Positions 1 to 64,000 of a DNA stretch of 64,000 bases are shown here, one piece after another. Location: the NCBI GenBank assembly GCA_903862935.1, contig CAIOZY010000036.1, forward strand, positions 1-64,000, given 5' to 3'. The position numbers were made by a program, and so were the translations under genes. The stretch comes from an uncultured Opitutaceae bacterium. GTDB taxonomy: Bacteria; Verrucomicrobiota; Verrucomicrobiia; Opitutales; Opitutaceae. Below the pieces are notes generated by a model. The model saw only the letters and a list, made by a program, of their open reading frames with translations. It did not search any database and was not told where the DNA came from. Position 1 is the first letter of the stretch; each line of letters begins with the position of its first letter.

Positions 1-126
1 ACGGATAGATTTGGGCCAACACCCCTATGCTCAGGTGTTCGGAGATTTTCCCTCCCGTTCCCATCGTCATCGCGCTGCGTGCCATCACCCCAGCGTCCAG
101 ATGATCGATCGAGCGTCAATCCTTAA

Positions 127-1629
127 GTTAACAGTATTGGGGCTAACCCCGCAAATGCATCCCAGCTTGTTACTGACGCGATAGCCGCCAATCCGGACCA
201 GGCAGTAGCCATCACTGCCGCGGCCATAACTGCCGCTCCTACTCAAGCGAGTAATATTACGACGGCCGCTATCACCGCAGCGCCCACCCAGGTCGCCGCC
301 GTCACCGCGTCTGCAATCACGGCAGCTCCGACCCAGGTTGCCGCGGTCACGACCGCTGCCATCAACGCGGCGCCAACCCAAGTTTCGGCAGTCACCTCGG
401 CCGCCTGCACCGCCGCCCCGACTCAGGTCGCAGCCGTCACGACCGCCGCCGTCACCGCTGCCCCCACGCAGGTTGCCGCAGTCACTGCGGCCGCTATCAC
501 CTCCTCTCCGACCCAGGTTGCCGCAGTAACGACCGCCGCCGTTAACGCCGCCCCGACGCAGGTTGCTGCAGTCACTGCGGCCGCTGTCACTGCCGCTCCG
601 ACTCAGGCCGCCGCAGTCACGACCGCCGCATGCACTGCGGCACCGACCCAGGCTGCCACGGTCACGGCTGCCGCAATCACGGCTGCACCGACCCAGGCCG
701 CCAATGTAACGACTGCTGCCATCACCGCGGCACCCACCCAGGCTGCCGCCGTGACCTCTGCCGCCATCACTACGGCGCCGACCCAGGTTGCCGCCGTCAC
801 AACCGCGGCCATTACCGCGGCACCCACCCAGGCCGCCGCGGTCACCGCAGCCGCGGTCACCGCGGCACCCACCCAGGCCGCCGCGGTCACGACCGCCGCC
901 ATCACCGCCGCACCCACCCAGGCTGCAACCGTGACCTCAGCCGCGGTCACCGCAGCACCCACCCAGGCCGCCGCGGTCACGACCGCTGCCATCACCGCCG
1001 CGCCCACCCAGGCTGCAACCGTTACCGCTGCAGCCGTCACCGCCGCGCCCACACAGGCCGCCGCCGTCACTACCGCAGCCGTCACCGCAGCGCCCACCCA
1101 GGCCGCAACCGTTACCGCTGCAGCCGTCACCGCCGCGCCCACACAGGCCGCCGCCGTGACTTCCGCAGCAGTCACCGCAGCGCCGGCTGAGTCCGCCGCT
1201 TCGGTTGCCCAAGCTGCCGTCACTGCAGCCCCCACCCAGGCGGCAGCAGTAACCGCCGCTGCAGTCACGGCCGCTCCGACGCAGGCCGCCGCAATTACAA
1301 CGGCAGCCGCGACCACGGCGCCCGCCTCCGTCACGACGGCGATTTCGAACGCCACATCGGCTGGCACCGCAGCCACCTCAGCAGCAACCGAGGCAACGAC
1401 GGCTGCGACGACCGCCACCACAGCGGCGACCGCGGCGACGACCACGGCGACAACCGCCACCGCAGCTTCAACCACGGCGACGACCTCGACGACCACAGCG
1501 ACGGCAGCTGCGACTACGGCGACCACGGCGACGACGACCGCAACCCAGACCGTGACGCAAACGACGCAGACCAACCAGAACACGACGCCGACGAACAACA
1601 ACAACAACAACGTTAGCCCGTCGACCTGA
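127..1629 (+). CDS. Ala/Thr-rich tandem-repeat protein, start unresolved
   Basis: The frame is open from just after a TAA at 124-126 to a TGA ending at 1629 and has no ATG before 751, so the true start is either a frame-shifted one further upstream or a non-standard codon. The protein has three parts: a short diverged head, about 24 copies of a 15-residue unit of the type AAAVTTAAITAAPTQ, and a C-terminal tail of almost pure Ala/Thr that ends in six Asn. No catalytic motif or membrane segment is visible. It lies 19 bp upstream of an outer-membrane barrel and the polysaccharide export genes on the same strand, so a surface or matrix role is plausible, but that is inference. The reverse strand is also open because of the repeat composition, but this strand matches the neighbouring operon. 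Confidence 0.55.
   Translation, partial: VNSIGANPANASQLVTDAIAANPDQAVAITAAAITAAPTQASNITTAAITAAPTQVAAVTASAITAAPTQVAAVTTAAINAAPTQVSAVTSAACTAAPTQVAAVTTAAVTAAPTQVAAVTAAAITSSPTQVAAVTTAAVNAAPTQVAAVTAAAVTAAPTQAAAVTTAACTAAPTQAATVTAAAITAAPTQAANVTTAAITAAPTQAAAVTSAAITTAPTQVAAVTTAAITAAPTQAAAVTAAAVTAAPTQAAAVTTAAITAAPTQAATVTSAAVTAAPTQAAAVTTAAITAAPTQAATVTAAAVTAAPTQAAAVTTAAVTAAPTQAATVTAAAVTAAPTQAAAVTSAAVTAAPAESAASVAQAAVTAAPTQAAAVTAAAVTAAPTQAAAITTAAATTAPASVTTAISNATSAGTAATSAATEATTAATTATTAATAATTTATTATAASTTATTSTTTATAAATTATTATTTATQTVTQTTQTNQNTTPTNNNNNNVSPST
202..1284 (+). repeat. 45-bp in-frame tandem repeat, about 24 copies
   Basis: The units are 15 codons long and nearly all end in the residues APTQ. One unit near 1200 carries a single extra codon, so the reading frame is kept throughout. 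Units alternate between TT and TA/TS versions (VTTAA and VTAAA), which suggests expansion as 90-bp pairs. Downstream, 1372-1611 turns into ACG/GCG-type trinucleotide runs and a short AAC run coding for six Asn. Copy number is likely to vary between strains. Confidence 0.9.
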
Positions 1630-1648
1630 CCCACTCCTCCTCCTCGTT

Positions 1649-2779
1649 ATGAACGCGAAGTCATTTCTTATCTATTGCGCTGCCCTGTTGGCCATTGGAG
1701 TGGCCCGAACCCAAGCGATAGAGCTTATTGGGGACGGTGGTGAACTCTTCATCACCGGAACGGCCACTGCAGCCCAGAACGACAACATCTTCCTGAATCA
1801 CAGCAATACGACGAGCGCCCTGGTGCTCGACGTCGTTCCAGGATTGTCGTACGAATTTGGGAAGAACAACGCCCTCACAAAGGGGTCGTTCGCGGCGTAC
1901 GAGGACTTCCAGATGTTCAGCAAGCAGTCGGGGCACCTGAACAACGACATGGGAAACATCGTGAGTTCCCTCAAGTACGACGATGCGAAGACGAAACTCA
2001 ACTTCGACGCCAGCTGGCACCAGATGGACCAAGCTCAGGTCGGCCTGCAAAACCTAGCCTTCCTCGTGAACCGCAATGTGTATCACGCAGGTGGAACCGG
2101 GGAACTTTCGATCACCGACAAGTCGAGCTTTGGGACGGGCATTGTGTTCGATGACACCGACTACCGCGCCGTGGGCTTCATGGACTATCGGTACATCGAG
2201 CTGCCGGTGAACTACTATTTCAAGGTTGAGCCCAAGCTCGATCTGAGCGCCGGCTTCCGTTACCGCATCAACACGGTAGGAGTCGGTGGCATCGACAGTC
2301 GCGACTTCTTCTACAACGTGGGCGCCCGCGGCGAGTTCTCACCCAACCTCACCGGCGAGGTTCAAGTCGGCTACATCGAGCACAAGCTGGACAACGGAGT
2401 CACGAAGAACGGCATCGGCCTCGATTCAAACCTCACGTTTGCCTACTCACCGAAGACTTCGCTGACCCTGACGGCCAAGAACGACTACAGCTATGTCGCG
2501 ACCGGCTCCTCGATCCGCGACCTGGGATTCGCCCTGTCGGGTAACTCATCTCTCACCGACCAATGGCTCCTCGACGCGCGCTTCGGCTACGACGAGAACA
2601 GCTACATCGCGACGACCCAGAAGGACAACGTCTATAACTTCCGCGTCGGCGCAACCTACATCGTGTCCACCGCCGTGCGGGTCTCCGCGGCCTATACGTA
2701 CATGCAGGATAACTCCAACGTGGTCGCAGCAAGCTTCAAGAATAACACGTTCAGCCTATCCGCCACGCTTCACTATTGA
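1649..2779 (+). CDS. Outer-membrane beta-barrel protein of the EPS export cluster
   Basis: The 376-residue protein begins with a clear signal peptide (about residues 1-23, hydrophobic core then ARTQA) and continues as alternating amphipathic strands rich in Tyr, Asn, Gly and Asp. It ends in an aromatic residue (ATLHY), as outer-membrane barrels usually do. The pattern fits the putative beta-barrel porin 2 type often coded beside Wza/Wzc polysaccharide export genes. Its stop overlaps the region before the Wza-like gene, so the genes are probably co-transcribed. It may form or assist the outer-membrane exit of a secreted polysaccharide; the substrate cannot be read from the sequence. Confidence 0.75.
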   Translation: MNAKSFLIYCAALLAIGVARTQAIELIGDGGELFITGTATAAQNDNIFLNHSNTTSALVLDVVPGLSYEFGKNNALTKGSFAAYEDFQMFSKQSGHLNNDMGNIVSSLKYDDAKTKLNFDASWHQMDQAQVGLQNLAFLVNRNVYHAGGTGELSITDKSSFGTGIVFDDTDYRAVGFMDYRYIELPVNYYFKVEPKLDLSAGFRYRINTVGVGGIDSRDFFYNVGARGEFSPNLTGEVQVGYIEHKLDNGVTKNGIGLDSNLTFAYSPKTSLTLTAKNDYSYVATGSSIRDLGFALSGNSSLTDQWLLDARFGYDENSYIATTQKDNVYNFRVGATYIVSTAVRVSAAYTYMQDNSNVVAASFKNNTFSLSATLHY

Positions 2780-2811
2780 CGGTGGAGCGAGCTTACCGTC
2801 CGAATGTCCGA

Positions 2812-3429
2812 ATGCTTTGGCGTTTGATATGCATCATTGGTTTGATGTTATCTCTTGGATCGATGCGGCTGCGGGCCGCGGATGAACCCCAAGCTGCTCC
2901 CCCGGCCACGACGCCTCCCTCACGGGCCGATTACATCCTTCAGCCTTTCGACCTGATAAAGATCGAGGTGTTTCAAGAGCCCGACCTGGAGCGCCAGGTG
3001 CGCCTTTCCCAGGATTCGATTGTGACCCTGCCGCTGATCGGTCCGATAGCCATGAAGGGAAAGACGGTCGCGGAGGCTCAAAAGATGATCAGGGATCTCT
3101 ATGATCGGGAGTACCTGGTCAACCCCCAGATCAATCTTGAGGTCATTGAGTATGCCAAGGAAACCGTCACGGTCCTGGGGTCGGTGAACACTGCGGGAGC
3201 GGTGCTGATCCCGCCGGACCAGCCCCTGAAGCTCCTTGACGCCATCGGACGGGCCGGGGGATTCAGCCGTCTTGCCGACCGGAAGCACCTCAAGCTCACG
3301 CGCATGGGAGACGATGGGAAAACTTCAACCGTTGTCATCAACGCAGACGACATCATCGGGAGCACCTCGGGCGACCAATGGGTCCTTATAAAAGGTGACG
3401 TGATCTACGTACCCGAGCGCATCCTCTGA
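2812..3429 (+). CDS. Polysaccharide biosynthesis/export protein, Wza-like
   Basis: The protein has a hydrophobic export signal (residues 1-22 from the chosen ATG), then a Poly_export domain with the typical DYILQPFDLIKIEVF opening, and then an SLBB-type segment (VLGSVNTAGAVLIPP) ending in a KGDVIYVPE strand. This order is that of the outer-membrane export proteins that form the channel for capsule or exopolysaccharide. At 205 residues it is shorter than E. coli Wza, consistent with the short one-SLBB versions. In-frame TTG/GTG codons exist further upstream (2776-2784), but the ATG at 2812 places the signal peptide at the N terminus. It sits 3 bp before the autokinase gene. Confidence 0.85.
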   Translation: MLWRLICIIGLMLSLGSMRLRAADEPQAAPPATTPPSRADYILQPFDLIKIEVFQEPDLERQVRLSQDSIVTLPLIGPIAMKGKTVAEAQKMIRDLYDREYLVNPQINLEVIEYAKETVTVLGSVNTAGAVLIPPDQPLKLLDAIGRAGGFSRLADRKHLKLTRMGDDGKTSTVVINADDIIGSTSGDQWVLIKGDVIYVPERIL

Positions 3430-3432
3430 CCC

Positions 3433-5670
3433 ATGGAGCAACAAAAGAAAACAAGGGGACCGGGCTACGGATCCAGCGGCTATGGGTACCGCTACCGCGG
3501 CACGTACGGCTACGGCAACTCCTACGGCGGCTACGGATATGGCTACGGCTATTCGGGGCAGGGCGCGGGCGAGACGATGGTCCAGCGCACCCTTCAGGAC
3601 TATCTCCTGATCCTGAGGGAGCGCATGTGGTACGTGATCGCAGCCTTCATCGTGGTGTTTGCGTCCACCCTGATCTACACGTTCGCGGAGACCCCGATCT
3701 TTCAGTCGACAGCCACGGTGGAGATCTTCCGCCGCAACCCAATGGTGATGCAGGTCCAGCAGGTCATGGACAGCGAGATCCGCTCTGCCGAGGACCTGAA
3801 CACGCAGGTTAACATACTCAAGAGCGACACCATCGTCCAGCGCGTGGCCAACCGCCTTTCGGGAGACGACAGGCAGCGGTTCCTCGCCCCTTACGTGCGG
3901 TCCGGCCGTCCGGTTCCCGAGCCCGCGGGCATACTCGCGAGGAACCGCGAGATCGTGCCGCAGCGCCTCAGCCTCATCATCGACATCCAGTACCGGCACC
4001 CGGACCGGGAGATCGCCGCAAAGGTGGCCAACTTCTTCGCGGACGAATACATCGCCTATAATGCCCACACCCTTGTCGACGAGTCGATGAAGGCCGTAGA
4101 GGAGCTCGACAAGCGGGCGAACGAACAGCGTAAGAAGGTCGATGACATCGCGGCGTCGCTCCAAGCCTACCGCGAGAAGAACAACATGGTCTCGCTCGAC
4201 CAGCGCAAGGACATCGTCACCGAGAAGCTCAAGGGGCTGAACGTCTTTGTGACCCAGAACGCGTCTGCCCTCCAGGAGGCGGAGACCCGCTGGAAGCAGG
4301 TCGCGACCTTGAGACAGCGCGGGGACGACCTTCTCAATCTTCCGTTCATCGCCTCTGTTCCGGCCGTCGCCCAGCTCCAGCAGCAGGTGGCAACCCAGAA
4401 GATCACCGTCGCTCAGCTAGCCAGGCGATACCGGGCGAACCACCCGGCGATGCAGCAGGCCGTTAACTCCCTGAACGAGGCGCAGCGCCAGCTGAAGCAG
4501 GCGATCGACATCAGCACAGCCCAGGTTGAAACCGAATACCAGACGGCACTGCAGAACTACGGCAAGGCCCAGGCGGCGCTCGCCGCCCAGGAGAACGACT
4601 CTCTCAAGCTCGACCGCTTCGGCCTCGAGTACACCAACCTTGAGCGCGACTATGAGGTGAACCAGAAGCTGCTCGAGCACATCCTCGAGCGGATGCGCGA
4701 GACCTCGATGAGCAGCTCGATCGAGAGCCAAAACGCGCGCCTCGTTGACCGGGCCTCTCCTGGAGGCCGGCCCATCTCACCGAAGTACCCCCTTAACCTC
4801 GGCCTTGGCGCTATAGGCGGGCTGGGCTTGGGCTTGGCTCTGGCATTCTTCGTCGCCTACACGGACGACCGGATCAAGAGCGCGTTCGACATCGAGACCA
4901 TCGTCGGCCTGCCGCTGACGGGCATCATTCCCGAGGTCAGGCGGCTCGGGGACGCCGAGCAGATGGAGAAGAACGCCTCAAAGAGCACCATGAGCGGCGA
5001 GGTCTCAGAGTCGTTCTCGACCCTCTTGTCCTCATTGAAGCTCAAGGAGGAGAGCAAGAACGCCCAGTGCATGCTCATCACGAGCACCATCGCTGGCGAG
5101 GGAAAGACCTTCATCATCACCCATCTCGCCCAAACCTTCGGGGCCCACGGCGAGCGCGTGGTCGTCGTCGACTGCGATCTGCGCAGGCCGGCGGTCAGCC
5201 GCGTGTTTCACTTGGAGAACCTCAAGGGCGTGGTCGACATCTGCACGGCGGGAATGTCCATTGACGAGGCGGTCCACAAGGAGGTCAGGAAGAACGTCGA
5301 TGTCATCCTCACGGGGGGTCGCTCAAAGAACCCGACCCAGACGCTGAACAGCAAGGAGTTCGCGGTGATGGTCTCGGAGCTGCGCAAGAGGTACGACCGG
5401 GTCTTCATCGACACCCCGCCGGTAGCGATCGTCAGCGACGCCCTGATCATCATGCCGCTCGTCGACGGTTGGCTTTACTCGATCTACTTCAACAAGGTCC
5501 GTCGCAAGGTGGCGGAATTCGCGGTAAAGCGCCTGCTTGATGTGAACGTGCCGAGTTTTGGAGCCGTCCTGAACGGCCTCACGGGCGGGGTCGGCGGCTA
5601 CTACTACTCCCACTACTACGACAAGTCCTACAAAAACTACTACGTCACCAAGACGCCGATAGAGGACTGA
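3433..5670 (+). CDS. Polysaccharide co-polymerase / tyrosine autokinase, Wzc-like
   Basis: This 745-residue inner-membrane protein controls polysaccharide chain length and export. It contains a Wzz-type first membrane segment (about residues 66-84), a long periplasmic coiled-coil with a GNVR-type region, a second membrane segment (about 452-475, followed by DD) and a cytoplasmic BY-kinase domain. Visible kinase motifs are Walker A (GEGKT, near 555), Walker A' (VVVVDCDLRRP) and Walker B (VFIDTPP). The C terminus carries a Tyr cluster (GGYYYSHYYDKSYKNYY), the usual autophosphorylation tail. Unusual is the N-terminal extension at residues 9-46, almost entirely Gly and Tyr with some Ser/Arg. It is adjacent to the Wza-like gene, as is typical for this pair. 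Confidence 0.92.
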   Translation: MEQQKKTRGPGYGSSGYGYRYRGTYGYGNSYGGYGYGYGYSGQGAGETMVQRTLQDYLLILRERMWYVIAAFIVVFASTLIYTFAETPIFQSTATVEIFRRNPMVMQVQQVMDSEIRSAEDLNTQVNILKSDTIVQRVANRLSGDDRQRFLAPYVRSGRPVPEPAGILARNREIVPQRLSLIIDIQYRHPDREIAAKVANFFADEYIAYNAHTLVDESMKAVEELDKRANEQRKKVDDIAASLQAYREKNNMVSLDQRKDIVTEKLKGLNVFVTQNASALQEAETRWKQVATLRQRGDDLLNLPFIASVPAVAQLQQQVATQKITVAQLARRYRANHPAMQQAVNSLNEAQRQLKQAIDISTAQVETEYQTALQNYGKAQAALAAQENDSLKLDRFGLEYTNLERDYEVNQKLLEHILERMRETSMSSSIESQNARLVDRASPGGRPISPKYPLNLGLGAIGGLGLGLALAFFVAYTDDRIKSAFDIETIVGLPLTGIIPEVRRLGDAEQMEKNASKSTMSGEVSESFSTLLSSLKLKEESKNAQCMLITSTIAGEGKTFIITHLAQTFGAHGERVVVVDCDLRRPAVSRVFHLENLKGVVDICTAGMSIDEAVHKEVRKNVDVILTGGRSKNPTQTLNSKEFAVMVSELRKRYDRVFIDTPPVAIVSDALIIMPLVDGWLYSIYFNKVRRKVAEFAVKRLLDVNVPSFGAVLNGLTGGVGGYYYSHYYDKSYKNYYVTKTPIED

Positions 5671-5901
5671 AAAGGCTCAGCAGGGGCTTTAGGTGGGATG
5701 CCCGGACCTGAGGAAAAGCGGGCTCAGAGTGGGAGGACCTGCGGTTGTCCCCGATGGGACGCAGGGATCGGACCGGAGCTACGAAATCTGGGCGCCTGGC
5801 GTTATCTGAGAGAACTCTCGACCGGATGCCAAGCGCCCCTCGGATGAGGTGATCCCGATACGCGGCTGGAACAACCTCGCGAGCATGCTACTATCCTCGC
5901 C

Positions 5902-6711
5902 ATGTCCCCCTCATCCCCGACTTCCGCCGCCACCCGTCCCCTTGTCGGCAAGGTGGCCCTGGTAACAGGAGCCAGCCGCGGAATAGGCCGCGCTATCGCA
6001 GTGCGCCTAGCCCATGACGGAGCCGTCCTCGCCCTTGCGGCCCGCGATGCCAAGCTCCTTCGGGAAGTTGCGGATGAGATTAGGGCCGCAGGCGGTAGGG
6101 CGGAACCGATTACCCTGGACCTGCGCAAACCCGAGACTGCGGGCCAGCTCGTTTCAGCCGCGCTGCGCGCGTTCGGCGGAATAGATATCGTGGTCAACAA
6201 CGCGGGCGCGACCAAGCGAGGGGACTTCTTCAAGCTGACGGACGCCGACTGGGCGGACGGCTACGCTCTAAAACTGTTTGGCGCAGTCCGGCTTGCGAGG
6301 GAGTCCTGGCCTTCGCTGAAGGAACGCCGCGGTTCGCTGCTCAACATCGCCGGTGTCGGGGGGCGCACGCCGGGGCCAGACTTTACGATTGGAGGCTCGG
6401 TCAACGCAGCGGTGCTGGCTTTCACCAAGGCGATCGCCGACGTTGGCGTGCGCGACGGCGTGCAGGTCAACGCCGTCAATCCCGGTTACATCCGCACCGC
6501 CCGCCTCCAAGCGCGTCTTGAGGCGGCGGCGAAGGATGCCGGGGTTAATGTCGATCAGGCGGCGCAACGGATGGTCGTCTCCAACCAGATTGTGCGTCTC
6601 GGCGAACCCGAGGATGTTGCCAACCTGGTCGCCTTCATCGTCTCTCCCGCCGGACGTTTCCTCCAGGGTTCCCTGATCGACCTCGACGGCGGGCAGACCA
6701 AGTCGCTTTGA
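5902..6711 (+). CDS. SDR-fold protein with altered catalytic residues
   Basis: The Rossmann signature is intact: TGASRGIG near residue 20 and an NNAG motif near 95, with the NPGYIRT and DGGQ signatures of the classical SDR fold later. The catalytic positions are not standard. The usual Ser strand reads LNIAGVGG, and where YxxxK is expected the sequence is FTIGGSVNAAVL, with Asn in place of Lys and no Tyr at the normal spacing. Some known SDR subgroups have a Y-to-N arrangement of this kind, so it may be a divergent enzyme or a non-catalytic NAD(P)-binding protein. It is 18 bp upstream of ygiQ on the same strand. The substrate is unknown. Confidence 0.8.
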   Translation: MSPSSPTSAATRPLVGKVALVTGASRGIGRAIAVRLAHDGAVLALAARDAKLLREVADEIRAAGGRAEPITLDLRKPETAGQLVSAALRAFGGIDIVVNNAGATKRGDFFKLTDADWADGYALKLFGAVRLARESWPSLKERRGSLLNIAGVGGRTPGPDFTIGGSVNAAVLAFTKAIADVGVRDGVQVNAVNPGYIRTARLQARLEAAAKDAGVNVDQAAQRMVVSNQIVRLGEPEDVANLVAFIVSPAGRFLQGSLIDLDGGQTKSL

Positions 6712-6729
6712 CAGGGAGGCATCCGCAAT

Positions 6730-8673
6730 ATGGGCGCAACGCTTGCGCCCGGCGTGAAGGTGGGTGAACTTCCCCTTGTCCCCTTGTCGAACTCCTCCAC
6801 TCCCTCAACGCCGCACGATACCATCGCAGACCTATCGCGCTGGTTGCCAACGACACGCGACGAACTTGACGCCCGCGGCTGGGACTTTGTCGACGTCATC
6901 ATCGTCTCGGGCGACGCCTATGTGGACCATCCCGCATTTGGCACAGCGGTCATCGGTCGGCTGATTGAACACGAGGGCTTTCGGGTCGCCATCATTTCCC
7001 AGCCTAATTGGCGCGACGACCTTCGGGACTTCCGCAAGCTCGGGGCGCCGCGCCTGTTCTTCGGCGTCACCTCGGGCTGCATGGACTCGATGGTCAACCG
7101 CTACACCGCCGCAAAGAACCTCCGCAAGGAGGACGCATATACCCCGGGCGGCGAGCACGGTTTCCGGCCGGACTATGCGGCGGTCGTTTACTCCCGCATC
7201 CTCAAACAGCTTTTCCCCGAGGTTCCCGTTCTGCTCGGGGGCATAGAGGCGAGCCTGCGGCGGGTCACCCACTACGATTATTGGTCGGACTCGATCAAGC
7301 CCACCATCCTAGCGGACAGCGGTGCCGACATGCTGGTCTACGGGATGGGCGAGTCCCCTCTTCTGGAGATCCTTCGTTTATTGAAACGGGGTGTGCCGTT
7401 TTCGTCCCTGAAGACCGTAGCCCAAACCGCCGTACTGCTTCCTCCCGGGGCGCCCATTCCCAAGAACCAAAATTGGGAGGATTTCACCCTCCCCTCCCAC
7501 GAGGAGTGCATAGCCGACAGGGCGCTCTATGCCCGCAGCTTCAAGAACATTGAGACCGAGTCGAACCGCGTACGAGCCCGCAGGCTGTTTCAGCCGATAG
7601 CAGGACGACAGTTGATCATCAACCCACCCTTCCCGACGATGACGGAGCGGGAAATCGACGCGAGCTGGGACCTGCCCTACACCCGGCTGCCCCACCCGCG
7701 CTACCGCAAGCGGGGGCCCATCCCCGCCTACGAGATGATCAAGCACTCGATCAACATGCACCGGGGCTGCTTCGGGGGGTGCAGCTTCTGCACGATCTCC
7801 GCCCATCAGGGCAAGTTCGTGGCGAGCCGCAGCAAGCAGAGCATCCTGCGCGAGGTGGAGTCGATCAAGCGCATGCCCGACTTCCACGGCACAATCACCG
7901 ACCTCGGGGGCCCATCGGCAAACATGTACAGGATGAAGGGCAAAGAGCAGTGGATCTGCGACCAGTGCGTACGCCCAAGCTGTGTCTGGCCCGACGTGTG
8001 CCGCAACCTAGACACCGACCACACCCCGTTGCTCGAGGTCTATCAGGCCGTGCGGGAGACCCCGGGTGTGAACCACGCGTTCGTAACGAGCGGGCTTCGC
8101 TACGACCTGTTTCTCCATCAGCATGCGTCGCCCGAGGCGAAGAAGAGCCACGAGCGGTATGTCGATGAACTCGTGGCGCACCACGTGTCGGGCCGACTCA
8201 AGGTCGCCCCGGAGCACACCTCGGATGAGGTGCTGCGGGTCATGCGCAAGCCGACTTTCAATTACTTCCTGCGCTTCAAGGAGAAGTTTGACGCCGCGAA
8301 GGCCAGATTAGGCAAGAAACAGCTTCAGATCGTGCCGTATTTCATCAGCTCGCATCCGGGTTCCAAGCCTGAGGACATGGTCGATCTTGCGGTGAAGACA
8401 AAGGCTCTTGGATTCAAGCTTGAGCAGGTGCAGGACTTCACCCCCACCCCGATGACCGTCGCAACGGAGATCTACGCGTCCGGGGTACATCCGTACACGG
8501 GAAAGCCGGTCGCCGTGGCAAGGACTCCTGGCGAGAAGCAGGAGCAGCGAAGCTTTTTCTTCTGGTACAAGCCTGAGATGCGCGCAGCGCTCCGGTCCAC
8601 CCTCCGGCGAATCGGGCTCGCGGGTGCGGCAAAGCAGCTTCTCGGTGACAGGCCTCCCCGCGACCCTAGCTAA
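6730..8673 (+). CDS. ygiQ: YgiQ family radical SAM protein
   Basis: The 647-residue protein matches the YgiQ (UPF0313) layout: an N-terminal cobalamin-binding-like region (IIVSGDAYVDHPAFG), then a radical SAM domain with the CxxxCxxC cluster motif (GCFGGCSFC, near residue 346) that would bind the 4Fe-4S cluster and SAM. A further Cys cluster (CDQCVRPSCVWPDVC, near 410) and a C-terminal PFFISS-to-YTGKP region are also family features. The chemical reaction of YgiQ is not established. An AGGGAGGC motif about 12 bp upstream supports the ATG. It is followed by 430 bp without a convincing gene. Confidence 0.93.
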   Translation: MGATLAPGVKVGELPLVPLSNSSTPSTPHDTIADLSRWLPTTRDELDARGWDFVDVIIVSGDAYVDHPAFGTAVIGRLIEHEGFRVAIISQPNWRDDLRDFRKLGAPRLFFGVTSGCMDSMVNRYTAAKNLRKEDAYTPGGEHGFRPDYAAVVYSRILKQLFPEVPVLLGGIEASLRRVTHYDYWSDSIKPTILADSGADMLVYGMGESPLLEILRLLKRGVPFSSLKTVAQTAVLLPPGAPIPKNQNWEDFTLPSHEECIADRALYARSFKNIETESNRVRARRLFQPIAGRQLIINPPFPTMTEREIDASWDLPYTRLPHPRYRKRGPIPAYEMIKHSINMHRGCFGGCSFCTISAHQGKFVASRSKQSILREVESIKRMPDFHGTITDLGGPSANMYRMKGKEQWICDQCVRPSCVWPDVCRNLDTDHTPLLEVYQAVRETPGVNHAFVTSGLRYDLFLHQHASPEAKKSHERYVDELVAHHVSGRLKVAPEHTSDEVLRVMRKPTFNYFLRFKEKFDAAKARLGKKQLQIVPYFISSHPGSKPEDMVDLAVKTKALGFKLEQVQDFTPTPMTVATEIYASGVHPYTGKPVAVARTPGEKQEQRSFFFWYKPEMRAALRSTLRRIGLAGAAKQLLGDRPPRDPS

Positions 8674-9104
8674 TTGGGGCGGGTCCATTATTTTACATTC
8701 GGCGCAGCGCTCTCACCATGCCTGGGCTTGCACTAGGGAGGTGCTACCTGGCAAAGACCGCGGCATCTCGCAGCCCAAGAAACTGTGCCAGCGGCGCGCC
8801 CATTCGGAGTAATTCCTCGCCGTATCAGCCTCACCACAAGGGGTCGCGATAGCAGGTTTTGGTCGCCTCTCGGACATTCCTATCTCATTATAGGCGTATC
8901 TTTTGTGAAGTCCAAGGGGCAGAAATCAATCGACGATTGGTTCAGGCATACCGCCGACTGCCTGTTGCCAATTCGAAATTGGGAAGGTCCTGAAATATGC
9001 CCGCCTAATTCAATCAGTGAAACGATTCCCTGTCTTAGGAAAAGGGGATCTGAAGAAAACCGCCTATAGGCCTTCATCAATGCCCTCAAATCTCCGCCAG
9101 TACA
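8674..9104. other. Gene-poor stretch after ygiQ
   Basis: No frame in this stretch shows protein-like composition. Short open frames of up to 94 codons lack recognisable motifs or start signals. Base composition is lower in GC than the flanking genes, as in decayed or recently acquired DNA. No clear terminator, RNA gene or repeat was seen. Confidence 0.5.
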
Positions 9105-9290
9105 TCACTTTTGCATTCGCTCTGCCGGGTCGACTTGCTTGAAATTCTCAAGATTCAAAGCACCAGCCTCCAGATGCGGAGCGTCGCAACCCGCTGCCGT
9201 GTCCTGTTGAACCTTGCGCCAAAATGAAGCCTCGCCCCCATCAGTCAGAGGCTCGTCCTCTGCTCCTGAATCAAAGTCGGCAGTGCCCAC
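9105..9290 (-). CDS. Possible small hypothetical protein or gene remnant
   Basis: A 61-codon frame (starting MGTADFDSGAEDEP) has a hydrophilic, protein-like composition but no recognisable domain and no evident ribosome binding site. It is isolated between ygiQ and a glycosyltransferase on the other strand. It could equally be the tail of a decayed gene or chance. Confidence 0.22.
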   Translation of the reverse strand: MGTADFDSGAEDEPLTDGGEASFWRKVQQDTAAGCDAPHLEAGALNLENFKQVDPAERMQK

Positions 9291-9429
9291 TTGCCCCGCG
9301 GCATGGGTAAGACCCTCGTGCGACTCGCCCCGTCACCTGCACAAGCGAGATCGTACCGAATAGGTGCGCACGCCTCGCTGTGTTCCAATTGCGCACCGAC
9401 CCGGTTTGGGATACTTAGACTCTAGCCCC

Positions 9430-10362
9430 ATGAGCGACGCCGCTCTATTGGTTCCCGCATTCCAAGCTGCATCCTACATGCAGCGGATCGCGCACTCTGC
9501 TAAGGCGCAATCAGAGCCGTTCCGGGAGTGGATCTGCTATGATGATGCGAGTACCGACGGAACTGCCGCCGCAGCGGCCTCGTGCGGATTCAGGGTAATC
9601 GCCGGCGAACGCAATCGGGGCGTGTCGTTCGCGCGCAATCGCCTCGCGGAAGCCACGACCTCAGATTGGCTTCATTTTCACGACGCCGATGATCTGATGG
9701 ATGCTGACTATCTTCACCACGCACTTCACGCCGCAACGAACGATATCGATGTGGTGCTTTGTGACTCGTCGTGGGAGCTTGAAGATTCACGAAAGCGGAT
9801 CATCCATTGGCAGTATAGGCAGCGCGAATGCGCAGGGGGCGGTCTCGAATATCTGGTGAGCCATCCCGTAGGCGTCATCTCCGCACTGATTCGAAGGAGC
9901 TTTTTTCAAAAAATTGGAGGCTTCGACGAGAAGATGTCGTGTTGGGAAGATGCTGACCTGTTCGTGCGTCTGGCAGAAAACGGGGCTCGCTTCCACTGTT
10001 TGGAAAAAACGCTCGTGTTCTCCCTACGCCATAACCATGGGCTCAGCAGGAACCAGCATCACTGCAACTGCTGCCGGCTAGAATTCTTGAGCGGCTACGC
10101 AGCACGCTTCCCGAAAGAGATGAATCACGTTCTCGCGGAACAAGCCGAGAAACTAATCCCCTTGTTCTTGATGGAGAAGGATTCGCAGAATGCAAAGCGA
10201 ACGCTGCAATTTTGCAGGAGCCTTGGCTCTTCGCCGCCAACGACACACGCTACGATGCTCCGCCTGCTTAAGCCGGCACTTCCAGCCTTGTGGCTCATTC
10301 GTTTTCAACACCTCCTTCGCAACTCGCGAGCAAACCGTCTCAGCAAGGCTAATCGCACATGA
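9430..10362 (+). CDS. Family 2 glycosyltransferase
   Basis: The protein opens with the GT-A strand AALLVPAFQAASYM, followed by the WICYDDASTDGT donor-binding motif (near residue 40), the GERNRGVSFARN helix and an FHDADD motif serving as DxD (near 80). A GGFDEKMSCWEDADLFVRL segment near 180 is the usual acceptor-side ED motif. It transfers a sugar from a nucleotide-sugar donor; donor and acceptor cannot be told. The ATG at 9430 starts right at the first beta strand; an earlier in-frame ATG at 9364 would add 22 residues without conserved features. Its stop overlaps the next gene (ATGA), so the two are translationally coupled, probably for a surface glycan. Confidence 0.85.
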   Translation: MSDAALLVPAFQAASYMQRIAHSAKAQSEPFREWICYDDASTDGTAAAAASCGFRVIAGERNRGVSFARNRLAEATTSDWLHFHDADDLMDADYLHHALHAATNDIDVVLCDSSWELEDSRKRIIHWQYRQRECAGGGLEYLVSHPVGVISALIRRSFFQKIGGFDEKMSCWEDADLFVRLAENGARFHCLEKTLVFSLRHNHGLSRNQHHCNCCRLEFLSGYAARFPKEMNHVLAEQAEKLIPLFLMEKDSQNAKRTLQFCRSLGSSPPTTHATMLRLLKPALPALWLIRFQHLLRNSRANRLSKANRT

Positions 10363-10931
10363 TCAGAATCGCTCGCTTCGTCTTTCGCGTTGCCGCTGCC
10401 CTGATGGACCGTTGGCGCGCGTTTACCGCTGGACTCACGGGGGCTTCCTTGGGGCAGGGGGTGCGGGTGGGTCCATCCTGCGAGGTGGCGGTGCTTTCAT
10501 CGGTGTCGCGGCGGGGGGGGATCACCCTGGGGGACCGCACTTACCTCGAAAGGGGAGTGATCTTGCACCCTTACGGCGGACGCATAGAGACTGGGTCGGA
10601 CGTCTACCTTGGCCCGTTTGTGACCATCTTTGGTCACGGCAATGTTGCCATTGGGAAGAACACCCTTGTGGCCATGAATTGCACGATTCTCTCTTCGGAG
10701 CACACGCTGTCTCCTGCAGGCACCGGGATCCGCTCTCAGCCTGATATCCTAAAACCGACCCGAATCGGCGACGATGTCTGGCTAGGGGCAGGGGTGATCG
10801 TGCTCGGAGGCGTCACCATAGGGGACGGATGCGTTGTCGGGGCCGGATCGGTGGTCACAAAAGATCTCCCCCCTTACTCGATTTCAGTGGGGGTACCCGC
10901 AAGCCCGCGCTCCAAAAGGGCTGGATCCTAG
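10359..10931 (+). CDS. Hexapeptide-repeat acyltransferase (LbH family)
   Basis: From residue 30 on, the protein is built of left-handed beta-helix hexapeptides (examples: ITLGDRTYLERGVIL, IGDDVWLGAGVIVLGG, IGDGCVVGAGSVVTKD) and ends with the family's GVPASP motif. Length (190 residues) and the SSEHT loop fit sugar O-acetyltransferases of the WcaF/Maa type, which use acyl-CoA to modify sugars or lipid-linked glycans. A short N-terminal amphipathic helix precedes the repeats. Coupling by a 4-bp overlap with the glycosyltransferase suggests they modify the same glycan. Confidence 0.87.
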   Translation: MIRIARFVFRVAAALMDRWRAFTAGLTGASLGQGVRVGPSCEVAVLSSVSRRGGITLGDRTYLERGVILHPYGGRIETGSDVYLGPFVTIFGHGNVAIGKNTLVAMNCTILSSEHTLSPAGTGIRSQPDILKPTRIGDDVWLGAGVIVLGGVTIGDGCVVGAGSVVTKDLPPYSISVGVPASPRSKRAGS

Positions 10932-11259
10932 CATCTGTTTCTTCCCGGAGAGATTCTTTGGGCCCAACCATCGAGACTTCAAGGGGTGCTTGGTCATCAT
11001 GGCCGAGTTCTCCGTTGCCCCTGAGGCAACCCGAGTAAACGCCATTGACAGACTGCCTGATCTGCGGTTTTTTCGCTTTCGTATTAATCCAGTCAGCCTG
11101 CCTGCATTCCGGCCGCGGATGCGGCCTGGAATTGCCTCACAAATCGGTATTCAGAAACGCCCTGTCCCTTGAAGAAACTCGGATCTGACCACGGCGCTTG
11201 GACGCGCGCACAGGCGTAGCCGAGAGCCTATAACCCAACCTTAACCTGTCCGATTCCCC
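10932..11259. other. Intergenic stretch with one hairpin
   Basis: No convincing gene. At 11106-11132 there is an inverted repeat (ATTCC-GGCCGC, loop GGAT, GCGGCC-T-GGAAT) with one bulged base. It has no T run after it, so it is only a weak terminator candidate for the glycan gene pair. The promoter of the next gene must lie here, but no convincing -35/-10 pair stands out. Confidence 0.45.
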
Positions 11260-12600
11260 ATGAAAAAATTTCAAGTCGTCTATATCCCGATCGGCGTTCC
11301 AACGTTTCATCTAGAAAGCGCAAACGACCAATTTCGAAAGTCCGTAAGTCTACTGAAGTCGCTTTCGCCGGATTGTGTCGTACCGGACGGTCCCTTGCTG
11401 AAGTTAGACGACCTCAAGGCCTACCTTGAGACGGTCCAGCCGGATCTAGTCGTCCTGCAGAACACAACATTCGCGAATTCCGCCTATGCGACGGAGGTGG
11501 CGAAGGCCTTCTCTTGTCCCATGCTCTTGTGGACCCTGCGTGAGCCGGTGATCGACGGGGGCCGGCTGCGGCTCAACTCCCTCACCGGGGCCTTTTCGGC
11601 TGGCAACGTCATGCACCATCTCGGACGGCCGTCTTTCGAATACCTGTTCGGAGGACCAGAGGAAGAGAAAGTCAGAACGGCTCTCGGTGTCGTCATCCGA
11701 GCAGCGCGAGTGAAGCATCTGCTGCGCCAGCTAAACGTGGCCTCCATCGGGCACACACCCCAGGGGTTTGGGTTCGGGCGCGGACTCGACGCAGATCTCA
11801 CCAAAGCCTTCGGGGCAAACTTGGAGTGCATCGAGGCCCGCGAGCTCATGCTGAAGGCCAAGAGTTATCGACCGGAGGAATTCGCGGACGAGCTGAAGGA
11901 ATCTCGTGCAAAAATGGTCGGCCTAGACCGGCTTCCCGCCCAAAACGTCGAAGCCTACGTGCGCTTGTACAAGGCCTACAAGGACTTCGTCGTCTCCAAG
12001 AACATCAAGGCGGTGGCGTCGCGGTGCTGGCCGGATTTCTTCGTTGAATACGGCACGCCGGTCTGCGGCGTGCTCGGAATGCTCAATGACAACCTTGTCG
12101 CCGCCGCTTGCGAGGCCGACCTGTATGGCGCCCTCACCATGTATATAGGGATGGAATTGACCCAGAATCCGGTTTTCTTCGGCGACCCCGTGTCCATGGA
12201 TGAGAAGGAGAACACCGTTACCTTCTGGCATTGCGGCACGGCCGCCTGCTCCTTGGCTCGCAAGGACCCGGGCGCCGAAATGGGCGTGCACCCAAACCGG
12301 AAGATCGGCCCGACCATGGAGTTCGGATGCCGCGCCTCCGAACACGCCACCGTATTCCGCGTGGGTCGCAAGCCTGACGGCTCCTTCCGCTTCTTCATCT
12401 CCAGGGGAGCCGTCATCGATGCGCCCAAGCAATTCAGCGGGACTTCTCTGGTTTTCAAACCGGAGACGAACGCCGAAGAATTCGTAACACGCGGAGTCAA
12501 GGAAGGTTGGGAGCCTCATTTTGCCGTCATCTACGCTGACGTCGCGGCAGAGCTTAAGGTCCTGGCCTCCCTCTTGGGCATGGACATCTGCGTGTATTAG
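11260..12600 (+). CDS. L-fucose/L-arabinose isomerase family protein
   Basis: The 446-residue protein shows the fold features of the fucose-isomerase-like family: an N-terminal VVYIPIGVPTFHLE strand, LVVLQNTTFAN and PMLLWTLREP segments of the first domain, and a C-terminal domain with CGVLGMLNDNLVAAACEADLYGALTMY and FWHCGTAAC that resembles the metal-site half of FucI/AraA. Such enzymes interconvert aldoses and ketoses with a divalent metal. Related proteins include sulfoquinovose isomerases, so the substrate stays open. It is followed 54 bp later by an AEC-type transporter on the same strand, which may carry the same or a related compound. Confidence 0.75.
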   Translation: MKKFQVVYIPIGVPTFHLESANDQFRKSVSLLKSLSPDCVVPDGPLLKLDDLKAYLETVQPDLVVLQNTTFANSAYATEVAKAFSCPMLLWTLREPVIDGGRLRLNSLTGAFSAGNVMHHLGRPSFEYLFGGPEEEKVRTALGVVIRAARVKHLLRQLNVASIGHTPQGFGFGRGLDADLTKAFGANLECIEARELMLKAKSYRPEEFADELKESRAKMVGLDRLPAQNVEAYVRLYKAYKDFVVSKNIKAVASRCWPDFFVEYGTPVCGVLGMLNDNLVAAACEADLYGALTMYIGMELTQNPVFFGDPVSMDEKENTVTFWHCGTAACSLARKDPGAEMGVHPNRKIGPTMEFGCRASEHATVFRVGRKPDGSFRFFISRGAVIDAPKQFSGTSLVFKPETNAEEFVTRGVKEGWEPHFAVIYADVAAELKVLASLLGMDICVY

Positions 12601-12654
12601 GTCTCGATCACCGACGTCGGGGATTCGAATTGCCCGAGGAGCCGGTTTGGAACA

Positions 12655-13611
12655 ATGGAAATGCCCACTTATTGGCAGCTTCTGCAGCTCATCCTGCCGA
12701 TTTTTGCAATCATTGGAGCCGGAGTGGCATTGCGGCGGATAGGATGGCTGAACAAGGAAGCCGACGAGAGCCTCCTCAAGATCGTCGTCAAGTTTCTATA
12801 TCCCTGCCTCATCCTGGACAGCGTGTTGGGCAATGCCGCGTTGCGCGTGCCAGCGAATCTGTTCGTCCCGCCCATGGTAGCGTTCGCTACCATCTCGGTC
12901 GGCATGGGGTTAGCCTGGTGGGTGGCGAGAACGCTTGGAATGCAACGTGGCACCGGCTTGCGCACGTTTGCGTTCACCACCGGGATTTTCAATTACGCAT
13001 ACATCCCGATCCCGTTGATGGCGGCCCTCTATGGCCGCGACAGCCTGGGGGTATTGCTGGTGTACAACGTCGGTTGCGAAGCGGCGATTTGGACGGTCGG
13101 AATTCTGCTGCTGGCAGGCCTTTCCCTACGCGACGGGTGGCGGCAACTTCTCAATCCGCCTGTATGGGCCCTCCTTGTGGGAATCGGCATAAACGAGATG
13201 GGGCTGGCTCCGCGCGTTCCGACCTTTCTGCTGATGTCCGTCAGCCTTTGTGCCAAGTGCGCTATCCCGCTTGGATTGATTCTAATCGGCGCAACGCTCG
13301 AAGAATTCATCCGCGAGAACCCAATGAGCCTCGCGGATCCGAAGGTCACACCGGCAGCCTGCGTGCTCCGCATGGGTGTGCTTCCGATCGCCTTCCTGCT
13401 TCTGACGCGGTTCCTTCCGGTGACCCCGGAGTTGAAGCGGGTGATGATTGTCCAGGCCTCCATGCCGGCGGGCATCCTATCAATCGTGATTGCAAAACAC
13501 TACGGCGGCCGGGCTCAGACCGCCGCACAGGTTGTCGTTGCCACCAACCTACTTGCCTTGGTCGCGATCCCGCTATGGCTGCGGCTTGGTCTCAGCTGGC
13601 TCGGACCTTGA
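12655..13611 (+). CDS. AEC (auxin efflux carrier) family transporter
   Basis: The 318-residue protein consists of about ten hydrophobic segments and opens with ILPIFAIIGAGVALRRIGWL, typical of the AEC/membrane transport family. The duplicated five-helix layout is visible, with polar gaps near residues 60, 150 and 210. These carriers move organic acids or related small anions across the inner membrane. Its place directly after the isomerase-like gene suggests a two-gene unit. The direction of transport and the substrate cannot be inferred. Confidence 0.85.
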   Translation: MEMPTYWQLLQLILPIFAIIGAGVALRRIGWLNKEADESLLKIVVKFLYPCLILDSVLGNAALRVPANLFVPPMVAFATISVGMGLAWWVARTLGMQRGTGLRTFAFTTGIFNYAYIPIPLMAALYGRDSLGVLLVYNVGCEAAIWTVGILLLAGLSLRDGWRQLLNPPVWALLVGIGINEMGLAPRVPTFLLMSVSLCAKCAIPLGLILIGATLEEFIRENPMSLADPKVTPAACVLRMGVLPIAFLLLTRFLPVTPELKRVMIVQASMPAGILSIVIAKHYGGRAQTAAQVVVATNLLALVAIPLWLRLGLSWLGP

Positions 13612-13694
13612 TTCCGCAAGCGGGAAGACTCAGGGATGCCCGCAGAAAAGCCCTCTTAAGGCCGTGAAACTTGTGTCCAAGTTGGGAGTTTGCG

Positions 13695-14406
13695 TCAAAA
13701 TGCCGCATGCCGCCTCCAGATGGGTCCCGATGAGGCTACCTGCCGAGCTAGCTCGCGAGCCTGATCGGCAGACATAAAGAGCTCAAAGCCGAGCTGGGTA
13801 ATGAGTGTATTGGGACGACTTTGGGGACGGACGAGCAGCAGCGTGTCGGCGGCCTTTTGCAGGCCGTCCGGCGCCGGCCATAGCTTTCGTACGAGCAGCA
13901 CCAAGGCGATGGCAGCACTCCGTGACAACCCCATGTGATGAAGCGCCTACCTGGCGATAGACCTCGGGGTTCTCCTGGATGAAGCCGTCCAGTTGCGACG
14001 TTCGCTCTGATCGGATGCCGCCCTGGTCGATACGTCGCTGAGGATCGAGTTTTCGTCCTAAGGGGGTCATCGGCCGGCTTTCAGGAGCAGGGGTCTCCAA
14101 CTCAAGCCGACGTGTGTCGCGTTCCATGATGAGGCGATTCTCTTCGGCCGGTGGGAAGAGGGTCAGGTCGCCCCGGATAAATCCGTGGATGAGTTCGTCG
14201 GCCTCCGGCAGGGCGAGGCTGTAGGCCATCAGGGCTTCGACGGTGAGTTCTTGGGATAGGCCGGTCTCGGCTGCTATCTGCGCCACGCTGCGAACGTACA
14301 GATCGAATGTTTCGGTGGTCACCGGAACCCGGGCCTCACGCCGGGCGAGAGGCGGACGGGGTTCGGTCGATGGGGCCTTTGAGCTGCGATCCGGTTTAGC
14401 GTTCAC
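13695..14406 (-). pseudogene. Relaxase-associated gene broken by a frameshift
   Basis: The gene starts at 14406, 6 bp after the relaxase stop. The first frame codes for about 155 residues up to ENPEVYRQVGA and then turns into an Arg/Ala/His-rich nonsense tail. In a neighbouring frame, starting at the same place (about 13935), protein-like sequence resumes (MGLSRSAAIALVLLVRKL) and runs to a stop at 13695. A single extra base in the stretch around 13930-13945 would explain both halves. No domain is recognised. The composition (VPVTTETFDLYVRSVAQIAAETGLS) suggests a helical DNA- or protein-binding partner of the relaxase. Confidence 0.6.
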
Positions 14407-14412
14407 GGAGGC

Positions 14413-17151
14413 TTAAAGGCGCATGCCCCTTCCTTGGGCTTGAGAAGGAGTGGGTTCAGCCGCTAGGCGCCGTCGCCAGGCGGCTATCCGCTGGCCCTGC
14501 TGTTGCGCGCTTGTCCCGGCGTTGGCCCCTTCCACGGCAAGCGTCCGGTGCCCCTCGGATTCGATGGCGCGGCGAAGCGCCGCTTTGTCCGGCGTGAAAA
14601 TCAGGGCCCGGCGCCGGCCTCGCGAAATCGTCACATAAAACTGCTTCTGGTTAGTCGCTAGACGTGAGCCGGCATCCGAAAAGAGTACGGTGTCCACGGT
14701 CTTGCCCTGGCTTCCGTAGGACGTGGTGGCGTAACCGTAGTTGAATACCCGGTGATCGGCCCCGAGGGTCTTCCGCTGGCCCCGGTCGCTCTCGATCACG
14801 ATGCGCCCATCGGCTGCGACCTCACGAACCGTTGCAAGTTCGCCGTTGGCTAAGGGCCGGCCGTCCAGAGAACGGCCGTTCATCTTGAGTTGGATGCGGT
14901 CGCCCGGGGCCAGATCCAACGGCCTTTCCTCGACAAGATTGAGCCGGTCGGCGTACCGGTATGAAATGCGGGATCGGCGCCCGCTCTTCACAAGTGTGAT
15001 TCCCTGGGAATCGGCTCCTTGAACGCGGCAGATCTCACCGCGTTGATAGCGGCCGTAGTTTCGGAGGAAGACGACGGCTCCTGACTTGGGATAGCTGGAG
15101 GCATCCTGCTTCTCTGCCCCGGTCAGATCGACGGCCCGAAAGGTCGGCAAACGGGAACCGGGCCCCAACCGGCCGGCGGCGGCGAGGGCCGCCCGCACGG
15201 TGGAATTGACCGCTTCAACCTCATTCCAGGTCTGGGCCACAACCAGCGCTCGCTCCTTTCGCTCCAGGGCATCGAGGTAGTCCCGCGCCAATAGGCGGCG
15301 ACCTTCCCCGGGCGTCTGCTCGCGCACCCAGCCGAGGCCATCCAGGGCGTCAAGGGCTGCTGCCGGGCGCCCACGGGAGGCGAGGCGAACGGCGGATCGG
15401 TAGGCGGAAATCGCGCGCTTCTCGGCGCGGTCGCTGGAAAGCCGAGGGTCCTGGCGCCGGATGGATTTCAGCCGGGCGACCGGGACGCCGGAATAGCGCT
15501 CCAGAAGGACCAGTGCGTCCGAGGCTGCCACCGCTCCGTGCTGCCGGGTGTCGCCGGAGAGAATCAGGCGGGCTCGGTTTTCCCGGGAAAGGGTCACAAG
15601 CCGGTGCATGTCCCGAATACCGACTTGGCCGCTCTCGTCCAGGAGGACGACGGTGTTGGGTTCGAGGCGCGGATCAGCCAAAAACCTGGCCAGGGTATTC
15701 GCCGGAAGTCCGTCGCTTTCAAGGTCGAGGACCTGCTGACGCTGGGGTGCGAGGACTACGACCGGATGATTTGCGGCCAGGAGCCCTCGCTGGACCTCAC
15801 GGAGTGAGGTTGACTTGCCCGTTCCGGCCGCGCCGCGGAACAGGGTTATGAAAGACCGGCTCTGCATGATCTTGCCGACTGCCCGTCGCTGCTCCTCGGA
15901 TAGCCGCTCGTCGGGGGTGAAGGTTCCGTTTAGCGGCCGATCCCCGCGAACGCCCTTTCGGGCGATCATGTCTACCTCCATTTCCAGCCGGACCAGTTCC
16001 CGCGAGGTGACGGCTCCATGGTCGAGGAAGAAGACAGTCGGCATTCGTTTCAGGGCTTCGCGAAGCCCCGCCAAACTGAACGACTGCCCCCGGCCCCGGA
16101 CCAGCGCGGCGGCGAGCAGTTCATGCTGGGGCGCCACGGAACTCCGTTCGAAGACGTGCCGTTCGGCCCAGGCGAGCAGCTCGGCGGATTCCACGACGGG
16201 CGAAGGCGATAATGCTGCCGATTCGCGGAGGAATTGCAGCACCGTCCGTTCGTCCGGCGTCAACTGGCCCAGCCATGTTTTTCGGAGCCTCTCGGCCGTT
16301 GCCTCCTTGATTTTTCTCCGTCGCCGGTCATGGGCCACCTGTTCGCGAATGTCCTTCACATTGCCCCGAACATTCTGGTCCTCCACGCGCCTCTTGGTTT
16401 CCTCATCGATCTGTCGTTTCCGTTTGGAGAAACGGTCGATCACCTCACTCGAAATTCCTTCAATCTCGAAGTTTTTGCCGGTTGAGCGAATGCGATAGCC
16501 GAGCGCCCTCAGTTCCCGACAAAGCTCATGTTCATATACCCCGTTGGCGAACCGCTGGGCTTTGAACATGCCGTGGGTTTGAAGTGCCTTCCATCGGCTT
16601 TCCACCGGATCAAACGTGGCGTTAAAGACGACGCAATGGGTGTGGAGTTGGGGGTCGAGTTCCCGGCTGGTTTCATGCCGGAAGCAGGCGACTACCAGAT
16701 TGCCGGTTGAACGCACCTCGTCCTTGGCTCCATTGCGACGGACGCGCGTTTCGGCGAAGGTTTCAAGCTCCTGCAAGGTTGTCTGTACCGCCCGATTATG
16801 AGCCGCGATGATTCTCGGATCGTGGAGCAGCGCGACCAGAGAAACGCTCTTCGGTGGGCTCATGGTCCAGTCCTGAAAAATTCGTCGATTGGGGACCCAT
16901 TTGCCGTTTTCTTGCCGGATTGAATTACGGCGCACTCCCAGTCGGTTTCCCGTACCGGGATCGTTGCCTTCACAGAGCGCCGCAAACGCTTCTTCCGTCA
17001 CGTTTCCTGCGAGGTTAAGCCGAGCTGCACCTTGCCCGAACCACCGACCGACCTCGGCTTGTTTCTGGGAATAGTAGTCCCCCACCGCCAGGTGGGCTTT
17101 GAAATACTGCCGAGCCGCCGAAAGGGCGGTCTGGGTGAACGGGGAAATCAT
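14413..17151 (-). CDS. MobF-family conjugative relaxase-helicase (TrwC/TraI-like)
   Basis: The relaxase domain at the N terminus has the tyrosines expected for strand transfer (Y16 and Y26/Y27, in RQYFKAH and GDYYSQ) and the His motif HETSRELDPQLHTHCVVFN near 170-190. The helicase part has Walker A (FRGAAGTGKSTSL, near 440), Walker B (VVLLDESGQVG), and the late motifs YATTSYGSQGKT and YVTISRGRRR. Such proteins nick oriT and unwind the DNA for conjugation. The start at 17151 has an AAAGGA motif 7 bp upstream; a longer frame adds 74 non-conserved residues. At 912 residues it is close to TrwC. No other transfer genes are present, so this is a mobilisable or decayed element. Confidence 0.92.
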   Translation of the reverse strand: MISPFTQTALSAARQYFKAHLAVGDYYSQKQAEVGRWFGQGAARLNLAGNVTEEAFAALCEGNDPGTGNRLGVRRNSIRQENGKWVPNRRIFQDWTMSPPKSVSLVALLHDPRIIAAHNRAVQTTLQELETFAETRVRRNGAKDEVRSTGNLVVACFRHETSRELDPQLHTHCVVFNATFDPVESRWKALQTHGMFKAQRFANGVYEHELCRELRALGYRIRSTGKNFEIEGISSEVIDRFSKRKRQIDEETKRRVEDQNVRGNVKDIREQVAHDRRRRKIKEATAERLRKTWLGQLTPDERTVLQFLRESAALSPSPVVESAELLAWAERHVFERSSVAPQHELLAAALVRGRGQSFSLAGLREALKRMPTVFFLDHGAVTSRELVRLEMEVDMIARKGVRGDRPLNGTFTPDERLSEEQRRAVGKIMQSRSFITLFRGAAGTGKSTSLREVQRGLLAANHPVVVLAPQRQQVLDLESDGLPANTLARFLADPRLEPNTVVLLDESGQVGIRDMHRLVTLSRENRARLILSGDTRQHGAVAASDALVLLERYSGVPVARLKSIRRQDPRLSSDRAEKRAISAYRSAVRLASRGRPAAALDALDGLGWVREQTPGEGRRLLARDYLDALERKERALVVAQTWNEVEAVNSTVRAALAAAGRLGPGSRLPTFRAVDLTGAEKQDASSYPKSGAVVFLRNYGRYQRGEICRVQGADSQGITLVKSGRRSRISYRYADRLNLVEERPLDLAPGDRIQLKMNGRSLDGRPLANGELATVREVAADGRIVIESDRGQRKTLGADHRVFNYGYATTSYGSQGKTVDTVLFSDAGSRLATNQKQFYVTISRGRRRALIFTPDKAALRRAIESEGHRTLAVEGANAGTSAQQQGQRIAAWRRRLAAEPTPSQAQGRGMRL

Positions 17152-17190
17152 CGGAAATCCTTTCGCGAAGACCCGGAGACCCGGGCAGGG

Positions 17191-17212
17191 GGGAAACAAA
17201 GGTTTGTTTCCC
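17191..17212. other. Perfect inverted repeat upstream of the relaxase gene
   Basis: GGGAAACAAA and TTTGTTTCCC face each other across GG, 39 bp upstream of the relaxase start. MobF relaxases recognise inverted repeats beside their nic site, and their genes are often autoregulated from there. This could therefore be part of an oriT or an operator. No nic consensus can be confirmed by eye. Confidence 0.5.
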
Positions 17213-17740
17213 AATTTACGGCGACACGGAACCGCATGGGATCTTCGCCACGCGTGCTCCATGCCGTCCAAATCCCCTTGGGTTTTCGCCGTGCGGCTGC
17301 TGGGCCTCGAAGGGAATATACTCCACGTCGCTGATATCGATATTCTCGATGGAACGCCCATAATCGACATCAAGCCCTATGTGCCGGCTTTCGATTCCTT
17401 CGCAGCGGGAAGGATTGGGTGGTGCAGCCGCATTGCAGGCGGAGTAAAGGAAATCGCCGACGACCGTTTTGCAGGGCCATGACCACACCATCTGGTAAGA
17501 ATTCCGTACGCTGATGTGCTATTGGTTCTTGAACCAGGCTTGCGTTAGTTTGCGCCGGTGATGGGGCGATCGTCTGGCGTGTGCTGCAGCCAAGAGTGCT
17601 GCCGCGGAGGCCCTGTGCCAGAGCCGCGCAGGCAACTGCGCTGTTGTTCTTCTTAACAAAACCCAAAGTCGTTCCGGCAAATCCATGCGATCCATCCATA
17701 GGCGACAGGGTTCCCATCCTGATTTATACCTACTTGCGGT
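17213..17740. other. Non-coding stretch upstream of the relaxase
   Basis: Several short open frames (60-130 codons) cross this stretch on both strands but none has protein-like composition or a start signal. The relaxase promoter and possibly the rest of an oriT are expected here. No tRNA or direct repeat marking the element end was recognised. Confidence 0.4.
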
Positions 17741-17760
17741 GTCCCCTGAGCTCAGGGGAC
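17741..17760. terminator. Perfect 20-bp palindrome after the glycosyltransferase gene
   Basis: GTCCCCTGAGCTCAGGGGAC is fully palindromic and lies 5 bp past the stop of the minus-strand glycosyltransferase. It could form a hairpin in the mRNA, but it has no loop and no T run follows, so it is either a weak terminator or a protein-binding dyad marking the element boundary. Confidence 0.4.
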
Positions 17761-17765
17761 ACTCC

Positions 17766-19283
17766 CTAGTACGCGCTGATGTGCTCGGTGTTCTGGGGCG
17801 CCGACACGACCGCTCCGCCCCAGTCCTCGCACAGGAAGAACTCGAAGCGGGAGATGATCTTGTCCCCTCTCCGGATCGGCATCTCCTCGAGGCGCTGGCA
17901 CCGCGCGAAGCCCTGCGGGGTCGAGGGCCGGACGGGAATCTCGTAGGGGAGCCTCGACCACTGGATGAGGATCGTCGATTGGCCGACGGGGAGCTTGCCG
18001 AACCAGATGTCGATCTGGTCGAAGCGCTCGTCGAGGACGTAGACGACGAAAGGCCGCGCGTACCAGGCGATGCGGCTCGCCAGGGTCCAGTTGACGACGG
18101 CTACCGAGTTGAGGCCCCGGCTCGTGGCGAGTTCCCGGGCCCGCGCCGCGGCCTGGTCCCAGCCGTAAAGGTCGGCGACCGGATTCCGGCGGATCGGCGA
18201 GTCCTCCGCCGGCCCTCCATCCCAGATCCGGGCGAAGATGAGCAGGCAGAAGAGGGCCTGGACCACGCCGACACCAACCAGCCATCGCTTCGTCCGGCGT
18301 GAGCGCCATCCCTGCGCCAGGCCCATCCCGGCGAGCGGAAACGCGGCTATCCAGGCGAACGCCGTCCAGTAGTTGATGCTGCCGCCCCGGCCGGAAAGGA
18401 GCGCGATCGTCAGGGCCGGAGGAGCCGCGAACGCGAGGCAGAATCCCGCTACCGCGCTGCGCCGGCATTTCCAGAGCCCGAGGCCGACGGCGAGCGCGGT
18501 CAGCGGTCCGTAGACCTTTAGCTCCTCCCACTGCACCCGGAACAGCTCGCCCAGCTGCCAGGAGGAGCCCCCGGCGGCGTGGAGCCCCTGGTAGCGGAAG
18601 GAGACCCAGTGGTGCTTCGCGTTCCAGAGGAAGACCGGGCTTGCCATGGCGACGGCGAGCGCCAGCGCGAGCCAGGGGCCGCGGCGCGAGAGAATGGCCC
18701 GCCCGTGGCGCTGGACCAGGACGGCCGCGGAACTCAGGGCGAGGAACACGGCGGTGTACTTCGAGAGCCCGGCGATTCCCAGGATCGCCCCGAGCGCAAG
18801 CCAGGGTCCGGTCCGCAGGGCTTCGGCCGGATCCCGCAGCCGCCAGACGGCCAGCATGGCCGCGCAGGTTACCGGGAGGAGGAGCACGTCCGGACGAATC
18901 GACATCGCCAGGATGAGGAACATCGGCGTCGTCAGTCCGACCAGGACGCCGCCGTCCGCCGCCCGGCTCCCCTCCGGGTCGGCGAATAGCCTGAGGGTCA
19001 GCCGGTGCAGGAGAACGAGCGCAAGGATCCAGCAAGCCAGCGGGGCGAGCCGCATCGCGAAGTCGCCGCCCCCGAGCCAGAGTCCGGGCAATTGAATCCA
19101 CCCCACGAGCGGGGGATGGTCGAAGTAGCTCCAGTCGGGGAAATAGGCGTAGAGCGCATAGTGCGCCTCGTCGACGGACAGGCCATGGGTGGGGAGGCTC
19201 GCCAGCAGGGCGGCGAGTACGGCGCCCCCCGCGAGCCCGATCCAATGCAGGCTCTTCCGGATGGGCTGTGCTGGACCGGGCAT
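17766..19283 (-). CDS. GT39/ArnT-like membrane glycosyltransferase
   Basis: The 505-residue protein is an inner-membrane GT-C enzyme. After a first membrane helix it has LSVDEAHYALYAYFPDWSYFDHPPLVGW (residues about 35-62), whose DE and DHPP motifs are typical of the PMT/ArnT class that uses polyprenyl-phosphate sugars. About ten further hydrophobic segments follow, then a soluble C-terminal region with ARPFVVYVLDERFDQIDIW. It would transfer a sugar to a lipid or protein in the periplasm. It stands alone on the minus strand between a mobile-element remnant and a nuclease remnant. Confidence 0.85.
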   Translation of the reverse strand: MPGPAQPIRKSLHWIGLAGGAVLAALLASLPTHGLSVDEAHYALYAYFPDWSYFDHPPLVGWIQLPGLWLGGGDFAMRLAPLACWILALVLLHRLTLRLFADPEGSRAADGGVLVGLTTPMFLILAMSIRPDVLLLPVTCAAMLAVWRLRDPAEALRTGPWLALGAILGIAGLSKYTAVFLALSSAAVLVQRHGRAILSRRGPWLALALAVAMASPVFLWNAKHHWVSFRYQGLHAAGGSSWQLGELFRVQWEELKVYGPLTALAVGLGLWKCRRSAVAGFCLAFAAPPALTIALLSGRGGSINYWTAFAWIAAFPLAGMGLAQGWRSRRTKRWLVGVGVVQALFCLLIFARIWDGGPAEDSPIRRNPVADLYGWDQAAARARELATSRGLNSVAVVNWTLASRIAWYARPFVVYVLDERFDQIDIWFGKLPVGQSTILIQWSRLPYEIPVRPSTPQGFARCQRLEEMPIRRGDKIISRFEFFLCEDWGGAVVSAPQNTEHISAY

Positions 19284-19339
19284 GGTGGGGCAGGTTGGTG
19301 TCCCGGCCGCTCCGAGGCAACCGCAAGTCTCGCACGCGC

Positions 19340-19594
19340 GAGTTTTCCTATTACTGCCAGCAGCTCAAGTAGGCGTTCCTAGCCCAGATGGAGGGATTCG
19401 ATCCCGAAAACCCGCCTGTTCCCGATCCCCGGGCCAACCACGGTCGGCGGTCCTCGCACGCCGAGAAGCGCCTGCTCGGGATTGACCACCTGGCGCCGGT
19501 GGCCTCCATAAGCGTCGGACAGATCAAGAAGCCCGAAAAGGCGGGCATCCGCACGGTGGCGCGGTCGGCCCAATCCCGTCACCGCGTCATATCT
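19340..19594 (+). pseudogene. C-terminal remnant of a TM0106-type RecB-like nuclease
   Basis: The reading frame EFSYYCQQLK-stop-AFLAQMEGFDPENPPVPDPRANHG, followed by SSHAEKRLL, DHLAPVASISVGQIKK and EKAGIRTVA, matches the middle of the TM0106-family RecB-like putative nucleases, including the helix-hairpin-helix-like ISVGQIKKxExAGIRTV segment. There is an in-frame TAG at 19370, and both the nuclease core before and the helicase-like part after are missing. The fragment runs towards the formate dehydrogenase genes and ends in non-coding sequence up to 19719. Confidence 0.6.
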
Positions 19595-19719
19595 GAACGC
19601 TTACGGTATCCAGCTGCACTTCAAACGCACATCCAAACTGACTCGCGAGGTGGTTCGATTTCCCGAAATCACGGCAAAACGGACAAACAGGCCCCCGGCG
19701 CAGTTGACCGAGCCGTCCC

Positions 19720-22431
19720 TCATCGGCCCGCGGAAGGCGGCGCCCCCGCGGAGATCTTCTCCACCCTCACGGCCGTCACCTTGTATTCAGGCGTCTTCGT
19801 GTAGCGATCGCGGTGCGATGTGGTGATCTGGTTGAGGAAGACACGAGTGCTGTGGAAGGTGGTGTACACCTCGCCGGGCTTGACCCGATCGCTGATTTGC
19901 ACCGGGAGTTCGGCCGTGCCTTGCCGGCTGCTCAGCCGTGCGATTTCGCCTTCGCCGAGACCGAGGCGCGCGGCGTCGGCCGGCGAGACCTGCAGGTAGT
20001 CGGTGGGGTGCAGGCGATCGTTGGGCGTGCGCGAGGTCTGCGTGGCGGCGTTGTATTGGTAGAGATTGCGTCCGGTGGAGAGGAGGAAGGGAAACTCCGG
20101 ACTGGTCAGCTCCGGCGGCGGCACGAATTCGATGCGGCGCAGCGCCGTGCTCCTTCCATGCGTGAACCGGTCAGAGTGCATGATGGTCGTGCCGAGATCG
20201 CTCTCGTCAAAGCAGGGCCATTGCAGGCCGCCCACCCGGTCGAGCCGGGCGTAGCTTATGCCGGCGCCCTGCGGCCAGAGCGAGCGAACCTCGTTCCAGA
20301 TCTCCTCGGCGGAGCGGTAGGAGAAACCGTCGCCCTTGCCCATCGCGCGGGCGACGTCGCAGAGCGGCTCCCAGTCGCCGCGGGCCTCGCCCTGGGGAGG
20401 GGCGGCGCCGCGGACGCGCTGGATGCGGCGCTCGCCGTTCATGAATGTACCGTCCTTCTCGAACGAGGAGGCGGCGGGGAGGAAAACATCCCCAAATTCC
20501 CGGGCGGTCGCGTTGAGAAACAGATCCTGCACGATCACGAGGTCGAGCTGCTCCATGGCGCGCCGCGTCTCATGGGTGTTTGGGTTGGTCATCACGATGT
20601 CGTAGCCGATCGCCCAGACGACCTTCAACTTCCCGGCAAGCGCGGCTTCCAGCATCTCGATCATGTTGAGGCCCGCGTTGCAGGGGATAGGCGCCTGCCA
20701 GGCGGTCTCGAATTGCGTCCGCACCGTCTCGATCGGCACGTAGCCGGCGAGGAGCGTGGGCTCGCAGCCCATGTGCGGGGCGCCCTGCACGTTGTTCTGG
20801 CCGCGGAGGGGATTGATGCCGGTGCCGGGCTTGCCGATGTTGCCGGTGAGGAGCGCGAGGTTGACAAGCGCCATGATGCCCTCGGTGCCCTGAATGTGCT
20901 CGGTCATGCCGAGGCCGTGGACGCTGAGCGAGGGCTTTGCCGTTGCATAGAGGCGCGCAGCCTGGCGGATCTTGGCAGCGGGCACGCCGCAGATTCGCTC
21001 CGCCCTCTCCGGGGCGAACTCGCGGATGAAGTCGCAATATTCCGCGTACTCGGTGACGCGCGTGCGGAGGAACTCCTCGTCCACGAGGCCCTCCTCGACA
21101 ATGGCCGCGCCGATGGCGTTGAAGAGCACGACGTTGGTGCCTGCGCGCAGCTGGAGGTGGAGGGTGGCGCACTCCGTCAGCTCGATCTTGCGCGGGTCGA
21201 CGACGACGAGGTTGGCGCCGTGGAGCGCGGCCTGCTTGATGCGCGCGCCGGTGACGGGGTGCCCCTCGGTCGGATTGGCGCCGCAGACGAGGATCGTGCG
21301 GGCGACCGCGATCTCATCAAGCGAGTTGGTGGCGGCGCCGGTGCCCAGGGCCATCTTCATCGCGGCGGCCGTGGGGGAATGGCAGACGCGCGCGCAGCAG
21401 TCGATGTTGTTCGTGCCGAGGGCTACGCGCGCAAACTTCTGGGCGACATAGTTCTCCTCATTTGTGCCGCGGGCGGAACTGAGCACGCCGATGCTGTCCG
21501 GGCCGTGCCGGGCGGCCGCGTCCACCAAGCGCCCGGCGATATAGGCGATGGCCTCGTCCCAGCTTACGCGCTGCCATTCGCCTTTGCGGCGGATCATCGG
21601 CGAGGTGATGCGCTCCTCCGCGTAGATATAGTCGAAGGCGTAGCGCCCCTTCACGCAGGCATGGCCGTGGTTGCTCGGGCCTTCGAGGGAGGGGCGGATG
21701 GTGGTGATGCGGCCCTCGCGCGTGCCGACTTCCATCTCGCAGCCGGTTCCGCAGTAGGAGCAGATAGTCCTGGTCCACCGGTTCGGCGCGCCGCGGGCGA
21801 GGACCGTGAGATCTTCGAGCGCGCCGGACGGGCAGGTGTCGACGCAGGCGCCGCAGCTCACGCAGCCGCCGTCGAGGAGCGTCTTGCCCCGGACCGGCAG
21901 GATGCGCGTCTCGCTGCCGCGGCTCCAAGCCTTCCAGACGAACTGCCCTTGCACCTCCTCGCAGATGCGCACGCAGCGGTAGCAGGTCACACATTGCGAC
22001 ATGTCGACGCTGATGTACGGATGCGTGGCGTCCTTCATGAACGGCACGGCCGGCGGCGGGGCCGAGCGCGAGCCGCCGGCCTTCACGCCATAGCGGCTGA
22101 GATAGCGGTGAAACTCCCTCTCGGGAAACTCCGCGACCGCTTCGACGGGATAATGGGCGGCGAGCAGCCCGAGCAGGGTGCGGCGCACGCCCTGGACAAC
22201 GGGCGAGTCCGTGAGGATTTCCATGCCGTCGCAGATCTGAGTATTGCAGGCAGTGGCTAGCGCGCTCATGCCCTTCACCTCGACGGCGCAAAGGCGGCAC
22301 GAGCCGCAGGGACTGAGCCGCTCGTCGTGGCAGAGCGTGGGCACTTCGAGGCCGATGCGGCCGAGCGCCTGGTTGATGGTGAGGCCCTCGGGCAGCTGGT
22401 GCGCCCGGCCGTTGATGGTCACCTGAAGCAT
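19720..22431 (-). CDS. Formate dehydrogenase catalytic (alpha) subunit, NAD-linked type
   Basis: The 903-residue protein has an N-terminal 2Fe-2S domain (CHDERLSPCGSCRLC), a His-Cys cluster (HPYISVDMSQCVTCYRC), a 4Fe-4S ferredoxin pair (CVSCGACVDTCPSG), then the molybdopterin domain with its own cluster (CSYCGTGCEMEV near residue 220). The metal ligand position reads DCCARVCHSPTA, so it uses Cys, not selenocysteine. This is the layout of FdsA/FdhF-type enzymes that oxidise formate to CO2 and pass electrons to a NuoF-like partner. The start overlaps the upstream partner gene by 13 bp, which indicates coupling. No FdhD or cofactor genes are in the window. Confidence 0.92.
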   Translation of the reverse strand: MLQVTINGRAHQLPEGLTINQALGRIGLEVPTLCHDERLSPCGSCRLCAVEVKGMSALATACNTQICDGMEILTDSPVVQGVRRTLLGLLAAHYPVEAVAEFPEREFHRYLSRYGVKAGGSRSAPPPAVPFMKDATHPYISVDMSQCVTCYRCVRICEEVQGQFVWKAWSRGSETRILPVRGKTLLDGGCVSCGACVDTCPSGALEDLTVLARGAPNRWTRTICSYCGTGCEMEVGTREGRITTIRPSLEGPSNHGHACVKGRYAFDYIYAEERITSPMIRRKGEWQRVSWDEAIAYIAGRLVDAAARHGPDSIGVLSSARGTNEENYVAQKFARVALGTNNIDCCARVCHSPTAAAMKMALGTGAATNSLDEIAVARTILVCGANPTEGHPVTGARIKQAALHGANLVVVDPRKIELTECATLHLQLRAGTNVVLFNAIGAAIVEEGLVDEEFLRTRVTEYAEYCDFIREFAPERAERICGVPAAKIRQAARLYATAKPSLSVHGLGMTEHIQGTEGIMALVNLALLTGNIGKPGTGINPLRGQNNVQGAPHMGCEPTLLAGYVPIETVRTQFETAWQAPIPCNAGLNMIEMLEAALAGKLKVVWAIGYDIVMTNPNTHETRRAMEQLDLVIVQDLFLNATAREFGDVFLPAASSFEKDGTFMNGERRIQRVRGAAPPQGEARGDWEPLCDVARAMGKGDGFSYRSAEEIWNEVRSLWPQGAGISYARLDRVGGLQWPCFDESDLGTTIMHSDRFTHGRSTALRRIEFVPPPELTSPEFPFLLSTGRNLYQYNAATQTSRTPNDRLHPTDYLQVSPADAARLGLGEGEIARLSSRQGTAELPVQISDRVKPGEVYTTFHSTRVFLNQITTSHRDRYTKTPEYKVTAVRVEKISAGAPPSAGR

Positions 22432-23927
22432 GTTTCAATCTCCGCGGGATAGTAGCGCAGAATCGACTCGGCGAAGCGGGCCAGGCCGGTGCCGTGGCCG
22501 CAGAGGCTGGCGAGCCGGAGCGCGGCGACGAGATCGCGGCATTCCTGAAAATCGCCCCGGGTGGCGGTCCCCGCAAGGGCGCGGTCGAAGATCTCCTCGA
22601 CGCGCCCACTACCGCCTCGGCACGGCGTGCACTTTCCGCACGATTCGTAGGAGCCGAACGAGAAGACGTGCTGCACGAGCTCGGGAATCGACGTGTGCTC
22701 GTCGAATGCCACGATGCCGCCGTGGCCGACCCCCGCGCCGATCGCCGCGAGCTCCTCGAAACCGAACTGAGTGTCGATCAGGTGCGGCGGGACGATGCCG
22801 ATGATCGGGCCGCCGATCAGCACGCCCCTCAGCTTGCCGCCGCCGCGCAGGCCCCCGCCGAGCTCCTCGACGATGTGCCGCACAGTGACGCCGAACTCGA
22901 CCTCGTAGAGGCCGGGGCGGGCAAAGAGCGAATTGAGCGAGAGGGCCTTGGTGCCCCGGCTATTCGGGAGGCCGATCGCGGCGTAAGCCTCGCCGCCGTG
23001 CGCGACGATCCACGGCACGCTCACAAGCGTCTCGGCATTGTTGAGCAGCGTCGGGCGCCCAAACAGGCCGCGCTCTGTCGGGTAGGGCGGCCGGGCCATC
23101 ACCTCGGGCCGTTTCCCCTCGATCGAGCGAAGGAGGGAGGTCTCCTCGCCGCAAACGTAGCTGCCGTGCCCGCTGTAAACTTCCAGTTCGAAGGAAAAAC
23201 TTCCTCCCCCGACGTGCGGCCCGAGCCAGCCCTCGGTGCGCGCTTCGGCGAGGGCGGCCCGCAGCACGGTTCCGACGACGGGGTATTCGGCGCGGAGGTA
23301 GATGTAGCCTTTCGAGGCGCCGACCGCGTAGCCGGCGAGGATCATTCCCTCGATGAGGCAGTGCGGGTCGTCCTCCATCAGGTAGCGGTCGACATAGGCG
23401 CCGGGATCCCCCTCGTCGCCGTTGGCGATGACATACTTGACACCCGGCGGCTGCTGCGCGACGGCCCGCCACTTTCGACCCGTGGGGAAGCCCGCGCCAC
23501 CGCGGCCGCGGAGCCCGGAGGTTTCGACGGCGGCTAGCACCCGTTCGGGCGGACCGGCCAAGGCCCTGGCCAGCGCCGTGTAACCGCCCTGCTCCCGGTA
23601 GGCCGCGAGGGTGCGCGCGCCGCCGGCGGCGATGCGGCCGAGCACGATGCCTTCGCGCGAAGCCACGCGCACGAGCGGGCGCGGCTGGGTCTGACCTCTT
23701 GCCGGAGCCGCGAAACACTCGCCCAGGCAGTAGACGCGCGGATCGTTCTGCATCGCCTCGGCCCAGCACGCAGGATCGAGGTGACGGGCGGCGAAGCAAG
23801 CGGTGCCACGGCAGGCCTTGCCGGCGTGCCCGCCGTGCCGCAGATGGTAGAACGACTCGACGTCGGCGCTGAGGGCACTCGCGCCATCCCCGCCGCTCGT
23901 TCGGGAAAGTCCTTGGGCGGGGATCAT
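22419..23927 (-). CDS. NuoF-like formate dehydrogenase beta subunit with short 2Fe-2S head
   Basis: This subunit would take electrons from the catalytic subunit and reduce NAD+. Residues about 20-85 carry a shortened thioredoxin-like 2Fe-2S region (CRGTACFAARHLD and CLGECFAAP), a remnant of the FdsG/NuoE type. The main part is NuoF-like: GLRGRGGAGFPTGRKW (FMN/NADH site near 135), NGDEGDPGAYVDR, and the C-terminal cluster motif ESCGKCTPCR near 445. The start at 23927 (MIPAQG) is chosen because residues before it in the open frame are Arg-rich and non-conserved. No separate FdsG gene is nearby, so the fused head may replace it. Confidence 0.88.
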   Translation of the reverse strand: MIPAQGLSRTSGGDGASALSADVESFYHLRHGGHAGKACRGTACFAARHLDPACWAEAMQNDPRVYCLGECFAAPARGQTQPRPLVRVASREGIVLGRIAAGGARTLAAYREQGGYTALARALAGPPERVLAAVETSGLRGRGGAGFPTGRKWRAVAQQPPGVKYVIANGDEGDPGAYVDRYLMEDDPHCLIEGMILAGYAVGASKGYIYLRAEYPVVGTVLRAALAEARTEGWLGPHVGGGSFSFELEVYSGHGSYVCGEETSLLRSIEGKRPEVMARPPYPTERGLFGRPTLLNNAETLVSVPWIVAHGGEAYAAIGLPNSRGTKALSLNSLFARPGLYEVEFGVTVRHIVEELGGGLRGGGKLRGVLIGGPIIGIVPPHLIDTQFGFEELAAIGAGVGHGGIVAFDEHTSIPELVQHVFSFGSYESCGKCTPCRGGSGRVEEIFDRALAGTATRGDFQECRDLVAALRLASLCGHGTGLARFAESILRYYPAEIETCFR

Positions 23928-24109
23928 GGCTTGATTGCCATTAGCATACGCATCGGGCCGCAAAGCTAGTCTTCTGGGATGGCTTTGCAAAACACTTTTC
24001 AAGCCCGTTGGCCGCAATCGGTTGCGCGGTCGCATGAATCCCTGTCGTTAGCGAAAACTCTACCTGGTGCGAAGTCGTTTTGACCTGACTTCGGGTTTTT
24101 GTATCGGGT

Positions 24110-24700
24110 TAGCGCGATGTCTGAGATTGCCTCGGTTTCGTGGACACCGGAAATCCGGGTAGAACATGCGCTGGTTCAAGAACCCGGTCACCGGCGGCGC
24201 GGTGTCTTTGACAACCACCGTGAGCTTGCCCGTTGCCCGCGGCGCCGATTGCGACAGCCGTGACCGCGGTCGTGCCCAAAGGGCAGACGCTTCCCAACCC
24301 AGACGCGAATACGACGGGCAGTTTGCCGCTCACCAAGTCCAAGGTGGCTCCGGTGAACGTCACCACGGCCCGGACGGGCCGCCTGCCTCAACGGTCGCGT
24401 TGGCGGGCAGCGTCAGAGCCGGCGGTGTTGAATCTGGGACGGCTACCAGGAACGTGCCCGTTGCCCAGGGCGTCGGTTGCGGTCGCCCAGAGTGTCGTCG
24501 TGCCCAGCGGAAAGAAACTCCCGCAAGCAGGCGTGGTCGTGACAGGGACTGGCGTGCCGCTGCGGTCGCTCGCCGACTCGGCAAAGGATACCGCCGCCCC
24601 GGTTGCGGGTGAATTCTCTAGGCTCAAACTCCTTGCACACTGCTGCGCGGCGGAATCCACGGAAGATAGTCGCCCACTTGATCTGCCGGCTGTGGGCGCC
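24110..24700 (-). pseudogene. HYR-domain protein remnant, several frameshifts
   Basis: Pieces of HYR (hyalin) repeats appear in three minus-strand frames: SPATGAAVSFAESASD and GSFFPLGTTTLWATATDALG, then DSTPPALTLPANATVEAGG, then VVTFTGATLDLVSGKLPVV and PLGTTAVTAVAIGAAGNG. Together they resemble two adjacent 80-residue HYR modules of a large secreted protein. No single frame is open across them, and the rest of the gene is missing. It lies directly downstream of the metallophosphoesterase gene. Confidence 0.6.
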
Positions 24701-24715
24701 CGCGGCCAGCATAAC

Positions 24716-25846
24716 TTATTTTCTGGGCGCGGCGATCGAGACGGTTGTCACCCGGGAGCGGGGAACCGTCATTTGGACAGTCGTGACGCCAGGACGTGCG
24801 GACGGCACGATCGCGGCGGCAAGCGTTTGCCTCCACCCCTTGTAGGTGAAGGAAGCGGTTGCAGCGGCCTTGCCGGCGAGGGCGTCCGTGGGAAAGTCAA
24901 CCGTGACGGTGAAGTCCGAAAAATTGTAGTTGCTGACCTGTGCCGTGCAGGACCCATCCGCCAGCACTGGGCCGACTTGGACGAACAGCCTCCAAGGCTC
25001 TATGACCGTGATCGAGACCTTTTCGTCGTTCACATAGACCAAGAGATAATGCTGGAAACCGCCCTCCTCCGGCCCCGGAGAGTTGGGGGCGCCGCAGCCT
25101 CCAGTGACCACGTAGGTAATCCCGTCGTGTACCGATCTGTAGAACAGATGCTCGTGCCCGCTGAAGACCATCTTGACTCCGTACTTCACAAACAGCTGGT
25201 GAATGTCGTCGCGGTTGCCGGCGTCGGCAAAACCCGCATTGGGCTTGTCCGGAAAAAGCGGATGGTGCGTGAAAACGAAGACATGAGCCGCACCGTGGTT
25301 CTTCTCGAGATCCTGCCGCAGCCACTCCCGCTGCGCCTCTGCGATACCTGGCTTCTGCCCAACCTCATCGGTGTCGAGGGCGATGAAATGCGAGTTGCCG
25401 TAATCGAACGACCCGTAGAGCCGCCCCATGCGCGTCTCGTAGAGAGTCTGCAGGTCCTTGCGCTCGGAGATCTCGTGGTTGCCCGGCGCATTGAAGATCG
25501 GGGTCAATCCCTCCGCTGCGGCTGAGAGAAACGCATCGTATTCGGCGCTGGCCTCTCCCACCGTATCGTCTGCTCCGTAGATTGCATCTCCAGTCCAAAG
25601 CGCGAACGAAGGTCTCAAGAGCCGGAATTCGGAAAACACCTGGCGAGCAGTCGGCGGCATTGAAACACCGCGTGCCGCCGCGCGATTATCGCCGCCGACT
25701 GCGAACATGAAATGGCTCGGGTCGGCCGCGGGTGCAATCGAGGCGCCGGCGGACAAAATCGGGATCGGTTGAAGCGGCTGGGTGGACTCCGCAAAGACGG
25801 CCGGAGCCACGGCTAAGAGAACGGACAAGCTGAAACGGGGAGGCAT
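24716..25846 (-). CDS. Secreted metallophosphoesterase
   Basis: A signal peptide (MPPRFSLSVLLAVAPAVFA) is followed by the complete calcineurin-like metal set: AVGGDNR (first Asp motif), LWTGDAIYG (GDxxY), FNAPGNHEI (GNHE), VFTHHPLF (HH) and VFSGHEHLFY (GHxH). It would hydrolyse phosphate esters with two metal ions in the periplasm. Residues after 290 form a beta-rich tail, perhaps a carbohydrate or membrane contact domain. An in-frame ATG 30 bp upstream exists, but the chosen start puts the signal peptide first. It ends the minus-strand series that includes a phytase and a TonB receptor, so a role in releasing phosphate from inositol phosphates or related esters is possible. Confidence 0.82.
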   Translation of the reverse strand: MPPRFSLSVLLAVAPAVFAESTQPLQPIPILSAGASIAPAADPSHFMFAVGGDNRAAARGVSMPPTARQVFSEFRLLRPSFALWTGDAIYGADDTVGEASAEYDAFLSAAAEGLTPIFNAPGNHEISERKDLQTLYETRMGRLYGSFDYGNSHFIALDTDEVGQKPGIAEAQREWLRQDLEKNHGAAHVFVFTHHPLFPDKPNAGFADAGNRDDIHQLFVKYGVKMVFSGHEHLFYRSVHDGITYVVTGGCGAPNSPGPEEGGFQHYLLVYVNDEKVSITVIEPWRLFVQVGPVLADGSCTAQVSNYNFSDFTVTVDFPTDALAGKAAATASFTYKGWRQTLAAAIVPSARPGVTTVQMTVPRSRVTTVSIAAPRK

Positions 25847-25909
25847 GGGAATGACCGGGAACGCGAAGGTGAGCATCGATCGAGAAAAGGCAACCCTTCG
25901 GCACCCAGG

Positions 25910-26680
25910 TCAGAACAGCAGCTGGATTCCGGCGTAGCTCATCAGAGAAATCCGAGGGTCGAGCTGATTGCTCAGGTCTCGGCCGAGCGCCAGCATCAGC
26001 TTCGAATGATCGGATAGGTCGATGCGGAGGCCGGCATTCACGAGCCACTCCTTATGGGACAGCCCTTTGTCGGCATTGCAATGAATCTCAGCGTCCAGTT
26101 CCCAGCCTTTGACCACTTCCCGGCCGATGCAAATGCCTCCGAACCAGGCGTCCTCCTCGCCTCCCCAAGCGAAGACCCGACCGACATCAACATTCACGGA
26201 AAAGATCTCGAAATCCTTCTCAAACTGAAACGGCAACTGCCAGCTGCCTCCCTCGTCCGCCAAGCCGCGGCGGTCCGAGTGCGTTCCCGGCGTGAGAAGG
26301 GAAACAGCGGGACACATGGATACCTGAAGTCCGTCCTCGCCAGCGTCATAGAAGCGCCACTTCACGCCGAATTCCGACTCGCTTGCGCCCCAATGCGAGG
26401 ACTCGCCGCTGTTTTTTAGTCGGAGGCAGGACACAGCGTACGCAAGCTCGACCCGTTTACCGATGCCGTAGTTGGCATCCAACTGGGGCAAGCCGGACAG
26501 GGTCGCGCCGGGGACGCGCTGGGTCGTCCAGCCGAGGTTGATCTCCCACTTGCCCGGACCCGGGGTTCCGGGATCGTCGGTTATCATGGGTGGGCCGCCT
26601 TGGGCCAGTGCCGGCGACAGTCCGGAGGCCAGGATGACGACGAAGACTGCTAACCGGGCACAGCGAATCAGATATGGCAT
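25910..26680 (-). CDS. Outer-membrane transporter-like protein (MetA-pathway family type)
   Basis: The protein has a signal peptide (MPYLIRCARLAVFVVILASG, cleavage near ALA-QG), then PPMITDDPGTPGPGKWEINLGW, the opening typical of the PF13557-type 'transporter, phenol MetA-pathway' outer-membrane family, and ends in a Tyr/Phe-rich strand (YAGIQLLF). About ten amphipathic strands fit a small barrel. The start at 26680 is preferred; a longer frame would overlap the preceding gene and lacks a signal peptide. Its role here is unknown; it may pass small products through the outer membrane. Confidence 0.7.
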   Translation of the reverse strand: MPYLIRCARLAVFVVILASGLSPALAQGGPPMITDDPGTPGPGKWEINLGWTTQRVPGATLSGLPQLDANYGIGKRVELAYAVSCLRLKNSGESSHWGASESEFGVKWRFYDAGEDGLQVSMCPAVSLLTPGTHSDRRGLADEGGSWQLPFQFEKDFEIFSVNVDVGRVFAWGGEEDAWFGGICIGREVVKGWELDAEIHCNADKGLSHKEWLVNAGLRIDLSDHSKLMLALGRDLSNQLDPRISLMSYAGIQLLF

Positions 26681-26756
26681 GGGATCAGAGTATCCCACTC
26701 CTGATTGCCCATGGATGGTGACTTCATTACAAAGCCGCCATGTGGGCGCAGCGCCG

Positions 26757-28661
26757 TCAAGGGCGGGCATTTCCGCCAAGGCCTGCTCTCACTTGGTCAA
26801 GCATCCGACGGGCTTCGGGGAAATCCGGCTGGAGACGCAACGCCTCCTCGTAATGGCGGGTGGCCTCTTCTATCGCACCCTTCCGCAGGAGGGCATTTCC
26901 CAGGTTGCAGTGCGCGCTGGCATAGTCCGGGCTGAGGCGCACCGCCTCTCGGTAGCAGCTAATCGCCTCGTCCACCCGTCCCATTCTCACCAACGCGGTG
27001 CCCAGGTTGTTGTGAGCCTCGGCGTCATCGGGGTCGAGTCTGAGCGCGGTTCGAAACTGCGCGGTCGCGTCAGCCACCCGTCCCAGCTGATACAGCGCAA
27101 CCCCAAGGTTGGAGTGGGCGTTGGCAAATGCGGGATCGAGACGGATCGCGGCCAGATAGTGGCCGGCTGCCTCGTCGAAGTGGCCCAGCCTTGCCAGGGC
27201 ATTCCCCAAGTTGTCCTCGGCGACGGGATAATCGGGGCGAAGTCGCAGGGCGGTCTCGTATCGATCGATCGCCTCGTACGTCCGCCCTTTGGAAAACAAC
27301 TCCGTGCCCAAGTTGCATTGGGCAAATGCGTTGCCCGGACACTTGTCCGCAGTATCCTGGTAAAGAACAAGTTGACTGCGATAATCCGCGTTGCGCCGCA
27401 GGGTGAGAACGCCGAACACAACGGCAAGCGCTGCAAACAGGGCAAGACTGCGCCGGCCGGCCAGCCGATAGATGACAACGACGCCGACGGCGATCACCGC
27501 GGCCAGCGCCAGATACATGCGGTGCTCGGCCATCGTCTGCCGATTTCCAGGGACAAGACTCGTCGGCGCCAGAATCGCGAGGAACCAGGCCCCGGCGAAG
27601 CCAAGGGCCCGCGCGCCCATCGGTACCTCACGGCCCGGCCGAAGGAGCGCGTAGCCCGATCCCGCAACGAGCGCAATGACGGCCGCCGCATACGGAAGCG
27701 CGTCCCCGGCGCGCGGGATCCATTCCGTTCCGTAATCGAAAACCAGCGGGTTCGGCCACAGGGCGAGCCCGACGTACTTTACGACCGCCGGAAACTGCGT
27801 GAGCCAATACGCCCAGGCCCCGACGCCGATCCCGATTCCCGACGTGCCCCCGCGGTTGCCCGCGCTTGCCACGACGTAGGCGAGGAGCAGCCACGTGCTG
27901 GCAAGCCCCGCGTACAGCCTCCAATGCCGCCGCCACGCATCCCTGAAGCCGCCGCTGACAAACGTCGTGTCATACAGGAAAACGATCACCGGGGCGGACA
28001 CCATCACCTCCTTTGTCGCCATGCCAAGGAGGCAACAGGCGATCGAAAGCCACGCCCATCGTCCCTTCCTCCCGTCTGCCGAAGTCCCGCGAAGTGGGAC
28101 GAGGAGGGACTCCGGCTCCGAAAGCCGAATGAAGCAGTACAGTGTCAGCAGATAGAACAGCCCCATCAGCGACTCAGCCCTTTGAATCACGTAGGTCACC
28201 GACTCGGTCTGAAGCGGATGAAGCGTCCACAGCAGAGCCACAGCCAACGCAAGGAGCATTGGATCGCCGGCGGCGCGGATTCGCTCCAGCGTGCGCCTAA
28301 CGACTCCGAACAAAACCAGCCCGGCGACGATGTGAATGATCAGGTTGAGGGCATGGTAGCCCCAGACCCGCGCTCCCCCTAATGCGTAATTTACGGCCAG
28401 TGAAAGATTTAGAATCGGCCGTCCATCCACGGTCAATCCGCGACCATGCGGTGGCGACAGCGGGCCTCCCAAGGGCCACAGGTGCCGGATCGACGGGTTT
28501 CCGGCTATGGAGGAGGAATCGTCGAGCACGAATGCGCCGGAAAAACTGTTGTGATACGCGACAAGCGCCGCCAGAGCGATGAGGCCGGCCGCCAGCCAGC
28601 CGGATGACCGCGCAACCGTGCCGGACCGCAGATGATCAATCCTGGTCGGTTCGGACTTCAC
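26757..28661 (-). CDS. TMTC-like membrane protein with C-terminal TPRs
   Basis: The first 400 residues contain about ten membrane helices. Its first periplasmic loop ([19 protein letters not shown]) carries the DD pair of TMTC/GT-C proteins. Residues about 430-630 are five to six tetratricopeptide repeats (for example [23 protein letters not shown]). TMTC proteins are O-mannosyltransferases in animals; the bacterial ones are mostly uncharacterised. A GTG start overlaps the histidine kinase stop (GTGA), so the two are translationally coupled, which ties the protein to the two-component system. Confidence 0.8.
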
Positions 28662-30052
28662 GAGGCCGGCAGGGAGAGCACGAACGTTGAGCCCTGACCT
28701 TCGCGGCTGACGACCGTGGCGCGCCCGCCGTGCGCGTTCGTGATGGCCTGGACAAAGCTAAGCCCGAGGCCGAGTCCCCGCTGCGAGCGGCTCTTGTCGC
28801 CGCGGTAAAGCCTCTCCCAGATGCGCGGGATGTCCCCAGGCGCAATTCCCATGCCATGGTCCTGCACGGCTATCTCGACCCGGCCGCCCGCCCGGCGGGC
28901 GCGGATCGCCACCTCGGTCCCTTCACCGCTGTATTTCACCGCATTGTCCACCAGGTTGGCCAAGGCCTGCTGGAGGCGCGCCCGGTCGGCGCTGACGGCC
29001 AGATCGTCCGGGACGTCCACGGAGAGACGGATGAGCTTCTCCTCGGCCACATAGCCGTAAACGTCCACGACGCCGCGCACGAGCTCGGCCACCGGCACCG
29101 GCTCCCGGTGCAGCCTCATCACGCCCGTCTCCGCCTCGGAGATATCCATGAGCGTGCGCAACATCGTGAGCACGCGCTCGGCCTCCTCCACGGAATCGGC
29201 CAGCGCCTCCCTGGCGGCGGCGGCGTCCCCGGGGCTCTCGAGCGCCACTTCCGCCGAGGCGCGCATGCGGGTGAGGGGTGTGCGCAGGTCGTGGGCCACG
29301 TTGTCGAGGGCCTCCCTCATGCCCCGGATGAGCGCCTCGTTGTGAGCCAGCATCCGGTTGAGGACCGTCACGAGCTGGCTCAGCTCGTCCTCGCTGCCGC
29401 GGGCGGGCACGCGCGCGCCCAGATCCCCTGTGTCGAGGATGCCACGGACGGTCCGGAGGATCTCGCGCACCGGCGCGAGCGACCGGACGGTGAGCCAGAT
29501 GCCCCCGAGAATTCCGAGCACGATGGCCGGAATGACTGCGGTTGTGAACACGCCGGCGAAATCCGCCATCAGTTCCGAGCGGTCGGCGGTCCGCTTGCCT
29601 ACCTGCAACAGCGTTCCGTCCGCCAGGCGCGCGGTGCCCACGACCCAGCTGCGCAAATGGCCGGGCGTTGGGATCTCCTGCCATGACGGCTTTCCTGCCT
29701 GGGCGTCCAGCGCCACCCGGCCGAGGTCGAGGCCCTCGGCCTTGGCGGGCATGGCCAGTAGAGCCCGGCTGTCGGCGGGGGTCGAGACCCTCACAAGAAA
29801 GACCCCGGGCATGGCATCGGTCCCGGCGAACTCCCTGCGCAGGTCGGCAAGCCCGCCGCGGTTGTAAACGCGGACAAGCCGCTCCAGCTCCGTCCTGGCC
29901 AGATCGCGGTCCTTCTCGCGGAGCGCGTCGAGCAGTCCGGCATACGCGAGCACGCTGAACACGAGCGCCAGCACGATGAAGAACGCTGCGTAGTAGACGT
30001 TCAGCCGGAAGCTGAATGTCCCGCAAAAGCGCCTAATCCACCTTGAGAACAT
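28658..30052 (-). CDS. Sensor histidine kinase
   Basis: The 464-residue protein has two membrane helices (about 17-40 and 168-190) around a periplasmic sensor of roughly 130 residues, then a HAMP domain, an H-box ([15 protein letters not shown], near residue 245), an N-box ([10 protein letters not shown]), and G-boxes ([17 protein letters not shown]). The layout is that of CusS/PhoR-type kinases. The sensor region has no recognised ligand motif. It overlaps its response regulator gene by 20 bp. Given its neighbours, it may sense phosphate, phytate or envelope state rather than metals, but this is inference. Confidence 0.9.
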
Positions 30053-30719
30053 AGCCCGCCCCCCGGATTGTGTGGATGGCCTTCGATTCGAAGTCGCGGT
30101 CCAGTTTCGCCCTCAGGCGGCAGACCAGGACATCCACTACGTTGGTCTGTGGGTCGAAACTGTAGTCCCAGAGGCGCTCCAAGAGAAAGGTCTTGGTCAG
30201 GACCCGTCCGGGGTTGCGCAGAAACAGCTCCAGAAGGCCAAATTCCCGAGCCTGCAGGTCCACGCGGCGGCCGGCGCGCACGACCTCGCGGGTGAGCAGA
30301 TTTAGGGTGATGCCTGCCCCCCGCAGTTCCGCCGGGGCTTCGGTCTGCTGCGAGCGCCGTAGCAGCGACTGCACCCGGGCGAGAAGTTCGGAGAAGGAGA
30401 ACGGCTTGGTAACGTAGTCATCCCCGCCGCTTTCTAGCCCGCGGATCCTGTCGTCGACCGACGCCTTTGCGCTCAGCATGATGACGGGAAGCTTGATGTT
30501 CTCGGCGCGCAGCGTGCCGACCAGCGATAGGCCGTCGAGCTTTGGCAGCATCACGTCAACCACGGCGAGCCCGTAATGCCCTTGGCGTGCGAGTGCCAAG
30601 CCGTCCAAGCCGTCCGCGGCATGGTCGACCGCGAAGCCGTTCTGACGGAAGCCGTTGGTCAAGAAGGATGCGATCTTGCGATCGTCTTCAATCACTAGGA
30701 TGCGCATGGTCGTCGTCAT
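30033..30719 (-). CDS. OmpR/PhoB-family response regulator
   Basis: The receiver domain has the acidic pair EDD near residue 12, the phosphoacceptor Asp in [11 protein letters not shown] (near 55), Thr/Ser and Lys in MLSAKAS and VTKPFS. The C-terminal winged helix (residues about 130-225) has [19 protein letters not shown] and [15 protein letters not shown], typical of OmpR-type DNA binding. It would be phosphorylated by the kinase coded next to it and act on nearby promoters. It lies 66 bp downstream of the phytase gene on the same strand, so it may be part of the same unit. Confidence 0.92.
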
Positions 30720-30784
30720 GCTTCAACCATGGAACCCTAGGAACGTCCAGACGAAGCGCTTCTTGGGGGCGCCTCGTCGGGGCA

Positions 30785-31738
30785 TCAGGGCTGCGCCTTC
30801 AGCCACTCACTCCAGAGTTTCGGGCTGCCGTTCGGGTTCGCTCGTGCGTAGTCGTAGAAGGTCGTGACGAAGGCCGCGCGATCGGCGGAGATCCCGGCCT
30901 TTCCCCCCTCGTCCGAATCGACAGCCAGGACGTTGTAGTCGCCGATGAGGGCCGACTGGCGGGCCGCGATGTCCTGGAGCGAAACCGCGTGGGCGTTGCG
31001 CAGCATGTCGTAGAGCACCATAAAGGTGGTTGTCCGGCCCTTGCCCGCGCGGCAATGGAAATGCGCCCAGGTGCCGGCCGGAAGCGCGCGGACCGCCAGG
31101 ACAAACTGGTCGACCGCCGCGTCAGTCGGGCGGCAATGATCGGTGACCGGGATGCGCACATAGGAGGCCCCGGCCGCGGCAACGAGCTTCTTTTCAGTCT
31201 GGGTTGCCTGGACCGTGACGCGCTCCACAGCCGCAGTCGCGGACTTGCCCTTGATCGCGGCGTCTTCCGAAAGCACCACCTCGCTGCCCACAGCGCAGGA
31301 ATTGAGCCGCTCCTTCTCGTCGGTTGAGATCGCCTTTGGGCTCTTGCCCACGTTGGCCCAGTTGTTGGTAGCGTACCAGGACACGGCGTTTCCGTTGATG
31401 AAACCGTGATCCTCCTGACGCAGGTCGAAGATCATTACCGGCGCCGGGAGCTTCGCCAGCATCGCCTTCAGACTGTCTGCCGTAAATTCCGCGCTGCCAG
31501 AAGCGCGGAGTTCGATCAGGCCCGCAACATTGGGAGCCGTGGCGCCCTTGAGCTTGAGATGATCGTTAGTTGTGCGGAAATTCCGGGGAAGTCCGGTCCG
31601 CAGCTCGGGAGCCACGTCCCAGACCAGGATTGGGCTTCCTGCATTGGCCGGAGGGGTTGGCGGAGATTTCTGTTCGAGGGAGGCGATGGCGGCCAACGGC
31701 AGCCCCAGGGCGAGGGAGACGATCCATTTTGTTTTCAT
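30785..31738 (-). CDS. Secreted PTP-like (cysteine) phytase / inositol phosphatase
   Basis: After a signal peptide (about residues 1-19) the protein shows the features of PTP-like inositol polyphosphatases such as Selenomonas PhyA: a P-loop HCRAGKGRT (near residue 226) with catalytic Cys and Arg, and an upstream TDHCRPTD segment that supplies the general acid Asp in the TDHxxP context of that family. MIFDLRQEDHGFING near 100 is another family block. It would remove phosphates from myo-inositol hexakisphosphate in the periplasm. The neighbouring TonB receptor and the inositol catabolic genes across the divergent promoter fit this role. A generic protein-tyrosine phosphatase is less likely because of the DHxxP motif. 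Confidence 0.82.
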   Translation of the reverse strand: MKTKWIVSLALGLPLAAIASLEQKSPPTPPANAGSPILVWDVAPELRTGLPRNFRTTNDHLKLKGATAPNVAGLIELRASGSAEFTADSLKAMLAKLPAPVMIFDLRQEDHGFINGNAVSWYATNNWANVGKSPKAISTDEKERLNSCAVGSEVVLSEDAAIKGKSATAAVERVTVQATQTEKKLVAAAGASYVRIPVTDHCRPTDAAVDQFVLAVRALPAGTWAHFHCRAGKGRTTTFMVLYDMLRNAHAVSLQDIAARQSALIGDYNVLAVDSDEGGKAGISADRAAFVTTFYDYARANPNGSPKLWSEWLKAQP

Positions 31739-31764
31739 GAGAGGAAAGGGTCAGAGGAATGGGG

Positions 31765-32784
31765 TTATTGTCCAACGACGAGGATCTCAAACGTGTTCGG
31801 GAGGACTGGTCCGGGCTTGTCCTCGCTGCCGGGGCCAAACTTGGCGACCGGAAGATAGATGCGATTTCTGGCGGTGTCGACCGTGTGCGTCTTGGCACCG
31901 AACTGAGTCTCAACAGTGGCCTCAACCTGGTAATGGTCGGCGTCATCCTGTTGGATGACGGTGAGGGTGCCGTCCCGGTTGGACGAATAGACATGATGGG
32001 TTACCGGATCGTAGCCCGCGGCATCGCTGTCGTCGCCGATGGGTAACGCCGCGACCTCCCTGCCGCTGTCGGCGTCGAGGACGATCAGGCGTTCGTTTCC
32101 GCCACAGCTTACGAACAGGCGCCTGTTCGCGCTGTCGATTGCGATACCAGTCGGACCCTCCCCGGGGCCCAGGGGCCAATCGGCAGTCACCTTCCCAGTG
32201 GCCATTTCAATCCGGGCCACCGAATTATGGCTCTCCAGATTGACGAGGGCGTTGCCCCGGCCGTCAAAGGCGATGGACTCCGGGTTCCCGGCGAGCACAA
32301 TCACGCGCACGATGGCCCCGGTGGCGCCGTCGATGATGGTCTCGTTGTTGGAATGGCCATTCGAGACAACCACAAGTTTCGTGACAGGATCGTACTCGAT
32401 CGCATCCGGCTTCTGTCCTGGCGTCTGGATCGTCTGCACGGTCTTGAGTGAGGCCAGATCGATGACCGTGACAGCTCCGTTTAGCCCGTTGCTGATGAAG
32501 CCCCGTCCCAGATCGTTAGCCAGGGCGATGCCGTGGGCCCCTTTTAATCCCGTGATTGCTCCGAGCACCTTGCCGGTATCGGCGTCGATCACTTCCATCC
32601 GGGTCTGGTGGCTGACAAAGAGCCGTCGGGTGGACGGATCGAGCCGGAGGTAATCGTACGAGCCAGTTCCCCCAACTGTGTACCTCGCGGTGACACGGTA
32701 CACTTCAGATGTCGCTCCACGCAAGCTGACGGCGTGGGGCCACATGGTCAGGCAGAGGGCGAAAGCGAGCATTTTGGCGTGCAT
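31765..32784 (-). CDS. Secreted YncE-like beta-propeller protein
   Basis: A signal peptide (residues about 1-23) is followed by roughly seven blades of the form RLFVSHQTRMEVIDADTGK and RRLFVSCGGNERLIVLDAD, as in YncE/40-residue beta-propellers. Such proteins are often coded between TonB receptors and hydrolases and may bind ligands in the periplasm. It has no visible catalytic site. The gene lies 26 bp upstream of the phytase gene on the same strand and 590 bp downstream of the TonB receptor gene. Confidence 0.8.
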   Translation of the reverse strand: MHAKMLAFALCLTMWPHAVSLRGATSEVYRVTARYTVGGTGSYDYLRLDPSTRRLFVSHQTRMEVIDADTGKVLGAITGLKGAHGIALANDLGRGFISNGLNGAVTVIDLASLKTVQTIQTPGQKPDAIEYDPVTKLVVVSNGHSNNETIIDGATGAIVRVIVLAGNPESIAFDGRGNALVNLESHNSVARIEMATGKVTADWPLGPGEGPTGIAIDSANRRLFVSCGGNERLIVLDADSGREVAALPIGDDSDAAGYDPVTHHVYSSNRDGTLTVIQQDDADHYQVEATVETQFGAKTHTVDTARNRIYLPVAKFGPGSEDKPGPVLPNTFEILVVGQ

Positions 32785-33373
32785 GAGAGAAGGATTAGAC
32801 CGGCATCATCGCCGGCATTGATTGCCCACCGCGCACGGGAAGATTACAAGGCGGCAACATTTCCCTCCCCCACTCATCCGCCTCGCCCCCTCTTGCAGCC
32901 TCGCCCGGCAGGCGGTAATTGAGACGCCGTTCGGAATAGTTGGAACGGGGAGCAGCCGCTCCATGATCATGAATGGCTATTCGGCGCGATGGTCCCGACC
33001 GAACCCGCCGCAGGCGCGCACCTGCGCTCATTGCATCCCCAAGGGCAGAGTCGCCTTCCACGCGTGCCCGCTCGGACGGCCCGATCCGCGTAAAAAGCGC
33101 AATCCCGCCGGAGGAGCCGTTCCGGTCTGGTCCCCCAATCATCACTGCAATCGACGGGCCGACTGCGTAGGTCAACCGCATCGCGGCCACGAGCAGCCCG
33201 TCCAAGGAACCGTCGCCACATTATGGCGCAGAAGGTTCCACCCTGCCTCGGCCGGACCCATCTCAGCGAAAGGTGGGCCCAAGCCCTTGAGGAATTTCCG
33301 CCACTGCGGCACTGAGAGTGCCGAAGGCGCGGTGTTGTGCGCCTCGGCACTCATGGGATCGGCGATGCGGGGA
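32785..33373. other. Gap between TonB receptor and propeller genes, possible remnant
   Basis: Two minus-strand frames hold short protein-like pieces (PQWRKFLKGLGPPFAEMGP near 33300, then LLVAAMRLTYAVGPSIAVMIGG near 33160) that could be one decayed gene, but neither matches a family I recognise. No intact gene, clear terminator or operator was seen. The large gap breaks the otherwise tight gene order and makes a separate promoter for the propeller-phytase pair likely. Confidence 0.35.
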
Positions 33374-36187
33374 TCAGTAGATCCATCGCATTCCGCCTTC
33401 GGCCGCCCAGCCGTATCCTTCCCAGGTCTGGAGGCGGATCAACGAGCCCGTACCGCCATAGTATTCCTTGAGCGGCGCATTTGTCAGGTTTGAGCCGTCC
33501 AGATAGATCTGCCAATGCTGCCGGAACGTGTAGCTGCTGCCGAAGTCGACGGTGTAATATTCGGCCTCATACTGGTCCTGGGTCGCGTCAGTCCCAATCG
33601 TCGAGCCAGACTCGAGCCGCTTGCCGTGGTAATGCAGGGCCACCCGTAGGTGGAGGCCGCTGTGATCGTAGGTAAGCGCCACATTCCCGCCCTTCTTCGC
33701 GAAGCCAGAGAACGGAATATGCTCCCCCGGACGGATCGGATAACTGGCCTCACTGTTGCCGATGATGCCGCTTGCCTGGACCCCTAGCCCGTTGAACGGC
33801 GAGGGCAGGAAGCCCAGCCGCTGCGCCCAGTTGACCTCCAGACCGTATACCCAGGCGCTTGGACCGGTCAGGTATGTCGTGAGGAGATAGCCCGTGGACG
33901 GATCGGTCCCGGCTTGGGCGAGATAGGCGAAGTTCTTAAGGGACTTGTAGTAGACCGCCACCCCAGTCATTCCGAGCGGCGAGTAGTAATGTTCGAGGGA
34001 CGCGTCCCAATTGATCGCCGTGAGCGGGGGGAGATCCGCGTTGCCCTGGGTTACCGTTCGGGCTCCGTCGTTGATTGCCCGGCCGGGAGCCGTGTCGGTG
34101 TAGTCGGGACGCGCCAAGGTGTTGCTCCACGAAGCCCGCACGATCGTCTGCGGGGAATATTCATAGGTGAGAATCACGGAGGGCAGCGCATTGTCATAGT
34201 TCTTCTCCGTGACGACGGGCGCGATGGCCCCGGTCGTTGAATTGTACGACCAACCCTTCATACGGAAGTTCGTGTGCTCGAAACGGGAGCCCGCCATGAT
34301 TTTCAGCTTGTCCACGGTCAGGCCTCCCATCAGGTAGCCCGCGCTGATGTCTTCCAAAGCCTTGAACGCGCCGCCGTAAGTCGTCGAGGGCGTCATCGTC
34401 TGGCCGTAGGAGCTCTGATTCTCGTAAAAGCTCTGTACCGTCTCCTGTCGGATCAGGAAGTTGGGAAAGCCGCCTAGGTTGTTCCGAATGTTGTATCCGG
34501 GATAGATCGTTGTGCTGTCGAGCTTCCACGGGATCGAGGTGATGGCCTCCTTAAACGTGTCCAGGTTGTTGAACTTGTCGCGGTATTCCGCGCCAAACTT
34601 GATGAACGCCGGTCGGCCCTGGGGACTGAAGTTGTAGCGCAGGTCGTCCCGAACTGTGATCTCATGCATATTGGACGTCGTGTTGCTGTAGCCGCTCTTC
34701 GTGCTGAAGGAATAGCTGGCGGGGTTCCCTATGTCGGACCCGCTCGTTTGGCTCACCCGATTGTCGTACGGATTGGCGCTGAGATCGTACTTGAGACCGG
34801 TCGACCCGGTGTTGGAGAACGCGATCTGCAGGGTCGGCCGCGTGTACTTGCCTCTCGTGTAACCGGCGAGGAAGTCGTCGGTGAAGGGGCCAATCTTCTT
34901 CTCGTATCCTCCCACAAAGGAGTCGACCCGCTTGTTGTTCACGATCTGGGTCTCAGATTTGATGATTTGCTTAGAGGGGATCGTGACCGAGGCGGTCGTG
35001 TCGGTGAGCGCCTGGACGGTTCCCGAGCCAAAGTTCATCGTCGTCAGCCATTGGGAGTTGTCCTGGAGGTAGCTGGAGGTGAGGAAGCGGAACCACGCCT
35101 TGCTCGTGTCGCTGAACTTGTAGTCGATCGAACCGCTCGCCCCCTGCCGCCAGCGGGAACCGTCGTAGTCGCGAAAATCCTGCCCGCCGAGTATCCAATG
35201 CTGCAGCCCGTCGGTGGGCGACTTTATCATCGACCACACGGTGGTCTGCGGCTCGGAAAAAACCGAGAACTTGCGCTCGTCAGCCTCCACCGCGACGGCC
35301 ACGCTCAGTTTTCCGTTTAGGAAGGTGTTGCCGTAGTTGGCGGCCGTGGTGTAGCCGCCCTTGCGGTTCAACTGATGAGAATAGCCGGCGCCAGCAGTGA
35401 CCATCGCGTGGGCACCCTGTTGCTCGGCCCCGGTGTGGGTGATGATATTCACGCTGCCGATCGCATCGCTTTCCATATCCGGTGTTGTCACCTTGGTCAC
35501 CTCCATCGAGGCGATCAGATTGGACGAGATGACGTCCAAAGCCGATGACCGCGCCCCCTTTTCCGCACTCGAAAGCCGGATCCCGTTCATCGACACTCCG
35601 AGGTAGATCGGGTCCAGGCCGCGGATGATCACGAAACGTCCTTCCCCCTTGTCCCGGGCGATATCCACGCCGGGCACCCGCTGCAGCGCCTCCGCCACGT
35701 TCTTGTCCATGAGCGTTCCAATGGCGTCGGAAGCGATAATGTTGGTCAATGTGGCCGCGGCGCGTTGGTCATTGATCGCCCGGGCAGATCCGACGATGTC
35801 GGAAGTAATCCGGAACTCATCCATCCGCACGACTTCCTCTCCGAATACCACATTGAGACGGGTGGTCAGGCCAGCCGGGATCGTGGCGGTGAGCGTCTGC
35901 GCCGGATAGCCGACGTAGCTCACGTTCACCGTCACATTTCCTGCCGGCACGTTGGGCAGCTCGTAGTAACCACCTTGATCCGCAAAGGCCTCCAGACTCG
36001 TGCCAATCACGCTCACCCGGGCACCGGAAAGAGCCAGTTTCGAGCTAGAATCGGTCACCCGGCCGATCAGCGTTCCCGTGGCGGTGCTCTGGGCAGAAGC
36101 TCCCGGCAGTCCAAGAGCCAGACTTGCAAGACAGATCATAAACAGCTGCGACGCACGGGCAGCGAATGAGACACTTGGGGATTTCAT
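33374..36187 (-). CDS. TonB-dependent receptor with carboxypeptidase-regulatory domain
   Basis: The 937-residue outer-membrane protein has a signal peptide (about 1-32), a CarboxypepD_reg-like domain (GTLIGRVTDSSSKLALSGARV to about 115), a plug (DKNVAEALQRVPGVDIARDKGEGRFVIIRGLDP near 165-200, with NGIRL) and a 22-strand barrel ending in an aromatic residue (GGMRWIY). It would take up a ligand with TonB energy. The substrate is not readable from sequence, but a propeller and a phytase follow on the same strand, and an operator of the inositol LacI type lies 280 bp upstream. Import of phytate or inositol phosphates, or of a metal-phytate complex, is the best guess. Confidence 0.88.
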   Translation of the reverse strand: MKSPSVSFAARASQLFMICLASLALGLPGASAQSTATGTLIGRVTDSSSKLALSGARVSVIGTSLEAFADQGGYYELPNVPAGNVTVNVSYVGYPAQTLTATIPAGLTTRLNVVFGEEVVRMDEFRITSDIVGSARAINDQRAAATLTNIIASDAIGTLMDKNVAEALQRVPGVDIARDKGEGRFVIIRGLDPIYLGVSMNGIRLSSAEKGARSSALDVISSNLIASMEVTKVTTPDMESDAIGSVNIITHTGAEQQGAHAMVTAGAGYSHQLNRKGGYTTAANYGNTFLNGKLSVAVAVEADERKFSVFSEPQTTVWSMIKSPTDGLQHWILGGQDFRDYDGSRWRQGASGSIDYKFSDTSKAWFRFLTSSYLQDNSQWLTTMNFGSGTVQALTDTTASVTIPSKQIIKSETQIVNNKRVDSFVGGYEKKIGPFTDDFLAGYTRGKYTRPTLQIAFSNTGSTGLKYDLSANPYDNRVSQTSGSDIGNPASYSFSTKSGYSNTTSNMHEITVRDDLRYNFSPQGRPAFIKFGAEYRDKFNNLDTFKEAITSIPWKLDSTTIYPGYNIRNNLGGFPNFLIRQETVQSFYENQSSYGQTMTPSTTYGGAFKALEDISAGYLMGGLTVDKLKIMAGSRFEHTNFRMKGWSYNSTTGAIAPVVTEKNYDNALPSVILTYEYSPQTIVRASWSNTLARPDYTDTAPGRAINDGARTVTQGNADLPPLTAINWDASLEHYYSPLGMTGVAVYYKSLKNFAYLAQAGTDPSTGYLLTTYLTGPSAWVYGLEVNWAQRLGFLPSPFNGLGVQASGIIGNSEASYPIRPGEHIPFSGFAKKGGNVALTYDHSGLHLRVALHYHGKRLESGSTIGTDATQDQYEAEYYTVDFGSSYTFRQHWQIYLDGSNLTNAPLKEYYGGTGSLIRLQTWEGYGWAAEGGMRWIY

Positions 36188-36467
36188 CGGATTTTCTTGT
36201 TGTTGGTAGCTTGATGTCAGTTTGATCGAGATTGTTTATGCTTGAGCGGCGGTTCGGCGAAATTCATGTAAACACTCTCTTCATATTTTGGCATTGAAAG
36301 GAAGCAGCGGTAAAATCCGAGTTCGTCTCGCGTTTTGAGCATATCTATTTAGTTCCTGATAAAATAGATACGCTCTTGTTGGGTTCGCTGTAGCCATTAT
36401 GACCTTGGCATGAAAATGCTGGGTCAGTCATATTTCGGCTTATTGGGTTGTTCGTGGGGTAACGACT
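36188..36467. promoter_or_regulatory. Upstream region of the TonB receptor gene
   Basis: This AT-richer stretch has no gene. Read on the minus strand it must contain the receptor promoter or a long leader. A CATAAT box lies near 36400 without a good -35 partner. A half-operator (ATGTAAACAC, near 36267) resembles one arm of the dyad at 36468. The ribosome binding signal before the ATG is weak. Confidence 0.4.
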
Positions 36468-36479
36468 GTAAACGTTTCC
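36468..36479. promoter_or_regulatory. Putative LacI-type operator upstream of the TonB receptor
   Basis: GTAAACGTTTCC differs in one base from the perfect dyad GTAAACGTTTAC found before the MFS gene at 50144. The central AACGTT is the usual core of LacI/PurR-type operators. It lies about 280 bp upstream of the receptor start and on the receptor side of the IS630 element. Confidence 0.55.
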
Positions 36480-36750
36480 ATTTTGTGAAATGATTTCCTG
36501 ACGTAAAGAAGAAAAATCATGCAGAACCTCTCTTGCTCCAACATCACTCAAAAAGTCACTGGGATGGAGGCCTTTCATTACCAACGCATTTTTAACCTCC
36601 GTTGCGGTCATCGATCGCTGCGGCGCTTCGCCTGGCGCAAGACCAGCGCAGTCATTCAGAGAAATCCCGATAATCTGAGTGAACCAGATGAAGAAATGGG
36701 CGGGCCGATGGGTAAATCTTCCTTGAGACAGACTATTTCGGGCTAGGATC

Positions 36751-37965
36751 TAGTGTGGCGTCCCTCATTTAACTGCCATTATTGGGGCGTCCAAGGAGCG
36801 GGCTCGTCTTGGAGGGCGGGTATACCCGGGTCTGGTTAGCTCGAGACGTTGGTGACATTTCTCGATCTTGGTGAGGATGCGTTCGACATTGGTGGTCCAA
36901 TTGTAGGGAGCGGGACTATCGTTCCAACTGGTGAGGAATTCGTCGACGGCTCGGTGCCGATCCGCAACACTTCTGAACGATCCCCGGCGAACCGCTCTTC
37001 GCTCGAGTTCTGCGAACCGACGCGCGATGAGGTCAAGCCAGCTTGAACTGGTCAGAATGAAGTGCAGCACGAATCGAGGGTGTTTCTTCAATCAAGATTA
37101 ATCCGGTTAAAATCTTGGATCGCACAATCTTATCTAGAATTGGGTGCAGGCCCATGGGCACTGGGAACTCGGCTTCCAGTCGGCTCAGGAAGCGAATGAC
37201 CTCCTGATGGTGGTGCCGCGGATAGCAATCCGCGACTACGCTGCTATTGCCCTCGCGAAGCGTGGCGACCAAGCAGGTAGTTCCGTGCCGCTTGTACTCG
37301 TGCGTACGTTCCGCAGCGACCAGGAATCAAGGGCAAGCCCGGTTGAGACCGATCCAACGCTTGGACTTGGCTCCTCTCATCAGCGCATAGGATTACTGCG
37401 TCGGTGGCGGCTGCGGATAGGCCCCCGCAACATCCGTGAGCTTCTCTGCAGCGAAGGGATCGCGGGGTAACTTGAAGCTCTTGGTCAAATGCGCCTTGAG
37501 TTGATGATCCCGCCAGATCCGGGGGATTGTGTTCTTTCTGATCTCGGCTGCTCTCGTCAGCAAATGGACACTCCAATGCGTCGAGCCCTTCGGTCGCGTA
37601 TGGAGCATCTGATCGATCCATTTGGACCCGGTCGTCGCCCCATAGATCGGCTTCCGCCCCGCGGTCCGCCTCCGCCAACCTTACGGACACAATCGATCTC
37701 CTCGCAGCGGCCGCGGCGCCACCACAACGCCACTGTCCTGGGATGGACGGCAAGGGTGGCGGAGATCCTTCCAATCCGTCCGCCCATCCATTGACCGCTC
37801 CACGAAGTATCTTCGCTCGCATGCCCACTTGCTGGGGTGTCGTTCCAGCTCAAATCCACCGATCCAATTGCGCGGTCTGTTTCGCAACTAACTCTAGCGG
37901 AAGACCCTTGCACAACATCCTCCACGGTTTCCAATCATAATGGCACCAATTTGAGAGGCACTACA
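36751..37965 (-). mobile_element. Decayed IS630-family element with terminal repeats
   Basis: The element surrounds a broken transposase. Its ends are related inverted sequences: both begin TAGTG and both reach TGCCATTAT further in (left 36751-36782, right 37937-37965 in reverse), with mismatches and a 5-base length difference between. IS630 elements insert at TA, which fits the outer TA at each end. It sits in the control region between the TonB receptor and the inositol operon. Confidence 0.6.
36765..37934 (-). pseudogene. IS630 transposase, several frameshifts
   Basis: Pieces in different minus-strand frames follow the IS630 order: a HTH-like GRIGRISATLAVHPRTVALWW, then AVILCADERSQVQALDRSQP (the first catalytic Asp motif), then ATLREGNSSVVADCYPRHHHQEVIRFLSRLE, and finally HFILTSSSWLDLIARRFAELERR with the third catalytic block, and a C-terminal PGYTRPPRRARS. 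At least three frame changes separate these blocks, so the gene is not functional. Confidence 0.8.
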
Positions 37966-38108
37966 CCAAGTGGGAAAAGCTCTTTGGAGAAGAGCGTGGC
38001 TGCACACGGTCTTCTCAATGTCACAAAAAATGCCAAGTCGATTATTTTTTAACGAATTGTTGAGACGTTTCTTAGGATAGTTATCAACAGTTTGGAACGT
38101 CATTACTC

Positions 38109-38136
38109 TTGACTCGAAAGCAGGCAAAACAATTAT
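38109..38136 (+). promoter_or_regulatory. Putative sigma-70 promoter of the iolMNOG operon
   Basis: TTGACT (38109-38114) and AATTAT (38131-38136) are 16 bp apart and lie just upstream of the operator dyad at 38143. That dyad would overlap the transcription start, the usual place for a LacI-type block. The iolM ATG is 42 bp past the -10 box. Confidence 0.5.
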
Positions 38137-38142
38137 CGAAAT

Positions 38143-38154
38143 GAAAACGATTAC
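38143..38154. promoter_or_regulatory. Putative LacI-type operator before iolM
   Basis: GAAAACGATTAC matches the perfect dyad at 50144 in 10 of 12 positions, and its own outer arms extend as ATGAAAACGATTACAT. It lies between a candidate -10 box and the iolM start, where binding would block initiation. Confidence 0.6.
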
Positions 38155-38178
38155 ATCGTTATTTTATCTGGAACCACC

Positions 38179-39390
38179 ATGACAACTACATCCGCCAAAA
38201 TGCGCGCTGTCCGTCTTTATGCCGACTGGGATCCGAGGCCCGGTTTCAAGCTTGGATCTAAGGACATCGACAAGAAGCAAACCTACCTGGGCAGCCGGGT
38301 GTGGCGCAATCCGCGCCTGAAGATCGAGGAAGTTCCGATCCCAAAGCCGGGACCCCATGAGGTCCTCATAGAAGTCCAGCAATGCGGCATCTGCGGCAGC
38401 GATGTGCATATGGCACAAGCCGACAAGGACGGGTACATCTTCTATCCCGGCCTCACTGGATTCCCCTGCACGCTAGGGCATGAGCTCTCGGGCATCGTGC
38501 GCGATTTTGGGCCCGGCGCGAAGAACAAGGCGACCAACAAACCCTTTAAGGGTGGCGAAGCGGTGTGTGCTGAGGAGATGGTTTGGTGTGGAGCGTGCCA
38601 GCCGTGCGCGGACGGATTTCCGAACCATTGTGAGCGCCTGGACGAGATCGGCTTCAACATCAACGGCGCCTTCACAAAGTACATCGTGCTGCCGGATCGA
38701 CTACTTTGGAGCCTCGATCCCCTGCGCGAAAAGTTCAGCGGGCAGGATATCTTCCGCCTTGGCAGCATGGTTGAGCCGACCTGCGTTGCCTACACCGGCG
38801 TGATCGTCCGCGGCGGTGGCATCAAGCCCGGTGACAACGTCGTTATCTGCGGTTCGGGCCCGATCGGTCTGGCCGCGTGCGCTATCCTAAAGCGGGCCGG
38901 TGCAGCCAAAGTCATCCTGTCCGAGCCGGAGCCCGCGCGCGCCGCGGTGGCCCTCAAGCTCGGTGCTGATGTGGTTATCAATCCCATCACCGAAAATATG
39001 AAGGAGCGGGTGCTCGAGATCACCCACGGGATGGGCGCAAAGCTCTATCTCGAGGCGACCGGGCTGCCCACGATCGTCTACCCGCAGATCGAGGCTTGCA
39101 TTTGGGAAGGCCGGACCCTCAACGCCACCGTGGTCATCGTCGCCCGCGCCGACGCCAAGATTCCGGTGACCGGCGAGGTGCTCCAAGTGCGCCGCGCCCA
39201 GATCGTCGGCACCCAGGGACACTCCGGTGACGGCACATTCCCGCACGTAATCCAGTCGATGGCGACCGGCCTCAACATGCTCCCGATGATCACCAAGGAG
39301 ATCAAGCTGGACGAGGTGCCAGAGAACATCATCCGGCTGCAGACCGACCGCAAGGAGTGCAAGATCAGCTGCGTGAAGCCCGGCGAATAA
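38179..39390 (+). CDS. iolM: Zn-dependent dehydrogenase, IolM-like (scyllo-inosose 3-dehydrogenase)
   Basis: The 403-residue protein is a medium-chain Zn dehydrogenase: catalytic zinc ligands in CGICGSDVH and GHELSG, four structural-zinc cysteines in CGACQPCADGFPNHC, and the NAD motif GSGPIGLAAC near residue 238. In the T. maritima variant pathway such an enzyme (TM0412, IolM) oxidises scyllo-inosose (2-keto-myo-inositol) at C3. Assignment here rests on the family plus the matching order of the next three genes. It is the first gene of the operon, directly downstream of a promoter and operator. A sorbitol- or threonine-dehydrogenase-like role is the alternative if the context were ignored. 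Confidence 0.78.
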   Translation: MTTTSAKMRAVRLYADWDPRPGFKLGSKDIDKKQTYLGSRVWRNPRLKIEEVPIPKPGPHEVLIEVQQCGICGSDVHMAQADKDGYIFYPGLTGFPCTLGHELSGIVRDFGPGAKNKATNKPFKGGEAVCAEEMVWCGACQPCADGFPNHCERLDEIGFNINGAFTKYIVLPDRLLWSLDPLREKFSGQDIFRLGSMVEPTCVAYTGVIVRGGGIKPGDNVVICGSGPIGLAACAILKRAGAAKVILSEPEPARAAVALKLGADVVINPITENMKERVLEITHGMGAKLYLEATGLPTIVYPQIEACIWEGRTLNATVVIVARADAKIPVTGEVLQVRRAQIVGTQGHSGDGTFPHVIQSMATGLNMLPMITKEIKLDEVPENIIRLQTDRKECKISCVKPGE

Positions 39391-39401
39391 AGGAATCCAC
39401 C

Positions 39402-40532
39402 ATGGCCACAAAACCAAGGGGTGAAAACCCCAAGTTCATGACGACGAGCCATCCGCTCATCGTCTTTGAAGACACTGAAGTTGGGCGCCTGAAGAAGAAG
39501 ATCTTCGAGGCGTCGATGCCGGAGATTGACGCCATCCTCAAAGAGTTCGGAATCCCCTCTCCCTCCGAGCTTGGCAAGGGCGGTTGCTACATTCAGTCGA
39601 CTCCGCGCGCCATCCAGATCGAGAAGCGCCGCAAGAACGACCTCGTGATCATCCCGGTCGGCACGACCGAAAATCACGGCGCTCACTCCAACACCGGTCT
39701 CGATAACTTCATGGTGACCCAGATCGCCGAGGGTGTCCGCCGTTACACCGCCAAGAAGGGCCGCGAGGTCAATATCGCGGCTCCGCCGCTTAACTATGGC
39801 GGCCATCCGTACCACCACCTCGGGATGCCCGGCACGATCATGCTGCCGCAGGAGACCGTGGTGGAGACCCTCATCTACGTGATGCTTGGCCTATGGAACG
39901 ACGGCTATCGCAAACAGATCATCATCAATAACCACGGTCAGCTCTGGATGCTGGAGACGGCTCTCCATGAGTTCTGCAAGCGCTATCAGCTGCCGGGGAT
40001 TTACCAGGTGATGGACTGGCACCGCGCGATCCGCGAATTCTTCATACCTGTCGATCGGCCCGATTCCCTCGAAACGACGTTCATCCACGCCGACGAGAGC
40101 GAGACGGCCGTCGGGCTCCTGCTATTCCCCGACATGCTCGACATGAGATACGTGAAGGACGAGCGGGGAAAGAGCTTCCTGCCGGGCGGCCATTTCGACA
40201 CCTCAGTCGATCCCTGGCGCAGACCGCATCGCTGGTCCGAGGGCGAAGGCCACACAGCGATCGAGCGGGCGGGAACGCCTGGCGGCGTCGTAGGCGAACC
40301 GTCGCTGGCGACCGCCGAGAAGGCCAAACGCCCGATCGCGGCGATCCTGAGCTACCTGACCCTGTGCGTCGACCAGATCATGGACGCCTATCCGTCGGGC
40401 AAACTCCCGCCGATCGACCAGATTACGCTGCGCGATCCAAAGGAACTCGAGCCCTTCCTCAAGGAGCCTTACGCTCCGGGTTGGAAGTCGGTGTTTGAAC
40501 TGCCCCAGATGGGGCCGTTCACAAAAGGATAA
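39402..40532 (+). CDS. iolN: Creatininase-fold hydrolase, IolN-like
   Basis: The 376-residue protein has the creatininase metal motif IIPVGTTENHGAHSNTGLDN (near residue 88), with Glu, His and Asp ligands, followed by HPYHHLGMPGTI and the IINNHGQLWMLETALHEF block. In T. maritima the creatininase-family protein TM0413 (IolN) hydrolyses the oxidised ring product (3-dehydro-scyllo-inosose) to 5-keto-L-gluconate. The ATG at 39402 has AAAGGA 7 bp upstream and begins 11 bp after the iolM stop. A hairpin with a T run follows the stop, so expression may fall after this gene. Confidence 0.78.
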   Translation: MATKPRGENPKFMTTSHPLIVFEDTEVGRLKKKIFEASMPEIDAILKEFGIPSPSELGKGGCYIQSTPRAIQIEKRRKNDLVIIPVGTTENHGAHSNTGLDNFMVTQIAEGVRRYTAKKGREVNIAAPPLNYGGHPYHHLGMPGTIMLPQETVVETLIYVMLGLWNDGYRKQIIINNHGQLWMLETALHEFCKRYQLPGIYQVMDWHRAIREFFIPVDRPDSLETTFIHADESETAVGLLLFPDMLDMRYVKDERGKSFLPGGHFDTSVDPWRRPHRWSEGEGHTAIERAGTPGGVVGEPSLATAEKAKRPIAAILSYLTLCVDQIMDAYPSGKLPPIDQITLRDPKELEPFLKEPYAPGWKSVFELPQMGPFTKG

Positions 40533-40546
40533 GCAGAAGAAACTGT

Positions 40547-40586
40547 CCGCCGTCGCGCGAGGGGTGCGCGGCGGCGGATGCTTTTT
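40547..40586 (+). terminator. Intrinsic terminator or attenuator between iolN and iolO
   Basis: CCGCCGTCGCGC (40547-40558) pairs with GCGCGGCGGCGG (40566-40577) around a 7-base loop, with one G-U pair, and is followed by ATGC and five T. This is a strong stem with a short T run inside the operon, 14 bp before the iolO start. Confidence 0.6.
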
Positions 40587-40600
40587 CGTACTGAGGAGCG

Positions 40601-41413
40601 ATGCACCACCGTTATCGCTATCCGCTCTCGCTGCAAACCGTCCTGCCCGACGACTACAGCCGGAACCGGGACTTCATCTCCCTGCTCAAGCTCTTGGGCG
40701 AACTCGGTTTCTGGGGCGTAGAACTCAACCTAGGTGACCCGAAGGATCACGATTTTGCGACCGTGCGGCAATTCCTTGGACAGTTCGGTCTTGAGTTCTC
40801 GATGTTCGCGACAGGGATCACCGCACGCCGCCTTGGACTTTCGTTATCCCATTCGAGTGAGACAGTCCGAAGACAGGCGGTTAAGAAGTGTCGGGAGATG
40901 ATCGAATGGGTCGGTGGCCCCGAGACAGGCGTAATCCTCGGACTCATCAAGGGAGGCCCCTCGCAAGAGCCCGAGATCGCGCGCCGGCAGTTTGCCCTCT
41001 CGCTGGCAGAGATTGTCCCGGTCGCAAGAGTCCACAAAGTTGCGATCCTTGTCGAGGCGACCAACCGCTATGAGACGGCCATCGCCAACACCGTTGCGGA
41101 CGCGGCCGGGCTGGTCGGGAGGCACGGCATCGAATGCGCCCAGGTCCTGCCGGACACCTTCCACATGAACATCGAGGAGGCCGACCTGCTCGGGGCGCTG
41201 CGCGCGCATCGCGACAGCTTCCGCTCGCTGCATCTCTCAGACAACAACCGCCACTTTCCGGGTTTTGGCGCAATCGACTTCGGCCGCATCATCTCCACTT
41301 TGGCGGAGATCGGCTACCAGGGCCGGCTCGCGATCGAGGGAAATGTCCGCGTCGATCTCAAGAGCGATTTACGCGTTGCGATGAAGCACTTGGCCCCATT
41401 GCTCAGCTGCTGA
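40601..41413 (+). CDS. iolO: TIM-barrel epimerase, IolO-like (5-keto-L-gluconate epimerase)
   Basis: The 270-residue protein belongs to the AP-endonuclease-2/xylose-isomerase-like TIM barrels. Metal and catalytic residues expected on the strand ends are visible: Glu in AILVEATNRYET (near 150), Asp and His in VLPDTFHMNIEE (near 183), His in SLHLSDNNRHFPG (near 210) and Glu in LAIEGN (near 247). In T. maritima TM0416 (IolO) turns 5-keto-L-gluconate into D-tagaturonate. It starts with a GAGG motif 6 bp upstream and is followed 11 bp later by iolG. Tagatose- or hydroxypyruvate-type isomerases are alternative readings of the fold alone. Confidence 0.75.
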   Translation: MHHRYRYPLSLQTVLPDDYSRNRDFISLLKLLGELGFWGVELNLGDPKDHDFATVRQFLGQFGLEFSMFATGITARRLGLSLSHSSETVRRQAVKKCREMIEWVGGPETGVILGLIKGGPSQEPEIARRQFALSLAEIVPVARVHKVAILVEATNRYETAIANTVADAAGLVGRHGIECAQVLPDTFHMNIEEADLLGALRAHRDSFRSLHLSDNNRHFPGFGAIDFGRIISTLAEIGYQGRLAIEGNVRVDLKSDLRVAMKHLAPLLSC

Positions 41414-41424
41414 AAAGAAAGACC

Positions 41425-42447
41425 ATGAAAAAGAAAATTAGAGTCGGCGTCATTGGAACGGGACGGATCGGTCGGCTGCACACCGAGCATCTGGCCTTCC
41501 GCATTCCCGAGGCGGCGGTGGTTGCCGTCTCGGACGTCGTCAAGGCGGCGGCTGAAAAGTGTGCGGCTGACTTCAACGTACCGATCGTCGCGGCGGATTA
41601 TAGGGTGCTGCTGGACAGCCCCGAAATCGACGCCGTGGTGATCTGCTCGAGCACGGACACCCACGCCCAGATCATTGTCGAGGCGGCGGCCCGGGGAAAG
41701 CACATCTTCTGCGAGAAGCCGATCTCTCACGATCTGCCGGCGATCGATAAGTCCCTCGAGGCCGTGCGGCGGGCAGGCGTGAAGCTGCAGATCGGATTCA
41801 ACCGCCGATTTGATTCGAATTACCGCAGGGTGTGGGAATGGGTTCGCGAGGGAAAGCTGGGGGATCCGCACATCCTGCGCATCACCAGCCGCGACCCCTC
41901 CCCTCCTCCCATCGATTACGTGAGGGTCTCGGGCGGCATCTTCCTGGACATGATGATCCACGACTTTGACATGGCCCGCTTCCTGATCGGCAGCGAGGTG
42001 GAGGAGGTCTACACCATGGCCGCTGTGCGGGTCGATCCGGCGATTGGTAGGGCCGGGGATTTCGACACTGCAGTCGTCGCGCTTAAGTTTGAGAACGGCG
42101 TATTGGGAACAATCGACAACAGCCGAAAGGCGGTGTTCGGGTACGACCAGCGGGTTGAGGTCTTCGGCTCGAAGGGCATGGTGCAGACTTCGAACAACAC
42201 GCCCAACACCGCGAAATTCAGCGGCCCAGACGTTGTGTCCGAGGATCTCCCCCTCAACTTCTTCATGGAGCGCTACATCGACTCCTATGTCCGTGAGATG
42301 AAGGAGTTCATCGGGTGCGTTTCGGAAGGGCGGGAGCCGCCGGTCACGGGGATCGACGGAAGGATGCCGGTCCTGATCGGGAAGGCCGCGCGCCTCTCCT
42401 ACGATCAGCACCGGCCGGTCAGGGTCGCGGAGATCGCAGGGTCCTGA
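41425..42447 (+). CDS. iolG: Gfo/Idh/MocA dehydrogenase, inositol 2-dehydrogenase (IolG) type
   Basis: The 340-residue protein opens with RVGVIGTGRIGRLHTEHLA (NAD site), has FCEKPISHD (conserved catalytic Lys region near 95), the GFNRRFDSNYR block and MMIHDFDMARFLIG (near 175), all typical of myo-inositol 2-dehydrogenases. It would make scyllo-inosose, the substrate for the iolM product. The ATG at 41425 begins at the Rossmann fold. It is the last gene of the operon, and its end overlaps the convergent PfkB gene by 29 bp. A second Gfo/Idh gene lies in the opposite operon. Confidence 0.83.
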   Translation: MKKKIRVGVIGTGRIGRLHTEHLAFRIPEAAVVAVSDVVKAAAEKCAADFNVPIVAADYRVLLDSPEIDAVVICSSTDTHAQIIVEAAARGKHIFCEKPISHDLPAIDKSLEAVRRAGVKLQIGFNRRFDSNYRRVWEWVREGKLGDPHILRITSRDPSPPPIDYVRVSGGIFLDMMIHDFDMARFLIGSEVEEVYTMAAVRVDPAIGRAGDFDTAVVALKFENGVLGTIDNSRKAVFGYDQRVEVFGSKGMVQTSNNTPNTAKFSGPDVVSEDLPLNFFMERYIDSYVREMKEFIGCVSEGREPPVTGIDGRMPVLIGKAARLSYDQHRPVRVAEIAGS

Positions 42448-43309
42448 TCCGTTCCAACACGTCGTTGATAGTTCCCTCGAACGGCCCCGGCCTTTCCATC
42501 TTCATGCTGCATAACGCGGCGGCGTAATCGATCGAATCCTGGATTCCATGGGTCAGCCGCCGGGTCTGGTAGGCGATGAATACGGTGTCACCGCGGCCCG
42601 TGCGCCCTGACAGATTGCGCGGGTTGAAGGGCGCGCGATAGACTCGGGTCCCGTCGTAGACAATCACCTCGGACGAATGCGAGATAACCACTTCCCTGGC
42701 GCCCCAGCCATGGAGCATTCTTGCGGCCTCCTCCCTGTCGGGCCGGCCAGTGATGACCTCGGATTCCAAGGAATCAGCCTTTAGATACGTTATCAGCGGC
42801 AGGTACCGCCGCTTCTCCGGCCAATCCCGCCAGGAAAAACGTCCGTCCTCGCTGCGGCGCAGCATCGCCTGGAGGTCCAGGGCTATCTTGGCACCTCGCG
42901 GCGCCAGCTCTTCGATCAACTGGTTCGGCAGCTCGCCCACGAACAGGCCGGCGAGATTGTAGATCAGGGTCTTGTCCTGTGGGATATCCGCGATGGTGAA
43001 CGGGGCCGCTTGCGCGAGCAGGTTCACCTTGCGCTTGTCCACATCCTCGGTCTCGAAAATGTTCTCGACCGAGGTGGTGTGGTCAGAGGGGATAGCGACC
43101 ACGTCGATGCCCTCGGCTTTCATCCCGTCCAGGATGCCCAAGTCCTTCTCATTCAGCTTGGTCACCACGAAGACCCGGGCGCCCGAACGCTTGGCTGCGA
43201 ACGAGGAATAGTACACGGCTCCTCCGACGAACCGTGAAACTCTCCCGCGATCGTTGAGCACCGCGTTGTCGACGTGTCCGATGGAGATGATGTCGTACGG
43301 GCCGCTCAT
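42419..43309 (-). CDS. PfkB-family kinase, TM0415-like (first copy)
   Basis: The 296-residue protein starts with YDIISIGHVDNAVLNDRG and GGAVYYSSFAAKRSG, the substrate side of PfkB kinases, and has the anion hole and base as SGRTGRGDTVFIAYQ (near 240), with GRGDT in place of the common GAGD. I recall the same GRTGRGDT motif from T. maritima TM0415, the PfkB kinase inside the inositol cluster. It may phosphorylate inositol or a later intermediate. It starts 2 bp after the Gfo/Idh gene stop and ends inside the convergent iolG end. Which sugar it uses is not clear. Confidence 0.75.
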   Translation of the reverse strand: MSGPYDIISIGHVDNAVLNDRGRVSRFVGGAVYYSSFAAKRSGARVFVVTKLNEKDLGILDGMKAEGIDVVAIPSDHTTSVENIFETEDVDKRKVNLLAQAAPFTIADIPQDKTLIYNLAGLFVGELPNQLIEELAPRGAKIALDLQAMLRRSEDGRFSWRDWPEKRRYLPLITYLKADSLESEVITGRPDREEAARMLHGWGAREVVISHSSEVIVYDGTRVYRAPFNPRNLSGRTGRGDTVFIAYQTRRLTHGIQDSIDYAAALCSMKMERPGPFEGTINDVLERIRTLRSPRP

Positions 43310-43311
43310 GG

Positions 43312-44325
43312 TCAGCGCACGGTTTCGAGTTTTCCGGACTGCATCGAGCGGGTCGCCGCAAGGGCAATCCGCAGCGCGGCAATTCCGTCCTTGCAAACGA
43401 TGGGCGAGGGCCGGCCGAACCGCACGTTGTCGACGAAGTTCTGAAGCTGCGAGATGTAGGCCTGCTCGAAGCGCTCGTAGAATCCCGGGATCGAGTCGTG
43501 GGCAATGACGCCCTTGGTCATCACCCGAATCGGGGTCTCGCGATCGTAACCAATCTCGATTGTCCCCTCAGTGCCGACGATCTCCGAATGGATGCCGTAG
43601 CCGTAGATACCGCTGCGGCTGAGTGTGACAACCCCGATGTTGCCGTTCACAAAGTTGAGCGTTGTGACGCCATTGTCGTAGTCGCCGACCTCGCCGACCT
43701 CCGGATAGGCCAGGGCGCCACCAACGCTGAAAACGCTCTTCACCTCTCCCATGTACCACCGGGCCAGGTCGAAGTCGTGGATGCCCATATCGATGAAGAG
43801 GCCTCCGCTGCTCGCCGGGCGCAGGAATTCAACGGGGGGTGGGAACGGGTCCTTCGAAGTTGATTTGAAGACAATGGGTGTGCCAATGGCGCCCTCCCGG
43901 ATCTTCTTCCAGGCGGCCGCAAAGGCCTTGTCGAAGCGCCGCATGAAGCCGAGCTGGAAAAACACGTGGTTCTTGGCTACGGCGGCTTCCATCGCCGCAC
44001 CCTCTTCAAGGTCCAGCGTGAGTGGCTTTTCGCAGAAGATCGCCTTCTTGGCCTTGGCCGCCGCAATGACCACCTCGCCGTGGTACTTGGTGGGCGTCAT
44101 CACGACGACCGCATCCACCGCTTTGTCGGCGAAAAGTTCATTGTAGTCGGTGTACGCCTTCGTAGCGCCCGTCTCATCGGCGACTGCCTTGGCGACATTA
44201 GGCTGCACGTCGGCCACGGCGTGAAGCCTCGCGCCGAGCAGGCGCGCGCTGACATAACGGGCGTACTGACTGCCGAGGCGGCCCAGCCCGACGACTCCCA
44301 CATTGAGGATCTTGGTTTTGTTCAT
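43312..44325 (-). CDS. Second Gfo/Idh/MocA dehydrogenase, IolG-like
   Basis: The 337-residue protein has the NAD motif VGVVGLGRLGSQYARY, FCEKPLTLDLEEG (near 98), GFMRRFDKAFAAAWKK and IDMGIHDFDLARWYMG (near 178), placing it with inositol 2-dehydrogenases and related polyol dehydrogenases. It differs from the first copy, so it may act on another stereoisomer such as scyllo- or D-chiro-inositol, or in the reverse direction. It is flanked by the ABC binding-protein gene (20 bp upstream) and a PfkB kinase gene (2 bp downstream), one continuous unit. Confidence 0.8.
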   Translation of the reverse strand: MNKTKILNVGVVGLGRLGSQYARYVSARLLGARLHAVADVQPNVAKAVADETGATKAYTDYNELFADKAVDAVVVMTPTKYHGEVVIAAAKAKKAIFCEKPLTLDLEEGAAMEAAVAKNHVFFQLGFMRRFDKAFAAAWKKIREGAIGTPIVFKSTSKDPFPPPVEFLRPASSGGLFIDMGIHDFDLARWYMGEVKSVFSVGGALAYPEVGEVGDYDNGVTTLNFVNGNIGVVTLSRSGIYGYGIHSEIVGTEGTIEIGYDRETPIRVMTKGVIAHDSIPGFYERFEQAYISQLQNFVDNVRFGRPSPIVCKDGIAALRIALAATRSMQSGKLETVR

Positions 44326-44344
44326 GTTGGAATGAGTTTGATGG

Positions 44345-45280
44345 TCACTTTACAAGTTCGATAGGCACGGCGACCGTGGGCGGTGGGGTCTCGCCCCCCA
44401 GGATCCGGGTGGCCCATTCCACGCCGACGGCGCCCATCCGCACTGGATTTTGCGCCACGGTTCCAGCCATCGCCCCTCGCCTCACCGCTTGCCGGGCCTC
44501 GTCGATGGCGTCGAAGCCCACAACCGTGATCTTCCGGGTCAGCCCCGCTGCGGCAATCGCCTCTGTCGCCCCGAGGGCCATCAGGTCGCTGGCGGCGAAG
44601 AGCGCGTTCACGTCAGGGTGCGCCTGGAGGATATTCTGGCAGACATTGTACCCTTGGTCGCGCTCCCAGTTCGCAGGCTGGGAGGCAACAACCATCATCT
44701 CTGGATATGGCGCCAGCGCCTCGCGAAAGCCGCGCAGGCGGGCGTCGCTCGTCTCGTGGCCTGGGATGCCCTCCAGAACCGCCAGGCGCGCTCGGCTGCC
44801 CATGCGCTCCACCAGGAATTGCCCGGCCAGGCGGCCTCCCTCATAGTTGTCCGAGCCGATAAAGGTGGCAATCCGCCCGCCGGCCGATTCGAGTTCGGCG
44901 GCATCCACACGGGTGTCCACGATGATCACGGGAATGCCGGCCCGGTTCGCTTTTAGGATCACAGGGACGATCTCTCGGGACCCGCTTGGAGCGATGATCA
45001 ACACGCTGACCTTGCGCTGGATCAGGTTCTCGGCGATCTGCATCTGGCGTTCGACGTCGACCTCCCGCTCGGCCGCTTGGACGAGCAGAACAATGCCGCG
45101 TGAGCGCGCGGCCTCCTCGGCGCCGCGCTCCATGTCGATAAAGAAGGGGTTGTTCAGGGTCTTCACTACTAAGCCAACCACCGGCCTGCCAGCGCCGGAA
45201 TCGGCGACCCGGCGGCCGCATCCCGCGATCAGGCCGATGGCGAGGGCGACCACAAAAAACCGGGAGAAGAAGGAATTCAT
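44345..45280 (-). CDS. CUT2-type sugar/inositol ABC substrate-binding lipoprotein
   Basis: The 311-residue protein begins with MNSFFSRFFVVALAIGLIAGC, a lipoprotein signal with lipobox IAGC, and continues as a Peripla_BP_4/RbsB-type binding protein (VVGLVVKTLNNPFFIDMERGAEEAA; PVIIVDTRVDAAE; FIGSDNYEGGRLAG; LFAASDLMALGA). It would bind the solute and deliver it to the adjacent permease and ATPase. The start at 45280 lies 13 bp after the permease stop. The CUT2 class carries ribose, xylose and inositol in other bacteria; the cluster favours inositol, but the sugar cannot be told from sequence. Confidence 0.88.
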   Translation of the reverse strand: MNSFFSRFFVVALAIGLIAGCGRRVADSGAGRPVVGLVVKTLNNPFFIDMERGAEEAARSRGIVLLVQAAEREVDVERQMQIAENLIQRKVSVLIIAPSGSREIVPVILKANRAGIPVIIVDTRVDAAELESAGGRIATFIGSDNYEGGRLAGQFLVERMGSRARLAVLEGIPGHETSDARLRGFREALAPYPEMMVVASQPANWERDQGYNVCQNILQAHPDVNALFAASDLMALGATEAIAAAGLTRKITVVGFDAIDEARQAVRRGAMAGTVAQNPVRMGAVGVEWATRILGGETPPPTVAVPIELVK

Positions 45281-45293
45281 CGGAATGCCGGGT

Positions 45294-46241
45294 TCAGCGT
45301 TTGCGTTGCTTGAAGAGCATGTCGAGCAGCACGGCCGCGATGATGACCACGCCGATGAAGACCTGCTGGACGAACGACGACACGCCGAGCAGGTTGAGGC
45401 CGTTACGAAGGACACCCATAATGAGCGCGCCGACAAGAGTGCCGAGGACGGAACCCTCACCGCCCATGAGGCTCGCCCCCCCGATGACAGCCGCCGCGAT
45501 CGCGTCGAGTTCGTAGCTCAGGCCCGCGATGGGCTGGGCCGAATTCAGCCGGGACGTGAGGACGACTGCGGCTAGCCCGGCCAGTCCGCCGCAGGATCCG
45601 TAGATGGCGATCTTGCAGATGCCGACCGGCACGCCCGACAAGAGCGCCGCCTCCTCGTTGCCGCCGACCGCGTAGACGTAGCGCCCGAACTTCGTGCGCC
45701 GCAGCACAAAGTAGGCGGCGGCATAGACGAGGAGCATCAGGACAACCGCCGCAGGGACGGTCGCTAGGCGTCCGTTGGCGAGCCACCGAAACGATTCGCC
45801 AAAGCCCGATACCGGCCTCCCGCCGGTCGCAAGGAGCGCCGCACCCCGCGCCACGCTCATCATACCAAGCGTGGCGATGAAGGGCGGCAGCCGGCCCATG
45901 GTAATCAACAGACCGTTCACCAAGCCGCAGGCGGTGCCGACGCCCACGCCCGCGAGAATCGCTAGCGGCAGCGGCCAGCCTGCGTGCAGGGCTTGCGCGA
46001 GCACCACGCCCGCAAACGCCAGAATGGAACCCACCGACAGATCGATTCCGGCCGAGATGATCACAAGCGTCATGCCCACCGCTATGACGGCGTTGATGAC
46101 CGTCTGCTGCGCGACGTTGAGCAGGTTTGGGACTGTCAGAAAGTACGGCGTGAGGACGCTGATGATCCCGCCTAGCGCGACCAGCACGGCCAGTGTTCCA
46201 AACGGCCGGGCGTAGGAGATAATGGCGCGGCGAAGATTCAT
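45294..46241 (-). CDS. CUT2-type ABC transporter permease (RbsC-like)
   Basis: The 315-residue protein has about eight to ten membrane helices and the BPD_transp_2 signature AVGMTLVIISAGIDLSVGS (near 60). GGNEEAALLSGVPV near 185 is the cytoplasmic EAA-like loop that contacts the ATPase, and GYSFELDAIAAAVIGG-type sequence follows. Its start overlaps the ATPase stop by 4 bp. It is the membrane channel of the transporter coded by three adjacent genes, the same order as rbs or inositol (iat/ibp) operons. Confidence 0.9.
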   Translation of the reverse strand: MNLRRAIISYARPFGTLAVLVALGGIISVLTPYFLTVPNLLNVAQQTVINAVIAVGMTLVIISAGIDLSVGSILAFAGVVLAQALHAGWPLPLAILAGVGVGTACGLVNGLLITMGRLPPFIATLGMMSVARGAALLATGGRPVSGFGESFRWLANGRLATVPAAVVLMLLVYAAAYFVLRRTKFGRYVYAVGGNEEAALLSGVPVGICKIAIYGSCGGLAGLAAVVLTSRLNSAQPIAGLSYELDAIAAAVIGGASLMGGEGSVLGTLVGALIMGVLRNGLNLLGVSSFVQQVFIGVVIIAAVLLDMLFKQRKR

Positions 46242-47746
46242 GCAGCATCGGCGCCCAAGGCGCAGCGAAGGATGGCTTCCGGGGTGGCTTCCGCCGCCCC
46301 AAACATGCCCGATAGGCGCCCGCGGCTCATCACGAGGATGCGGTCGCTCAAGCCCAGTATCTCGGGCAGTTCTGACGAGATGATCAGGATTGCCTTTCCC
46401 GCCGCCGAAAGGCGCCTGATGAGCTGGTAGACTTCTGCTTTTGCGCCGACGTCGATGCCCCGGGTCGGTTCGTCAAACAGGAGAATCTCCGCCGAGCGAC
46501 AGAGCCACTTGCCGAGCACCACCTTCTGTTGGTTGCCCCCGCTAAGGTTCAGGACGCGCTCGCCGAGGCTCGGTGTCTTTACTCGCAGTTCGGACGCCAG
46601 GCGGGACGCCTCGGCCCGCTCGTTCCCAGCCTGCATGACCCCGCCGCGGCTAAACCGGTCAAGGCTGGCCAGGCAGATGTTTTCCGTGACACTGCAGCCC
46701 AGCACCAGCCCCTGCCGCTTGCGGTCCTCGGTGAGAAATCCGAGTCCGAGGCGGATCGCGTGCTGCGGCGAGCGGATGACCACCTCGCTCCCGCGGACCC
46801 ACACACGGCCGGCATCGATCGGGTCAGCACCGAATAGGGCCCGAGCCAGCTCGGTGCGGCCGGCGCCCATTAGACCCGTCAGGCCCAGCACCTCGCCGCG
46901 ATGGAGCACGAACGAGATGCCATCGAGCACGCCCCGCCTGGTCAGCCCCTCTACCCGAAGAACCTCCTCGCCCACCGTAGCCCCGCGCGGCGGAAACTGC
47001 TCGGTCAGGTCCCTGCCGACCATCATACGGATTAACCCGGCCCGGGTGCTTTCCGCGATCACTCGAGTGCCGATCAGGCGGCCATCGCGGAGTACCGTCA
47101 CGCGATCGCCGATCTGGAACAGTTCATCCAACCGATGCGAGATGTAGATGATCGCCACTCCCCGCTCGCGCAGCCTGCGAATAACCATGAAGAGCCGGCC
47201 AATCTCGCGCTCGGTGAGCGCTGACGTTGGCTCGTCCATCACGACGATCCTCGCATCGACCGAGAGGGCCTTGGCTACCTCGACCATCTGCTGCTCCGCC
47301 ACGCCCAAGCTGCGGACGACCGACCTCGGATCAATGACCACGCCAAGGCCGTGTAGAATACGCTCCGCCTCGCTGACCAGGAGCGCCTGATCGATGAACC
47401 CGGGCAGGAAGCCGCGTGGCTCGCGCCCAAGGAAGATGTTTTCCGCCACAGTGAGGCCCGGCACCAAGTTGAATTCCTGGTAGATGACGCTCACCCCGGC
47501 TGTCTGCGCTTCGCGGGGCGTGGACAGCTCGTACGCACGCCCCTCGATCTCCAGCGTTCCCGCATCCCGGCGGACCGCTCCGGCGAGAATCTTGACCAGC
47601 GTGGACTTGCCCGCTCCGTTCTCCCCAAGCAGAACGTGCACCTCGCCCCGGCGCACATCGAGGTCGACACCCTCCAGCGCCACGACACCGGGGTAGCGCT
47701 TAACTATCCCCTTCATGGAGAGGACAGTCTGAACGGAATGATCCAT
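46238..47746 (-). CDS. CUT2-type ABC transporter ATPase with two domains (RbsA/MglA-like)
   Basis: The 502-residue protein contains two fused ATP-binding domains. The first has Walker A LGENGAGKSTLVKIL (near 45), signature LGVAEQQMVEVAKAL and Walker B IVVMDEPTSAL; the second has a degenerate Walker A (GLTGLMGAGRTEL) and signature LSGGNQQKVVLGKWL with LLFDEPTRGIDVG. This is the RbsA layout. It follows the PfkB kinase gene by 30 bp and overlaps the permease gene. Confidence 0.93.
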   Translation of the reverse strand: MDHSVQTVLSMKGIVKRYPGVVALEGVDLDVRRGEVHVLLGENGAGKSTLVKILAGAVRRDAGTLEIEGRAYELSTPREAQTAGVSVIYQEFNLVPGLTVAENIFLGREPRGFLPGFIDQALLVSEAERILHGLGVVIDPRSVVRSLGVAEQQMVEVAKALSVDARIVVMDEPTSALTEREIGRLFMVIRRLRERGVAIIYISHRLDELFQIGDRVTVLRDGRLIGTRVIAESTRAGLIRMMVGRDLTEQFPPRGATVGEEVLRVEGLTRRGVLDGISFVLHRGEVLGLTGLMGAGRTELARALFGADPIDAGRVWVRGSEVVIRSPQHAIRLGLGFLTEDRKRQGLVLGCSVTENICLASLDRFSRGGVMQAGNERAEASRLASELRVKTPSLGERVLNLSGGNQQKVVLGKWLCRSAEILLFDEPTRGIDVGAKAEVYQLIRRLSAAGKAILIISSELPEILGLSDRILVMSRGRLSGMFGAAEATPEAILRCALGADAA

Positions 47747-47776
47747 GGGGTTGCCGGTTGGGCCGGCGGCGCGGCG

Positions 47777-48694
47777 TCAGGATGATTTCCGGTCCCGCAC
47801 TACCGCCGTCGGCGCGCTTGCGTAACTGTTTCTGATCATTTCTTCCACATCTGCCACGCTTCGCTTGATGGGGCCTTCAGCCTCCAATTTTAGGCTCGTA
47901 ACGGCTGCGGCCCATCGAGTCGCCTCGGCTGGCAGTGCGCTTAGCCGCTTGGACACATATGATGCAATGCAGGTGTCGCCCCGTCCGCTCCGGCCGACCT
48001 GCTTCTTGGGCAGGAAAGGGGCAGCGAAGAACTCGCCGCCCGCCAGGACAAGCAGGCCGTCGCGATGAGTGAGCACGATCTCCTTCGGTCCCAGCTCTGA
48101 AAGCCTGCGCGCCGCGGCCTCCATGTCCTTCTCGCCTGTCAGGGCCTCCGCCTCTACCGCATCCGTCTTCAGGATGTCGACGTGGGCCAGCACCTCCGCC
48201 TTTTCCGGCCACGGCTCGAACCTGAGCGTGCCGTCCGGAGCCACGACCCGGATAAACCCCTGCAGGTCACCGACGAGCAGTCCCCCCTTCCTGTCCAACT
48301 CCATGATGACATCCATTCCCACCTCGCCCCGAATAGACGCATTGATCAGGAAAGCCCGGGCCCAGAGTTCCGTGAACTGGTCCGGTGTGAACGAGCCGGC
48401 GGTCTTGGTCACTGTCAGCACGCGCTCATCCGGGTTGGTCGTCGGATAGTATAGACGCATGACGGTTGAATCCGGCGTGTAGGCCGGGTATACGTCCACA
48501 CCCAGGCGCTTGAGCGCCTCGACGACGCGGACATCCTCCCGGGCCAAACGGGTCACGGCCGCCGTCTTCAGCCCCATCATGGCGGCGACATGGGCTCCGT
48601 AGTTAAAACCCCCGCCGTCCACCGACCGGGTCCCGGAGGGAGAGACGATTGTGTCCTTGGTATAGTTGCCGAGTATAACGAGGTCGTATTGCAT
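47777..48694 (-). CDS. PfkB-family kinase (second copy)
   Basis: The 305-residue protein has the PfkB start YDLVILGNYTKDTIVSPSG, GGGFNYGAHVAAMMG, and the C-terminal signature VGRSGRGDTCIASYVSKRL (near 245) with GRGDT, the same variant as the other kinase of the locus. Only modest similarity is seen elsewhere, so the two are old paralogues, not a recent duplication. It lies between the MFS carrier and the ABC transporter genes. It may phosphorylate the imported polyol or an intermediate. Confidence 0.78.
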   Translation of the reverse strand: MQYDLVILGNYTKDTIVSPSGTRSVDGGGFNYGAHVAAMMGLKTAAVTRLAREDVRVVEALKRLGVDVYPAYTPDSTVMRLYYPTTNPDERVLTVTKTAGSFTPDQFTELWARAFLINASIRGEVGMDVIMELDRKGGLLVGDLQGFIRVVAPDGTLRFEPWPEKAEVLAHVDILKTDAVEAEALTGEKDMEAAARRLSELGPKEIVLTHRDGLLVLAGGEFFAAPFLPKKQVGRSGRGDTCIASYVSKRLSALPAEATRWAAAVTSLKLEAEGPIKRSVADVEEMIRNSYASAPTAVVRDRKSS

Positions 48695-48725
48695 GAAGTC
48701 GATAGCTAGCGCGGGCCGGTCGCCG

Positions 48726-50087
48726 TCAGTCGGTCACCTTCGCGCGCCACAAGGACGCCGCCAATATCATGGAGACCACGGATGTCCCGATCCAAAAAAG
48801 GACGACTCGGTGAAAATCGTAATGTCGCACGCCGTTCGCAAGCGTCGTGCCGTTCTGGATCAGAATGCCACTAATCCTCTCCTGGACGGCCGCACCGACA
48901 TAACTGAACACGCCGACGAAGCCCATGACCGCACCCGCCGCCCGCTTCGGCGCAATGTCTACCGCGAACAGTCCGCCCAGTGAGGTCAGCAACCCGCTCA
49001 GGGAGAATCCGTAGACCAGGAACGCCCCCGCCACCAGGACCGGGTGCCCGGGGGAACTGAAGAACAGGACCGCGAGGGCCACGATTTCCAGGACGGCGCA
49101 CGCGAGGTTGACGGGGGGCCTCCGGGCTTGAAACAGCTTGTCAGAAATGAATCCGTACGAGACGCACCCCGCCAGTCCGGCCAGCGGATAGAGTGCGATG
49201 AGGCTCCCCGCCTGAAGGATGGAATACCCCTTTGCCTCCTGCAGATAGAGGATTCCCCACCCGCTCATGGCGTAGCGGGTCATATACATCGTGGCGCTGG
49301 CCAGGGCCAGGATCCAAATCGACGGCAGTTTCAGGATGGAAAGCTGCGTCTGCCAGGTGGACTTCGCCGGCGCCGCGCCGGCGGCGGCGGGAGCGGCGTG
49401 ATCATCCTTCCAGTCCGCAACAGCCGGCAGCCCCAATGTCCGCGGGCGATCCTGGACCATGAAGTAGACCGCCACGGCCAGGGCGACGCCTATGATACCG
49501 GGGGCGGAGAAGCCGGCCCGCCAACCGAAATAGGACACGACAGCGGACGACGCGACGAATGTCAGACCTTCGCCGAGCGGATGCGCCGTGCTCCAGAGGC
49601 CGTAGTAGCGCCCCCGCTCCTTGTTGCTGAACCACTGCGACAGCGACACGACGCCAGCCGGGGCACCGAACGACTGGAACCATCCGTTTAGCCCCCATAG
49701 CGCGATCCAGACCCACAGCAGATGGGACCAGCCCATGAAGAGATTGACCAAGGCCGACAGCAGGATGCCCGCCGCCAGAAACCTCTTGATGTTGGCATGG
49801 TCCGCCAGGAACCCGTTGACGAGCTTCCCCAGCGCGTAGGCGTACAGCAGCGTCGAACCGATCTTTCCCAGGTCGTCCGCCGAGAAGATGTTGGCATCGA
49901 TCAGGGGCTTCTTGGCAACCGAGAGGCCGAGCCGGCAGGTGTAGGCGATCCCGTAGCCCAGCGTTATCGCCAGGATGACCAGCAGCCGATGCCGACGGAA
50001 ACGGCGATCGATTTCCTCTCTGTCAGCGAGAAGCGGCCTGTCCTTCCCGGCCACAAAAAACCGAAATACTCCGTTGATCAGGGTCAT
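48726..50087 (-). CDS. MFS transporter, organophosphate:phosphate antiporter (GlpT/UhpC-like) type
   Basis: The 453-residue protein has twelve hydrophobic segments and the family opening LVILAITLGYGIAYTCRLGLSVAKKPL, with the Arg in the first helix that GlpT/UhpT use for phosphate binding, and the ADHANIKRFL loop between helices 2 and 3. Known members exchange sugar or glycerol phosphates for inorganic phosphate, or sense hexose phosphate (UhpC). In this setting the solute might be an inositol phosphate. An operator dyad lies 57 bp upstream of its start, and a PfkB kinase follows 31 bp downstream. Confidence 0.85.
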   Translation of the reverse strand: MTLINGVFRFFVAGKDRPLLADREEIDRRFRRHRLLVILAITLGYGIAYTCRLGLSVAKKPLIDANIFSADDLGKIGSTLLYAYALGKLVNGFLADHANIKRFLAAGILLSALVNLFMGWSHLLWVWIALWGLNGWFQSFGAPAGVVSLSQWFSNKERGRYYGLWSTAHPLGEGLTFVASSAVVSYFGWRAGFSAPGIIGVALAVAVYFMVQDRPRTLGLPAVADWKDDHAAPAAAGAAPAKSTWQTQLSILKLPSIWILALASATMYMTRYAMSGWGILYLQEAKGYSILQAGSLIALYPLAGLAGCVSYGFISDKLFQARRPPVNLACAVLEIVALAVLFFSSPGHPVLVAGAFLVYGFSLSGLLTSLGGLFAVDIAPKRAAGAVMGFVGVFSYVGAAVQERISGILIQNGTTLANGVRHYDFHRVVLFWIGTSVVSMILAASLWRAKVTD

Positions 50088-50143
50088 GGTCGCAGCGGCA
50101 GGGGTGCGCCACGAGAAAAAGGGGTAGACTCAAGAAGAGCAAT

Positions 50144-50155
50144 GTAAACGTTTAC
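50144..50155. promoter_or_regulatory. Perfect LacI-type operator before the MFS-led operon
   Basis: GTAAACGTTTAC is a perfect 12-bp palindrome with the central CG of LacI-family operators. It lies between the end of the lacI-type gene and the MFS start, 57 bp upstream of that start on the minus strand. Near-matches occur at 36468 and 38143. Confidence 0.7.
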
Positions 50156-50188
50156 TTTTTAGGGCCGCCTGTCTTAAGCTTCTGTATA

Positions 50189-51184
50189 TCAACATGATTT
50201 TCTCAAAATTAACCGCGGCCGCAACCGGAGCCAGGCGGAGGGCGAATTGGGGTTACCCAAGCGCTTGAGCAGTAGCTCCGCGGCTGCGCGCCCCACCTCG
50301 TAGGCCGGTTGCCTTACCATGGTAAGGGGCGGATCAAGCGCGTCCGCCCACGGAAGATCATCAAATCCGATGAGTGCCACGTCGCGGGGAATATTAAGGC
50401 CGCGCTTGTGAATCGCCTCTATGGCTCCGACAGCCATCAGATTGTTCGCCACAAAGAGAGCCGTCGGCGGGACTGGCAATGCCAGCAACTCGTCGGCCAG
50501 GGTAACTCCGCTGGCCTGTTTGTAGTCTCCGATGCGAATGTAATCCGGTGTTACCGCGATGTCATTTGCGGCCAGCGCCTGCTCGTAGCCAAGTTTGCGG
50601 TCTCGGCCAGTGGAGATCGTAACGCGGCTCGTGATCAGGCCAATCCTCCGGTGTCCGACCTTAATCAGGTGCGCCACCGCATCAAAGGCACCCTGTCGGT
50701 TGTCCACTTCGACCTTGTCAATCGTCGAGTTGGAGAGGCTGCGGTCCACCGTCACGATCGGTATGCCGGACTCCGCAATCTTGGTGACCGCCAGATCACG
50801 ATCGTTGATGGGTGGCAGGATAATGCCGTCCACGGACTCCGCTCGCATGACGTCGAGGTAGAAGCTTTCCTTCTCAAGATTCTCGTCCGAGTTGCAGAGC
50901 ATTACCGCGAATTGGTTCGCGTACGCAACGTCCTCAACGCCACGGGCGATCTCAGCAAAAAACGGGTTCTGGATATCGGGGATAATTAGCCCCAGCAGGT
51001 GACGTTTGCCTCCGCGCTGGCGCAGGCGGCGAGCCACCCGGTTGGGCTGGTAGCCCAATTCCTTCATCGCCTTGCGCACCGCCAACTGGGTATGCGGGGC
51101 CACCTTGTCGGGATGACTGATCACCCGGGACACTGTCGCAATGGAAACACCTGCAGCCTTCGCCACATCGGTCAGGCTAGACAT
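50189..51184 (-). CDS. LacI-family transcriptional regulator
   Basis: The 331-residue repressor has the N-terminal LacI HTH (TDVAKAAGVSIATVSRVISHPDKV) with a hinge-helix region (NRVARRLRQ), followed by a periplasmic-binding-protein-like effector domain (LLGLIIPDIQNPFFAEIARG; IVTVDRSLSN; VALIGFDDLPWAD). It is coded immediately before the MFS-led operon and downstream of the acid phosphatase on the same strand. It likely binds the GTAAACGTTTAC-type sites at 50144, 38143 and 36468; the effector would then be inositol or a phosphate or keto derivative. Confidence 0.92.
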   Translation of the reverse strand: MSSLTDVAKAAGVSIATVSRVISHPDKVAPHTQLAVRKAMKELGYQPNRVARRLRQRGGKRHLLGLIIPDIQNPFFAEIARGVEDVAYANQFAVMLCNSDENLEKESFYLDVMRAESVDGIILPPINDRDLAVTKIAESGIPIVTVDRSLSNSTIDKVEVDNRQGAFDAVAHLIKVGHRRIGLITSRVTISTGRDRKLGYEQALAANDIAVTPDYIRIGDYKQASGVTLADELLALPVPPTALFVANNLMAVGAIEAIHKRGLNIPRDVALIGFDDLPWADALDPPLTMVRQPAYEVGRAAAELLLKRLGNPNSPSAWLRLRPRLILRKSC

Positions 51185-51262
51185 AAGATAAGATGATGTA
51201 GCCTTGGATCAACCAACGGGAAAGGCAAGGCGGCGCTGAGTGTTAGATCCCGACCCTGGATG

Positions 51263-51288
51263 GCCGGTCGGAGACAGGACCGACCGGC
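51263..51288. terminator. Hairpin between phytase and lacI-type gene
   Basis: GCCGGTCGG and CCGACCGGC form a perfect 9-bp stem with an 8-base loop, about 180 bp past the stop of the acid phosphatase gene and about 80 bp upstream of the regulator start. There is no T run on either side, so termination is uncertain. Confidence 0.4.
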
Positions 51289-51468
51289 ATTCCATCCGGA
51301 AGCCAGCTGAGACTCGTAAAGGGGGGCACAGCATGGTGCCGCCACGAGCGAGCGGTCTGACAGTTGGGCCAACCTTTCCTCAGAGCCGTGGCAGGTGACC
51401 CCGAGCGGCCTCGACAACAGGCTATTCCACGCGGCAGCCAAGCGGCTTTCCCTGCGAAGTCTCGTGAG

Positions 51469-52761
51469 TCAGTGCGTGATAAAAGCAGGATCGATCACCC
51501 GCTCCAACTGGGCCTGAAATTGAGCGAGAGGGGCGTCGAAATCAGTCTCGGAACCACTGCATCCGGGGATGAAAAGCGGCGCAATTGCCGGGGGTGACTG
51601 AATCGTCAACTTCTGGCTGGAACGCATTTGGTCGAGTGTCTGGGAAATGTAATAGGCGCGCACGAAATACCGTTGATCTGAAAGATGCTGCCACAATTCA
51701 AACACCAACGCTCCGCCGGGAAGGGTGGGACTATCTGGAAGGCCATCAACGCTCCATGACAAGCCGAGCAATCCGGACAGACTTGCGATATTTCCGTCAT
51801 GGCCCACCTCGACCACCAAACCCGTCCCCGGGGGCGCGAACGCGCCGCTCACCGGGCGACCGCTCGCCGTCTGTTCAAAACTGCGCAGCAGGTGTGCGGC
51901 GAGATTCGACGCGGAGACTTGGGCGACGTAGAATGTCCGCTGAATGAGGTCGAACTGCAGCGCGTGCAGGATATAGCAATCGGCCAGCCTTTCCCGGGTC
52001 ATCCTGCCCCATCCAACTTCCGGCTTCCCGTCCGCATACTCCAAAACGAAGTTTTCCACCAGTTCGGAGGCGACTCCAATGGGCGTGTTCGAATTAAGCA
52101 GCTTTTCCCCGTTTCCCGTCTGAATGGAGACAGGCAGGTCGAGGAGGGGCACCTTCCCCTTCGGCAGCGCACCGTCGGGCCGCCCGGACAGGATTTCGGC
52201 TAGGTCGTCGAATTGGCGTCGATAGGCCTGCTCGAAATGGGCCAGGTCCCCTCCGACGCGTCCACGAACCGCCGCCGCCGCCAACGCGTGATCGGGACGG
52301 CCCAGCTTCGCCAGCGCGGCGGCAAACAGCGGATCGATCTCGTCGGCGGGAAGGGTGTGGATTTCCACCTGGGCATCGCCCAGACAGCCCGCAGCGAGCG
52401 CCCGGGCTGTCTCCAGGGTCCGCTCCATGTTGTGGGCGCGGACATAGATCCGCGCGGCGTCATCCACGGGCCGTCCGGTCAACAGGCCCGCCTTCTGATA
52501 GCGCGCCCGGTAATACGCGCCCATCAGTATCATCAACTGCCTTCCGTGCGCGGTCAGAATGCCCGGACTCTCGGCCCACTTCGGCCAAGGCTGCGCGGCG
52601 TAATCTGACAGTTGCTCTGGGGACCGACTCGGTGTGCGCACGCCGTGACGGCTGATAATGACGGCCGAACGCAGGACAGCGTCCTCTTGCGCCGCGTTAG
52701 CGTGCTTCCAGAGGATAATTGCGACAAAGCAAATAGCGAAGCGTGGGATACGACCAGTCAT
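51469..52761 (-). CDS. Histidine acid phosphatase, AppA-type phytase
   Basis: The 430-residue protein has a signal peptide (MTGRIPRFAICFVAIILWKH, cleavage near ANA) and the two catalytic motifs of the histidine acid phosphatases: SRHGVRTPS (near 37-45, phosphohistidine) and HDGN (near 321, proton donor Asp). Flanking residues (PWPKWAESPGILTAHGRQL) follow E. coli AppA closely. AppA itself has HDTN and glucose-1-phosphatase HDSN, so HDGN is slightly unusual. It would act in the periplasm on phytate or sugar phosphates. The start at 52761 puts the signal peptide first; a longer frame adds 58 non-conserved residues. It sits beside the inositol regulator. Confidence 0.88.
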   Translation of the reverse strand: MTGRIPRFAICFVAIILWKHANAAQEDAVLRSAVIISRHGVRTPSRSPEQLSDYAAQPWPKWAESPGILTAHGRQLMILMGAYYRARYQKAGLLTGRPVDDAARIYVRAHNMERTLETARALAAGCLGDAQVEIHTLPADEIDPLFAAALAKLGRPDHALAAAAVRGRVGGDLAHFEQAYRRQFDDLAEILSGRPDGALPKGKVPLLDLPVSIQTGNGEKLLNSNTPIGVASELVENFVLEYADGKPEVGWGRMTRERLADCYILHALQFDLIQRTFYVAQVSASNLAAHLLRSFEQTASGRPVSGAFAPPGTGLVVEVGHDGNIASLSGLLGLSWSVDGLPDSPTLPGGALVFELWQHLSDQRYFVRAYYISQTLDQMRSSQKLTIQSPPAIAPLFIPGCSGSETDFDAPLAQFQAQLERVIDPAFITH

Positions 52762-53345
52762 GCATGCACAGGTTGCGGTCAGAAGCCTCCCTGGCAAGTG
52801 CTCTTGCCCAACGCATGCGATCTTCCATGGTTGGCCACGACGGGATGAACACGTGGCCGGAGCTGCAGCCATGGTCGTGGAAACAAGGCCTGGGCGCATA
52901 CGCGCAGCGCCGCGGTCCCCTCTCAGCGCGGGCACGGAGCACTTGCGCCAGCAGATCTCTCACGTTCCTAGCGACATATCAGCGGAAACATATCCAGCTT
53001 GCACCCGCGTGCGGAGCTAATCCACACAAGGATATGCGAGTTAGCCTCCTGCACCTCGTCGCTAGGCGCGAGACCGCGGCCCACTTGCTCGTGTATCCGC
53101 CGCCTTCTCAGGCGCACCTCGGCGAGTTCATTGACGCCAGCTGGGACGAAGCCCATATGAAGGACTGGGCCGCCGCGGCGGCGAAGATCCGGATCGTCGT
53201 TGAAGCCGGCATCTGCCACGACAGCAGCAAATAACCTCGCTGCTGTATTCTCCAAGCGCCGAGCTCATCAGTCCTCCATGGGGACGGCAGAGCCTGGGGG
53301 GCCGTCGGCCGCGGAAGCGACGGCGCTATCTTCAAGGCAAAGTAT
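52762..53345. other. Gene-poor junction between the inositol island and the accessory region
   Basis: Open frames on both strands exist, but their sequences are Arg/Ala-rich and lack motifs. The promoter of the acid phosphatase should lie near 52770-52850; no convincing boxes or LacI-type dyad were found there. Codon and base use change to a less biased pattern around 53340. Confidence 0.4.
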
Positions 53346-53642
53346 GTGGACGCGGCCGATCTAATGAAGACGTTGTTTGCTGCTACCGAAAGAGCGGGTG
53401 CGAACAACAGCCCCTATCGGTCAATCCTTCCGGAACATTTCGATGTGCTTTTCAAGGGCCTGCAGCGCGCCAAGGCTAACGGAAAAGTCTCTGTGCTTCA
53501 GGAACTCGCGTTCTCCAGCCGAGACCGGATTCTTAGGGTTGCAGCGCAGGCTGCTTTGGCTGGGCGGTCCGATTCGGCCGTGCATCCTGTGGCGGCCGTC
53601 ATGCTCAGCGGTGTAAGCCCAAGCAATCGATCCGCCTCATGA
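53346..53642 (+). CDS. Hypothetical protein, possibly 5'-truncated
   Basis: A GTG-started 98-codon frame gives a helical, soluble protein (ILPEHFDVLFKGLQRAKANG; VLQELAFSSRDRIL). The same frame stays open upstream (GAIFKAKYVDAADL), so the gene may be a fragment of a longer one. The stop overlaps the next start (ATGA), which argues that the frame is translated. No family recognised. Confidence 0.4.
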   Translation: MDAADLMKTLFAATERAGANNSPYRSILPEHFDVLFKGLQRAKANGKVSVLQELAFSSRDRILRVAAQAALAGRSDSAVHPVAAVMLSGVSPSNRSAS

Positions 53643-54583
53643 GCAGAAACCATTTGCAATCTCGGGATACAAGCACGGCTCGTTCGCGCGGCAGGATGCC
53701 CAATAGAAAGCAGGCAAGGACCTTTCACGCGGCACGCAGCCTATGGCGCGAACAGGATGAGCTCGATGCGCGTATCGAGGCCGAGGATGAAGAAGTCGAG
53801 GAGTGGGATCCCGAAGCTCCTGCAGCGGCAGACTCCGAGCCATCGATATTTGACTCGGAGATAGATCTGCGCGACGAGGATGAGGGCGCCGACGACGAGG
53901 TCGACCATAGCGACGATCTCGTCGAGACCTCGGCGTCAGTCTTGCTGCCGGTGCATCGTGGTCAGGTCCTCGTACAACCACCCGATTGGCATCTGGGGCG
54001 AAAGCCGAGCGATCGCCTTGAGGAGCGCTCTCTTCGGTTTGCCATGCTCAGCCGGCTGGCTAACTGGCTCAACAGCGAGCGACGTGAATTCCTCGCAGAG
54101 CCTGTTCCCGATCCCTATCTGCGCTTTTCTCAGGGAAAGACTGATCTCAATATGCCAGCACCGGTACTTGAGGAGGGTCTATATTCGCTGACGCGGTGTT
54201 CGGAAATGGGAGATTTCTCCACGTTCCACCGACACATGCGGCACGCCTTGCTTAAATGGCCGGACTTTCGACTTCCCCTTGTAGAACTTGTATCGCATCG
54301 AAGCCGAACTGCCTGGGTAGGGGCGGCAATACTCGATTTTTGCGTGAAGCGGAGAGTTGCCACTCGAACGTTCTGGAGTGAAGCGAAGGTGCCTAAGGGG
54401 AAAAACAGCGCCGCTTCCCGGAGCGTACTTCGGCGCATTCCACTAACCAATCCTTGGATGGCCACTCCAGAGGACTATGTCATTGCCGCTTGCCTTAAGG
54501 TGGGTGTCGGATTGGCTGCGGTAATGGCCTGTTATGGCGCGCTCTTTGGCCATTTTCAGCAGGAAGGTAGAGATGAGACCTAA
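53639..54583 (+). CDS. Hypothetical protein with acidic middle and C-terminal hydrophobic segment
   Basis: The 314-residue protein starts with a basic stretch (residues 1-30), then a strongly acidic region (EAEDEEVEEWDPE; DLRDEDEGADDEVDHSDD) to about residue 100, then a folded-looking helical part (RFAMLSRLANWLNSERREFL; LEEGLYSLTRCSEMG) and a hydrophobic segment near the end (VGVGLAAVMACYGALFG) that may cross the membrane. It is overlapped by its neighbours at both ends (ATGA before, 11 bp after), so the three genes form a tight unit with an AAA+ ATPase. No family was recognised. Confidence 0.6.
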   Translation: MSRNHLQSRDTSTARSRGRMPNRKQARTFHAARSLWREQDELDARIEAEDEEVEEWDPEAPAAADSEPSIFDSEIDLRDEDEGADDEVDHSDDLVETSASVLLPVHRGQVLVQPPDWHLGRKPSDRLEERSLRFAMLSRLANWLNSERREFLAEPVPDPYLRFSQGKTDLNMPAPVLEEGLYSLTRCSEMGDFSTFHRHMRHALLKWPDFRLPLVELVSHRSRTAWVGAAILDFCVKRRVATRTFWSEAKVPKGKNSAASRSVLRRIPLTNPWMATPEDYVIAACLKVGVGLAAVMACYGALFGHFQQEGRDET

Positions 54584-55628
54584 GCAGCAAAGTCGCGGCC
54601 AAATGATCACTATTGGTAAGGAAACGCCGGCTTGGGTTAGAAGTATCGTGGGTAACGACGAGACGTTGGCATCGAGTGGACTCTACTTCGTGTATTTGGG
54701 GGAAGATTTAGATTGGTCGGCTTATGTCGCTCAACATCCCATCATACCTTGGGCGAAGGACGCTGCCAACCTAGCCGTAGTTATTCTCTACGATCTTAAA
54801 CCGATCTCTGCTGAGGTGTTGGCGACTTGGCAGCGTGCAATTGACGGTTATGGTCTCAGGGCCTCGCGTATTTTGATTTCTCCATCTTGGCAAGTGGTGG
54901 AGGAAAGTCGCCTTGCCGACTGGCTACGGAACGAACTCGCACCTTTGGTCCGCTCCCCAGACACTGAACCCGAAACCGCCGGGTTGCGGGTGGGGCAGTA
55001 TGTGCGGCTTTCCGGTCTCGCTCGGCGTGAAGATGTCGAAAATGCGCTCCTCACGTTGAGTTTTGGAGAAATGCGCCGTGTTATCGAAGAGCTCGAGAGT
55101 TGGAGACGCCGGTATCTCTCATTGATTTCAATTGGCAGGCATGACCGGGAGGAGTTGATCAAGATCATCAGGATCGGGCATATGAAGCCTAACAGTACAA
55201 GCGAAGCCGAAAGTCAGATGGAACGCTTCAAGACCGACTTTCGTAAGAAATGCCAATCACTTGGAATCTCCCGAATCCATTCTAATTCAATCCCTAAGAT
55301 TTTGCTCACGGGCCCTACGGGTGTCGGCAAGACCTTGATCGCCCGGAATCTCGCACGCAGCCTAGCCGGTGAAGAGATTCCTTTCCAGCGTGTAGCGATG
55401 CCGGCTTTTTCAGGGGACGAGGCCAGTTTCGAGAATCAGATGTTCGGCGCAGTCGGCGGTAGCTACACGGGAGTTCCAGACTCCGGTCGGATTGGAATAT
55501 TCGCGAATCACATCGGCGGAGTTGGCCAAAGGCGCTCCCATCCCAGCGCCTCGCTGTCAGCCCTCACGGGAGATCCAATTTCGACGACCAAAGGTTGCTG
55601 CGGGCGCAGGAGCCGCTGGCCGGCATAA
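54573..55628 (+). pseudogene. AAA+ ATPase (sigma-54-activator-like) cut after the Walker A region
   Basis: A strong ribosome site (AGGAAGGT) precedes the ATG at 54573. The first about 235 residues are a unique N-terminal domain (WVRSIVGNDETLASSGLYFVYLGEDL). Then comes an AAA+ core: Walker A LLTGPTGVGKTLIARNLARSL (near 255), and a segment resembling the sigma-54-activator GAFTGA region (QMFGAVGGSYTGVPDSGRIG). Directly where Walker B (FLDEI) should follow, at about 55520, the sequence becomes unrelated and ends at 55628. The gene is therefore probably truncated by recombination. Confidence 0.6.
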
Positions 55629-55840
55629 AATGGGCCAAGCGGACGACCCAGGTCGAGACGATGCAAAAAACCATCCTTCAATCGAGCGACAGCCTTGAAT
55701 TTCGCCCCGGTTCCCCGTTCTACCTCGTGCACCGAGACCAGGAGCTTCATCCCTCGTCGGAGTTCTCCGATCCATGGGGACTCGGCAGCCATTCGGAAAT
55801 CATTTCCGTTAGTGATGCGGCTCGGGTGTCCTCCATAGCA
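55508..55840 (-). pseudogene. Unidentified gene fragment
   Basis: A minus-strand frame carries protein-like sequence (SRITNGNDFRMAAESPWIGE, then ELRRGMKLLVSVHEVERGTG and LKDGFLHRLDLGRPLGPFY), open from about 55840 to a stop at 55508. It meets the broken AAA+ gene tail to tail. No start codon with a ribosome site and no domain were recognised. Confidence 0.35.
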
Positions 55841-55842
55841 TT

Positions 55843-56300
55843 TTACTCCGAGCTAGTTATTCGCTCGCTGTAAGTTCTCAGCTTTTCGCAAAAACGGCCG
55901 GCTGCCTGCTCGAAGTGCGACCCATCCTCGAGAATGATATTGCCACTACACGCTTTCTTTAGATCGCCAAGGGCTCCATCCAGTATTTCGGGAGAATCGA
56001 AAATCGTAGCATTTTGCGCATCCAGGAGCCCGAGTAAATCGCTCATCCATTTTTTCTTGGCCTCAGACCTCACCTCATTACCACAAATCCCCTGAAGTAT
56101 GATCAAAAGCCGCATTAGTTCCGGCAACTGACTGCGACACTTCAACGAGCGAAAAGATTCGCTCAATGACTGTATCTCATTTTGTCCAAACACGCACAGT
56201 TGGGGATCACCCTTAAGTAACTCTAGATGTCTTAGGGCCTTTTCAAGGGCTTGGACTCGGAATGAGGGAAAAGGAGTCCGCCGGGAGAAACAGACGGTCT
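55843..56300 (-). pseudogene. C-terminal part of an unidentified helical protein
   Basis: About 145 codons give a coherent helical protein (VQALEKALRHLELLKGDPQL; SFRSLKCRSQLPELMRLLII; AAGRFCEKLRTYSERITSSE-stop). GC content is lower than in the neighbouring region. Upstream of about 56300 the frame runs on, but only antisense to a plus-strand gene fragment, so the true N terminus was lost at a junction near 56290-56330. Confidence 0.5.
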
Positions 56301-56329
56301 TTGAAGTCGTGATCGCTCGAAGCTCTAGG

Positions 56330-56985
56330 TCATCGATGGTTTCGGCAAATACGTCAACTATGCCGAGGTCTCGCAGGCCAATCTCTACGCTTCGTACATC
56401 GGCGCCAGGGAATGGCTCCTTTCGCAGCTCATCGCCGACCCGACCTCGTGGAGTCCGCCGCCGAGCTTCCTTAGCCAAGGGGACACCCTGCCGATCTTCC
56501 CGAACTTCGCCCTCGGGCATACCCGCATGGTCGGGATCGATGTGTCGCCGGGTTCCAGCGGGAATCAGGTCCTTACCCTGTTCAAGGCGAGTAGTGAGTT
56601 CCTGACGACGAGCGATCTGCCCTTTGGAACCGCGAATACGGTCTTTATCACCGGCGTTGCCTATCAGGACGCCAATTCCAACGGGGTCTACGATCCCGGG
56701 GAGGGCATCTCCGGCGTGACCGTGACGCCCAGCAAGGGGGACTGGCATGCGGTCACGTCCACCTCCGGAGGCTACGCCATCCCGGTGCCGGCCAATTCCG
56801 GAACCTATACCCTGACGGCCACGGGAGGGCCGTTGAATGGCGCGACGGCCACCGTGACCGTGGGTGCCGACAGCGTGAAGGCTGACTGGGTTCTGCCGGC
56901 AGCCGCCGTCGCGCTGCCGCCCCAGGTGCCCGTCGCAGCATCGGACGGCAGTACCCAGTTAGCCGTCCAGCTCGCCTTTGAGGTA
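56330..56985 (+). pseudogene. Fragment of a secreted protein with an SdrD-like B repeat
   Basis: The frame starts abruptly after a stop (about 56325) with FGKYVNYAEVSQANLYASYI and runs through a region with FALGHTRMVGIDVSPGSSGN into an SdrD B-like module (GVAYQDANSNGVYDPGEGIS; VTSTSGGYAIPVPANSGTY). After about 56985 the sequence becomes antisense to a SIR2-like gene start. Both ends are therefore cut, and no start or secretion signal remains. Confidence 0.55.
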
Positions 56986-57201
56986 AAGCAAGAATCCCTG
57001 AGCCCGTCGCCCAGTATCCAGAAACATCGGATCGGTACCGGCAGGCGCCGGAACGAAGATCCTTCCGGTTTCCCGCAATTGCTCGCTTAAGACGCGCCGA
57101 GTGATGTTCCCCACAGTCCCAACGCCAGGGCCGAACGGCTTGTAAGAGTCGAAGGAGATGCCAGAACCGAAAAAGAAGGCGACTGTTGTAGGGAAACTCA
57201 T
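56959..57201 (-). pseudogene. N-terminal fragment of a SIR2-like protein
   Basis: The fragment has 80 codons and starts MSFPTTVAFFFGSGIS, the NAD-binding GxG opening of SIR2-family (defence-type) proteins, followed by GTVGNITRRVLSEQLRE as in the SIR2_2 group. It ends in a stop created at the junction with the SdrD-like fragment. Complete SIR2 defence proteins (NADases) are several hundred residues long, so this one is inactive. Confidence 0.5.
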
Positions 57202-57557
57202 TTTGCGACGCCGGTACGGCAGGGTAAATCATGCCAGCGCATTGCGTGAGACTGGGCTCTGTGGGCCGTTCCGGCAAGCCGTAGACTCGGCAATAAAGCA
57301 TGGCACAGAAGTGGTCCTGTAAGTTCGCTACTACCCCGCACGCTGCCCGATTTTGCCACGCCGCCAAGGTATTGCTCGGCTTCGCCTGCGCTCCACCTCT
57401 TCGCGGCCTTAACCGGCCTTCCCCCTCGGGCGGAGCCGTGCCGGCTCCGCTCTCGGCGGCCTGGGCCGTGGCATGGCGTGCCCTCACGGGCCCAGCGCGC
57501 GAGGCGCACCTCGACAACCGGGCATCGACGCCCGAGCGGGGAGCGCATCCGCGCCTG
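57202..57557. other. GC-rich stretch upstream of radC
   Basis: No gene supported. A perfect 9-bp stem (GCGGAGCCG / CGGCTCCGC, 57430-57450) with a 3-base loop is the main structure. Frames read through from here into radC, but their sequences are Arg/Ala/Pro-rich and not conserved. Confidence 0.4.
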
Positions 57558-58310
57558 ATGCACATGAATCAAGGCACGCTGGACCTCAAACTTAGAGACT
57601 ATGCTCCATCCGAGAACCGCCTGCGGGCGACTGCTTGCAACGAAAGGCCGCAGCAGCGGCTCGAAAACTTCGGAGTCTCGGCCCTCAGTGACACCGAGCT
57701 GCTCGCAATTCTGCTCAGGAGCGGCACCCGGGGACACGATGTCCTGACCCTCGCATCGCGACTCATGGTTGAAGCCGGCTCAATTGCACGGCTGGCATCC
57801 TGGCACTTGACCGACTTTCAGCGGCTTAAGGGTATAGGCCGCATCAAGGCGCAACAGCTTGTCGCGATCATGGAGATCGCCCGGCGAGCGATGAGCACTT
57901 CCAATGGCGAGCAGCCGATCCTCAATCGAGCCGAGCTGATCGCCAGCTACTTGAATCCAGTGGCCGTGGGTCTCGATATCGAGAAGTTCTGGGTGCTATG
58001 CCTGAATCGGAAGAACCGGCTGATTAAGCGGGTGGAAGTGACCTCGGGAACGGCAACCGCCGCATTGGCCCATCCTCGGGAGGTCTTTAGGGTCGCTATT
58101 CGGGAGTCCTCCAGCGCGATAGTCTGCGCCCACAATCATCCGAGCGGGGATTGCGCCCCTTCCAGCGCGGATGTCCAATTGACCCGCCTACTCCGGGAAG
58201 CGGCGAGGACGGTTGAGATCGACCTCCTTGACCACGTAATTGTAGGTCGAGCCTCGGCAGACCCGCTCGGGAAGGGATGGTACAGTTTCCGGGAGTCGGG
58301 CCTCATTTGA
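57558..58310 (+). CDS. radC: RadC family protein (JAB/MPN domain)
   Basis: From the ATG at 57558 the protein has 250 residues: an N-terminal HhH-like region (RPQQRLENFGVSALSDTELLAILLRSG; LKGIGRIKAQQLVAIMEIARR) and the C-terminal JAB metal site (SAIVCAHNHPSGDCAPSSAD) with the HxH and Asp ligands. RadC proteins are common on mobile and defence islands; despite the name, a repair role is not established. The second ATG at 57564 is also possible. The stop codon falls inside an 18-bp tandem repeat. Confidence 0.88.
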   Translation: MHMNQGTLDLKLRDYAPSENRLRATACNERPQQRLENFGVSALSDTELLAILLRSGTRGHDVLTLASRLMVEAGSIARLASWHLTDFQRLKGIGRIKAQQLVAIMEIARRAMSTSNGEQPILNRAELIASYLNPVAVGLDIEKFWVLCLNRKNRLIKRVEVTSGTATAALAHPREVFRVAIRESSSAIVCAHNHPSGDCAPSSADVQLTRLLREAARTVEIDLLDHVIVGRASADPLGKGWYSFRESGLI

Positions 58311-58328
58311 GAGTCGGACCTCATTTGA
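58293..58328 (+). repeat. 18-bp tandem repeat at the radC stop
   Basis: Two units, GAGTCGGGCCTCATTTGA and GAGTCGGACCTCATTTGA, differ in one base. The first contains the radC stop codon and the second repeats it. A third degenerate copy may follow (58340-58357). Confidence 0.7.
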
Positions 58329-58415
58329 GGTCGTCAGCCCTCACTCGAAATTGGGGGACGATCTGAGGCTATTCTCCCCCTATTTCGCATCGCTCGGTCG
58401 CGCGATAATTCGCGC

Positions 58416-58667
58416 ATGGAAACCAATGAATTCACCAGTTCCGTCATCGTCGATGACGTTTGTCAGGCAGCATCCTCGCTCAGTGAGAAACTTACCTACT
58501 CGGTTGCCGAAGCGGCTTCTATCTTGGGGGTGTCTAGGCCCTCGATCTACCGGCTCATGGCGCGTCGGGTTCTCATCCCGATTCCTGGTCTTCGGAACAA
58601 GCGGCTTCCGAAGAAACAGGTCCGCCGGTTGGCGGACGGCTTCATCCGACTTCCGAGTCGTGACTAA
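58416..58667 (+). CDS. Small HTH protein, excisionase/AlpA-like
   Basis: The 83-residue protein has a winged HTH of the HTH_17 type: LTYSVAEAASILGVSRPSIYRLMARRVLIP, then GLRNKRLPKKQVRRLADGF. Such small proteins act as excisionases or regulators on integrated elements. It lies between radC and a second HTH gene. Confidence 0.75.
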   Translation: METNEFTSSVIVDDVCQAASSLSEKLTYSVAEAASILGVSRPSIYRLMARRVLIPIPGLRNKRLPKKQVRRLADGFIRLPSRD

Positions 58668-58689
58668 AGCGGTCCCGCTCTGTCCCCCC

Positions 58690-59049
58690 ATGAATACGAC
58701 GAGTAAGGCAATCTTGGAAACTCTACTCAGTACAGACGCCTCCCTTTCGATTGATGAACGAGGGTCGGTCGAGCGGCTCATTTCAGGAAAGTCCGATTTG
58801 TCCGACGCTCGCAAGGTCGGCGGCACTGAACGACTGCTCATTACGCAGAGAGAGGTCAGCGCTCTGTTGAGCGTCAGTCGCATCACAATCTGGAGAATGA
58901 CAAGAGACGGCGCTTTGAATCCGGTCGAAGTTTTGCCGGGTACTTGGCGTTACCGCTACGGGGAAGTAGCAGCTATAGCCTCTGGCGACTCGTTGCTCGG
59001 CCGAAAGCACCGCCAATCGGCCCTGCGTCGTTTGAAATCGGTGGCCTAG
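58690..59049 (+). CDS. Second HTH protein, excisionase-like
   Basis: The 119-residue protein has an N-terminal helical part and a HTH_17-like domain (LITQREVSALLSVSRITIWRMTRDGALNPV, then WRYRYGEVAAIAS). It begins 22 bp after the preceding HTH gene, and the two are only distantly alike, so they may act as a pair. A longer frame would overlap the first HTH gene and is not supported. Confidence 0.7.
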   Translation: MNTTSKAILETLLSTDASLSIDERGSVERLISGKSDLSDARKVGGTERLLITQREVSALLSVSRITIWRMTRDGALNPVEVLPGTWRYRYGEVAAIASGDSLLGRKHRQSALRRLKSVA

Positions 59050-59183
59050 ACTGCTCACGAAGTCCTCGAACAAGTTCCAGGCTTTGTGCGATTGTTGACG
59101 GATCACAATCGCAGCTATATTTTTTCCGCTTCTGGCAGAGGATAGCCGGGGAGCACGTCGGTACTCAACGCCAGCAGAGGCCC

Positions 59184-61265
59184 ATGCAAAACTATGATAA
59201 TGATGAGGTGACCTTTCGTTCACTCGTAGATGGGGTCCGTCCCTCGATACCTAAGGAGATTTCGGACCTAGGGGAAATTTACGCACATCTTGGGATGAAG
59301 GCCGGCAACACACTCTCGCTACGAGAAATTAGTGATCATCTCCTTGGCCAGATTCGCTCGGTGTTCGAACGAGCAACGGATGGTAAAGCCGGCGGCACCG
59401 ACCTCCAGGTAGTCAAGCACCAGCTTCTAATAAGGCATTTTGCCGACGGAACTCCTATTCAGCCGTACGATGTATTCCTTGAGACGATTCGGGATGCAAC
59501 GCGTCAGAATCAGTGGAAGGCTCCTCCGCTATCCAACAAAGAAGCGTGGAGGACGGCACTCGCGAGTGCCGCTATTCACGACCAACTCTATAACGGTAGC
59601 TTGCGCCATAGCACCGACTTGCTGCGCAAATTTCATTCGCGCCAAGTCGCGATTGCCGAAGCGGTGAAGTACCTTCGCAGCCTTGGGTACGATGCTGCCA
59701 TTCACGGCGGTCGGGTGCAGATCTCGGAATCAATTCAAGAAGCCATTGCTCGGCGGATCGAAAGTGGAGTTAAACGCGCGGGCGGATTGAATGTGGCTTC
59801 GAACATCTTCAACGCCTTGGCCGCAAGTTACGATCCGGCAATCGAGCGCTATCATGTGGCGCGCCAAGCCGATACCGTTGGGAAAACCCGCGATCCTGGT
59901 GTCCCATGGGCGTTCCTCCTCAATATCTGCGTTAAGCACCTGGACGCCTCTGTCAGGGACCCCTCAAAGCAGCGGGAAGCGTGCGAAGAGGCGGTTAAGC
60001 TCGCGCAGGCTTTTGCCGCGACGTTCGACATCGAGCCCTACAATATTTTCGAAGTACTCTTCCGGGCCGGTGAGCCACTACCGCGGCTCCTTCAGGAGCT
60101 TACTCTCTTCGATGGAATGTTCACGCTCCTCCAGGGGCGACCCAGCACGGTGGCTTCGGTCTTACGTGGCCTTTTTAGTTGGGTCGACGACGCTATTGCT
60201 CGGAAGATCCTTGGGGCCAGCATCGATCAGATAGCACTTGTCGCGGAGGCGGTGCTTCATTTGCCCGGCTCTCCACATACTCCGTTCGTTTTTACTCCGG
60301 ATGCTATCAAGATTCCTGGCTTGACTGGGGTTGCTCTCAACCAAGTGCTGAATGCCTTTTGCCATCAGGCGGCCCCGAACCAGAGTTATCTTCTACCTCA
60401 CGATCAAACCAAGGTAGATTTCTGGTTCCGGCCACTCGTTCAAACTCCATCCGGACATTACATACTGCTGAACCGTTCGTGGTGTGCTCCTGCCCTCTAT
60501 GAGGCGGTCGCTGCTGCGCTTCGTCCTTTTGTACGGAATTTCGATGGCAGCGTCGGTATCGCCTTTGAGGTATACGTCCGAAGAGAGTTGGCTGCCCATG
60601 GAATCCATGTGAAATCGGGGATCTACCAGGTTGGCGGCACGACGGGCGAGTGCGACGCTGTCGTCGAAACGGACGATTTGATCATCTTCCTTGAGTTCAA
60701 GCGAAAGACTCTGTGCCGCACTTCTCGGTCGGGACAGGATGTCACGATTTTTGTCGATCTCTCAGACAGCTTGCTTGCCGCAATGGAACAAATGGCGGGA
60801 CATGAGCTCGTGCTGTGCCAGCAGGGGTACCTCGATCTCAACTGCAAAGGAGTGACTGAACGTGTAGAATGGCGAAATCGTTCGGTTGAGCGGGTGGCGC
60901 TTAGCCTCCTTGATTTTGGAGCACTCCAGTCCCGGGCGATCGTCTCTCAAATCATGCAGACGGTTCAGCACGCTCAGATCAGCGCTAAATCGCCGGAGTA
61001 CGCGAAGCAACTCGCGAAGGTTCAAAATCGAATTAAAGCACTCGCTCAATTGGAAAACCAACTTTCGCTCCATCGCCCACGTGCCGCAGGGCCGCCCTTT
61101 ATGAATTGCTGGTTCATAAACCTTGGTCACCTCGCCATGCTCCTCGACGGAGTGACATCGAATCGAGCCTTCAAGGACTCGCTCCTGGCAACACGCCATC
61201 TAATGACCGGCTCGCTCGATCTGTCTCTCGATCACCGTTACAAACAGTCGCTGAGCAATCAATGA
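59184..61265 (+). CDS. Large uncharacterised protein with a PD-(D/E)XK-like nuclease site
   Basis: The 693-residue protein has a long helical N-terminal two thirds without recognised domains (SLREISDHLLGQIRSVFERA; LRHSTDLLRKFHSRQVAIA). Near residues 465-535 it has a restriction-endonuclease-like pattern: IAFEVYVRRELAAHGI, GECDAVVETDDLIIFLEFKRK, that is an early Glu, then D-AVVE and ExK spaced as in PD-(D/E)XK enzymes. It might cut DNA in a defence or mobile-element setting. The start at 59184 is the first ATG after the HTH gene; a longer frame overlaps that gene. Confidence 0.6.
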   Translation: MQNYDNDEVTFRSLVDGVRPSIPKEISDLGEIYAHLGMKAGNTLSLREISDHLLGQIRSVFERATDGKAGGTDLQVVKHQLLIRHFADGTPIQPYDVFLETIRDATRQNQWKAPPLSNKEAWRTALASAAIHDQLYNGSLRHSTDLLRKFHSRQVAIAEAVKYLRSLGYDAAIHGGRVQISESIQEAIARRIESGVKRAGGLNVASNIFNALAASYDPAIERYHVARQADTVGKTRDPGVPWAFLLNICVKHLDASVRDPSKQREACEEAVKLAQAFAATFDIEPYNIFEVLFRAGEPLPRLLQELTLFDGMFTLLQGRPSTVASVLRGLFSWVDDAIARKILGASIDQIALVAEAVLHLPGSPHTPFVFTPDAIKIPGLTGVALNQVLNAFCHQAAPNQSYLLPHDQTKVDFWFRPLVQTPSGHYILLNRSWCAPALYEAVAAALRPFVRNFDGSVGIAFEVYVRRELAAHGIHVKSGIYQVGGTTGECDAVVETDDLIIFLEFKRKTLCRTSRSGQDVTIFVDLSDSLLAAMEQMAGHELVLCQQGYLDLNCKGVTERVEWRNRSVERVALSLLDFGALQSRAIVSQIMQTVQHAQISAKSPEYAKQLAKVQNRIKALAQLENQLSLHRPRAAGPPFMNCWFINLGHLAMLLDGVTSNRAFKDSLLATRHLMTGSLDLSLDHRYKQSLSNQ

Positions 61266-61276
61266 AACCTGGTCAC

Positions 61277-62938
61277 TTAGCGTTTTTCTGGGTCCCATTC
61301 CTCGTCCGGCAAGAATACACTGCCCAGTTCCCGCAGTGCGCTGAGCGCTGAGGTGAAGAGGCTAGCCGCAACTTCCTTGAGTTCCTTGTTCTCAAGGTCG
61401 AAGGTCTTGGCCACTTTCTTGTACTTACTGCCCTTGCGATGGGCGACACCGGTCGAACGCAGGTCCTGAAGGTCGCGAAGAAAATGGATGATAGCCGACG
61501 CATTCTTTACCTTGTTGGCGTTTAAGTAGGCCTCGAATTTGGAGATGCCCTTCGTCTCAGGCGGAAGCGAAAGGCCCTTGGCCAGTTCGACCTCGTTAAG
61601 GGAATCGATGACTAGTTTGGTCAGCGATTGCACTTGGCCGTCGAATTCGCCCTGATCGTTATGGATTGGGATGCGCAGTGTTGTGAAATGGTGCGCGTCG
61701 TCTTCTGCCAGCGGAAGAAAGAGGTCCCAGCCGTGTTTAGCCTTCCACTTCTCGGAAAAGAATCGGAAAAGGTTCTTGAATGCGAGATCTGGACGGCCCG
61801 GATCGGCAAACCTGCCACGGATGCTGCGGGTGAAGGCAGTTTTGCTCAGCGGGGGGCCGTCCGGAAGAACGTTGAAGCTGCGCCAGTAGGGCCGCTCAGG
61901 TTCGGGCAGATCGCGACCTAGGTCGCCGAGGAAAACGACCACGCGGTCGCCGTGGTCGTTGTCCATCTTTAGGCCCCACTTGCTGCCCGCACGCAGGTAG
62001 CCGTCCTCGACCGAGTAGCGTTCGGAATGGCTATAGTACTTCCCGAGCACGTCGGCGCGGAAATGCACGGGCGTGAGATAGTTCGGTGCGTCCGGATTGG
62101 CTCCGAAATTATTTTTTAGCTTCGTGTGATCGCAGGTGAATTCGACGTCGTGACCTTGCTCATCACGCCCAATGATAAAGGTCGGATATTTTTCGCCCGC
62201 TGCGTCCTTGTACGGCCAAAAGCCGGATTCTTCTTTGGGCAGCGGAGCGAGGAGCTTCTTGCCGCAGAAGTAGGCGTGTGTGCGATATGGTTTCCGGAAG
62301 TCGCAGTCCCGGACGCCCCAGTGAAAGGAATGGTCGGATTCGCGAACGATTCGCTCGTGCTCCTCGTCGGCGAGTTTCTCCAGCGGCGCTTCCGAATAGC
62401 GGTTGATGTCGAGCTGGATCGAAAGGTGCATGTTTTTAATAGCGAGAAATTGCCGGATTTCCTTCGTCCGGACTTCCACCCGCGTTGGCAGGATCCGCGC
62501 CACCACCTCCGGATTACCAGCCTCGTCGTCCTTGATGAACTCCTCGCGCTTCTTGCCTTGGTAAAGATTGTGAAAATGGCGGAATTCCTCAGAAATTTCG
62601 CGGAAGCTTTCGGGTCCGGTGTGGAAACTTCGGCAAAATATCAGCGGTTCCACTCCCCCGAGAAAGCCATATTGATCATAGCTCACTTTCGCGCTTTTGC
62701 CGTGGCCGGATTGCGAGGTTCCTGGCATCCCGCTTCCTGCCTGTAAATCCCAGCAGTGATCTTCGAGCGCTTTCTTCACCTGTTCGTCTGGAATGAGGGC
62801 GCTGTAGATGAGGCCGTCCTCCTGTATGCTTTCGATCTGGCCGTAGACCGTCTGCCACGCCTCGCCGGCTAGATTCGCCGCGAAGAATTGGCGCCAGCCG
62901 TCAAACCTGAGAAATTCAATGGAACCGGGCGTGTCCAT
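61277..62938 (-). CDS. Uncharacterised protein with a C-terminal HEPN-like motif
   Basis: The 553-residue protein is soluble and has a unique N-terminal part (SIEFLRFDGWRQFFAANLAG) resembling the ligand-sensing beta regions of ApeA-type proteins. Near its C terminus IIHFLRDLQDLRSTGVAHRKG contains an Rx5H pattern in a helical context, as in HEPN ribonucleases. Many HEPN proteins with such long N-terminal domains act in abortive defence. The start at 62938 (MDTPGS) was chosen because the residues before it are not conserved in character. It is convergent with the nuclease-like gene (11 bp apart). Confidence 0.55.
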   Translation of the reverse strand: MDTPGSIEFLRFDGWRQFFAANLAGEAWQTVYGQIESIQEDGLIYSALIPDEQVKKALEDHCWDLQAGSGMPGTSQSGHGKSAKVSYDQYGFLGGVEPLIFCRSFHTGPESFREISEEFRHFHNLYQGKKREEFIKDDEAGNPEVVARILPTRVEVRTKEIRQFLAIKNMHLSIQLDINRYSEAPLEKLADEEHERIVRESDHSFHWGVRDCDFRKPYRTHAYFCGKKLLAPLPKEESGFWPYKDAAGEKYPTFIIGRDEQGHDVEFTCDHTKLKNNFGANPDAPNYLTPVHFRADVLGKYYSHSERYSVEDGYLRAGSKWGLKMDNDHGDRVVVFLGDLGRDLPEPERPYWRSFNVLPDGPPLSKTAFTRSIRGRFADPGRPDLAFKNLFRFFSEKWKAKHGWDLFLPLAEDDAHHFTTLRIPIHNDQGEFDGQVQSLTKLVIDSLNEVELAKGLSLPPETKGISKFEAYLNANKVKNASAIIHFLRDLQDLRSTGVAHRKGSKYKKVAKTFDLENKELKEVAASLFTSALSALRELGSVFLPDEEWDPEKR

Positions 62939-63324
62939 AATGCGAACTGGAGTACACAGGCATTCGTAGTTCCGGGCAATCCTGAGCGGTGCCGAACCAG
63001 AATTGGGCGAGCTACCTAAATCATCGCTTATCATCGCGGAACGGAGATGTGGTTTACTCCGACCCTATCGCAAGACGCGTAAGCGGGGGCCAGAACCAGC
63101 GGTTCACGATTCGAGCTGGGACTCGATCATTGAAATGCCCCCGAGAGGTCCTGGAGGGGGAAGGCAATTTCGGGCGATTTCTATCGGCTGGGGCTAACCA
63201 ACTACCTCTCTCTCGAAGACTACGTCCTGAACTACGTCACCGCTTTCACGAAGTTGCCCCAAGTTGCCTGATGTTTCATTTCCAAAACTGCGTCAGATGG
63301 ACTTTCGCAACCCCCTGAAAACAA
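62939..63324. other. Intergenic stretch between the HEPN-like gene and tRNA-Met
   Basis: No gene was recognised. The promoter of the minus-strand HEPN-like gene must lie in its left part. Short plus-strand frames lack protein-like composition. Confidence 0.4.
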
Positions 63325-63352
63325 GAAACCTCCAGAGGTTTCTGGAGGTTTC
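63325..63352 (-). terminator. Intrinsic terminator of the tRNA-Met gene
   Basis: GAAACCTCCAGA and TCTGGAGGTTTC form a perfect 12-bp stem around a 4-base loop, 4 bp after the tRNA CCA end on the minus strand. It is followed there by TTGTTTTC, a T-rich tail that supports rho-independent termination. Confidence 0.85.
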
Positions 63353-63356
63353 AAAT

Positions 63357-63433
<77 letters not shown>

Positions 63434-63544
63434 ATAAAGGAAGGGTGAACGTTGGCACTCCCTCGGTCCCTGTCAATGGGTTTTCCGGCGGATGACGGCG
63501 CGCGGCTGCCCCGGTCCATGCCCAGCCCCTTCTCGGGGCTCAAC

Positions 63545-63573
63545 TTCCCTCCAAAACGCTTCCCTCCAAAACG
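63545..63573 (+). repeat. 14-bp direct repeat upstream of rplM
   Basis: TTCCCTCCAAAACG occurs twice, 15 bp apart in period. A TTGACA box at 63578-63583 follows, with no good -10 at 16-18 bp. The repeats may be part of the rplM control region or a small duplication. Confidence 0.5.
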
Positions 63574-63620
63574 AGGGTTGACACCCCTTCCCAAAAGCCT
63601 AGCTGTTAACCCCTTTTCCC

Positions 63621-64000
63621 ATGAAAACTTTCCTCGCCAAGAAGGAGACGGTGAAGCCCAATTGGTATCTTATTGATGCCGAAGGCCAGGTGCTGGGCCG
63701 TCTCGCGGTCAAGGCGGCCAACATTATCCGCGGACGCCACCGGCCGACCTACACCCCCCATGTGGACACCGGGGACTTCGTCGTGATCATCAACGCCGAC
63801 AAGGTCGTCCTGACCGGCAAGAAAGAGGAGCAGAATGAGTACATGTTCTTCTCCGGCTTTGTAGGCGGGGAGAGCGTCCGCAGCATCAAGTTAATGCGGG
63901 AGCACAACCCGGCCTTCATCATCAAGCACGCCGTCAAGGGGATGCTGCCGAAGAACCGGATCGCGGCCAAGATGCTCACAAAGCTCAAGGTCTTCGCCGG
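63621..64000 (+). CDS. rplM: 50S ribosomal protein L13, 3' end outside the window
   Basis: The first 126 residues match L13: MKTFLAKKETVKPNWYLID, DAEGQVLGRLAVKAANIIRG, TPHVDTGDFVVIINADKV, and AVKGMLPKNRIAAKML. It binds 23S rRNA early in 50S assembly. rpsI (S9) usually follows and would be beyond the edge. The gene is cut by the end of the window; no ribosome site is obvious before the ATG. Confidence 0.96.
   Translation, partial: MKTFLAKKETVKPNWYLIDAEGQVLGRLAVKAANIIRGRHRPTYTPHVDTGDFVVIINADKVVLTGKKEEQNEYMFFSGFVGGESVRSIKLMREHNPAFIIKHAVKGMLPKNRIAAKMLTKLKVFA

Follow-up and report, generated by a model that had tools for sequence, protein, structure and literature searches.

A mosaic of truncated genes beside an accessory radC with a conserved folded leader in an Opitutaceae genome

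Between ~53.3 and 57.2 kb of the window (the whole 64,000-nucleotide stretch analyzed here, from contig CAIOZY010000036.1 of an uncultured Opitutaceae bacterium), at least four unrelated pieces lie close together with cut ends, which raises the question of what kind of site gathers such pieces and whether it is linked to defense. A first-pass annotation had read this patch as a recombination hotspot with defense-type pieces. We found that the truncated pieces are real at the sequence level and that the hotspot reading finds support, chiefly from the immediate surroundings of the patch, namely, an accessory radC and plasmid-type genes (Table 1).

Table 1. Features of the patch and of its right-hand surroundings, in window coordinates
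Feature	Coordinates	Strand	Remarks
A1, ORF without family match	53346..53642	+	No Pfam, PADLOC, NCBIfam, PHROG or plasmid match
A2, 314 aa, N-terminal third acidic, orphan	53639..54583	+	Homolog searches negative
A3, orphan N-terminal domain (~235 aa) and start of a sigma54-activator-type AAA+ domain	54573..55520	+	Cut at ~55520
C-terminal piece of a plus-strand gene	55520..55873	+	Weak codon scan
C-terminal piece of a minus-strand gene, converging on the plus-strand piece	55843..56310	-	Weak codon scan
Internal piece of a native SdrD-B-like extracellular-protein gene	56341..56962	+	Colinear with intact genes
First ~79 codons of a minus-strand gene	56963..57201	-	SIR2-like by one motif
Leader ("E") of the accessory radC, conserved and structured, extending to the radC start codon	57333..57566	+	234 nt
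Accessory radC, full-length ORF	57564..58310	+	Paralog at C15 of the same genome
Small excisionase-like helix-turn-helix protein	58416..58667	+	Weak PADLOC mad1 match, E 5.3e-6
773-aa ORF, true start uncertain	58944..61265	+	Related genes in 14 plasmid records, of which 12 are typed conjugative
585-aa ORF	61277..63034	-	Relative on a Pseudomonas plasmid, next to gmtY/VPA1269/gmtX
Right edge of the variable stretch	63217..63434	.	95% identity to a congener through tRNA-Met; leftward unrelated
tRNA-Met (CAT)	63357..63433	-	
Start of core gene	63567..64000	+	Adjoins tRNA-Met in one congener too

Sharp junctions had been claimed at about 55520, 56310 and 56985, and we placed the third at ~56962, ~23 bp further left, because the alignment of the SdrD-like piece with intact genes stops there. 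This piece had been described as cut at both ends, and it does align, from ~56341 to ~56962, to the middle of three intact genes with open frames of 672 codons (own genome, L018), 689 codons (G574, L087) and 684 codons (G553, L088). It corresponds to the middle third of an extracellular-protein gene native to the family, and the SdrD_B profile scores 23.5 bits on it, below the cut-off of 29.7. The caution that intact homologs might turn out to be housekeeping genes thus fits one piece, this fragment. The 80-codon ORF next to it (57201-56963) had been labeled SIR2-like, a label that comes from one motif and did not hold up in profile searches, with no match in Pfam at E<=1, in NCBIfam or PADLOC at 0.1, or to any PDB chain at E<=10. 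Over 22 N-terminal residues, eight agree with a bona fide SIR2-type protein from a relative, and since the piece is short, the missing profile match is weak evidence. The two fragments noted earlier between 55.5 and 56.3 kb are best read, from a weak codon scan, as two converging gene ends. The plus-strand piece has no match in plasmids or Pfam, and the minus-strand piece has none in plasmids, viral_contigs patterns or 239 other genomes of the phylum. An alternative to the plus-strand piece is a minus-strand frame (55834-55520) with one weak match outside its own genome (G548, E 8.7e-4). The G+C content of the pieces is unequal, 0.49 for the minus-strand piece versus 0.64 for the SdrD-like piece.

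The joins could in principle be artifacts of assembly or amplification, with the pieces lying apart in the cell, and such a reading would suit a draft of 62 contigs in which 1.5 kb contains three joins, all linking unrelated sequence, and in which no join is bridged by a match from 149 other genomes of the family. We nevertheless consider it very improbable. When 6 kb around the patch (52900-58900) was compared with its own genome, the only matches were itself and two paralogs at 67-68% (radC and the SdrD-like gene), so the joins are not explained by a near-identical repeat. The contig also runs on through the radC locus, where the layout from leader to gene is common to relatives. By eye, an imperfect 19-bp repeat (55556 and 58333) looked like chance and was set aside.

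The left part of the patch holds three overlapping plus-strand ORFs leading into an AAA+ gene, just as the first-pass annotation had described, with an overlap of 4 bp between A1 and A2 and of 11 bp between A2 and A3, the latter read from an ATG at 54573. A1 may be cut at its 5' end, since its reading frame is open upstream to 53235. The Walker-A AAA+ segment of A3 fits positions 23-95 of the 168 in Pfam Sigma54_activat (E 3.4e-9), and this fit stops at residue 316, about 55520. GAFTGA is the loop motif of sigma-54 activators (bEBP). The AAA+ gene had been reported as cut after a GAFTGA-like segment; the cut is present at ~55520, but the loop is not GAFTGA. A3 is like the sigma-54 activators RtcR, PrpR and NtrC in its Walker-A P-loop region and the following ~75 residues, and unlike them in that the loop reads GGSYTGV, the domain is cut and no CARF or receiver domain was found. 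Walker B, an arginine finger and a C-terminal HTH would lie beyond the cut. The full-length RtcR model scores 28.4 bits on A3 against a cut-off of 650.

Homologs of A2 were found neither in 176 other genomes of the order nor in 72,556 plasmid records; its sole match outside its own genome (G094, E 6.5e-5) falls on an acidic ORF region of low complexity that contains stops, and we discarded it. The N-terminal domain of A3 has no homolog in 287 other genomes of the phylum. When the AAA part was included, a class sample, plasmids and phages gave nothing beyond AAA-type matches. Peptide-pattern scans of genome_contigs and viral_contigs gave no confirmed homolog of A2 or of the A3 N-terminal domain. 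A Salmonella match to A3 proved to be a PrpR-type regulator among metabolic genes, and three plasmid neighborhoods were inspected, with no gene listed. The P-loop region of A3 also has a 68-bp match in G563 (81%).

These ORFs had been proposed as a new defense-type system, intact elsewhere, an expectation that was not borne out in our samples of the order, class, phylum, plasmids and contigs. It is possible, if somewhat doubtful, that A1-A2-A3 are the first half of a conflict system not yet described, in which A1 and A2 would sense or dock and A3 would be an AAA+ machine whose lost C-terminal half bore an effector or DNA-binding part. Three overlapping orphan ORFs that end in an AAA+ domain and lie amid plasmid-type cargo are consistent with such a system, as are weak PADLOC matches of the A3 P-loop to RtcR and PDC-M37B. 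However, in addition to the absence of intact homologs for A2 and A3 in the samples, and for A1 in plasmids and the profile libraries, matches to A3 fall mostly in the P-loop half, no effector domain was seen, and alignment-free structure models (mean pLDDT of 44.4 for A2 and 39.0 for A3) were too poor for a fold search.

To the right of the patch, and before the accessory radC, lies a conserved leader. Across 13 copies, a 47-pair structure is kept and 18 of the 47 pairs show double changes, compared with 6.0 (standard deviation, 1.7) in shuffles and 3-6 in slid controls, so compensatory changes exceed both. Excluded from this alignment (designated A3, like the gene) were two antisense RNA-model matches (20.7 and 19.1 bits), a 53-bit copy (L103) and L083, whose leader is identical to that of L085. 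When 50-64 kb was searched against Rfam at E<=1, the tRNA and a sub-threshold match overlapping it were the sole hits, and the leader matched nothing. A literature search, which had most subscription papers outside its reach, showed no paper on a radC leader RNA among those listed. Coding on the antisense strand was judged unlikely because leader copies differ by one-base gaps. Matches starting inside the leader also occur in G536, G543, G553 and G595. The leader is probably a new structured element, and it may be a so far undescribed one, either RNA or DNA.

We think it rather unlikely that the leader acts as folded single-stranded DNA, such as a transfer-linked promoter or a recombination site, and not as RNA. 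Relaxases and recombinases nearby would suit a DNA element, as would the only modest excess of G-U over C-A cells (24 versus 14, or 15 versus 12 leaving out one pair). On the other hand, the leader extends to the start codon of the gene behind it, like a 5' leader (nine copies were trimmed by hand at that codon, and the four further, model-found copies also end in ATG), its G+C content is 68-75% in the 13 copies, and a promoter scan found no site nearby. With a little less than even confidence, we suggest that the leader is a structured nucleic acid of an undescribed class, which has seven helices in about 225 nt, accompanies accessory radC and marks defense/mobile hotspots in the family. It would affect either how radC is expressed or how incoming or integrating DNA is handled, and the mosaic would be turnover debris.

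The company of this module in relatives is rich in defense genes. With genes tested singly in PADLOC, known defense genes lie near 7 of 10 loci that carry the leader and radC: BrxC (L085), BrxC with BrxA (L086), an SNF2 helicase of BrxHI/HmaA/DrmD type (L080), AbiEii (L081, L084 and L104, the last also with a TIR protein), and pAgo with SIR2 and DruA (L082). The three without an accepted defense gene are the window, L105 (three of four neighbors tested singly, no defense match) and L102 (three tested), where a cyclase-domain PycC match (E 2.3e-13) in a regulator-like protein was not counted. The singly tested proteins were chosen after inspection, and 2 of 10 in one set matched nothing. Outside the 10-locus count are L076 and L083 (contig ends), L101 and L103 (leader with no radC behind) and L077, in which only ~28 radC codons follow the leader and two phage-integrase-family genes stand on its other side. 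TrwC relaxases occur at three leader-plus-radC loci and a serine recombinase at one. As a control, 59 neighbors of 12 leaderless radC genes gave one PADLOC family at E<=1e-12, DrmC (6 members), versus 84 families from 39 neighbors of the 10 loci, the two sets being unequal in size and span. The 12 control stretches contain no leader (best score, 12.8 bits), and leaderless radC genes may sit in a conserved chromosomal setting. In a RadC tree, the RadC of the window groups with leaderless RadCs. At its own radC locus, a PADLOC scan of ten ORFs found no known defense gene, with weak matches only (A3 P-loop, 2.8e-6, and the helix-turn-helix gene at 58416).

To the right of radC, the variable stretch ends near tRNA-Met, next to a core gene that we take to encode ribosomal protein L13. 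Plasmid relatives of the 773-aa and 585-aa ORFs lie near AbiEii, JAB/ThiF, WYL and gamma-mobile-trio genes. Neither hallmark of a tRNA-integrated element, an integrase and att repeats, was found: the ten ORFs scanned (53.3-63.0 kb) include no integrase, and there is no att-like direct repeat of the tRNA end. An empty site was not seen because tRNA-Met adjoins an L13-type gene in only one of the eight congener loci fetched. The left flank (50.1-53.3 kb) is not conserved in 12 congeners, short matches in five excepted, and the left edge was not placed.

Because the patch adjoins a radC whose leader often sits near antivirus genes in relatives, we consider it probable that it consists of decayed cargo at one side of a radC-linked defense/mobile hotspot. 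Beside it, the radC of the accessory module, with its folded leader, and the two plasmid-type cargo genes nearer tRNA-Met are uninterrupted ORFs. The pieces at ~53.3-57.2 kb would be what remains after cargo was repeatedly gained, illegitimately joined and lost, one leftover coming from a gene native to the family. Such cargo turnover would have made the joins, A1-A2-A3 would be former defense cargo, and RadC or the leader may take part in the turnover. Plain chromosomal decay, in which a tolerated gap between core genes gathers random fragments with no link to defense, would suit a piece from a family-native gene and a patch without an accepted PADLOC gene. We regard it as unlikely, given the setting beside the leader, radC and plasmid-type cargo, and given that the order and phylum samples yielded no relatives of A2, the A3 N-terminal domain or the minus-strand piece, the pattern that foreign DNA should show.

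Seen as wreckage, the patch is ordinary, and its value is as a pointer to the radC module as a marker. If this module with its folded leader reliably flags defense hotspots, it would provide a handle for new systems in a little-studied group. A folded leader on a mobile-element RadC would also offer a testable regulatory or mechanistic partner for a puzzling protein family.

Defense hotspots and islands bounded by core genes or tRNAs have reportedly been studied in E. coli and Pseudomonas. The loci of relatives are like defense islands in their variable BREX, Druantia, pAgo, AbiE and TIR cargo and their mobility genes; unlike known hotspots, the present ones are marked by an accessory radC that carries a folded leader, and the cargo of the window is broken and orphan. 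There is also a likeness to gamma-mobile-trio elements, said to be described by Mahata et al. in 2024, in that a relative of the 585-aa gene lies directly behind gmtY-VPA1269-gmtX on pPma4326F. The RadC/JAB domain is known from conjugative elements, with a suggested role in processing nucleic acids (PMC5512222). The RadC passages of that paper mention no leader, whereas the RadC of the window stands alone behind a conserved one.

The window (G000:C36:1-64000, from a genome of 3.35 Mb in 62 contigs whose gene content suggests a verrucomicrobial, Opitutaceae-like bacterium) holds a patch of truncated genes that opens with three overlapping plus-strand reading frames, A1, A2 and A3, leading as first annotated into an AAA+ protein. 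A3 contains the front half of an AAA+ domain of the sigma54-activator type, matching positions 23-95 of the 168 in the Pfam model (E = 3.4e-9) and nothing thereafter, and is cut as claimed; its loop reads GGSYTGV, so that "GAFTGA-like" was a loose description. The first-pass annotation had also proposed a new defence-type system, intact elsewhere. None of the Pfam, PADLOC, NCBIfam and PHROG models recognised A2, and no relative of it was found in 176 other genomes of the order (one low-complexity match was dropped), in 72,556 plasmid records or by pattern scans. The A3 N-domain had no relative among 287 other genomes of the phylum, and A1 had no match in the same profile libraries or in plasmids, the sole places searched. 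With its AAA part, A3 matched 67 of 384 class genomes, its own included, at E≤1e-5, mostly through the P-loop half; its plasmid and phage matches were ordinary activators among the annotated matches listed. The search for intact homologues thus found none for the gene at 53639 in the order sample or in plasmids, and none for the N-domain of the gene at 54573 in the phylum sample, so the proposed system is as yet unsupported. Adjoining the patch on its left is an open frame whose codon use looks slightly coding-like; it has no Pfam match and is a possible further gene piece.

Beyond the break, codon scoring with 15 genes of the window as training set favoured a plus frame and then, over most of the next piece, a minus frame, with scores there near zero, which favours two converging gene ends at 55520-56300; a minus-strand frame at 55834-55520 is a possible alternative for the left piece. 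Neither of the two converging pieces had relatives in plasmids, and the minus-strand piece had none in 239 other phylum genomes. The SdrD-like piece is indeed cut at both ends: it aligns, at 68-71% DNA identity over the aligning parts only, to the middle of intact genes in its own genome (contig C24) and two relatives, whose open frames of 672-689 codons extend in both directions. The last piece, annotated as the first 80 codons of a SIR2-like protein, lies on the minus strand; its SIR2-likeness is confined to a short N-terminal motif.

To the right of radC follow, in order, an excisionase-like HTH gene, ORFs of 773 and 585 aa, tRNA-Met and a core ribosomal gene, which we take to be L13. Relatives of the 773-aa protein occur in 14 plasmid records, of which 12 are typed as conjugative; near them lie a WYL gene and a JAB/ThiF pair in Xanthomonas and an AbiEii gene in Alteromonas. 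Eleven plasmid records contain relatives of the 585-aa protein, the best directly after gmtY-VPA1269-gmtX and another, in Rhodococcus, near a toxin-antitoxin pair. One congener is 95% identical from 63217 through the tRNA and unrelated to the left of 63217. Of the flank on the other side (50.1-53.3 kb), 12 congeners share nothing but short matches in five of them, so that neither the left edge nor the empty site could be placed. Elsewhere on the contig lie a TrwC-type relaxase, of the same Pfam family as those near leader and radC in relatives, and a long tandem-repeat array followed by what are presumably exopolysaccharide export genes.

Coordinates in the window and at compared loci (L), with neighbours of leader and radC
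Feature	Position	Strand	Remark
Repeat array	259-1629		~45/90-bp units coding an alanine/threonine-rich stretch
TrwC-type relaxase	14413-17373
Open frame	52743-53234	+
A1	53346..53642	+
A2	53639..54583	+	314 aa
A3	54573..55520	+	break at ~55520
Left piece	55520-55880	+
Minus-strand piece	55880-56300	-
SdrD-like piece	~56341-~56962
Last piece	from 57201	-
Leader	57333-57566		no defence gene found nearby
Hairpin-like segment	57354-57401; L078 2320-2362; L079 2614-2654		alone at L078 and L079
radC	57564-58310	+	full-length
Leader-like copies before other ORFs	L101 7251-7461; L103 5436-5632		109 bits; 53 bits
L077	2401-4952		leader and ~28 radC codons
L080	within ~4 kb		SNF2 helicase (BrxHI/HmaA/DrmD type), TrwC relaxase
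L081	within ~4 kb		AbiEii
L082	929-6256		short pAgo then SIR2 protein upstream; DruA downstream; within ~4 kb
L084	within ~4 kb		AbiEi/AbiEii; TrwC relaxase just past 4 kb
L085	within ~4 kb		BrxC
L086	within ~4 kb		BrxC, BrxA, TrwC
L102	within ~4 kb		cyclase-domain PycC match in regulator-like protein, not counted as defence
L104	within ~4 kb		AbiEii, TIR
L105	within ~4 kb		serine recombinase; none of three neighbours tested matched PADLOC

When 150 family genomes were searched at the DNA level, the ~230 bp before radC proved to be conserved in some relatives; the alignment ends sharply at the 5' edge, with no similarity outside it. Identity with nine loci is 72-78% in local blastn alignments and drops to 63-69% when gaps are counted along the full leader, so similarity in the leader does not clearly exceed that in radC. 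Conservation extends to the start codon, where nine copies were trimmed by script; the other four, found by a covariance model built from nine copies, likewise end in ATG. With 13 copies (window, L076, L077, L080-L082, L084-L086, L101, L102, L104, L105) aligned by plain MAFFT, RNAalifold gave 47 pairs, with 94.4% of cells pairing. Double changes occur in 18 of the 47 pairs, against 6.0 (sd 1.7) in shuffles and 3-6 in slid structures, and none of 500 shuffles scored as high on any measure; as shuffles ignore relatedness and the structure comes from the same alignment, these figures are supports, not probabilities. Single-copy folding was unremarkable (z of -1.50 and -1.55 for two copies). The leader may work as RNA or as single-stranded DNA, with 24 G-U against 14 C-A cells.

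Applied to 276 class genomes, the model found copies at E≤0.01 in at least five (strict filters, eight candidates scored per genome), all in the same family and one marginal (G365, E = 0.0096). Across 30 loci it returned 16 matches, including two chance matches in antisense. Downstream of the 13 copies lies a long radC ORF in ten and a radC cut by the contig end in one; L077 and L101 differ. The leader-like copies at L101 and L103 precede other ORFs, so radC is not the element's sole partner. At L077, two phage-integrase-family genes lie beyond the leader's 5' edge, a further broken join at a site of this kind. Neither a single plasmid search nor a single exact-pattern viral scan found a leader. 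The hairpin-like segment (41-45 bp, ~93% identical) may be a dispersed repeat forming part of the window's leader.

Tests of single proteins, chosen after inspection, against PADLOC placed defence genes near seven of the ten leader-and-radC loci. In an unselected comparison of whole neighbour sets (E≤1e-12), 39 neighbours of these ten loci matched 84 PADLOC families, whereas 12 radC genes without a leader, with 59 neighbours, gave one family, DrmC, in six members; set scans do not identify the member that matched and PADLOC families overlap, so counts of families are not counts of genes. The DrmC matches are perhaps, we infer, a household phospholipase-D-type protein. No leader scored above 12.8 bits in the 12 control stretches. 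In a tree of 28 RadC sequences, nine of the 11 leader-bearing ones (two being near-copies) fall together on one side of a modestly supported branch (92/95); those of the window and genome G603 group with leaderless RadC.

The truncation and setting of the patch are established, and the simplest account of its history is a cargo-turnover hotspot beside an accessory radC module: cargo would have come and gone there, and truncated ends of genes both foreign and native would have stayed behind. The patch alone is ordinary and has little to teach on mechanism. The ~225-nt structured leader of accessory radC is probably a new element. With a conserved fold that matches nothing in Rfam and ties to accessory RadC and to defence-rich places, it is the likeliest novelty here.
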